Shown: positions 1 to 34,958 of the stretch, one piece after another
Position numbering within the stretch: the stretch's first letter is position 1
Layout: each line of letters opens with the position of its first letter
DNA from: Lachnospiraceae bacterium
GTDB lineage: Bacteria > Bacillota > Clostridia > Lachnospirales > Lachnospiraceae
NCBI GenBank assembly: GCA_017935565.1
Contig: JAGBHK010000028.1
Location: 1-34,958 of the forward strand
Reading direction: 5' to 3'
DNA length: 34,958 bases
Translations under genes and position numbers: made by a program
The notes under the pieces: generated by a model
The model's input: only the letters and a program-made list of their open reading frames with translations
The model's database searches: none
What the model was told of the DNA's origin: nothing

Positions 1-227
1 GAATATATTAATTATTACAACAATGAACGAATTCAGGCAAAAACAAAATGGATGCCTCCTGTAAAATACAGGGAAGCATCCATGTATTGCTGTGCCTAAT
101 TCATAAATCAATGTGTCCAGGATTCTGGGTACATATCATTTTGTACCATAGGCTTTTTATTTTATAACATTTTTTCGGTACAAGTACCACTTTTTCGTAA
201 TAAACTCATCATTGCCTATGAACGCAA
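1..227. other. Non-coding left edge
   Basis: I see no convincing gene here. A hairpin at 50-81 pairs ggatgc/gcatcc and the inner ctgta/tacag with a small bulge. A short ggtac/gtacc dyad lies near 176-188. AT-rich tracts without an ORF suggest the 3' flank of something ending to the left, or intergenic DNA. Confidence 0.5.
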
Positions 228-264
228 AAATACACAGATGCAAGCAAGCTTGCTCTGTGTATTT
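228..264. terminator. Strong hairpin, probable bidirectional terminator
   Basis: The arms aaatacacaga-t-gcaagc (228-245) and gcttgctctgtgtattt (248-264) pair over 17 bp with one bulged t. Both ends are A/T tracts, so it could terminate transcription in either direction. It sits 24 bp left of the degenerate att-like site at 289-299, the same layout as at the two other att junctions. Confidence 0.65.
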
Positions 265-288
265 CATCACTGCCATCGCAGATATAAC

Positions 289-299
289 TATCTCTTTGA
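289..299. repeat. Degenerate rpsI-type att-like site
   Basis: The 11 bases tatctctttga are identical to the core of the 15-bp att repeats at 8907-8921 and 16527-16541. The sequence to the left (tcactgccatcgcagatat, 267-285) matches 15 of 19 positions next to the 8907 copy (tcattgccaacgcgaatat) after a 3-nt gap. I infer an older, diverged att site bounding the defence cluster on the left. Chance is not excluded because the core is short and AT-rich. Confidence 0.4.
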
Positions 300-437
300 T
301 AGCTCGAAAAGCCCGATAACAAGGGATTCCTTACATCACTTGTTGCATACGTGTTTTTCACGGCAGACTACTCAGGACGTCCCACGACTTCTCTGTACTT
401 ACAATCCACATATATCGTTAATTGAAAGGAGCTACTT

Positions 438-680
438 ATGACTAAAATAATTTTTGCAATGTATAACCCTGAAACCGACTGCGTTGAGGTTAGTCTCAAC
501 GATGAAATCCATGTCTCTTTTAACCGTCAAAAATGCAATGCTTCCGTTCATCTGAACGAGCCTTCCGATATTGCTTATCTTACAAAGCTTGCCCGAGAAG
601 GACCCGGGCTGTATGCAAAATTGGCTTCCAGAGATGGCGGATTGCAGGGGTATGTTGAGGCGATGGTGGAGTTTAATTAG
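438..680 (+). CDS. Small hypothetical protein, DUF6061-like
   Basis: An 80-residue acidic protein with no membrane segment or signal peptide. The start is supported by the Shine-Dalgarno sequence gaaaggag 7 nt upstream of the ATG. The N-terminal pattern (short beta strand, YNPETDCVEVSLND, then a C-terminal LAREGPGLYAKL-like helix) resembles small DUF6061-type proteins of clostridial accessory DNA; that family call is from memory and tentative. It stands alone on the plus strand, convergent with the DUF4365 gene, whose stop lies only 9 bp away. I assign no function. Confidence 0.55.
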   Translation: MTKIIFAMYNPETDCVEVSLNDEIHVSFNRQKCNASVHLNEPSDIAYLTKLAREGPGLYAKLASRDGGLQGYVEAMVEFN

Positions 681-688
681 GGGCTCCC

Positions 689-1738
689 CTAATACAAATC
701 AAAATATCCAAAATCATTAATATACTTTACTATCAACTCCGTACATTCACTATCCATACAAGTAATTTCTTTGATATTCTGCATGTAATATTCCTTATTC
801 TGATAAGCTAATATAAGTTCAGCATCATAACGCATATCCTCATCAATTTCACTGTTCAAAATTATATGCAGTAGCTTACTTTCAGAATCCGAAACGTTCT
901 TGATAATTATCTCTGCTATTTGTCCTAGTGACCCTCTATCAAAATAATGTTCCTCTATTATAGACAAAACATTTATTATATCTTCTTTCGAAAACATTTT
1001 CACCTTTTGCTGAACATATTTCTTCGATTCCTCACTGAACTCATGCCTTCCTTCTGTCAACCAATGATCTGGATGATAGTATGCATAAGAAATAGCGTCC
1101 ATAAAATTAGCATAATCAACAATCGCGTCTCTCTTATCGTATAATTCAAAAGCTTTTTCCCACGTTTTTAATTTTTGTGAGAAAAAAATCAGTAACATAT
1201 CCATTGCCAATGCCTTATCTACTGTACTTCCGCCTAGCAATAATAATGCCTCATTAAAATCAATACAAGGTGCTTTTTCACATACTAGAAAGAAAAAATA
1301 CTTCCTAAATTTTTCTTTGGACAACTCATTATGTATAGACATATTAAATTTAACTCTTGATGCTGTTGGATTTTTCAAAAGATATTCTTTTATATCAACC
1401 CAAAACGCAGTCTTTACGCTTTCGTATTTTTCATCCATTACACAAACAACGCCAATTACAGGCATTTCAATTTTCATCCAATATTCTCTATGCGTTCCTA
1501 TCGGGATATAACATTCATCCTTGTCCAAATCATAATAAGACCTGCCAGTTTTGACTTGAACACTTATTAGTTTGCCTATGGGTAATCGTCTCTCATCAAA
1601 CAGTTCTATCTGCCCATCAATGCCAACATCATTTTCCTGTTCAATCTTATGAAAGCTACACATACATTCATCAACAATCGTCGTTACATAGTTTACACCC
1701 TTTTTCCCGAGTTTTATATCTTCATTTAGGTATACCAC
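689..1738 (-). CDS. DUF4365-domain protein, nuclease-like
   Basis: A 349-residue soluble protein. The N-terminal ~150 residues show E35, D37 and D41 in ENDVGIDG, then Q61-V-K63 in ISVQVKTG. This D...(Q/E)xK arrangement is typical of DUF4365 and of PD-(D/E)XK-like folds. The rest is helical, without a recognised domain. The start chosen is the GTG at 1738, 5 nt after the SD gaggtga; a GTG three codons upstream lies inside that SD. An extended -10 promoter is present upstream. It diverges from the double methyltransferase across 181 bp, which suggests a linked defence role. The nuclease activity is inferred, not shown. Confidence 0.7.
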   Translation of the reverse strand: MVYLNEDIKLGKKGVNYVTTIVDECMCSFHKIEQENDVGIDGQIELFDERRLPIGKLISVQVKTGRSYYDLDKDECYIPIGTHREYWMKIEMPVIGVVCVMDEKYESVKTAFWVDIKEYLLKNPTASRVKFNMSIHNELSKEKFRKYFFFLVCEKAPCIDFNEALLLLGGSTVDKALAMDMLLIFFSQKLKTWEKAFELYDKRDAIVDYANFMDAISYAYYHPDHWLTEGRHEFSEESKKYVQQKVKMFSKEDIINVLSIIEEHYFDRGSLGQIAEIIIKNVSDSESKLLHIILNSEIDEDMRYDAELILAYQNKEYYMQNIKEITCMDSECTELIVKYINDFGYFDLY

Positions 1739-1782
1739 ATGAATCACCTCTTATCTTTCACTTCTAAATACAAGCTTATCTT

Positions 1783-1790
1783 ATTATACC
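1783..1790 (-). promoter_or_regulatory. Extended -10 promoter for the DUF4365 gene
   Basis: On the minus strand this reads TGGTATAAT, an extended -10 element about 45 bp before the chosen GTG start. I see no good -35 hexamer at 17 bp, which is tolerable for an extended -10 promoter. Confidence 0.45.
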
Positions 1791-1870
1791 ATATCAGTTG
1801 CTATGTTACCTATACTATTTTATTTATTTTTTTCGATGCGGAAAATTTATTAATATTTTTTTATTTGTGG

Positions 1871-1899
1871 TTGTTTTTTTTCATTCCACTCATTATAAT
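1871..1899 (+). promoter_or_regulatory. Promoter for the double methyltransferase
   Basis: TTGTTT (1871-1876), a 17-bp spacer and a perfect TATAAT (1894-1899). The start codon at 1920 lies only 20 bp beyond the -10, so the leader is very short, with the SD ggagg near its 5' end. Confidence 0.6.
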
Positions 1900-1919
1900 A
1901 GAGCATGGAGGAATATATC

Positions 1920-4799
1920 ATGGAGAATTTTACTGTTTTAAACTATCAAGGAAGCAAAAATAACCTTAGTAGTTTTATACAAAAAAATATAGAACCTTAT
2001 ATACAAGATGGCAAAGCCATATTGGATATTTTTTCCGGTTCCGCAGCTGTCAGTAACATGTTCAGAGATAATTATCAAGTATATGCTAACGATGCTGAAA
2101 GCTATGCAAGTATAATTGCTGACGCGATATTAAATCAAGCAGATATTAACTCTGCAACCGAACTTATCAATTCATTAGATATTGAATATACAACTACAAT
2201 AAAAAAACATGCAAAACCTATTATAGACTTTGTCAAGAAAGAACAGCTTGCTCTTGAGCAAGGAAACTACGAACAACTGATTACTTTATACAACCTGTAT
2301 CCAACTGTATGGAACAATCAATATTCTGATATAACCAAAAACGAATTAACTGTAGACAGTATAAAGCAAACATGTGACTTCTACTTGTTTACAACGTACT
2401 ATGCAACTAATTATTATGGAATAACTCAAGCACTTGATATTGATTGTCTCATTAAAATAATTAATTTACGATTTCCGCAATATAGAAATGCCCTTCTTTC
2501 ATGCTTATTTTATGCTATGAAAGAAACCGTTTTTTCTAAGGATGGACACATGGCACAACCGCTCAGTCTTGAAAAAAACCAAACTCGCCTGTTTATTCAG
2601 CGCCAAAAAAACGTGTATGAGTTGTTTATAAAGAAGTTCAAAGAATATATAACTGTTCCTCTTTCTAAATTTTCAGGAAAGAATATGGTTTTCAATTCGA
2701 ATTTTGAAGATTTATTAGATCAAAAGATATTTTCAAATGTTGGATTAGTATATGCCGATCCCCCATATACAGATATGCAATATTCAAGATATTATCATTT
2801 ATTGAATGTTGCTGCCAAATATGAATATCCTGAATTGACTATTACAAAAAACGGATATACGAAAGGACTATATACAGAAGGACGTTACCAATCCAAATTG
2901 AGCCAACGAAGTTCTGCAAAGCAATCCTTGGAAAACTTAATTAGTTTTTGTGCACATAACAACACTAATTTAGCCATTAGCTATGCTTACCCTCAAGACA
3001 GAGAAAAACAAGCTACCGACAGATACACCATTTCCATTGATGAATTAATTGAACTTGCTCAAAAACACTATACCAACGCTCGCGTTAATGTTGTTACACA
3101 GAATTATAATCATGCCAATCATCGTAACAGCGAACATAAAAAGGTTTTGGAATACCTAATATTGTGTGGAGAAAAAAATATTAATCAAGTTAATATAGAT
3201 TCTTTAAAAAATGAATTATGTAACTTAACACCTACCAAGAACAATCCAATATATAACTCACATATGTATTGGTCTCAAAAAGCCTTTAATATATGCGATA
3301 GCTTAGTAGATGCCTTGTCAAATAGGGGTGATGTCGTTTTTGATCCTTTTCTTGGTTCCGGAGTAACAACACTTGAATCAATCAAAAGCGACTTATCTCG
3401 TTGCGCTATAGGTTGTGACATTAACGATATGCCATTGTTTATTTCAAAACTTTTGTTATCTATCAATGCCACTCCTAATGTAAAAAACACACTTGAAAAG
3501 TTTATTCAAGAACTTAATTCTTTAGAGCATTATTATGACACGGCTTGTCCTAAATGCAATACTGTTGGTACCATTTCAAAAGTAGTTTTCGACAAGCCAG
3601 AACGTACTGGTTCCAATATAACTATAAAAACCATAAATTACAGTTGCGGTTGTACCAAAAAGGGGGTTAAATCACCTGATAAAATGGATTATACCAAGTT
3701 AACCGCAACACGCAAACTTGAAAATGTCACAAGCACTAGTTTGCTGTACAATTCTAAAATTGCCGTAACAGAAAATGACGATATAAAAAATATTTTTACA
3801 GGGCGAAATATTTCTGTTTTAGACGAGATACTTAGCATCATTAAAAAGTACGAACCCGCATATCAAAATATTTTGAAGTATATCCTTATGTCCATACTGC
3901 ATTTATGCAAAATAACCGATAAACATTCAAATTCACAATGGCCATTATGGATACCCAAAACAGATTGTGTTGAGAAAAATATTATTGATATTTACACAAA
4001 AAAAATCAAGAAATTTTATGATGTCATTCCGTTTATGAAAGAAAATTATGCTGATTCAGAAATCGTTGAATCCTATAATATGCTTTCACCGGGAAAATGT
4101 TTACTTATGCAGAAGGGCAGTCAGTTGATTACAGAACAAGATATACCTAACAATGGTGTTGATTTAATCATTACTGATCCGCCCTACCTCGAACAGGTTT
4201 TATATTCGGAATATATGCAATTATATAAACCATTTTTAAATTTAGATTATAATCTAAACGACGAAATAATTGTATCTTCTGCCCCATCTCGTAACAAAAA
4301 CAGAGAGGACTATTTTAATTTATTGGATTTGGTTTTTAATATGTGCTCAAAAAAGTTAAAACCTAATCATTATTTATGTTTATATTTCCACGATTGCAAT
4401 CTAAATGTTTGGAATGAGTTAATATCAATTTTAGAGAAAAATTGTTTTAGATTTATTACCCAAATACATGTGGATAAAACCGTCACATTAAAAAACATTA
4501 TTAGTCCTAAAAAATCATTAAATGGTGATTCTATATTGATTTTTTCCAGAAGTGCTGCCCCTATCAAGCATAATGCCGAGGAAGATGTGTCGGAAATTGA
4601 ACACAATATAATTCGCCAAGCTAAATATATGGTAAAATCAAATGGTTCATTATCTACTCCTGAATTATACGATAATGGACTTATGGAAATTCTAATTCAA
4701 AATGGTTGGCTAGAAAAACTCTCCAGCAAATATTCGTCTCTTGTTGATATTTTTGAAAAACATTTAACTTGGGATTCTTCCACAGCTCGCTGGAAATAA
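1920..4799 (+). CDS. Double DNA methyltransferase with Zn-ribbon insertion
   Basis: This 959-residue protein holds two methyltransferase domains in one chain. The first is D12/Dam-like: NYQGSK near residue 8, AdoMet motif I DIFSGSAAV near residue 38, and catalytic DPPY at 280-283. The second has motif I DPFLGSG at 475-481, an inserted four-Cys zinc-binding segment (CPKC 543-546, CGC 576-578) and a second DPPY at 753-756, as in adenine methylases with a Zn ribbon (COG1743-like). DPPY predicts N6-adenine methylation. I place the start at the ATG at 1920, since the in-frame ATG at 1905 overlaps the SD (ggagg) that serves 1920. It is convergent with the methyltransferase-Mrr gene. It probably protects host DNA from the nearby nucleases (inference). 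Confidence 0.85.
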   Translation: MENFTVLNYQGSKNNLSSFIQKNIEPYIQDGKAILDIFSGSAAVSNMFRDNYQVYANDAESYASIIADAILNQADINSATELINSLDIEYTTTIKKHAKPIIDFVKKEQLALEQGNYEQLITLYNLYPTVWNNQYSDITKNELTVDSIKQTCDFYLFTTYYATNYYGITQALDIDCLIKIINLRFPQYRNALLSCLFYAMKETVFSKDGHMAQPLSLEKNQTRLFIQRQKNVYELFIKKFKEYITVPLSKFSGKNMVFNSNFEDLLDQKIFSNVGLVYADPPYTDMQYSRYYHLLNVAAKYEYPELTITKNGYTKGLYTEGRYQSKLSQRSSAKQSLENLISFCAHNNTNLAISYAYPQDREKQATDRYTISIDELIELAQKHYTNARVNVVTQNYNHANHRNSEHKKVLEYLILCGEKNINQVNIDSLKNELCNLTPTKNNPIYNSHMYWSQKAFNICDSLVDALSNRGDVVFDPFLGSGVTTLESIKSDLSRCAIGCDINDMPLFISKLLLSINATPNVKNTLEKFIQELNSLEHYYDTACPKCNTVGTISKVVFDKPERTGSNITIKTINYSCGCTKKGVKSPDKMDYTKLTATRKLENVTSTSLLYNSKIAVTENDDIKNIFTGRNISVLDEILSIIKKYEPAYQNILKYILMSILHLCKITDKHSNSQWPLWIPKTDCVEKNIIDIYTKKIKKFYDVIPFMKENYADSEIVESYNMLSPGKCLLMQKGSQLITEQDIPNNGVDLIITDPPYLEQVLYSEYMQLYKPFLNLDYNLNDEIIVSSAPSRNKNREDYFNLLDLVFNMCSKKLKPNHYLCLYFHDCNLNVWNELISILEKNCFRFITQIHVDKTVTLKNIISPKKSLNGDSILIFSRSAAPIKHNAEEDVSEIEHNIIRQAKYMVKSNGSLSTPELYDNGLMEILIQNGWLEKLSSKYSSLVDIFEKHLTWDSSTARWK

Positions 4800-4831
4800 C
4801 AAAAATGCGAGGAAATCCTCGCATTTTTGTT
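4798..4831. terminator. Bidirectional terminator between convergent methyltransferase genes
   Basis: A perfect stem of aaaaatgcgagg (4801-4812) with cctcgcattttt (4817-4828), extended by aac/gtt, with loop aaat. U-runs form on both strands, so it serves the plus-strand gene ending at 4799 and the minus-strand gene ending at 4831. Confidence 0.9.
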
Positions 4832-7215
4832 TATACCTCTTGAATTCCATTATAATACTCGCCTGGGAAATATCTATTAAGTCGTTGCATCAACTGATTT
4901 CCATCAACAATTTCAACTTCTAAATCCATTGCGACTTTTTTCCCATCCTTTGTATAACCAGAAGTTGTTACACATACTGCATAATCCAATCCTCTTCTCA
5001 TTCTTTCTGCATATAAACGTTGTATAGGATCTGAACCTACATTTGATGCCCAACGCTTGCATTGGAAAATATAATGTAATAATCTATCCTGATGTCGTTT
5101 AGATGCAATTATATCAACACCTAAATCACCAGCACCACCCATTTTTATAACATTTTCATAACCTTCTTCTTTTAACAAGCTCTGTACTAATATTTCAAAA
5201 TCCGTACCACTTAATGTCGAAATATCAATAGCATCTTCATTAGGTTTGCTAATATCTTTTCTCTCAACATAATATTGCCCGTCTTTTTGGCAATAATTAG
5301 CTATCAGGTTTTCTATATCTCTCTGGTGACTTTCATCCTCTAGTATTTGTGCAATAGTTTTGGGGTTACCATCACATAATGAATTCACTAATTCAAAATA
5401 AACATCTTCCAACACAAACTTACCTTTGCTATTTAAGAGTTGCCTTATAAAAATAGGCATCAAATCATACAATTTGGTATATAAGTCTGTTGTATCCTCA
5501 ATATCCAAATACAATTGATTATTATCTATTTGTATGCAACCAGCATCTACTTTAAAGTATTGCTCTAACAAAGTTTTTATTCTTAATATATCTTGCTCAC
5601 TTGCTATATATGAATACTTCGACTTTAAATCGTTACAAACCAATGTGACAGCACTTGTCAGAGTTACATACTCCTTGGTTCGTATTAAATACGAATACAC
5701 TTTTTTCACAAGCAAAAACTCATAATTTTCGTTTCCGATATACCAATATCTATCAGGCTCCGGTAACTTATAGAAAACAACTATCATCTCATTCATAAAT
5801 GTATTGGTAAACGCTGATTGTTTTCGCATTGTTGGATCTTTTTTCTCAACACCAACTTGATATGCATATTCAAACCCATTTTTCCGTGCCAAATTTACAA
5901 TTTCAATATATGTTTTAAAATACTTTGCTTTCCCTAGCTTCATAGTAAAGAAAACAAGCCCATCATCATTTAAAACTCGAGAAAAATGTGCAAACATATT
6001 ATCAATATCTTTATAATAATTCTCTATATCTCTTTTTGTAATTCGGCTTTCCGCATTTGTTTGAACAATCTCTTGCTCTAACATATCTTCTGTTAAAGCA
6101 TATTTAGAATCATAGAACTTTTCCAACCATACACGATATAGCTGATTTCTCTCCAAGTATGGAACTTGATCCGTATACGGAAAATCTGTATATATAACAT
6201 CTACTTTCAAATCAGGATTTTCATCTATATAAGACGCATAGTCCTTATTTGCAATTATCACCTCTGAATCTGTCGTTCCGATTTGTTTTGTGTTATATGA
6301 CGCCTTAAACTTGCAGAAACTTTTGAATTTATCTTCGAAAAGTAACCAAACATTCATATCTTGTGCACCATGCCCTACCACATGATACAAAATGTCTGTG
6401 CTTGAACCATACATTGCAATCCTTGCAAGGGAAATAGACGCAACTAAAACTTGTTCTAACACATCCCTTTCTCCAGATATTTCAAGTTCATTTATTGCAT
6501 CCTGTAATATCAACAATGCAATCTTATTTCTTTGTGTAAAAATCCTATCATATTTATCTGCCCCAGTTGATGCAGTAATATTAATTCTACTGTTTACAAT
6601 GTATTGATTTCTCGGAAATCTATCTACATTCACCTTATCCAAACTAATTAGTTTTTTATAATCCTGTTCATCAAATTTTTTCGCTTTTTCACCACAAACA
6701 GGACATTTTTCTACAAGTTTTATATTTTTCCCATCTATAATTTCTCTATTACCAGACGGATTAAAGTACCCCTCTTTACCTTCCTCTGGATCAAATAAAA
6801 CTTTGTTTATATAGTTCTTACAACCGCAACAAGATGTTTCGTATAATGCCATTATTTCTTCATACACTTTACTTTTCACGACATTAAAGAGATCTTCCAA
6901 TTTGAGCATATCCACTCTATTCATCAAGGCAGCAACTGCATTAAAAGTGTAATTGTCCAGTTCGGTTGCATAAATCTTCTTCACCTTTCCCATTGCTGCA
7001 TACACAAACGAACCTGACCCCATAAAAGGATCATATACAATATCATCACTATCGCACACTGCTTCTATAACTTTTTCAGCTATATCTGGCGATTTACGTC
7101 CTTTAAAATTAAAAGTTGTTCGCATTTCATTTGGGACAGTATTAGGAACATCTTCTATTACCGTCTTGATTCTATTTAATCTAATTTTTACACTCTCAGG
7201 TATCTGCTTTCTCAT
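4831..7215 (-). CDS. DNA methyltransferase fused to Mrr-type nuclease
   Basis: A 794-residue fusion. The N-terminal half is an adenine-type methyltransferase: motif I DPFMGSG at 62-68, a cysteine-rich insertion (CCGC...CPVC) comparable to the Zn ribbon in the double methyltransferase, and motif IV as TDFPY (344-347) instead of the usual DPPY. The central ~200 residues are unassigned. The C-terminal ~130 residues are an Mrr-type restriction domain with GVD (D701) and QCK (718-720), the PD-(D/E)XK signature. The chosen ATG is 9 nt after AAGGAGG; an upstream in-frame GTG abuts the SD. It overlaps the preceding HTH gene by 20 bp and is last in its operon. It may modify and cleave DNA in one polypeptide. 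Confidence 0.85.
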   Translation of the reverse strand: MRKQIPESVKIRLNRIKTVIEDVPNTVPNEMRTTFNFKGRKSPDIAEKVIEAVCDSDDIVYDPFMGSGSFVYAAMGKVKKIYATELDNYTFNAVAALMNRVDMLKLEDLFNVVKSKVYEEIMALYETSCCGCKNYINKVLFDPEEGKEGYFNPSGNREIIDGKNIKLVEKCPVCGEKAKKFDEQDYKKLISLDKVNVDRFPRNQYIVNSRINITASTGADKYDRIFTQRNKIALLILQDAINELEISGERDVLEQVLVASISLARIAMYGSSTDILYHVVGHGAQDMNVWLLFEDKFKSFCKFKASYNTKQIGTTDSEVIIANKDYASYIDENPDLKVDVIYTDFPYTDQVPYLERNQLYRVWLEKFYDSKYALTEDMLEQEIVQTNAESRITKRDIENYYKDIDNMFAHFSRVLNDDGLVFFTMKLGKAKYFKTYIEIVNLARKNGFEYAYQVGVEKKDPTMRKQSAFTNTFMNEMIVVFYKLPEPDRYWYIGNENYEFLLVKKVYSYLIRTKEYVTLTSAVTLVCNDLKSKYSYIASEQDILRIKTLLEQYFKVDAGCIQIDNNQLYLDIEDTTDLYTKLYDLMPIFIRQLLNSKGKFVLEDVYFELVNSLCDGNPKTIAQILEDESHQRDIENLIANYCQKDGQYYVERKDISKPNEDAIDISTLSGTDFEILVQSLLKEEGYENVIKMGGAGDLGVDIIASKRHQDRLLHYIFQCKRWASNVGSDPIQRLYAERMRRGLDYAVCVTTSGYTKDGKKVAMDLEVEIVDGNQLMQRLNRYFPGEYYNGIQEV

Positions 7216-7687
7216 CTGACTCACCCTCCTTAATTAACTCATATGTAGGTTTTCCCAATGCTTCCGCCATTTCATCTAATTTACTTAATGGTGGGGTTTT
7301 AAAATTTTCTTCTCTAAAATAAGATTTCAAAACATCTTCACTGACAAAGCCATAAAACAAGGCAGCCTTTTCACTCCAAGAAAATCTACCATACTGCATA
7401 AAGTATTCTCGTAGATTTGAAATCAAGGCATTTCTAGAATTATTTTTTATACATTCAATTTCAATAAACAGATTTCCGTCTTTTTGTAATAAAGAATACG
7501 AATAGCATTTAATCCTATCACCAATTTCATCAATTTTCTTTAACGAAGGAGACCTACTTTTATTTTGCCAACGTTTCAACGCATCTTCTGTAACGTCCAA
7601 ATAATCTGCAATTTCTCTATAAGTTTTTAAATTATAATGCTTTGCAATTCTATTTATATTATCTACAAATATATCTATCGAAGGCAC
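7196..7687 (-). CDS. Tandem Cro/CI-like HTH protein, probable controller
   Basis: A 163-residue protein with two HTH-like units: about 22-58 (REIADYLDVTEDALKRW) and about 104-152 (EKAALFYGFVSEDVLKSYF then LDEMAEALGKP). The second looks like a diverged copy of the first. It starts at GTG, 6 nt after the SD gaggtga; no alternative ATG lies nearby. It overlaps the upstream nuclease-like gene by 13 bp and the downstream methyltransferase-Mrr gene by 20 bp, so the three are translationally coupled. A control-protein role at the palindromic sites upstream of the operon is inferred from position; specificity-subunit or adaptor roles are also possible. Confidence 0.6.
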   Translation of the reverse strand: MPSIDIFVDNINRIAKHYNLKTYREIADYLDVTEDALKRWQNKSRSPSLKKIDEIGDRIKCYSYSLLQKDGNLFIEIECIKNNSRNALISNLREYFMQYGRFSWSEKAALFYGFVSEDVLKSYFREENFKTPPLSKLDEMAEALGKPTYELIKEGESDEKADT

Positions 7688-8622
7688 ACTGCTTCACCTC
7701 TATCAATCATCTTTCGTACGTCGCCAATATTTATTGTTGCTTCTAAACGCCTCACCTCTTCCCTTTGTACAAACAATAATGACAACTTATTTTTCAATAT
7801 CGTGACTATTGCTTTGGGATCACAAATATAAACATTTTCAACAACAAACTCTTTTTTATTAACAACAGCTAAAACTATCTTTTCATCCTGCATATATGAT
7901 TCCAACACATTCTCAGAAATATCCTGAAATTTCCACGAATACTTCTTTGTCACCTTGTACTCATATGTTCTTCCTTGTTGATCACATGCATCATGTTTTC
8001 TTTGTTCTGGGTTAATTCTATGTCCTAATTCACCAGACACCAATAATTCCCACAGTTTATTACTAGTCAATATCCCTCTTATTCCTGTAATCAATTCAAT
8101 TTCGTTTGCTACTGTAAAAACATCCCGAAGAACATTTGACACTTTTACTGGATTAGGTCTTATAACATTATACCTCATATTGTTAACAATCTGACGTCTG
8201 CTAATATTTTTCATTTTTCTATGATTCAAAATATTCGTAGTACTATTTTCTAAATACTTTGCTACTTCTGCTCCTTGTACGATATATACCTCTTTAACTT
8301 CATGGATAATAGGAGCATCATTAATAATTGCAAAATACACCTCTTTGACATCATACAATTTTTCTATCGTAGCATCCGTAAAATCATTAAATGTCCATGT
8401 AGGATTGGAACTTGACATTTTAAAATGTTTATATTCATATAAATTGCCATCCATATCTACTGCATCCAATGTTTTTGCATGCCCATTTATTATTTTGTGA
8501 CCGAATTGTTCCGACATTAGAACTTCATATATCTTACTGTTAGTATAAACATCCTCTATACCACTAGCATAAAATATATCACTTAACTGTTTTAATCGCT
8601 CTATTAATTGCCATAAGTCCAT
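7675..8622 (-). CDS. Duplicated PD-(D/E)XK-like nuclease candidate
   Basis: A 315-residue protein built from two similar ~130-residue units. Unit 1 has GHKI, then D53-A-x-D56 and YEYK with E63 and K65. Unit 2 has GHRI, then D211-A-x-D214 and YEYK with E221 and K223. Each follows with W-x-F-x-D and a hydrophobic strand pair (VYFAII, VYIVQ; VLAVVN, VYICD). The repeated D-x(n)-E-x-K is what PD-(D/E)XK restriction nucleases use. I know no family name for it. The ATG at 8622 is preferred because the GTG at 8631 lies within the SD gaggtga. It is first in the operon with the HTH and methyltransferase-Mrr genes, so it may be the main effector (inference). Confidence 0.65.
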   Translation of the reverse strand: MDLWQLIERLKQLSDIFYASGIEDVYTNSKIYEVLMSEQFGHKIINGHAKTLDAVDMDGNLYEYKHFKMSSSNPTWTFNDFTDATIEKLYDVKEVYFAIINDAPIIHEVKEVYIVQGAEVAKYLENSTTNILNHRKMKNISRRQIVNNMRYNVIRPNPVKVSNVLRDVFTVANEIELITGIRGILTSNKLWELLVSGELGHRINPEQRKHDACDQQGRTYEYKVTKKYSWKFQDISENVLESYMQDEKIVLAVVNKKEFVVENVYICDPKAIVTILKNKLSLLFVQREEVRRLEATINIGDVRKMIDRGEAVCLR

Positions 8623-8660
8623 ATAAATCACCTCATACTATATATACAACAGCCGCCTTC

Positions 8661-8704
8661 ATTATATGTGACTATTTGTCACTTCTTTATATGTATTATG
8701 TGAC
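8661..8704 (-). promoter_or_regulatory. Promoter and operator of the nuclease-HTH-methyltransferase operon
   Basis: On the minus strand a perfect TATAAT (8661-8666) follows a palindrome gtgac-n5-gtcac (8668-8682), with a third half-site at 8700-8704. The -35 is weak. A palindrome overlapping the promoter spacer is the usual layout for autoregulatory restriction-modification control proteins, here perhaps the tandem-HTH protein. Confidence 0.45.
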
Positions 8705-8821
8705 TTATTCGTTTTTTTATGGTTTGGAGGTCGGTTCACTTGCCATTCGCTCTTTTTTTGTCATCACCATGCACCTCGATTCCACTTATGTTCCATCTCG
8801 GTCGCGGGCTTCGCCCTATCC

Positions 8822-8881
8822 TTGCAAATGTCAAAAGGTCCGGCCAAGAGTAAACTCTTGCCGAACCTTTTACATTTACAA
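8822..8881. terminator. Long hairpin terminator left of the satellite att site
   Basis: The arms run ttgcaaatgt-aaaagg-cggc-aagag against ctctt-gccg-cctttt-acatttacaa, with two single-base bulges and a few mismatches, about 27 bp of stem around a taaa loop. It lies 25-35 bp left of the att repeat. Before the satellite integrated, it would have been the terminator just downstream of rpsI. Confidence 0.75.
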
Positions 8882-8906
8882 GCGCATGGCTCATTGCCAA
8901 CGCGAA

Positions 8907-8921
8907 TATTATCTCTTTGAG
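8907..8921. repeat. Left att site of the satellite
   Basis: The 15 bases tattatctctttgag are identical to 16527-16541 at the end of rpsI. On the minus strand they carry the final rpsI codons (S-K-R) and the stop TAA, so the element duplicated the gene end when it integrated. Confidence 0.85.
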
Positions 8922-9048
8922 GTAAACTAAGCATTTTTTGTAACTTTTGTAATTTTCTCTAAACCCTTGTATTTTAATACTTTCTGAGCATTTTCGTCAA
9001 TTAAAACTTTTCTATCTTTATCGACATTTTTCTATTTTTTTGTATCTT

Positions 9049-9070
9049 TAAACATCAAATAAACATCAAA
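9049..9070. repeat. Left integrase arm-type repeats
   Basis: Two adjacent copies of aaacatcaaa(t) form a 22-bp block repeated exactly at 16429-16450 in the same orientation. Paired direct repeats inside both element ends are typical arm-binding sites for the N-terminal domain of Tn916-family integrases. Confidence 0.65.
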
Positions 9071-9103
9071 ACAACATCACCAATCAAGTTTATATATATA
9101 TGC

Positions 9104-9146
9104 AATAAAGAGCCGTTTCGCAATTACAGCGAGGCGACTCTTTATT
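9104..9146 (-). terminator. Hairpin downstream of the capsid gene
   Basis: The arms aataaagag-c-cg and cg-a-ctctttatt pair over about 11 of 12 positions around a ~19-nt loop. Read on the minus strand it ends in an A/T tract and could terminate the satellite's leftward operon. Confidence 0.5.
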
Positions 9147-9342
9147 CATAAGCACATATTTATATCACATTTAAGAAAATTTTTAGTAGCGTAATCACAA
9201 AACAAAATAAGAATATTTTGCCATCAACTCCAATTAATAATAGTATTCTCATTAACTAAGATACTAACAAGTGGCTTAACAAGGGCTTGCTGTCCAGCAA
9301 GTTCTCATTTTCCAACGGTCATTTGAAATAATCTTTTAATAA

Positions 9343-10623
9343 TTATTCTGTTACAGCAATGTCTTTAATTCCAGTAATCTTTGTTATATGCTTTGGTCTT
9401 ACAGCCACAGCGTCAATCATTGAATAAATCTGGAAACCTACAGCTCCATTCTTAATACAGTAGTCTGTATCTTGGAACATTCTAAAGACAATGTTTTTCT
9501 GCATTCCAACCATCATAGCGTTAGGATCAAATACAATGGCGTCTGAGCCGTTTGTTTCATCTGCTACCAACTGATTAGAAACGACCTTGTTGAGTTCAGC
9601 AAAACTCTTAGGCTCAGCTAAAATATTGCCGTTTCCATCATAAAGTAAAGACAACGCCTCCTCAGTATTAGCATTCATACCCACAACAGTAGGTACACCG
9701 TTCTCACGCTTAATGGCCCCTATAGCCCTAACAAAATCATTATAACGCACATTAGTAGCCTCAACTTTATTAATGTATTTATCGTTCATAATTCCAGCTG
9801 GAGCGTGGTTAGAGTCACCCTGTCCATATAACATACCCTTATCAATAGAATTAGCCATTGCTTGCGCAAATACACGATAAAGAATATCTGTCAAATTCTG
9901 AGCTGAATTGATAGCCTCTAATGATACATAGGCGTAACCATAACAGGTTTTAGCCTTTAACTCTACACTATCTAGCGAAAAATCACTTTCCTCAGCCTCT
10001 GCCAATTCTTCTTTAAAAGAAAATTCTGGATCAGTTGCCACTCTAGCAATAGTCATATTGTTTGTGCTCATTGGTATAACTGGGACACCAGCACTTGTAA
10101 AAAGAGATGTATTTCTTGCAAGATCGATAATCTGAGCAGAAATGACTTGAGGTATGATAACTCCTGTAGCTGTTGTAATAAAAGCATTTCTTTCCTCTGT
10201 AGCTCCATCCCAGTTACCAGTCACAGCACCTCTAACATACTTGCCTAAATCAATAGGCTTTCTCTCAGACTGTGGTACTCTTGAAAGCATTGTCTCATTA
10301 CTTCTAAGAGCATAACCATTAGCGTTTTCTGTCGCTGGAACTTTTCCTGTTCCTTGAGTAAACGAACGAACATTAGTAGTGTTCATATAGTTAAAATCAA
10401 CACTTCTTGCTGTTTCTTCTGGCTCTGCACCAGTTTCGTCGTTTTCACCCTCATTAGCTTTTAGCTTTTCCTCAAGTTCTGCTAATTCCTCAGTAATCTT
10501 GTCAAGCGTGTCACCTAATGATCTAACCTCAGTAGCTGAATTAGATTTTTTAATCTGAGCTCTAAGCTCGTTTGCCTTTTTCTCTTTGTCATAGATGGCT
10601 TTTAAAATTTCTGTCTTTGTCAT
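9343..10623 (-). CDS. HK97-fold major capsid protein
   Basis: A 426-residue phage major capsid protein. Residues ~1-60 form a charged coiled coil (KANELRAQIKK, LDKITEELAELEEKL) followed by an acidic linker, the scaffold-like delta domain normally cleaved off in HK97-type capsids. The body has ATGVIIPQ, a basic/acidic E-loop region, GYAYVSLEAI, the ILYRVFAQAMANSIDKGMLYG spine helix and a C-terminal strand ending VAVRPKHI. It starts at ATG behind the SD ggaggaaaga. No portal, terminase or prohead protease neighbours it. It may build or remodel helper-phage capsids to fit a small genome, or interfere with helper assembly (inference). Confidence 0.9.
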   Translation of the reverse strand: MTKTEILKAIYDKEKKANELRAQIKKSNSATEVRSLGDTLDKITEELAELEEKLKANEGENDETGAEPEETARSVDFNYMNTTNVRSFTQGTGKVPATENANGYALRSNETMLSRVPQSERKPIDLGKYVRGAVTGNWDGATEERNAFITTATGVIIPQVISAQIIDLARNTSLFTSAGVPVIPMSTNNMTIARVATDPEFSFKEELAEAEESDFSLDSVELKAKTCYGYAYVSLEAINSAQNLTDILYRVFAQAMANSIDKGMLYGQGDSNHAPAGIMNDKYINKVEATNVRYNDFVRAIGAIKRENGVPTVVGMNANTEEALSLLYDGNGNILAEPKSFAELNKVVSNQLVADETNGSDAIVFDPNAMMVGMQKNIVFRMFQDTDYCIKNGAVGFQIYSMIDAVAVRPKHITKITGIKDIAVTE

Positions 10624-10686
10624 TAATCTTTCCTCCTATCTCGTACTTTATATATTTATGTGGTTTTCCACAGTGTACGCCGTTTA

Positions 10687-11046
10687 CTAGCTATAAATTT
10701 TTGCATTACTCTGAAACTTTTCTCTAAGGTCTGGTGTATCTACAAAAAACCTTGTTTCTAGAAAGTTTGCGGTTGCACCTAGTCCAACGTGAATATTTTT
10801 ATTTGACAACTTAATAGCTAAATTCATACAATCCTCAACAGCCTTTTTGGCGTCAGCCTCAGTTATATGATAGAATTGAGGATTTGGCACTGTAAAAACA
10901 GCTCCTCCAGACTTCTTAACTCTATAACTCGTAAGTGCGTCAGCAAAAATCTCATTCATAAAATCAACTTGTGTCTTTCCCTCAGCCTCAGCATAGACTT
11001 TCATATCTTCGATTAAATCTTCATCAAGTTTAATTGTAATATTCAT
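10687..11046 (-). CDS. RHH-like small protein upstream of capsid
   Basis: A 119-residue protein. The first ~40 residues (MNITIKLDEDLIEDMKVYAE, then a helix with VDFMNEIFADAL) have the beta strand-helix-helix pattern of ribbon-helix-helix regulators of the CopG/Arc type. The C-terminal ~75 residues are unassigned. The start has an SD (ggaggtaaa) immediately upstream. It precedes the capsid gene by 63 bp on the same strand, so it is probably co-transcribed with it. It could be a DNA-binding regulator or a capsid accessory protein; the function is not established. Confidence 0.55.
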   Translation of the reverse strand: MNITIKLDEDLIEDMKVYAEAEGKTQVDFMNEIFADALTSYRVKKSGGAVFTVPNPQFYHITEADAKKAVEDCMNLAIKLSNKNIHVGLGATANFLETRFFVDTPDLREKFQSNAKIYS

Positions 11047-11075
11047 TTTATATTTACCTCCAGTCTTTTATTAGT

Positions 11076-11202
11076 AAGCTGTTTCTCAACTCCTAGTGCT
11101 ATTTTACAAAAGAAACAGCTTTAATGTAATGACAACCAACTGACATATTTTATGCCATTAAATGCCACTAATTTGTTGGTTTTAATTTATGCCACCAACA
11201 AA
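11076..11202. other. Intergenic dyads between regulator and capsid modules
   Basis: The 260-bp gap 11047-11307 has no gene I can support. It holds an 11-bp perfect inverted repeat aagctgtttct/agaaacagctt (11076-11086 and 11111-11121) and a 9-bp one tttgttggt/accaacaaa (11172-11180 and 11194-11202), plus further ccaac copies. These are candidate operators or attenuators for the capsid operon. Confidence 0.4.
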
Positions 11203-11307
11203 AACCAACATTTCAAAGTCAAAAATCTCAAAAAATTCAATTCTGTGGGAAATACCCCCACCGTCGGACTCCCCCAGAGTATTAAACGAAATTAGCAAAG
11301 GGGGGAG

Positions 11308-11649
11308 TTACTTATTTACATAAGCTATAAGTTTTTTAAGCAACTTCTTTTCATTTCTAGATATTGTTGTATAATCTACTCCCATAATTTCAGCAATAAC
11401 CTCATACGTATAGTCTTTTTTATAACGTAACTCTATCGCTTTGTAATAATAGTTTGATTGTATGTATTTTAAGGCGTTTTCCAATTCTATATCACTATTG
11501 TCATATGTATCAGAATAATAAAAATATAACCTTTCTTTTATGTCGCCATATTGACTCTGTGTGGGCTCTTTCTCAAAGTATTTATTAAGCTGTTTTGATA
11601 CCTCATCTTGTATAATCTCTCTCAATTCTTCTTTGTCCTTGTTATTCAT
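11308..11649 (-). CDS. Sigma-region-4-like regulator (second of pair)
   Basis: A 113-residue protein. The C-terminal third (AIELRYKKDYTYEVIAEIMGVDYTTISRNEKKLLKKL) is a sigma-70 region 4 type HTH, as in ArpU/RinA-like late regulators of Gram-positive phages. The N-terminus is highly charged and helical. Its start ATG lies inside the stop of the preceding gene (8-bp overlap), so the two are translationally coupled. It probably activates the downstream RHH-like and capsid genes, by analogy with phage late activators. Confidence 0.65.
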   Translation of the reverse strand: MNNKDKEELREIIQDEVSKQLNKYFEKEPTQSQYGDIKERLYFYYSDTYDNSDIELENALKYIQSNYYYKAIELRYKKDYTYEVIAEIMGVDYTTISRNEKKLLKKLIAYVNK

Positions 11650-11929
11650 TCATATACCTCCATGCGCCAGTCAGCATATTATGTAATCGCATTATTTCTT
11701 TAGTTCTAATTCTATATATATTTCTCTCCGCATAGCCTAGTTCATCTGCTATTTCGTTATATTTTTTCTTTTGGATATAATGAAGTTCTAAAACAGGGAA
11801 CTCATCACCCCCACATAAATAACTCTCAACCCGAGTAAGATAATTACGCTCTTCGTCAGACAAGTCACTAGCCATATCCGCAAGGTGATAGTCATCCCAG
11901 TGCGAAAATAAGTGTTCTAATCTTTTCAT
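11642..11929 (-). CDS. Sigma-region-4-like regulator (first of pair)
   Basis: A 95-residue protein with a C-terminal HTH (LELHYIQKKKYNEIADELGYAERNIYRIRTKEIMRL) of the sigma-70 region 4 type, resembling its downstream neighbour without being a close copy. The N-terminal half is acidic. It starts at ATG behind an SD (ggaggcaaa). It lies just beyond the origin candidate and opens the late part of the element. The two overlapping HTH proteins may act together, perhaps as a heterodimer; this is inferred from coupling only. Confidence 0.65.
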   Translation of the reverse strand: MKRLEHLFSHWDDYHLADMASDLSDEERNYLTRVESYLCGGDEFPVLELHYIQKKKYNEIADELGYAERNIYRIRTKEIMRLHNMLTGAWRYMNE

Positions 11930-11946
11930 TTTTTGCCTCCTATTCT

Positions 11947-12073
11947 CTACACTTTAATACACTTTTTTCTCAGTTTATATATATTTATATTTATTATTTT
12001 AAATATTCCTTATATAGAGAAAAAGTGTAGAAAGTGTATATATTAAAGTGCTTTTCTACACTTTCTACACTTT
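11947..12073. other. Candidate replication origin of the satellite
   Basis: Copies of (c/a)tacacttt lie at 11947-11956 and 11958-11966, and as a 17-bp perfect inverted repeat (aaagtgtagaaagtgta, 12022-12038; its complement, 12057-12073). Between the groups (11970-12012) is almost pure A/T. Repeats flanking an AT-rich stretch beside the primase-helicase gene match the SaPI/P4 origin layout. The inverted repeat overlaps the primase stop codon, so a terminator role is a competing reading. Confidence 0.55.
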
Positions 12074-13964
12074 ATTTTGGTTTATAGTATCTTTTTCCGT
12101 CTTTTGCCTCAGTTTTACAATTAAGCAAGTCTACAATTCTTCTCGTTAATTGTGTTAGAGTGAATTTTCTTTTTATATCATTCACACGACAAAACTCTAA
12201 GAAATCTGTGTAAACATCATTATTTGTTCTACCGATAATGTTATCTTTGTACTCTTCAATAAATTGCGAAATAGGGTCTGCCTCCAGTAAATAATCTCGC
12301 TCAGCCTTTTTAACAGCGTCAGGAATTGAAAAACTATTATTCTCAAATAAATCAGCTAAACCGTCCAACCCTCTTTGTATAAGAGCCTCCATATTATCCT
12401 CTGTTGTTAGTTTCGCTATGATGTCAATATCGTCTCTTGATGTTCCCTCTGGGTAATTAGCGTTAAAAGGGACTACAACCGTTCTCCCCTTTATAGCTCC
12501 AGTATCATCTGCAATATATGGTATTTTATTCGCTGTAAATATAAGCGTAGCATAAGGCTTTATAACTCTAGCGTCTTTGCCTTTACTCTCAACCATTAAA
12601 GCGTCTCCAGAAACAAATTTTTTCAAATCAGCGGTTTCTATGATAGAGTCTTTCTCAATATCGTCTCCCAAATTAAGGAGCTTATTTTCTATCGAGGAAT
12701 TAGCAAATTGTTTCCCCATATTTTTTAACGGTACTCTGGTTGTGTTCTCTGATCCCATTAAACGCTCAAGCACATCTAAAAATTTGCTTTTTCCGTTCCT
12801 CCCACTTCCTGTAACTATAAACATTTTTCTAAAAGGGTTAGATCTTAGCATTGAATAACCTATAATCTCTTTTAGCAAATTAACCAGTTGCTCATCTCCA
12901 CAAGCCCAGTCATTGAGAGCTTTTTTTATCTCTTCCCCTTGAGCCTCTTCATTGTAATTGTGTGGTATTAAGTTCGGTATTACAAACGCTGGCGAGTGGT
13001 CCAGTAATGTATCTGTATCAATATCATAGACGCCATTCTTAAAAAGAATATATCTCTTGTCGCTGTATTCTCGTTGAGGCGCTTTTATCCTTAATAGCTG
13101 GTAAATCTCATTTCTAGCGTTTATTTTAAGTGTTGAAACATATGACAGCATAACCCTTTCAATATCAAGTCTATTTGAGCTATAAACGCCGTTTTCAGTG
13201 TATATGTGCACCACATTGTTAATATTGATTATATTGTCGTGTTGGATCATAATATCAGCTATAGTCGTTACATTCGCTTGCTTGCCAGATACCAGAGATT
13301 TTTCAAGAGCTCCCTTTAAAGCCTCTTCTCTTGTAATTGCCTCCAGCTCTTTAGGTGTGAGCTTATCTGTGAAAATAAACTCATTTAGGATATTCTCATA
13401 CAAATCTTTTATGTCCGGTTGAGAAAGCCCACTCATAAAACAATTAATTTCATATCTAAATAATGTGTCATTTCTACCGTCGCCCTCTCTGAGTCCCAAT
13501 AATTGTGGAGCCTCCTTTGTTTGTACTGGTAAAAAGAAATATGGGAGTTCTGGTATTTCTTCACAATCACACACAAACTCTCTTTCTTTTCCGTCATACT
13601 TGAGCACTTGCAAGGCATTAGGACCTCTTTTTATATCAGCCTCCAACCCGCAAGCTAGTTTTATGTGTGATTTATTATCAATTAAATCATCATATACGCT
13701 AGGAACAGTAAACAAAAAGTGATATCCTCTTGTTGTTTTTAACACTATAAAATCTGAATACTTCTTATTCATAATTTTTAGTGCAATCTCTGCTTGCTCT
13801 TTATCGTCAAAGTCAACAATGCAACTATTTTCTTTTAATACTCCAGCGTACTCTGGTAAATGCTGAACAGACTCACGTTCTGGAAGCTTCACACCTCTAA
13901 ACGCTTGTACAGGAGCTTTATTGTTTGTGGCAATATAGCCCCTATAAAATTTTTTGTCATTCAA
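12072..13964 (-). CDS. Primase-SF3 helicase replication protein
   Basis: A 630-residue P4/D5-type protein. The first ~150 residues resemble a primase-polymerase domain (IVDFDDKEQAE, TTRGYHFLF, LEADIKRGPNALQV). A linker follows, then a D5_N-like region and an SF3 helicase core with Walker A GSGRNGKS at 386-393, Walker B-like LLNLGDDIE, and the sensor FTANKIPY. It starts at TTG, behind the purine-rich gaggggag located in the end of the upstream 55-codon gene; the nearest ATG is out of frame. It would open the origin at 11947-12073 and prime satellite replication. Confidence 0.85.
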   Translation of the reverse strand: MNDKKFYRGYIATNNKAPVQAFRGVKLPERESVQHLPEYAGVLKENSCIVDFDDKEQAEIALKIMNKKYSDFIVLKTTRGYHFLFTVPSVYDDLIDNKSHIKLACGLEADIKRGPNALQVLKYDGKEREFVCDCEEIPELPYFFLPVQTKEAPQLLGLREGDGRNDTLFRYEINCFMSGLSQPDIKDLYENILNEFIFTDKLTPKELEAITREEALKGALEKSLVSGKQANVTTIADIMIQHDNIININNVVHIYTENGVYSSNRLDIERVMLSYVSTLKINARNEIYQLLRIKAPQREYSDKRYILFKNGVYDIDTDTLLDHSPAFVIPNLIPHNYNEEAQGEEIKKALNDWACGDEQLVNLLKEIIGYSMLRSNPFRKMFIVTGSGRNGKSKFLDVLERLMGSENTTRVPLKNMGKQFANSSIENKLLNLGDDIEKDSIIETADLKKFVSGDALMVESKGKDARVIKPYATLIFTANKIPYIADDTGAIKGRTVVVPFNANYPEGTSRDDIDIIAKLTTEDNMEALIQRGLDGLADLFENNSFSIPDAVKKAERDYLLEADPISQFIEEYKDNIIGRTNNDVYTDFLEFCRVNDIKRKFTLTQLTRRIVDLLNCKTEAKDGKRYYKPK

Positions 13965-13966
13965 AA

Positions 13967-14134
13967 TTATTCACACTCCCCTCTATCACCGCAAAATTCT
14001 AGTAATGAGTCCAAATAAATATAGTACTTTACACCAGAGCGTATAAATTTTATTTTTCTGTCAATACACAGTCCTCTAATAAATGAATACGGCAAGCCTG
14101 TAATTTCTGAGCATTCTTTAATTGTTTTCATCAT
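13967..14134 (-). CDS. Small excisionase-like HTH protein
   Basis: A 55-residue protein: MMKTIKECSEITGLPYSFIR, then a short wing and YYIYLDSLLEF. The helix-turn-helix followed by a strand is typical of MerR/Xis-like (HTH_17) proteins. The SD ggagggat lies just upstream. Its stop is 2 bp before the TTG of the primase gene, so the two are coupled. It may be an excisionase or early regulator. Confidence 0.65.
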   Translation of the reverse strand: MMKTIKECSEITGLPYSFIRGLCIDRKIKFIRSGVKYYIYLDSLLEFCGDRGECE

Positions 14135-14147
14135 TTCTTATCCCTCC

Positions 14148-14342
14148 TTACATCTTTAATGTAGCTAAATACTCCACTAGCTTAGGAACATTAACTCTTA
14201 CAGAACGTCCTATTTTTAGTAAAGCCCCGCAGTTTGACGCATATTTCTTTACTTGTCCAGCACTCAAGCTCACAACTTCGCAAGCGTTTGATATTGGCTG
14301 AATTGGTGCGTCTTTTCTTATCTCATATTGCGCTTTATTCAT
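14148..14342 (-). CDS. Small DNA-binding protein, excisionase/AlpA-like
   Basis: A 64-residue basic protein with an HTH-like core (ACEVVSLSAGQVKKYASNCGALLKIGRSVRVNVPKLVEYL), the layout seen in Xis/AlpA-type proteins: helix, recognition helix, then IGRSVRV wing. It is the first gene leftward of the divergent promoter region and is followed 13 bp later by the 55-residue HTH gene. The role in excision or early-gene control is inferred from size and place. Confidence 0.55.
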   Translation of the reverse strand: MNKAQYEIRKDAPIQPISNACEVVSLSAGQVKKYASNCGALLKIGRSVRVNVPKLVEYLATLKM

Positions 14343-14373
14343 TTTTCTCAGTCCTCCTTAATTAGTTTTGTTA

Positions 14374-14447
14374 TTAGTCGACTAAATGTGTCAAACAATC
14401 GTGTATATAAAAAAGTGTTTGACTTGTGTTCACAAATCCATTATAAT
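14374..14447. promoter_or_regulatory. Divergent switch with operators and promoters
   Basis: The rightward promoter is TTGACT (14419-14424), a 17-bp spacer and TATAAT (14442-14447). A leftward TTGACA lies at 14389-14394 (complement). A perfect inverted repeat gtcaaaca/tgtttgac (14390-14397, 14416-14423) covers both -35 boxes, and a 12-bp palindrome ttagtcgactaa (14374-14385) lies in the leftward spacer. This is a plausible target of the XRE repressor encoded to the right. Confidence 0.65.
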
Positions 14448-14507
14448 TGTCTTAAAGGCAATTTTCATTGCCAAAAAATGTCAAAACTGGCAAGAAAGGA
14501 GTTTTTA

Positions 14508-14972
14508 ATGTCACCAAGATTAAAAGAAGAGAGATACTCGCTGATAAATTACAAGCGGTTAAAAGAATTAATGAAAGAGGAAAATGTTACATTACAACAA
14601 TTATCCGAAAGCATAAATGTAAACTATCCCAATTTATGCAGAAATCTAACAAAAGGCAAGATTCAAACTGAGTGGTTAAATAGTATTGCTGATTACCTTG
14701 ACATAAGTGTCCAATATCTTAGCGGAGAGACAGATATAAAATTAAGACGTTTTGTTGATGAAAAAAACAAGTATAATTCTAGAGAGTTATTATCTTTATA
14801 CTTAATTAGTAGAGGCTTTCAAATCGAAGAATTGTCTACAAAATCTATTAAAGACAGTCAATTGATTGAAATAGACGCTGTAATTCTAAATGCCCTAATG
14901 GGAAGAAATTGGATCAATGTAGAAATATTAGAAACTTTAAACAACAAAATAATTCCAGCAAATAAGCTGTAG
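14508..14972 (+). CDS. XRE-family repressor (switch protein)
   Basis: A 154-residue protein. An N-terminal Cro/CI HTH (about residues 13-60: LKELMKEENVTLQQLSESI, NYPNLCRNLTKGKI) is followed by a C-terminal ~80 residues without a recognised domain. I start it at the ATG at 14508, 6 nt after the SD gaaaggag; longer in-frame readings run back into the promoter. It diverges from the small HTH/primase operon and is followed by a second HTH gene and the integrase. By analogy with PICI Stl proteins it would hold the leftward genes off until a helper-phage protein relieves repression (inference). Confidence 0.75.
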   Translation: MSPRLKEERYSLINYKRLKELMKEENVTLQQLSESINVNYPNLCRNLTKGKIQTEWLNSIADYLDISVQYLSGETDIKLRRFVDEKNKYNSRELLSLYLISRGFQIEELSTKSIKDSQLIEIDAVILNALMGRNWINVEILETLNNKIIPANKL

Positions 14973-15002
14973 TTATAGAATTAAAAGAAAGGAGTTTTTT
15001 CT

Positions 15003-15224
15003 ATGAAAAACGAAATCAAAAACCAAAAAACAACATTATTAACAGCAAGAGTAAACGTAGGTTTATCTCAAGAGCAAGCGTCAAAAAAGCTAGGTGTTAG
15101 CAAGCGCACTCTGTGTAACTGGGAGAATGGTATAACCGTACCGTCTATAAATAAGATTGACGCTATATGCGAGTTATACGGTGTACATTACGACAACCTT
15201 AATTTTTTATCAATGGCACAATAA
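15003..15224 (+). CDS. Small XRE-family HTH protein
   Basis: A 73-residue single-domain Cro/CI HTH protein: LLTARVNVGLSQEQASKKLGVSKRTLCNWENG is a textbook HTH_3 signature, with SINKIDAICELYGV as the closing helix. The SD gaaaggag is well placed. It lies between the repressor and the integrase on the same strand, 21 bp before the integrase start, and probably modulates integrase or repressor expression. Confidence 0.75.
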   Translation: MKNEIKNQKTTLLTARVNVGLSQEQASKKLGVSKRTLCNWENGITVPSINKIDAICELYGVHYDNLNFLSMAQ

Positions 15225-15245
15225 ACAATATGAAAGGAGAATCAT

Positions 15246-16427
15246 ATGGCTAATAGAAAAGTTGACACTGGCATTGTACAGCGTGGTAGTTCCTATTTCT
15301 TTACTGTCTATATGGGTTATGATACAAACGGCAAACAAATAAGAAAAACCACAACATATACTCCACCCAAAGGCATTACAGAGAAAAAAGCCGACAAACT
15401 AGCAAAAGAAGAATATATCAATTTCAAAAATCGTTGCAAAGGTTTATCAGAGTTTAATGAAAATATGAGATTTTCTGAACTTGTAGAGGAGTATCTAAAT
15501 GTATATGCCACAAGCAGATTGAAACCAATAACCAAATACAACTACGAAAAACAGATTAAATATCATTTTATGGACACTTTTGGTAATAAGAAATTAAAAG
15601 AACTTACTACAGGTATGATAACCCATTTTTTTAGCACACATACAATCATCAATAAAACTGGTGAAAGAGCTCCGTTATCACACTCAACCGCAAAAAAACT
15701 ATATACCATTATGCAGAGCATTTTAACATTTGCTGTACATCAAAACTATATGAAAGATAACCCAGCCAGAAATGTAATATTACCTAGTAAAGATGTTACG
15801 CAAGACGAGTGTCGTAAGTTTTTGACTGAGGAAGAATTACCAAAATTCTTAGAACTTTTTAACGGTTATTCTAGCTTTAATACTATTATAAAAGTATTGC
15901 TTTATACTGGTATGCGTTCTGGTGAGTGTTTAGGGTTACAGTGGTCTAATATCGACTGGAATAATAAGAGTATTAGAATTGAACATACTTTGAGTGATGT
16001 GGCTGGAAAACACTTTTTGACAACACCAAAAACAAAGGGGAGTCGCAGAACAATATATATGAGTGATTATGTGGCAGATTTATTAAAAGAGCATAAGAAA
16101 AACCAAATGGAACTCCAAATGGCAATAAAAGATTTCAAACACCCAGAAATGGTTTTCACATCATCAACAGGGGATTATAAAGATCGTAGCTGTTTAAATA
16201 CATCATTTAAACGCTTTTTAAGAGGTACTGAATTTGAATTTCTTACCTTACATTGCTTAAGACACAGTAATGCGACATTATTACTGAACAGTAATGTTGA
16301 TATAAAAATAGTATCTGAGCATTTAGGACATTCAGACATAGGTACGACAGCTAACATATACGCAGATGTTCTAGAGTCAAGTAAAAGAAAAACAGCAGAT
16401 ATTATCGCTTTCAAGCTGGCAAATTAA
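15246..16427 (+). CDS. int: Tyrosine integrase of the satellite
   Basis: A 393-residue phage-type tyrosine recombinase. It has an N-terminal arm-binding domain (residues ~1-65, AP2/Tn916-type), a core-binding SAM-like domain (~75-175) and a catalytic domain with R224 (TGMRSGE), H336-x-x-R339 (HCLRH), H362 (LGHSD) and Y372 (IYADVL), the complete active-site set. It starts at ATG behind aaaggag. It ends 2 bp before the right arm repeats and about 100 bp from the rpsI stop, convergent with rpsI. It would join the element to the 3' end of rpsI at the 15-bp core. Confidence 0.95.
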   Translation: MANRKVDTGIVQRGSSYFFTVYMGYDTNGKQIRKTTTYTPPKGITEKKADKLAKEEYINFKNRCKGLSEFNENMRFSELVEEYLNVYATSRLKPITKYNYEKQIKYHFMDTFGNKKLKELTTGMITHFFSTHTIINKTGERAPLSHSTAKKLYTIMQSILTFAVHQNYMKDNPARNVILPSKDVTQDECRKFLTEEELPKFLELFNGYSSFNTIIKVLLYTGMRSGECLGLQWSNIDWNNKSIRIEHTLSDVAGKHFLTTPKTKGSRRTIYMSDYVADLLKEHKKNQMELQMAIKDFKHPEMVFTSSTGDYKDRSCLNTSFKRFLRGTEFEFLTLHCLRHSNATLLLNSNVDIKIVSEHLGHSDIGTTANIYADVLESSKRKTADIIAFKLAN

Positions 16428-16428
16428 A

Positions 16429-16450
16429 TAAACATCAAATAAACATCAAA
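16429..16450. repeat. Right integrase arm-type repeats
   Basis: An exact copy of the 22-bp block at 9049-9070 (tandem aaacatcaaat), in the same orientation, directly after the integrase stop and 77 bp inside the right att core. Confidence 0.65.
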
Positions 16451-16470
16451 CAAGGGTTTTTAGAAAAACA

Positions 16471-16503
16471 AAACCCTCGCAAACGCTTTGTTTGCAAGGG
16501 TTT
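16471..16503 (-). terminator. rpsI terminator supplied by the element
   Basis: The arms aaaccctcgcaaac (16471-16484) and gtttgcaagggttt (16490-16503) pair at 13 of 14 positions around a 5-nt loop. The minus-strand copy ends in a T-rich tail (ggttttgtttttc). It lies 26 nt past the rpsI stop and inside the element, so it replaces the terminator displaced by integration; it may also stop integrase transcripts. Confidence 0.8.
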
Positions 16504-16526
16504 GAAAGTTTCAATGATACAATTCT

Positions 16527-16541
16527 TATTATCTCTTTGAG
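16527..16541. repeat. Right att site within the end of rpsI
   Basis: The 15 bases tattatctctttgag cover the last rpsI codons and stop and match 8907-8921 exactly. The intact gene lies on this side, so integration preserves S9. Confidence 0.85.
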
Positions 16542-16927
16542 AACTGTGGTGCACGTCTCGCTGCCTTGAGACCTGGTTTCTTTCTTTCTTTCATTCTTGG
16601 ATCTCTTGTTAAGAATCCTTCTTTCTTTAATACTGGTCTGAAATCTGCATCAGCCTGTAATAAAGCTCTTGAAATACCGTGTCTAACTGCACCAGCCTGA
16701 CCTGTGTAACCGCCACCACGAACTGTTACTACGATGTCATACTTGTCAGCTGTGTTTGTAGCTACTAAAGGCTGACGAACGATAACCTTTAATGTTTCAA
16801 GACCGAAATATTCGTTGATGTCTCTCTTATTTATTGTAATGTTACCAGAACCTGGTACCATAAATACTCTAGCGATACTCTTTTTTCTTCTACCTGTTCC
16901 GTAGAACTTACCTTTAACCTGTGCCAT
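16529..16927 (-). CDS. rpsI: 30S ribosomal protein S9
   Basis: S9, 132 residues, full length, with [15 protein letters not shown] at the start and the conserved C-terminal RRAPQFSKR tail that reaches the P-site tRNA. It follows rplM by 24 bp in the usual rplM-rpsI operon, with its own SD. Its last codons are the integration target of the satellite to the left, and the sequence shows that the reading frame and tail are intact after integration. Confidence 0.98.
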
Positions 16928-16951
16928 TGTAATTTCCTCCTTCCAGTCCTA

Positions 16952-17380
16952 TTAGAATGTTAATGTTTCTGGCTTCTGAGCAGCGTGTGGATGTTCAGCA
17001 CCAGCATAAACATGAAGTTTTGTGTACATCTGTCTTCCTAAAGGTCCCTTTGGAAGCATACCTTTAACAGCGAATTCGATAACTCTTTCTGGGTGCTTGT
17101 TAAGCATTTCCTTAAGAGTTGTTTCCTTCATACCGCCAACGTAATCTGAGTGGTGGTAGTAAATCTTCTGATCTAACTTCTTACCTGTTACTTTAATCTT
17201 TTCTGCGTTTACAACGATAACATAATCACCTGTATCAACATGTGGTGTAAATACTGGCTTATTCTTACCTCTTAAAACCTTAGCGATTTCTGATGATAAA
17301 CGACCTAATGTATATCCTGTAGCATCAACTACATACCATTTTCTTTCAACTGTTTCTGGGCTTGCCATAAAAGTCTTCAT
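16952..17380 (-). CDS. rplM: 50S ribosomal protein L13
   Basis: L13, 142 residues, standard length, with [22 protein letters not shown] and the [16 protein letters not shown] and [18 protein letters not shown] motifs. It is an early-assembly 23S rRNA binder. It is first in the operon with rpsI, behind a consensus promoter and a ~165-nt structured leader that may mediate autogenous control. The ATG is preceded by aggagg. Confidence 0.98.
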
Positions 17381-17478
17381 TGGTTCATCCTCCTAATTTG
17401 TTTAAAAATTCATATCTACTTTATTATTTATGCGTCTTTACTTACTCGGGGCTAATGAGTTTTTTGAAAGACTGTGAA

Positions 17479-17538
17479 ATTTTACATACGCCCAATGTCC
17501 GAAAAGCACTATGTAAAATGATATGACACAAATTGTCA
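17479..17538 (-). promoter_or_regulatory. Structured rplM leader (L13-leader-like)
   Basis: Within the ~165-nt rplM 5' UTR, attttacata (17479-17488) pairs perfectly with tatgtaaaat (17510-17519) around a conserved-looking 21-nt loop. A second small dyad, tgaca/tgtca (17524-17538), lies near the presumed transcription start. Firmicutes carry an L13-leader RNA at this position; assignment to that family is by place and structure only. Confidence 0.5.
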
Positions 17539-17547
17539 CATTGAATG

Positions 17548-17576
17548 ATTATATAGTAGAAACCGACCTCTGTCAA
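17548..17576 (-). promoter_or_regulatory. Consensus promoter of rplM-rpsI
   Basis: On the minus strand it reads TTGACA (17571-17576), a 17-bp spacer and TATAAT (17548-17553), a perfect vegetative sigma-A promoter, as expected for a ribosomal protein operon. Confidence 0.9.
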
Positions 17577-17608
17577 CTACTTTTTCCTATTTTTTCTAAT
17601 ATTTTTTA

Positions 17609-17637
17609 TTGAAATCAACCTCAATATATTATACAAT
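17609..17637 (+). promoter_or_regulatory. Promoter of the DUF1461 gene
   Basis: TTGAAA (17609-17614), a 17-bp spacer and TACAAT (17632-17637), 37 bp before the ATG at 17675. It is divergent from the rplM promoter. Confidence 0.6.
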
Positions 17638-17674
17638 TTCTCTATTACAACGAACTTATTAACGGAGATTAATT

Positions 17675-18313
17675 ATGAAATATAAAATTACTTCAGGAAC
17701 CTTAAATGCATTTATAGGTATCGGTTTTCTCATATTTTTCATATCATTAGGACTGTATATTGCCATAAATTGTCGCATTTTTTATTATGCTGATATTCCT
17801 GATTTGTCCGCAGAAACTGGCTATAGTGAAGATATTATCAAGGAAAATTACGATGCACTTATTGATTATTGTAGCCCATTTTTCAAGGGCGACTTATGTT
17901 TTCCATCATTGCCAGCAAGTGAATCTGGAATTTCTCATTTTGCAGAGGTTAAAGTCATTTTTAATGTATTCTTTTACATAATGCTTGTAAGCCCTGTGAT
18001 TCTTACGATATTAATATTTGCACAACATATGCGTAAGGACTATTCATTTATAAAATGGACACCAATCATCATGTGTGTCGCACCAATTGTGGTTTTCGCC
18101 CTTTGTGCAATTGATTTTGAATCAACATTTATAATGTTTCATAAAATTGTTTTTAGAAATGAAGATTGGTACTTTAAGCCTGATACAGACCCAATCATAA
18201 TGCTTTTGCCAGAATCATTTTTCCTTAAATGTGCATTAATTATGGTTGCAACTGTTTTGATTGGCTGTGCCATATTTGTTGTATGTAATATATTTCGTAA
18301 AAAAAGACGCTAA
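17675..18313 (+). CDS. DUF1461 / TIGR01906 integral membrane protein
   Basis: A 212-residue membrane protein with an N-terminal hydrophobic segment (~13-32), a ~65-residue extracytoplasmic part, and three further segments (~97-115, ~126-143, ~186-206) ending in a basic tail RKKRR. The family motifs are visible: Y-x-x-L-I-D-Y, then FPSLPASESGISHFAEVK, and NEDWYFKPDTDPIIMLLPESFF near the last helix. The function of the family is unknown. It is a single-gene unit with its own promoter and a terminator that overlaps its stop codon. Confidence 0.85.
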   Translation: MKYKITSGTLNAFIGIGFLIFFISLGLYIAINCRIFYYADIPDLSAETGYSEDIIKENYDALIDYCSPFFKGDLCFPSLPASESGISHFAEVKVIFNVFFYIMLVSPVILTILIFAQHMRKDYSFIKWTPIIMCVAPIVVFALCAIDFESTFIMFHKIVFRNEDWYFKPDTDPIIMLLPESFFLKCALIMVATVLIGCAIFVVCNIFRKKRR

Positions 18314-18327
18314 GTAAGCGTCTTTTT
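18301..18327. terminator. Bidirectional terminator between DUF1461 gene and truA
   Basis: aaaaagacgc (18301-18310) pairs perfectly with gcgtcttttt (18318-18327) around a 7-nt loop that contains the stop codon of the plus-strand gene. It also ends the leftward ecf-truA operon, whose stop codon is adjacent. Confidence 0.9.
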
Positions 18328-19071
18328 CTATTTCTCATACTCTATTCCAATTAATGTAAGTCCGCACGCTGGCGCCTTTGGACCAGCCACATTTCTGTCG
18401 CAGGCATCAATTATTTCCTTTACATGCTCTGGCGGATACACAGACAAGCCGACCTTCATAAGCGTTCCGACAATGATTCTAACCATATTGTACAAGAATC
18501 CATTTCCTGATATGGTAATGTAAATCACATCATCTTTTTTCTCAATATCAAGGCTATGTACGCATCTTACCGTATTTTCCACCTGGGTTCTATTTGAACA
18601 AAAGCTTTTGAAATCGTGTTCTCCAACAATATATTCAGCAGCCTTTCGCATTTTTTCAATATCCAAATCCATGTACACGAAATGAGTGTACAAACGCTTT
18701 GTAGGTATTGGTATCTTTCTATTCAATATTTGATACTGGTACGTTTTTGTGCTATTGCAATATCTTGGATGAAAATCCGAAGGTACCTCTTTTGATTCAA
18801 GAATTCTTATATCATCTGGCAATCTTTGATTTAATGCAAAACATATTTTTTCAGCAGGAATTCTTGTTTCCGTGTCAAATACAGCTACATTACCCAAGGC
18901 ATGAACTCCCGAATCCGTACGGCTAGCACCAATTACAGCAATCTCTTCGCCTAAAAGATTAGAAAGCTCACGATTTATCACTTCTTCAACAGTAATGCCG
19001 TTTATCTGAATCTGCCATCCGCAATAATTTGTTCCGTCATATGCAATTTTCATAAACACTCTTTTTGACAT
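18328..19071 (-). CDS. truA: tRNA pseudouridine(38-40) synthase
   Basis: TruA, 247 residues, full length. It isomerises uridines 38-40 in the tRNA anticodon arm. The catalytic Asp lies in the conserved GASRTDSGVHALGNVAVFD, and FLYNMVRIIVGTL and the PAPACGLTLIGIEY ending are typical. It is the last gene of the ecfA-ecfT-truA operon, 9 bp after ecfT, an arrangement common in Firmicutes. Confidence 0.95.
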   Translation of the reverse strand: MSKRVFMKIAYDGTNYCGWQIQINGITVEEVINRELSNLLGEEIAVIGASRTDSGVHALGNVAVFDTETRIPAEKICFALNQRLPDDIRILESKEVPSDFHPRYCNSTKTYQYQILNRKIPIPTKRLYTHFVYMDLDIEKMRKAAEYIVGEHDFKSFCSNRTQVENTVRCVHSLDIEKKDDVIYITISGNGFLYNMVRIIVGTLMKVGLSVYPPEHVKEIIDACDRNVAGPKAPACGLTLIGIEYEK

Positions 19072-19080
19072 TATAATCTC

Positions 19081-19884
19081 CTACATCAATACTTTAATCG
19101 CAACAAATACTGCAAAATACAGTGCATAAACAACATAAGTTACATAATCCGCAGTTTTGTACTTTAATGGCTTCATTTTTGTTCTTCCTTCGCCACCTCT
19201 GTAACACCTTGCTTCCATAGCTGTAGCCAGGTCTAATGCACGTCTAATGGACGAAACTAAAAGTGGCACGATGATTGGCACCATACCCTTTGCCTTTTGA
19301 ATGAAACCACCTTCATCAAAATTAGCACCTCTAGCTGACTGTGCTTTTATTATCTTATCTGTTTCCTCAAGCAATATCGGTATAAATCTAAATGCAATCG
19401 AAACCATCATTGCTATTTCATGAACTGGCACCTTAATCACTTTCAAAAATCCAAAGGCTTTTTCGAGGCCATCGGCAATGTCATTTGGTGTTGTAGTCAA
19501 TGTAATAATCGATGTTCCAATTATCATAAGAATGAGTCTAACCATTATTTCCAAGCTTTTTATTAAGCCTTCTACCGAAATTCTGATGATTCCAAATTCA
19601 AATAAAATCCTTTCTCCATCCATGAAAAACAGTGTGAATGCCACACTAAAAAGCAAGATAAATACTATCGACTTTAGGCCTCTAAATATGAATTTTAGCG
19701 GTACATTTGACAGTTTAATAACAACCGCCACAAATAACGCTGCTAATACATATGAAACTACGTTATTTGACATAAATAATGTTACGAGAAACACCAATGT
19801 TCCAAATAACTTGACTCTTGGATCCAATTTATGCAATATTGAATCGGTTTTATAATATTGTCCAATTGTAATATCTCTTAACAT
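19081..19884 (-). CDS. ecfT: ECF transporter transmembrane subunit EcfT
   Basis: EcfT, 267 residues, with at least five hydrophobic segments. The coupling-helix motifs are present: KAQSARGANFDEGG and AMEARCYRGGEGRT, the two A-R-G/C type boxes that dock onto the two ATPases. It is the scaffold that joins the ATPase pair to interchangeable vitamin-binding S subunits. It starts at ATG, 11 bp after the fused ATPase gene. Confidence 0.95.
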   Translation of the reverse strand: MLRDITIGQYYKTDSILHKLDPRVKLFGTLVFLVTLFMSNNVVSYVLAALFVAVVIKLSNVPLKFIFRGLKSIVFILLFSVAFTLFFMDGERILFEFGIIRISVEGLIKSLEIMVRLILMIIGTSIITLTTTPNDIADGLEKAFGFLKVIKVPVHEIAMMVSIAFRFIPILLEETDKIIKAQSARGANFDEGGFIQKAKGMVPIIVPLLVSSIRRALDLATAMEARCYRGGEGRTKMKPLKYKTADYVTYVVYALYFAVFVAIKVLM

Positions 19885-19895
19885 TATTTCTTTCC

Positions 19896-21656
19896 TTACT
19901 GCAAATATTTTTCAAGTTCACAAACTGCGTCATCCACATTGATAATGTCGCATTTGACATCTATTCCACGCTGTTTTATCTCATTCATAAGATATGTCAC
20001 CTGTGGAGCTGCTAAACCTATTTTTTCAAGATTTTTATACTCTTTAAATATGTTTTGTGGTGTATCGTTGTATTCAATGCACCCGTTATGCATAACTATT
20101 ATTCTTTCGGCAAGATTTGCCATATCTTCCATACTATGCGATACAATAATAATAGTCATATTTTCTTCATCCCTAAAGCGACGGATATTATTCAATAATT
20201 CGTCCCTTCCTTTTGGGTCAAGCCCAGCTGTTGGCTCATCTAATATGAGAATTTCAGGCTCCATCGCAATTACTCCTGCTATGGCAACTCGCCTTTTTTC
20301 TCCTCCTGATAATTCGATTGGAGATTTCTCATAGTAACTTTCATCTATTCCCATCATTTTAAGGGCCCTTTTAGCCATTTTTAAGGCCGATTCATTATCT
20401 GCACCCATATTCTTAGGACCAAAGCATACATCCTCCAAAACGGTGCTTTCAAACAGCTGATACTCAGGATATTGGAATACCAATCCAACATGTTTTCTAA
20501 GTTCAGACATTTTAAAATCTTTGTCGTATATGTTTTTACCTTTGTAGAAAATCTGACCTTTATCAGCCCTGATTAATCCATTTAAATGCTGAATCAATGT
20601 AGACTTCCCAGAGCCTGTATGCCCTATAATTCCAAGTATTTCGCCCTTGTATATATCCATTGAAATATTGTTGATGGCCGTTGTTTTATACTTAGATGCA
20701 TCGTTATAAACATATGATATTTTCTGGATTTCCACAATCTTCTCTTTTTCAAATGGCGATTTTTCAACCATTTCCACGGAGTTATCCACCACAATTGGCT
20801 TGTTTTTGGACTTTTCCACGAAGTTATCCACAAATTCCCTTATAAATAGGGGATTTTTATTAACAAAATCTAAATTTTTGTTTAATTTGTGTGAAATTTC
20901 TGTTACCTGAGGTACATCTAACCCAATTTTCTTTACGTTTTCCACATTTTCAAAAAATTCTCTTGGTGTACCATCAAAATATTTTTTGCCATCGTTTAAC
21001 ACAACACACCTTTTTGCAGCCGTAACTTCGTCCATATGATGTGTAATTAAAACGATAGTAACTTTCTCTTCTTCATTTATTTTTTTCAATGTAGCCATAA
21101 CTTCTGCTCGTCCTGTTGGGTCAAGCATAGCTGTTGGCTCATCAAGAACTATGCATTTTGGTTTCATCGCTAATGTTCCTGCAATGGCAACTCTTTGTTT
21201 CTGTCCACCTGACAATTTTGACGGAGATTTGTGCCTGAATTCGGTCATATTTACAAGTGCCAACGCTTCATCAACACGTTTCCATATTTCATCAGTTGGT
21301 AATCCAATGTTTTCTGGACCAAATCCAACATCTTCTTCAACAATAGTTCCAATTATCTGATTGTCTGGGTTTTGGAAAACCATACCTGCATACTGTCTAA
21401 TATCGTATATTTTTGCCTCATCCTTGGTGTTCATACCATTTACAATGACATCTCCAGTTGAAGGCAATAAAAGCCCATTTAAATGCTTTGCAAAGGTTGA
21501 TTTTCCAGAGCCATTATGACCCACTATGGCTACGAATTCGCCCTCATTTATGGTCAAATCAATTCCGTTAAGCGCATATTCTTTTTCATATATATTTCCT
21601 TCATCGTCATATTCGCATATTGTATGATGAAGATTTTTTACTTCAATTCCGCTCAT
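19896..21656 (-). CDS. ecfA: Fused ECF transporter ATPases EcfA1-EcfA2
   Basis: A 586-residue chain with two complete ABC ATPases. The first half has Walker A GHNGSGKST near residue 46, LSGGQKQR and LDEPTAMLDP; the second has GHTGSGKST, LSGGEKRR and LDEPTAGLDP. EcfA1 and EcfA2 are usually separate ~280-residue proteins; here one frame spans both. A ~60-residue linker (about 250-315) contains two VDN(F/S)VE copies. I start at the ATG at 21656; an upstream in-frame TTG (21665) is less likely. It energises vitamin uptake together with EcfT. Confidence 0.95.
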   Translation of the reverse strand: MSGIEVKNLHHTICEYDDEGNIYEKEYALNGIDLTINEGEFVAIVGHNGSGKSTFAKHLNGLLLPSTGDVIVNGMNTKDEAKIYDIRQYAGMVFQNPDNQIIGTIVEEDVGFGPENIGLPTDEIWKRVDEALALVNMTEFRHKSPSKLSGGQKQRVAIAGTLAMKPKCIVLDEPTAMLDPTGRAEVMATLKKINEEEKVTIVLITHHMDEVTAAKRCVVLNDGKKYFDGTPREFFENVENVKKIGLDVPQVTEISHKLNKNLDFVNKNPLFIREFVDNFVEKSKNKPIVVDNSVEMVEKSPFEKEKIVEIQKISYVYNDASKYKTTAINNISMDIYKGEILGIIGHTGSGKSTLIQHLNGLIRADKGQIFYKGKNIYDKDFKMSELRKHVGLVFQYPEYQLFESTVLEDVCFGPKNMGADNESALKMAKRALKMMGIDESYYEKSPIELSGGEKRRVAIAGVIAMEPEILILDEPTAGLDPKGRDELLNNIRRFRDEENMTIIIVSHSMEDMANLAERIIVMHNGCIEYNDTPQNIFKEYKNLEKIGLAAPQVTYLMNEIKQRGIDVKCDIINVDDAVCELEKYLQ

Positions 21657-21690
21657 GTGCCTCAACCTTTCTAAAATAATACTTATTTAT

Positions 21691-21718
21691 ATTATACGAT
21701 TTTTATCATATTTGCAAG
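21691..21718 (-). promoter_or_regulatory. Promoter of ecfA-ecfT-truA
   Basis: Read on the minus strand: CTTGCA (21713-21718), a 16-bp spacer and TATAAT (21691-21696), 35 bp before the ATG. Confidence 0.5.
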
Positions 21719-21736
21719 TGGTAGTGTTTTTATAAG

Positions 21737-21875
21737 TGATAGATTTTGATTCGTTTATTAGATGCACTCATACTGTTAGAAGATTATTATTTTCCTAATC
21801 ACCTTGCAATGATTGGAAAATTAAATAATCTTCTAAATGTATGTTTGCATCTAATAAACAAATCAAAATCTATCA
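21737..21875. repeat. 139-nt long inverted repeat
   Basis: Positions 21737-21788 pair with 21824-21875 at 47 of 52 positions, and the centre adds ttttcc/ggaaaa and aatca/tgatt stems around the 8-nt loop ccttgcaa. It lies between the ecfA promoter and the rplQ terminator and has no supported gene. It could be a MITE-like repeat or a long hairpin RNA. I see no target-site duplication. Confidence 0.8.
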
Positions 21876-21917
21876 TTTCAAAAAATCCACTCTATAAATT
21901 AAATGTCTCATATATAC

Positions 21918-21957
21918 AAAAACACATTTAGAATTTTATCATTCTAAATGTGTTTTT
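21918..21957 (-). terminator. Terminator of the ribosomal cluster after rplQ
   Basis: aaaaacacatttagaa (21918-21933) pairs perfectly with ttctaaatgtgttttt (21942-21957) around an 8-nt loop. It lies 14 bp past the rplQ stop and has a U-run on the minus strand. Confidence 0.9.
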
Positions 21958-21971
21958 TACTTAACTATTTC

Positions 21972-22508
21972 TTAAACTAACTCAAGTAATACTTCCATAG
22001 CAGCATCACCTTTTCTTAAACCGATTTTAACGATTCTTGTGTAACCACCGTTACGGTCTGCGTACTTTGGAGCATATTCGTTGAATAACTTATCTGTTAA
22101 ATCAACTGTCTTTGTATTTCTCTTCTTACCAGCAGCATCTGTTGGAACTTCTTTAACTGTGTAAAGAGTCTTTAACATCTGTCTTCTAGCATGAAGTCTT
22201 GAAGGAGCGTCCTTCTTGATTGTCTTTTCAACTTCATCATAAACAGTAACTTTCTTACCATCTACAACTTCTTTTACTCTCTTACCGTCAGCATCTTTTC
22301 TAGCAACTTTTGTCTTAACTGTAACTTCTTCGAAGTTATCTTTTTCCTTAACTGCTAAAGCGATTAAACCTTCAGCAACTTTACGGATTTCTTTTGCCTT
22401 AGCTTCTGTTGTAACAATCTTACCATTCTGTAATAAACTTGTTACCTGAGCTCTAATTAATGCTTTTCTCTGAGCAGCTGTTCTGCTTAATTTTCTGTAT
22501 CCAGCCAT
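21972..22508 (-). CDS. rplQ: 50S ribosomal protein L17 (enlarged)
   Basis: L17, 178 residues, against roughly 120-130 in E. coli and B. subtilis. The N-terminus [19 protein letters not shown] and the ending [24 protein letters not shown] are canonical. The extra length is a Lys/Val/Asp-rich insertion after residue ~70 ([33 protein letters not shown]) and a smaller one near 130. The start is the ATG at 22508, 5 nt after aaggagg; the longer in-frame reading lies upstream of that SD. It is last in the alpha operon. Confidence 0.95.
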
Positions 22509-22602
22509 TATATCCTCCTTCTTGTTTATGGAACAACCTACCACGCTTCTTCGGTCTTACTGATAGGCGCCTTCACCCACAAACTATTACTATCAAATGA
22601 AA

Positions 22603-23562
22603 TTAATCTTCATTTGCTTTTAACTGTAAACCTAATTCTTTCAACTTAGCAAGAACTTCGTCTAATGACTTCTTACCTAAGTTTCTAACCTTCATCATAT
22701 CGTCAGGAGTTCTGTTGATAAGTTCCTCAACGGTATTGATGCTTGCTCTCTTCAAACAATTGTATGAACGAACTGATAATTCTAATTCATCAATGTTCAT
22801 TTCGAGAACTTTTTCATGCTCATCTTCAACCTTGTCAACCATAATTTCTGCTGTCTTAGCATTTTCAGACAAGTCAATGAACAATCCTAAATGTACGCTC
22901 AAAACCTTAGCTGCTAAACTAACAGCTTCGTCTGGAGCCAATGTACCATTAGTATATACATCCAATGTAAGCTTATCGAAATCTGTAATCTGACCAACAC
23001 GAGTATTCTGTACTGATAAGTTTACTCTTTCAACTGGTGTGTAAATTGAATCAACTGCAATTACACCAATTGGAAGATCTTCCTTCTTGTTACGGTCAGA
23101 ACTTACATAACCTCTACCCTTTGTGATAGTAAGCTCCATATATAACTTGCTATTTGCACCACCATTAAGTGTTGCAATAACCAAATCAGGATTTAATATC
23201 TCGATATCAGGGTCTACCTGTATGTCTTTTGCTCTAACTACACCTTCACCACTAAATTCAATGTATCCAATCTTAGGTTCATCTGTAGCACAACTATTTT
23301 TAATTGATAAATTCTTGATGTTCATGATAATCTCAGTAACGTCTTCTTTAACGCCTGGGATTGAACTGAACTCATGAAGTACGCCTTCAATCTTAACCTG
23401 ACTTACTGCCGCACCTGGTAAAGAAGATAACATAATTCTTCTTAATGAGTTACCAATTGTTGTACCATATCCTCTTTCAAGTGGTTCAACAACGAATCTA
23501 CCATATCTTTTATCCTCTGAAATCTCTTCGATCTCAATATTAGGTTTGTCAAATTCGAACAC
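22603..23562 (-). CDS. rpoA: RNA polymerase alpha subunit
   Basis: RpoA, 319 residues, complete. The N-terminal dimerisation domain has [13 protein letters not shown] and [15 protein letters not shown]; the C-terminal domain has [23 protein letters not shown] and [12 protein letters not shown], the DNA- and activator-contacting helices. It starts at GTG (23562) behind aaggagggg. It lies between rpsD and rplQ as in most bacteria, with a 94-bp gap to rplQ. Confidence 0.98.
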
Positions 23563-23640
23563 TGTAAAGCCCCTCCTTCTTTGGGTTTAAATATGTTATA
23601 ACTATCCAGAGCAAGCTCTGAATAGTTAAAATTAATCGGA

Positions 23641-24234
23641 TTATTTTGAGTATAATTCGACGATAAGCATTTCATCAACTGGAACATCGATCATTTCTCT
23701 TGTAGGTAAGTTCTTTACAGAACCCTTAAGATTGTCATGATCTGCCTCGAGCCATTCTGGTACAAGTCTTCCTTCTGTAACTTCAAGGATGTTCTTATAT
23801 CTTACAGAATCTTTGCTCTTTTCTCTTACTTCGATAACATCACCAGCTTTAACAATGTATGAAGGGATGTTTACGCACTTGCCGTTTACTAAAACATGCT
23901 TGTGGTCAACGATCTGTCTAGCTTCTTTTCTTGTTCTGCCGTATCCTAAACGGAACATAACGTTATCAAGTCTACGCTCTAAGAGGATCATGAGGTTTTC
24001 ACCTGCCATACCCTGCATCTTCTGAGCCTTTTCAAAATAATTTCTAAATGGTTTTTCTAATACACCGTAGATGAATTTAGCTTTCTGCTTCTCTCTTAAC
24101 TGGAGACCGTACTCGCTAATCTTCTTATTAGCTCTTTTTAATTCTCTATTTGACTTCTTATCTATTCCTAAATAAATTGGATCTAATCCAAGTGATCTAC
24201 ATCTTTTTAAAACAGGAACTCTATTTACTGCCAT
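23641..24234 (-). CDS. rpsD: 30S ribosomal protein S4
   Basis: S4, 197 residues. It has the S4 RNA-binding domain ([31 protein letters not shown]) and the conserved C-terminus MLIVELYSK. The N-terminus ([19 protein letters not shown]) lacks the zinc-binding cysteines found in some S4 proteins. It nucleates 16S assembly and in many bacteria represses this operon. It is followed by rpoA. Confidence 0.97.
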
Positions 24235-24253
24235 CTATCTGCACCTCCTACTA

Positions 24254-24646
24254 TTAGACTCTTCTACGTTTTGGTGGGCGGCAACCATTATGTGGAACTG
24301 GAGTAACATCCTTAATGCTTGTTACTTCAAGACCGCATGCCTGAAGGGCACGGATTGCTGCTTCACGTCCTGAACCAGGACCTTTAACCATAACATCTAC
24401 TGTTTTTAAGCCATGCACTAAAGCTGCCTTTGTAGCAGTTTCAGCTGCCATCTGAGCTGCATAAGGAGTAGATTTCCTTGAACCTCTAAAACCAAGACCA
24501 CCAGCACTAGCCCATGATAAAGCATTACCTTCAGCATCTGTGATTGTAACTATTGTATTGTTGAAAGATGACTGAATATGTGCCTGTCCGCGTTCAACGT
24601 TTTTCTTAACACGCTTTTTTGTCACTTTTTTTGTAACTTTAGCCAT
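24254..24646 (-). CDS. rpsK: 30S ribosomal protein S11
   Basis: S11, 130 residues, with [37 protein letters not shown] and the C-terminal [17 protein letters not shown]. It forms part of the 30S platform near the E site. It sits between rpsM and rpsD in the standard alpha-operon order. Confidence 0.98.
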
Positions 24647-24683
24647 TTCTAAACTAACCTCCCTTATGGGTTTCTATTTTTTA

Positions 24684-25052
24684 TTATTTCTTCTTATTTG
24701 CAACTGTTCTCTTAGGACCTTTTCTAGTTCTAGCATTAGTCTTTGTCTTCTGACCACGAACTGGAAGTCCTTTTCTATGACGGATACCTCTGTAGCATCC
24801 AATTTCCTGTAATCTCTTAATGTTTAAAGCGAGTTCTCTTCTTAAATCACCTTCAACAGTATGTTTTTCATCAATTACAGCGCTGATCGCCTTAACTTCA
24901 TCATCTGTTAAGTCTCTAACTCTTGTATCTGGGTTTACGTTAGCATCTGCAAGAATTTCTGCAGCTTTAACTCTACCGATACCATAGATGTAAGTTAATC
25001 CGATTTCAACACGTTTTTCTCTTGGTAAGTCAACACCTGAAATACGAGCCAT
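24684..25052 (-). CDS. rpsM: 30S ribosomal protein S13
   Basis: S13, 122 residues, with the N-terminal [26 protein letters not shown] and the basic C-terminal tail ([18 protein letters not shown]) that reaches the subunit interface and P-site tRNA. It is separated from rpmJ by a 276-bp region with hairpins and a possible internal promoter, so the rpsM-rplQ block may be transcribed partly on its own. Confidence 0.98.
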
Positions 25053-25328
25053 GTGTGTATTACACCTCCATCATTTTTTTTGTTCTTTGTAACATTTACA
25101 TTTCTTTGTTTCTTGATTAATATCAAGTCAAGTCTAGATTATCTCTAAACTTTACTACAGGACCACTAGCTTAGCGTCCTGCATTTATAATTAAGTAATT
25201 TTCCATATCAATATGTAAAACAGCTTGAGAGTTTAACTATATTACATCTCTTTATGTTCCATTACTGCAGCCGCATGCTTAGACGCACAAAAACGAGCTG
25301 AACAAAATCAACTCATAAACTAAATTAA
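25053..25328 (-). promoter_or_regulatory. Long structured leader before rpsM
   Basis: This is the only large gap inside the ribosomal cluster (276 bp) and no gene is visible. It has a hairpin caggac/gtcctg (25158-25181) and a possible promoter (TTGATA 25206-25211, 16-bp spacer, TATAAA 25184-25189). It is a plausible site for S4- or other ribosomal-protein-mediated control of the alpha operon; that role is inferred. Confidence 0.4.
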
Positions 25329-25442
25329 TTAGCCCTGTCTCTGTTTGTGCTTTGGATTTTCACAGATTACTCTGATGCTTCCTTTTCTTTTAATGATTTT
25401 GCATTTTTCGCAAATTGGTTTAACTGATGATCTAACCTTCAT
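25329..25442 (-). CDS. rpmJ: 50S ribosomal protein L36
   Basis: L36, 37 residues: [21 protein letters not shown], then [15 protein letters not shown]. It keeps the zinc-binding C-x2-C...C...H set (C11, C14, C27, H32). It is shorter than usual gene-finder limits. The SD aaaggaggat is upstream, and it lies between infA and rpsM as in other Firmicutes. Confidence 0.97.
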
Positions 25443-25524
25443 CGTTTAAATCCTCCTTTCAAAAAAGTCCGTTTTAAAGTATATCACAAGTAAAAACTTA
25501 ATGCAAGCGATTTTTTCAAAAATT

Positions 25525-25743
25525 TTATTTATCTCTCCAAACGATACGACCCTTTGATAAATCATATGGTGACATTTCAATTGTAACCTTATCACCTGGG
25601 AGTATTCTAATGAAATTCATTCTCAACTTTCCACTAATATGTGCTAATACTTTATGACCATTTTCAAGTTCTACCTGGAACATTGCATTAGGTAATTTTT
25701 CTAATACTGTTCCTTCTATTTCGATAACATCTGATTTTGACAT
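25525..25743 (-). CDS. infA: Translation initiation factor IF-1
   Basis: IF-1, 72 residues, a single S1-like OB fold: [43 protein letters not shown], and [14 protein letters not shown]. It binds the 30S A site during initiation. It is full length, with a good SD, 21 bp after the KOW gene. Confidence 0.98.
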
Positions 25744-25764
25744 ATACTAAACTAACCTCCGTCT

Positions 25765-26019
25765 TTAATTCTTTTTATATAATTTAATGGCTTTTCTTAT
25801 ATCTTCATTTCTCAAATTGTCACTTCCTATATCTGACACATTATATATGGAAGAAATCCATTCAATATGTTTTTTATTTTTTCTTTTTGGTGATTCCAAA
25901 GTTTTATACTTTCCATCAACCACATAAACATAATTCTTTTCTTCTTTTATTATAATGTAGATACAGTCTTTATCATGACCGGCAAGCGATTTGCAAAAAC
26001 TAAAATTCTCATATCTCAT
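25765..26019 (-). CDS. KOW-domain RNA-binding protein
   Basis: An 84-residue basic protein. The first ~45 residues (CKSLAGHDKDCIYIIIKEEKNYVYVVDGKYKTLESPKRKNKKH) form an SH3/KOW-type strand pattern like the L14e-type ribosomal proteins (COG2163). The C-terminal part is a charged helix. A KOW gene between map and infA is common in Clostridia. A ribosome- or RNA-associated role is inferred from the fold and location. Spacing is 15 bp after map and 21 bp before infA. Confidence 0.8.
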   Translation of the reverse strand: MRYENFSFCKSLAGHDKDCIYIIIKEEKNYVYVVDGKYKTLESPKRKNKKHIEWISSIYNVSDIGSDNLRNEDIRKAIKLYKKN

Positions 26020-26034
26020 TTTCGAAACCTCAAC

Positions 26035-26790
26035 TTATTTAAGAATTGTAAGTATTTCTGGTTCACCATCTGTAATTAAGATAGTGTTTTCATAATGAGC
26101 TGATAGAGAACCGTCATCTGATACTACTGTCCAATCATCATCCAACCAAGCAACTTCGTATGTTCCTATATTTACCATAGGTTCAATAGCAAGAGTCATA
26201 CCTGCCTGAAGTTTGATTCCTCTTCTCTTTTGTGTAAAGTTTGGAATCTGTGGGTCTTCGTGAAGATTTCTTCCTATACCATGTCCTACCAAATCTCTTA
26301 CAACACCGTAACCAAACTTTTCACAATATGCTGCAATAGCATTTGAAATATCATGTAAATGGTTACCAGCCTTAGCGAACTTGATTCCCTCAAAGAAGCT
26401 TTGCTTTGTAACTTCCATAAGTTGTCTTGCTTCAGGACTAATCTCTCCTACCGCAACAGTTCTTGCTGCGTCAGAATGATAACCTTTGTAAATAAGACCT
26501 GCATCAAGGCTAACTATGTCGCCTTCTTGCACAAATACATCTTTTCTTGGAATACCGTGTACAACTTCATCATTGATTGACACGCAAATAGATGCTGGAA
26601 ATCCGTTATAATTTAAAAATGATGGTATACAACCAAAACTTCTAATTATCTCTTCGCCCTTCTTATCAATTTCGTATGTTGACATTCCAGGTTTTATAAA
26701 TTTCTCAAGTTCTTCATGTGTTATGGCAAGGAGTCTTCCTGCTTCACGCATTAATTCAATTTCTTTTTGTGACTTAATCGATACTGCCAT
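26035..26790 (-). CDS. map: Methionine aminopeptidase, type I
   Basis: MetAP, 251 residues. It removes the initiator Met from nascent proteins. The metal ligands lie in SLDAGLIYKGYHSDAART (two Asp), VGHGIGRNLHEDP (His), MTLAIEPM (Glu) and YENTILIT (Glu). There is no N-terminal zinc-finger extension, so this is type Ia. It lies 29 bp after adk in the standard secY-adk-map order. Confidence 0.97.
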   Translation of the reverse strand: MAVSIKSQKEIELMREAGRLLAITHEELEKFIKPGMSTYEIDKKGEEIIRSFGCIPSFLNYNGFPASICVSINDEVVHGIPRKDVFVQEGDIVSLDAGLIYKGYHSDAARTVAVGEISPEARQLMEVTKQSFFEGIKFAKAGNHLHDISNAIAAYCEKFGYGVVRDLVGHGIGRNLHEDPQIPNFTQKRRGIKLQAGMTLAIEPMVNIGTYEVAWLDDDWTVVSDDGSLSAHYENTILITDGEPEILTILK

Positions 26791-26819
26791 ATTACCTCCA
26801 AATTAACGACTCTGTTTAA

Positions 26820-27464
26820 CTATTTACTTAAAATGTCAACAATGTCACTGAAAACTTCGTTCATATCTTTTGTTCCATCAACTTCTACAAGACATCCCTT
26901 ATTTGTATAATAATCAATAAGTGGCTGTGTCTGTTCATGGTACACACCAAGTCTCTTCTGAACTGTTTCTGGCTTATCATCATCTCTTAAAATAAGTTCC
27001 TTACCACATCTGTCACAGATTCCTTCAACCTTTGTTGGAATGTGAACGATATGATATGTAGCGCCACATGCAACGCATGCTCTTCTACCAGACATTCTTC
27101 TAACGATATTTTCATCTGGAACTTCTACATTGATAGCATAATCAATTGTATCTTCAAATTTAGCCAATGCAGCATCTAAACTTTCTGCCTGTGGAATTGT
27201 TCTTGGGAAACCATCAAGCACGTAACCATTTGCACAATCGTCCTGCTTTACTCTATCTACTACTAAATCTACTACTAATTCATCTGGTACTAAAAGACCC
27301 TGATCCATATATGTCTTAGCCTTCTGTCCTAATTCTGTACCATTTTTAATATTTGCTCTAAAAATATCACCTGTTGAAATATGAGGAATCTGATACTTAT
27401 CAGCAATCATTTTCGCCTGTGTTCCTTTTCCTGCACCAGGTGCACCTAACATAATAATCTTCAT
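26820..27464 (-). CDS. adk: Adenylate kinase
   Basis: Adk, 214 residues, long form. It has the P-loop [11 protein letters not shown] at residues 7-17 and [11 protein letters not shown]. The LID has a structural zinc site with C-x2-C (CVACG) and C-x2-C (CDRCG), the four-Cys type of Gram-positive enzymes. It balances AMP/ADP/ATP. It follows secY after a 96-bp gap with a hairpin. Confidence 0.97.
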
Positions 27465-27500
27465 AAAAACCTCTCATTCTGATACTAAAGTAATGTTCAA

Positions 27501-27534
27501 ACAACCCGCGAGAAGATTTCCTACCGCGGGTTGT
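27501..27534 (-). terminator. Intercistronic hairpin between secY and adk
   Basis: acaacccgcg (27501-27510) pairs perfectly with cgcgggttgt (27525-27534) around a 14-nt loop. The tail (ttgaacatt) is only weakly U-rich, so partial termination or transcript processing is more likely than a full stop. Confidence 0.55.
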
Positions 27535-27560
27535 AAACATAACTTGTCTATCAAGTCGTA

Positions 27561-28922
27561 CTAGTCGTTCAAAAATCCTTTGTAATTTCTAACAACCATC
27601 ATTGAATCAATTTTACTTAATGTTTCGATAATAACACCAACTACGATGATAATTGATGTTCCCATAAATGATACACTAGCATTAAATATACCAGAGAACA
27701 CAAGTGGGATTGTTGCAATGAATAAAAGCATTGCAGCACCAATAAATACGATACTGTTAAGAATCTTTATTAAGTATTCTTCTGTTGGTTTACCAGGTCT
27801 AATACCAGGTACGAAACCACCCTGACGCTTCATATTGTTTGCAACTTCAATCGGATTAAATGTAATTGAAGTATAGAAATAAGCAAATGCGATAACTAAT
27901 ACTGCATAAACTAAAAAGCCTAATGTGTATTTAAAGCTGTTAAATCCATCGCTTATATCGAACCATGAACCTGAGTTCAAAAGTCTAAGTATTTTGCCCC
28001 ACAAGTTTATATCAGCCTGTGTCTTTCCAAACAAGTTTGAAATGATTACAGGGAACTGCATAATTGATGAAGCAAAGATAACAGGGATAACACCTGCTGT
28101 ATTTACTTTAAGTGGAATATGAGTAGACTGTCCACCAGCCAACTTTCTTCCTTGCATTTTCTTTGCGTACTGAACAGGAATCTTTCTCTGAGCATCCTGA
28201 AGCAATACTACAAATGCGATAACGAATAATATTACTGCAATAATAATTACTGCTGCAAGAATCGCTGTAAGTGGAGCTCTTCCGTTAGCTTCAGTAATCT
28301 GAACCTTGTTAACGTATAAGCCGTACATATCAGTTGGAATTCTTGAAATAATATTTATCGCCAATACTATAGAAATACCATTTCCTACACCATTTTCTGT
28401 GATTCTTTCACCAATCCACATAAGAACTGCTGAACCTGCTGTTAAAGCAATAACAGTTATAACAACTGCTAAGAAATATGCCTTACCGGTAGCATCTCCG
28501 AATACACCCTGATTACCAAAACCAATTGCGATTGCTGTACCTTCGATTAAAGCTAAAGCAACTGTAATATATCTTGTGATTTCAGCAATTTTCTTCTTAC
28601 CTGTTTCACCATCTTTCTGCAACTCTTCAAGCTTTGGAATAGCGATTGTTAAGAGCTGCATAATGATTGATGAAGTAATGTATGGGTTAATTCCCAGTGC
28701 AAATAAAGACATCTGCTCTAATGAGCCGCCTGTAAATGCACTGAAGAAATTAAATGCATCTGTGCTGCTAATGCTGCTAAACATGTTTGCAACAACGTCT
28801 CTATTCATTCCTGGTACAGGAATCTGACTACCTAATCTAATGACAACTAACATTAAAAATGTATAGAAAACTTTACTTCTAATTTCTTTTATTTTAAAAG
28901 CATTTCGAAGAGTTTTAAACAT
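27561..28922 (-). CDS. secY: Preprotein translocase subunit SecY
   Basis: SecY, 453 residues, ten predicted transmembrane segments. It has VIRLGSQIPVPGMN near the N-terminus, GINPYITSSIIMQLL (TM2 plug region), the cytoplasmic loop QDAQRKIPVQYAKKMQGRK and ANNMKRQGGFVPGIRPGKPT before TM9. It is the channel of the Sec machinery. Its ATG overlaps the rplO stop (TAATG), so the two are translationally coupled. Confidence 0.98.
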   Translation of the reverse strand: MFKTLRNAFKIKEIRSKVFYTFLMLVVIRLGSQIPVPGMNRDVVANMFSSISSTDAFNFFSAFTGGSLEQMSLFALGINPYITSSIIMQLLTIAIPKLEELQKDGETGKKKIAEITRYITVALALIEGTAIAIGFGNQGVFGDATGKAYFLAVVITVIALTAGSAVLMWIGERITENGVGNGISIVLAINIISRIPTDMYGLYVNKVQITEANGRAPLTAILAAVIIIAVILFVIAFVVLLQDAQRKIPVQYAKKMQGRKLAGGQSTHIPLKVNTAGVIPVIFASSIMQFPVIISNLFGKTQADINLWGKILRLLNSGSWFDISDGFNSFKYTLGFLVYAVLVIAFAYFYTSITFNPIEVANNMKRQGGFVPGIRPGKPTEEYLIKILNSIVFIGAAMLLFIATIPLVFSGIFNASVSFMGTSIIIVVGVIIETLSKIDSMMVVRNYKGFLND

Positions 28923-29362
28923 TAGATCACCTCACAGCTTCCACCAAGAGCTTCAATTTTTTCTTTTGCACTATTAGAAAATGCATTAGCCTTTACGTTG
29001 AGCTTCTTTGTTAATGTTCCATTTCCAAGAATCTTAACACCATCTCTTGGGTTCTTAACGATACCAGCTTCGATGAGTGTTTCTACAGAAACTTCTGCAC
29101 CATTATCGAATTTTTCAAGAGCGCTTAAGTTAATACCAACGATTTCCATAGTATTTCTATTCTTAAAACCTCTCTTTGGAATTCTTCTGTATAAAGGCAT
29201 CTGACCACCTTCAAAACCTGGTCTTGGAGCGCCTGAACGAGCCTTCTGACCCTTATGACCCTTACCAGCTGTTTTACCATTTCCTGAACCGTGTCCACGA
29301 CCTCTTCTGAAATTATCATTATGAGTTGAACCTACTGCAGGCTGTAAATTTGATAAATTCAT
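28922..29362 (-). CDS. rplO: 50S ribosomal protein L15
   Basis: L15, 146 residues, with [20 protein letters not shown], the Gly-rich [19 protein letters not shown] and [15 protein letters not shown] motifs. I use the ATG at 29362, because the upstream in-frame GTG belongs to the SD (aggaggtg). The gene overlaps the secY start by one base. Confidence 0.97.
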
Positions 29363-29377
29363 TTCTAGCACCTCCTA

Positions 29378-29560
29378 TTAGATTTCTTCTACTTTTACTA
29401 AATGTCTAACCTGCTGAATCATACCTCTTGTAGCTGCATTATCTGGCATTTCAACAGACTTGTTAAGCTTCTTTAAACCTAAAGCTTCAACTGTCTTTAC
29501 ATGCTTTGGAACAGCACCGATTGTAGATTTAACAAGTGTAATTTTTAATTTTCCTGCCAT
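29378..29560 (-). CDS. rpmD: 50S ribosomal protein L30
   Basis: L30, 60 residues, the short bacterial form: [25 protein letters not shown] and the [15 protein letters not shown] ending. It lies 14 bp after rpsE and 15 bp before rplO, each with its own SD. Confidence 0.97.
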
Positions 29561-29574
29561 TTTAATACCTCCTA

Positions 29575-30084
29575 TTAGCCTAAAATCTCTTCTACAGTTT
29601 TACCGCGGAGTTTAGCAACTTCTTCCGGAGTTTTTAAACCAGCTAAGCCTTCGATAGTAGCAAGTACTACGTTCTGCTTATTGTTTGAACCCAATGACTT
29701 TGTACGGATATTCTTAATACCAGCAAGTTCAAGCACGTTACGTGCTGGACCACCAGCGATGATACCTGTACCTTCTGGAGCCTTCTTAAGTAATACTGAC
29801 GCACTACCGAATTTTCCAATATTGTCATGTGGTATACTATTGTTTGCATCAACAGGTACTTCGATAAGTTTCTTCATGGCATCTTCTTTACCCTTACGAA
29901 TTGCTTCTGGGATTTCTGTAGCCTTACCTAAACCAGCACCTACGTGACCGTTGCCGTCACCAACAACTACTAAAGCTGCAAATCTGAAATTACGTCCACC
30001 TTTAACAACCTTAGTTACACGCTTAATTGATACTACTTTTTCAGTTAATTCTAATTGACTAGCATCAATAATTGTACGTTTCAT
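29575..30084 (-). CDS. rpsE: 30S ribosomal protein S5
   Basis: S5, 169 residues. It has [32 protein letters not shown] and the C-terminal [25 protein letters not shown]. It helps shape the mRNA entry channel and decoding fidelity. It lies between rplR and rpmD. Confidence 0.98.
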
Positions 30085-30100
30085 GTGTTCTCCTCCTAGA

Positions 30101-30469
30101 CTAGAAATTCAGACCAGCTTCTCTAGCTGCATCTGCTAATGCTTTGATTTTTCCCTGATAAATGAATCCGCCTCTGTCGAATACAACAGTTGTGATTCCC
30201 TTATCTAAAGCTTTCTTTGCAATTACTGTTCCTAAGTATGCTGCTGCTTCTACATTGTTAGTCTTCTCAAGTTCAGCCTTAACATCTTTTTCAAGTGTTG
30301 ATGCTGCTACAAGAGTATTGCCAACTGTATCATCAATAATCTGAGCATACATATGATTATTACTTCTAAACACTGCTAAACGTGGTCTTTCTGCTGTACC
30401 AGCAAAACGATTACGTAATCTTTTATGTTTATTTTCGCGGATTGCCGCTCTACATTCTTTACTAACCAT
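30101..30469 (-). CDS. rplR: 50S ribosomal protein L18
   Basis: L18, 122 residues, the 5S rRNA binder, with [29 protein letters not shown] and [25 protein letters not shown]. The start is the ATG at 30469, 6 nt after aaaggag; an upstream in-frame GTG lies in that SD. Confidence 0.97.
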
Positions 30470-30486
30470 CTTTGTCACTCCTTTAA

Positions 30487-31026
30487 TTATTTCTTACCAG
30501 TCTTACCAACTTTACGTCTAATAACTTCATCAGCATATTTAATACCTTTGCCCTTGTATGGTTCAGGTCTTCTCTTATCTCTGATTTCAGCAGCGTACTG
30601 GCCAACTTTTTCTTTATCGATACCTTTGATTGTGATTTTGTTACCTTCTACAACTGATTCAAGACCTTCTGGGTCTTCCATCTCAACTGGATGTGAGTAA
30701 CCAAGTGAAAGAACTAATTTCTTTCCCTGCTTCTGTACTTTGTAACCTACACCGTTTACTTCAAGAACTTTTTCGTATCCGTTAGATACACCAACAACCA
30801 TGTTGTTTATAAGTGTTCTTGTTAAACCATGTAAAGACTTCATTTTCTTTAAGTCATTTGGTCTTGTTACAACTACTTCTGCACCTTCAACCTTAATTTC
30901 CATTTCAACTGGAAGCACTCTTTCAAGTGTTCCCTTAGGTCCCTTTACAGTAACCTTATTATTTTCTGCTACATCAACTGTAACACCAGCTGGTATAGCG
31001 ATAGGCAATCTTCCTATTCTTGACAT
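30487..31026 (-). CDS. rplF: 50S ribosomal protein L6
   Basis: L6, 179 residues, with the typical [15 protein letters not shown] start and the C-terminal [23 protein letters not shown]. The ATG at 31026 fits the SD ggaggtg better than the GTG at 31035, which overlaps it. Before it lies a 92-bp gap to rpsH with an A/T-flanked dyad (aaaacaaa/tttgtttt). Confidence 0.97.
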
Positions 31027-31118
31027 TGCCCGCACCTCCTATAATTGTATATAAATAAACTACAGTTTCAAAAACAAATACTCGCTTCGCTCGCGTTTGT
31101 TTTCTTTATAAATTAATC

Positions 31119-31520
31119 CTACCAAACGAATGCTAATACTTCGCCACCTACCTGAAGCTTTCTAGCTTCTTTGTCTGTAACGATACCTTTGTTTGTTGAG
31201 ATAATAGCAACGCCTAAACCACCAAGTACTCTTGGAAGTTCATCCTTACCAGCGTAAACTCTAAGACCTGGCTTAGAGATTCTCTTAATACCTGTAATGA
31301 TCTTTTCATTCTTATCCTTACCATACTTAAGAGTTACACGGATTGTTTTAAAGTTACCATCTTCAACTACTTCAAACTTCTTGATGTAACCTTCGTTGAA
31401 AAGAATTTCAGCGATAGCTAACTTCATCTTTGAAGCAGGAACATCTACTGTATCATGCTTTGCAGTGTTTGCATTACGAATTCTTGTAAGCATATCTGCG
31501 ATTGGATCGCTCATTGCCAT
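31119..31520 (-). CDS. rpsH: 30S ribosomal protein S8
   Basis: S8, 133 residues, with [30 protein letters not shown] and the ending [22 protein letters not shown]. It is a primary 16S binder and, in E. coli, the spc-operon repressor. It is followed by the rplF gap and preceded by a short GC hairpin. Confidence 0.98.
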
Positions 31521-31544
31521 AATAAATTTTCCTCCTTTAGACTT

Positions 31545-31561
31545 TTGGGCCCTCGGCCCAA
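31545..31561 (-). other. GC-rich hairpin between rpsZ and rpsH
   Basis: ttgggcc-ctc-ggcccaa is a perfect 7-bp stem with a 3-nt loop, between the rpsZ stop and the rpsH SD. It has no U-tail. It may affect rpsH translation or transcript processing. Confidence 0.5.
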
Positions 31562-31580
31562 GGTTTCTATTGTTTCAATC

Positions 31581-31766
31581 TTACCAAGATGCTTTCTTAA
31601 CACCAGGTATCTGACCTTTATATGCTAATTCACGGAAACAGATTCTGCAGATTCCGTATTTTCTTAAATAAGCATGTGGACGGCCGCAAATTCTGCAACG
31701 GCTATATTCCTGTGTAGAGAATTTAGCTTTACGCTGCTGTTTTACCTTCATTGCTGTTTTAGCCAT
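31581..31766 (-). CDS. rpsZ: 30S ribosomal protein S14, zinc type
   Basis: S14 type Z, 61 residues, with C-x2-C at [15 protein letters not shown] and C-x2-C at CRICFRELA. The four cysteines bind zinc, which separates it from the longer zinc-free S14. It lies between rplE and rpsH as in other Firmicutes. Confidence 0.98.
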
Positions 31767-31783
31767 GGGTTTACCTCCTCTAA

Positions 31784-32323
31784 CTATTTCTGAAATGGCA
31801 TGTTAAATAATGTCAATAATTCACGAGCTTCTTCGTCTGTGTTAGCTGTAGTTACGAATATAATATCCATACCTCTTACTTTATCAACCTTATCATACTC
31901 GATTTCAGGGAAAATTAACTGTTCCTTAATACCAAGTGCGTAGTTACCTCTACCATCAAATGAGTTAGGGTTTACACCTCTAAAGTCACGTACACGTGGA
32001 AGTGCAAGATTTACTAATCTATCAAGGAATTCGTACATCTTTTCACCTCTAAGTGTTACTTTACATCCGATAGCTAAACCTTCTCTAATTTTGAAGTTAG
32101 CAACTGATTTCTTAGCTCTTGTAAGTACAGCCTTCTGACCTGCGATTGTTTCCAAATCCTTAACAGCTGCATCTAACACTTTTGCGTTGTCTTTTGCTTC
32201 GCCAACGCCCATATTTATAACAATTTTGTCAAGTTTAGGTACCTGCATAATATTGCTGTAACCAAACTTTTTCATCATAGCATCTACAATTTCATTCTTG
32301 TAAGTCTCTTTAAGTCTGCTCAC
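31784..32323 (-). CDS. rplE: 50S ribosomal protein L5
   Basis: L5, 179 residues, a 5S rRNA binder: [39 protein letters not shown], and [20 protein letters not shown]. It begins with GTG, about 10 nt after gaggaggt. It is 17 bp after rplX. Confidence 0.97.
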
Positions 32324-32340
32324 TTTGTGGACCTCCTCTC

Positions 32341-32652
32341 TTATTTAATAACTTTGCCAGTTGATTTTGCAAAACGTACTTTCTTGCCGTCTTCAATCTT
32401 GAAGCCAACTCTTGTTGCCTTACCATCAACAACTAACATTAAGTTAGAAATATGAATTGGTCCTTCCTGATTAACGATACCGCCTGTCTGATTCTGAGCA
32501 TTTGGTTTTGTATGCTTTGTAACCATGTTTACGCCTTCAACTAAAGCTGTATTGTCCTTCTTGTTAACAGAAATAACTTTGCCTTCTTTATCTTTATCTT
32601 TACCAGCGATTACTTTAACAAGGTCGCCTTTTTTAATCTTCATAGCTGACAT
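32341..32652 (-). CDS. rplX: 50S ribosomal protein L24
   Basis: L24, 103 residues, with the KOW motif [25 protein letters not shown] at the start and [18 protein letters not shown] near the end. It starts 50S assembly at the 5' end of 23S rRNA. It lies 14 bp after rplN. Confidence 0.98.
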
Positions 32653-32666
32653 TATGCGACACCTCC

Positions 32667-33035
32667 TTATAATACTTCTGGAGCTAAAGAAACAATTTTC
32701 ATAAACTGCTTTTCTCTTAACTCTCTTGCTACTGGTCCAAAGATACGTGTTCCTCTTGGGTTCTTGTCATCCTTTATGATAACAGCAGCGTTCTCATCAA
32801 ATTTAATATAAGAACCGTCTTTACGACGTGCGCCTTTAACTGAACGTACTACTACAGCCTTAACAACATCACCCTTTTTAACAACACCGCCTGGTGTTGC
32901 TTCTTTAACAGAAGCTACGATGATATCGCCAATATTTGCATATCTTCTAGTAGAACCGCCCATTACTCTGATACAAAGTAACTCTTTAGCGCCTGTATTG
33001 TCAGCAACTTTAAGTCTACTTTCCTGTTGAATCAT
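32667..33035 (-). CDS. rplN: 50S ribosomal protein L14
   Basis: L14, 122 residues, with [24 protein letters not shown] and the ending [24 protein letters not shown]. It forms a bridge between the subunits. It lies 33 bp after rpsQ. Confidence 0.98.
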
Positions 33036-33068
33036 AATAATCCTCCATTCCTACAAATGTATAGCAAT

Positions 33069-33323
33069 TTATTTAGCCTTTTCAATTATCTCTACGAGTC
33101 TCCATCTCTTATCCTTAGATAATGGTCTTGTTTCCATAACTTTTACTGTATCACCGATACCGCATTCGTTATTCTCGTCATGAGCTTTTAATTTATAAGT
33201 TCTCTTTACAATCTTGTTGTACAATGGATGCTTTACATTATCCTGTACAGCTACAACGATTGTCTTATCCATCTTATCACTGATAACTTTACCAGTACGA
33301 GTTTTTCTTAAATTTCTTTCCAC
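33069..33323 (-). CDS. rpsQ: 30S ribosomal protein S17
   Basis: S17, 84 residues, OB fold with [21 protein letters not shown] and the [23 protein letters not shown] signature. It starts at GTG, 9 nt after aaaggag. Confidence 0.97.
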
Positions 33324-33362
33324 GACAACTGTCTCCTTTCTTAAGATCCATTTTCAAGCTAA

Positions 33363-33572
33363 TTAGTTAGCAGCCTTTGCCTTTTCAGAAATAACTGTCT
33401 GAATTCTTGCAATGTTCTTTCTAACTTCTTTGATTCTGCTTGTATTATCCAACTGATTTGTTGCGTTCTGGAATCTCAAATTGAAAAGTTCTTTTTTAGC
33501 AGCTACTAATTCATCATTTAATTCTGCAGCTGATTTCGCTTTTAAATCTTCTACATACTTATTAATTTTCAC
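33363..33572 (-). CDS. rpmC: 50S ribosomal protein L29
   Basis: L29, 69 residues: [32 protein letters not shown] and [15 protein letters not shown]. Its site next to the exit tunnel binds trigger factor and SRP. I start at the GTG at 33572, since the homologous N-terminus is MKINKY and the upstream GTG overlaps the SD. It overlaps rplP by 11 bp. Confidence 0.95.
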
Positions 33573-33999
33573 TGTTATCACCGCCTTCTAAATCTGCGCG
33601 AGACACGATCTTGCACTTTACTGGTAATTTATGTGTTGCGAGTCTTAATGCTTCTCTTGCAACTTCTTCAGCTACACCTGAGATTTCAAACATTACACGA
33701 CCTGGTTTAACAACTGCTACCCAATATTCAAGTGTTCCTTTTCCGGAACCCATACGTGTTTCTGCTGGTTTTGTAGTTACTGGTTTATCTGGGAATATCT
33801 TAATCCAAACTTTACCACCACGCTTGATATGACGTGTCATAGCAATACGGGCTGCTTCAATCTGGTTTGATCTAATCCATGCTGGTTCCATAGCGACGAT
33901 ACCGAATTCACCGTTAGTAATCTTGTTACCTCTCAAGGCCTTACCTGCCATTGTTCCACGGAATTGTTTACGACGCTTAACTCTCTTAGGCATTAACAT
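33562..33999 (-). CDS. rplP: 50S ribosomal protein L16
   Basis: L16, 145 residues, with [19 protein letters not shown] and [24 protein letters not shown]. It organises the A-site tRNA region of 50S. Its ATG overlaps the rpsC stop (TAATG). Confidence 0.98.
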
Positions 34000-34664
34000 T
34001 AGTTCTCGCCTCCTTCTTTAACATCTTTGCTTGCCTTTGTAGGAAGCACTTCGCCATTGTATATCCATACTTTAACACCAACTTTTCCGTAAGTTGTGTC
34101 TGCTTCTGCGAAACCATAATCAATATCAGCTCTTAATGTCTGAAGTGGAATAGTACCTTCGCTGTAGAACTCTGTACGAGCCATATCAGCACCACCAAGA
34201 CGACCTGAACAAGCTGTCTTTATACCTAAAGCGCCTGACTTCATTGATCTTGACATTGTAGACTTCATTGCTCTTCTGAATGATACACGGTTTTCTAACT
34301 GTAATGCAATGTTTTCAGCTACTAACTGTGCATCTCTGTCTGGTTTCTTTATTTCTTTAACATCAACAAAAACCTTCTTTGTTGATAACTTCTGAATTTC
34401 TTCTTTAAGCTTATCGATTTCAGCACCGCCTTTACCGATTACAACACCTGGCTTAGCTGTGTGTACGATAACCTTACACTTGTCAGATGATCTTTCGATT
34501 TCAATCTTAGAAACACCTGCGCTATATAACTTCTTCTTTAAGTATGTTCTGATCTTGTTGTCTTCTACGAGGCAATCTGCAAAATCAGCTTCTGCATACC
34601 ATTTTGAATCCCAATCTTTAATAACGCCGACTCTTATGCCGTGTGGGTTAACTTTCTGTCCCAT
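33999..34664 (-). CDS. rpsC: 30S ribosomal protein S3
   Basis: S3, 221 residues, with [24 protein letters not shown], the KH domain around [16 protein letters not shown], and [22 protein letters not shown]. It lines the mRNA entry site. The ATG at 34664 follows aaaggag; the in-frame extension upstream overlaps the rplV end and lacks family similarity. Confidence 0.98.
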
Positions 34665-34686
34665 TTCGCGTTCTCCTTTCTGCTCA

Positions 34687-34958
34687 TTATTTCTCATTAA
34701 GAATTACAGTGATATGGCTCATTCTCTTTTCGATTCTGTAAGCTCTACCCTGTGCTCTAGGTTGTACTCTCTTCATGATTGGTCCCTGATTAGCGAAACA
34801 CTGTTCAATGTAAAGGTTTTCTGTGTTCATACCCTTAACCTCTGCGTTTGCTACAGCAGACTTTAATAATTTTTCTATAACTGAAGATGCATATCTTGGA
34901 TTGTAAGCTAAAATACCAAGTGCTGTCTGAACATCTTTACCTCTGATAGCATCCAATA
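34687..34958 (-). CDS. rplV: 50S ribosomal protein L22 (partial, 5' end outside)
   Basis: The C-terminal ~89 residues of L22: [37 protein letters not shown], then the extended hairpin tip region and [20 protein letters not shown]. The N-terminal part lies beyond the window edge. The order rplV-rpsC-rplP-rpmC is the standard S10 operon. Confidence 0.96.

Follow-up and report, generated by a model that had tools for sequence, protein, structure and literature searches.

The DNA analysed here (the window) is one whole contig of 34,958 bp, from a 2.48 Mb draft Lachnospiraceae genome in 45 contigs. Five open reading frames, designated P1 to P5, span positions 689 to 8631. P1 and P2 are divergently oriented, the P5/P4 and P4/P3 reading frames overlap head to tail, and the interval between P2 and P3 showed no terminator-like site. 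PD-(D/E)XK signatures of three kinds are present, DUF4365 (P1), Mrr (P3) and, twice in one protein, PvuII-like (P5), and Pfam places three methyltransferase domains in two proteins (P2 and P3). This agrees with a first-pass annotation of the same DNA, which had reported five genes at 689 to 8622, three methyltransferase domains and three kinds of PD-(D/E)XK signature; all of the ORFs are present, with 8631 as the ORF-based end and 8622 an in-frame ATG. PADLOC matches were to single type II methyltransferase or nuclease models (25 of the 41 families displayed for P2 and 25 of 31 for P3), and no model set spanning the whole cluster was seen in this comparison with single models.

The distribution of the genes was examined by searching for P3. 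Of 398 genomes of the phylum, 96 gave a match of some kind, in nearly all cases confined to either the Mrr or the methyltransferase part; full-length P3 was found besides its own genome only in G354, with P2 and P4 adjacent and neither P5 nor P1. A P3 alignment searched against one genome per species (84,980 species) gave 30 loci, 21 of them with P3 (L087-L107); the other nine (L108-L116) contained the Mrr part only and were dropped. L095 is cut by a contig end. Viral contigs contributed L117 and L118, found via P3, and L119, found via P2, and an unannotated faecal 'Bacteriophage sp.' record (L086, MT836948.1) has P1 to P5 arranged as in the window, P5 being cut by the record end. With the window this makes 26 loci, of which 25 are distinct: L118 is the L101 locus, and L084, the L107 contig and the G354 contig are one and the same, so duplicates were not counted separately. 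The loci were fetched through P3 (L119 through P2), and the shares given below describe P3-bearing loci. Hosts of the 25 distinct loci are Bacillota and one Spirochaete, in addition to viral contigs, with record titles naming Lachnospiraceae, Veillonella, Phascolarctobacterium, Youngiibacter, Alkalithermobacter and one Spirochaetales MAG. Viral scans with P2 alone gave no confirmed locus, and those with P3 alone gave 41 loci matching short stretches round motif I only, which were not used. Plasmid searches returned partial relatives alone for P3 and P2, and PDB sequence searches returned short methyltransferase matches for both.

P2 adjoins P3 in 22 of the 25 distinct loci; 21 of these pairs are convergent and -8 to 47 bp apart, and the pair in L119 is in tandem on one strand. 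P2 lies on a different contig of the same genome in L091 (79% identity) and L093 (62%), where the contig bearing P3 runs 169 and 103 bp past P3, respectively, with no P2 end visible there by eye. As P2 of the L091 genome ends 130 bp before a contig end, an assembly break may separate it from P3; in the L093 genome the P2 contig extends 8.3 kb further, with no P3 in the 2.6 kb examined. No P2 was found in the L095 genome. The co-occurrence of homologues, which the first-pass annotation had set beforehand as its test, was thus observed. The genes are real, but they do not form a single five-gene unit, since P1 (2/25 loci) and P5 (7/25) are optional and P2, P3 and P4 make up the core. The proposed division into two halves, or two systems back to back, fails because P2 groups with P3 and P4. 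The locus therefore consists of one core system (P4, P3 and P2) and two optional neighbours (P1 and P5).

P2 (1905-4799, plus strand; 964 aa) is by Pfam a fused double DNA methyltransferase, in which a D12-type adenine methyltransferase half (MethyltransfD12, 1.3e-14) is followed by an N6/N4-type half (N6_N4_Mtase, 3.7e-19) with a Cys-rich insert. By eye, an ATG at 1920 is preceded by GGAGG, and this is likelier to be the true start than 1905. A DPPY motif is present in both halves in 22/22 rows, and motif I is recognisable in the rows of the N-terminal half (P2-N) and in 21/22 rows of the C-terminal half (P2-C), L119 being the exception. Two separate genes take the place of P2 in six loci. 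Relatives of P2-N adjoin BglII/BstYI-type nuclease or LlaJI-type genes, and relatives of P2-N and P2-C occur in other restriction loci, including a LlaJI-type locus with two methyltransferases.

P3 (4831-7224, minus strand; 797 aa) combines, according to Pfam, a methyltransferase-type module (N6_N4_Mtase, 6.4e-13) with a C-terminal Mrr nuclease (Mrr_cat, 3.4e-23, residues 669-780 of 797). The module has motif I near residues 65-71, a Cys-rich insert at 132-177 and motif IV, in the form DFPY, at 347-350. The Mrr residues D704 and Q721-x-K723 are kept in 24/24 complete P3 rows, and the winged-helix reader of modified bases found in type IV Mrr was absent from P3 in the Pfam search. Motif IV reads DFPY in 21/25 rows and DPPY in four (L101, L102, L104 and L119), and because DFPY replaces DPPY in most rows, P3 may have lost methylation activity of its own. 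The four DPPY rows fall outside a 20-row DFPY clade (support 92/84, not starred), a position in the tree that fits a single change from DPPY to DFPY.

P4 (7196-7687, minus strand; 163 aa) is a regulator whose HTH_3 Pfam match (1.4e-4) is slightly under the cut-off. The tandem HTH named in the first-pass annotation was confirmed by profile comparison, in which the two halves matched each other with E 5.5e-17 over 70 columns; two cross comparisons, used as a control for this and for the P5 half comparison described below, gave E 0.093 and 0.041. P4 is present in 20/25 distinct loci, truncated in one (L092), and is missing or not recognised in five (L093, L094, L099, L102 and L119). It is probably a controller protein. 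Upstream of the operon, on the minus strand, a proximal operator was predicted at 8668-8682 (GTGACAAATAGTCAC), with 5-bp arms and a 5-bp A/T spacer, and a distal operator half-site was predicted 32 bp upstream of it at 8700-8714 (AAACGAATAAGTCAC). The sequence GTGACAWATAGTCAC precedes the operon exactly in the window, L087, L088, L090 and L097, and with one change in L089, L091 and L095. These eight operator-bearing loci (of 24 scanned) are all close relatives and score 14 or 15 of 15, compared with 13 or less in 200 shuffles of the same stretch, and the right arm of the second, weaker copy, [AG]TCA[CT], is kept exactly 32 bp upstream in 8/8. The operator was not recognisable in the other 16 scanned loci, being decayed in L094 (no better than shuffles) and not seen in 15. 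The motif is unique in the window even when two mismatches are allowed (0.12 expected), and across 136 loci the 14-letter operator pattern was present only before these operons (seven loci, two of which are the window itself). It precedes the first gene of the operon, whether that is P5 or P4. The predicted operator pair upstream of the restriction operon is newly found here and has a Csp231I-class-like arrangement; P4 would be the protein that binds it.

P5 (7675-8631, minus strand; 318 aa) reads as a single-chain duplicated PvuII-like nuclease. Its probable start is the in-frame ATG at 8622, which by eye is preceded by the ribosome-binding-site-like sequence GAGGTGAT. The match to Endonuc-PvuII (PF09225) was 2.9e-6, with 27.8 bits against a cut-off of 25 (a six-frame search reached only 20.4), and 5/6 P5 members matched PF09225 at E up to 0.1. 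The two halves matched each other with E 1.3e-17 over 101 columns in profile comparison, validating the duplicated nuclease that the first-pass annotation had described. The triads are D56/E66/K68 and D214/E224/K226, and the D-x9-E-x-K pattern is intact in both halves of 7/7 sequences. As judged from these alignments, P5 is a true internal duplication with both predicted catalytic triads intact. G437 encodes a PvuII-type nuclease, flanked by a methyltransferase and a controller-like gene, with identical D-x9-E-x-K spacing; the N-terminal half of P5 aligns collinearly with this nuclease (score 22.7; none of 60 shuffles exceeded 18.2), and the C-terminal half alone scored 13.8 against up to 23.7 in shuffles. 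A PDB sequence search with P5 returned no PvuII chain and nothing useful. The link of P5 to PvuII suggested by these comparisons is moderate. P5 is present in 7/25 distinct loci, and one more, L089, has a 35-residue remnant of the P5 C-terminus before P4 (62.9% identity, E 1e-7), with the operator further upstream of the remnant and with P3 and P2 open. P5 is thus dispensable. In 299 family genomes P5 gave four matches besides its own, at E about 1e-4, which by eye we take to be WhiA and which were set aside as a false lead. A viral scan with P5 alone found nothing, and a plasmid search with P5 gave no match.

P1 (689-1747, minus strand; 352 aa) has a DUF4365 PD-(D/E)XK-type domain (Pfam, 1.5e-20) and a helical C-terminus. 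It is an accessory gene and probably a passenger: among the distinct loci only the window and L086 have it, and 60 relative genomes other than its own yielded no copy. On the other side of the cluster, the window from 16,529 on is chromosomal, with genes for S9, L13, TruA, CbiQ, L17, RpoA, adenylate kinase, SecY and others. The 15-bp sequence at 8907-8921 recurs unchanged at 16527-16541 (three matches in the window with up to two mismatches, versus 0.24 expected), and these repeats flank an element that has inserted into S9 at the 3' end of the gene. The element encodes a tyrosine integrase, a regulator, a D5-type primase and a lone HK97-type capsid protein. In a sister genome (G002) the end of S9 runs directly into the terminator sequence that corresponds to window 8767-8921, left of the element, demonstrating the empty site. 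The restriction cluster lies beyond the S9 terminator and outside the integrase element. The possibility that the cluster itself is a cassette, bounded by attachment sites at 289 and 8907, was rejected: in the sister genome, what lies left of 8921 is simply the terminator of S9, and another sister has window 277-679, with DUF6061, next to unrelated cargo.

Co-inheritance of the core genes was examined through pairwise distances. Across 20 loci, the P3 distances correlated with the P2-N distances at r 0.963 and with the P2-C distances at r 0.982; across 16 loci, they correlated with the P4 distances at r 0.964, with 0 of 5000 permutations as high. The distance set omits L119 (too distant), L088 (a near-copy of L087) and loci without adjacent P2, and the P4 set also omits L092; shared host ancestry can add to the correlation. 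L098 (Veillonella) and L107 (a Clostridiales genome) are almost the same as each other in P3 and also in P2-C, which is a sign that the module moves as one unit. In a tree of 52 rows, the 24 P3-N rows, the 22 P2-C rows and the six solo relatives each make up a group of their own, with starred support; the tree program warns of long branches for L119, L139 and L142. P3-N and P2-C are sister-type groups within a single methyltransferase family. The neighbours of the solo relatives are DUF2357 proteins, in some cases accompanied by an annotated AAA ATPase, or a BrxA-family gene. The separate groups in the tree, together with the near-identity of L098 and L107, indicate from the alignments that P3 is an old paralogue of the C-terminal half of P2 and has travelled with it.

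When compared with known systems, the locus belongs solely to type II restriction-modification in the broad sense, that is, to linked methyltransferase and nuclease genes (P2 with P3 in 22/25 loci), because its domains are ordered differently from those of type IIG, it has none of the McrBC-like parts of LlaJI, and the type IV reader was not found. The type IIG/IIC enzymes Eco57I and BpuSI are described as having nuclease and methyltransferase in one chain together with a companion methyltransferase (PMC4081073), and P3, a one-chain nuclease and methyltransferase, with P2 as separate methyltransferase, resembles them; however, the P3 nuclease is C-terminal and of Mrr type, whereas classic type IIG enzymes have an N-terminal nuclease (PMC4389544) and a C-terminal target-recognition domain. 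LlaJI is reported to have an asymmetric site and two methyltransferases, both 5mC enzymes (PMC1459862). The present locus shares with it two methyltransferase activities (predicted for P2), a site that may be asymmetric and the occurrence of P2-N relatives in such a locus, but an McrB-like NTPase and an McrC-like nuclease are absent among the five proteins. P5 is like PvuII in its triad spacing and, with scores on both sides of the cut-off, in its PF09225 match, but has two homologous halves per chain, whereas PvuII has one nuclease domain per chain and is a homodimer. An engineered single-chain PvuII is on record (Simoncsits 2001, cited in PMC3850674), and no natural one was found in the literature searched. 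Type IIT enzymes (BbvCI, Mva1269I) are described as having two different catalytic sites and a non-palindromic target, some in a single chain (PMC4081073); P5 also has two predicted catalytic sites, but its halves are PvuII-like and mutually homologous.

Controllers of the Csp231I class are described as using two 5-5-5 inverted repeats about 18 bp apart (PMC3115060, PMC4824078). The likeness to the Csp231I/EcoO109I class consists in two operators with 5-bp arms, an A/T-rich 5-bp spacer and a separation of about three helical turns, the 15-bp sites here being 32 bp apart. The present locus differs in that P4 is a 163 aa fusion of two HTH halves, rather than a small single-HTH homodimer like other controller proteins, and in that the distal site keeps one half only. 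No BREX or DUF499/DUF1156 partner (PglZ, BrxC, DUF499 ATPase) is present in the cluster, and similarity in that direction is weak and limited to PglX- and DUF1156-type methyltransferase models. No description of a methyltransferase-Mrr fusion beside a double methyltransferase was found in the literature searched, REBASE predicted names being outside its scope, and the proposal of a composite restriction system with no described match is upheld to this extent. Two parts are unusual: the methyltransferase-Mrr fusion paralogous to its own modification enzyme, and the natural tandem PvuII-like nuclease.

Taken together, the locus is probably a type II-like restriction-modification system built on a core of three genes (P2, P3 and P4), with P5 as an optional second cutter. 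This builds on the observed gene content, conservation, paralogy, co-inheritance, intact catalytic motifs and conserved operator, from which we infer the enzymatic activities, the asymmetric site, the specificity shared by P2 and P3, the binding of P4 to the operator and the order of expression. P2 would methylate the host DNA, its two unlike domains most likely marking one strand each of an asymmetric site. P3 would be the restriction enzyme, its methyltransferase-derived module finding the same site as P2 and, where the site is unmarked, letting the C-terminal Mrr nuclease cut. P4 would bind the paired operator before the restriction genes and hold back P3 and P5 on arrival of the genes in a new cell, giving P2 time to act ahead of any build-up of P3 (and P5). 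P5, where present, may be a single-chain PvuII-like pseudo-dimer and supply a second cut, perhaps at a site that is not a palindrome. Counted against this explanation are DFPY in P3, P2 lying apart in L093 and not found in the L095 genome, the loci in which P4 or the operator is missing or not recognised, and the fact that Mrr domains are chiefly familiar from nucleases directed at modified DNA.

A sharper version can be advanced only tentatively. Here P3, as a paralogue of one P2 half, would be a decommissioned methyltransferase reader that, after one DPPY to DFPY change (20/20 clade rows) and with its AdoMet motif kept, only senses the marks of P2 ahead of cleavage by the Mrr domain. It would work alongside a naturally occurring single-chain PvuII-like pseudo-dimer with a non-palindromic site, under a single-chain pseudo-dimeric controller. 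It is unlikely that P3 is instead a type IV-like enzyme sensing foreign methylation and cutting by Mrr, with P2 as a separate epigenetic or masking methyltransferase: its nuclease is of the QxK Mrr type and E. coli Mrr is described as a PD-QxK nuclease acting on modified DNA (PMC12707154), but Pfam found no winged-helix reader in P3, the resident P2 would mark the targets of P3, and the two are co-inherited. Somewhat less probable still are two systems in one operon, P5 and a methyltransferase domain being PvuII-like and P3 and another domain type IIG-like. The optional, co-operonic P5 (7/25 loci) and the three methyltransferase domains in P2 and P3 would suit such an arrangement, but the P2/P3 architecture is unchanged where P5 is lacking, including L089 with its 35-residue remnant, and no gene is gained or lost along with P5. 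That P1 and P2 form one system and P5-P4-P3 another, as gene order and orientation in the window and L086 might suggest, is very improbable, being contradicted, among the P3-bearing loci collected here, by P1 in 2/25 and by P2 adjoining P3 in 22/25.

The locus represents a compact, horizontally moving restriction-modification architecture for which no description was found. If P3 does read DNA through its paralogous module, it would directly exemplify a restriction enzyme whose specificity is inherited from the host's own protective enzyme. P5 would stand as the natural equivalent of the engineered single-chain PvuII, from which enzymes that cut asymmetric sites could be developed, and the system may hinder DNA transfer into the Bacillota that carry it.

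The S9 gene carries an integrated element within its 3′ end (8907-16541). This element encodes an integrase and a primase, and its single HK97-type capsid protein is the only virion gene product recognised among the proteins scanned. The 15 bp repeats that flank this element share an 11 bp core, TATCTCTTTGA, with a third copy at the left end of the window (289-299), giving three copies in the window versus 0.06 expected. This third copy is adjoined by a DUF6061 gene, which recurs in the sister genome G006, there beside unrelated cargo. Further left, positions 1-138 contain the end of a mobile-element protein gene, with 84.9% identity to a stretch of Streptococcus phage Javan118 annotated as mobile element protein, and the contig probably ends at the window start because of this gene.

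The copy of the P4-P3-P2 gene core in genome G354 (L084/L085) likewise adjoins a primase, with a serine recombinase present and, as judged by eye, a capsid-like protein beside it. At other loci, two genes divergent from the core (L090, 5611-8735) match the PADLOC models SspF (4e-13) and, weakly, SspG (2.8e-6), and a gene upstream of the regulator P4 (L096, 338-1180) has a hit (1.3e-109) to PDC-S14, a candidate defence family. PF09225 (Endonuc-PvuII) scored above cut-off in only one of 398 genomes, G437, at a PvuII-type locus (L148) comprising a nuclease gene, a methyltransferase-like gene and a controller-like gene.

Comparison of four sister contigs containing S9 (L161-L164, from G001, G002, G003 and G006) showed four different gene sets at the 3′ end of the gene, including methyltransferase or restriction genes in three of the four and a UvrD-HSDR_N protein in one. 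The S9 gene 3′ end is a changing site.
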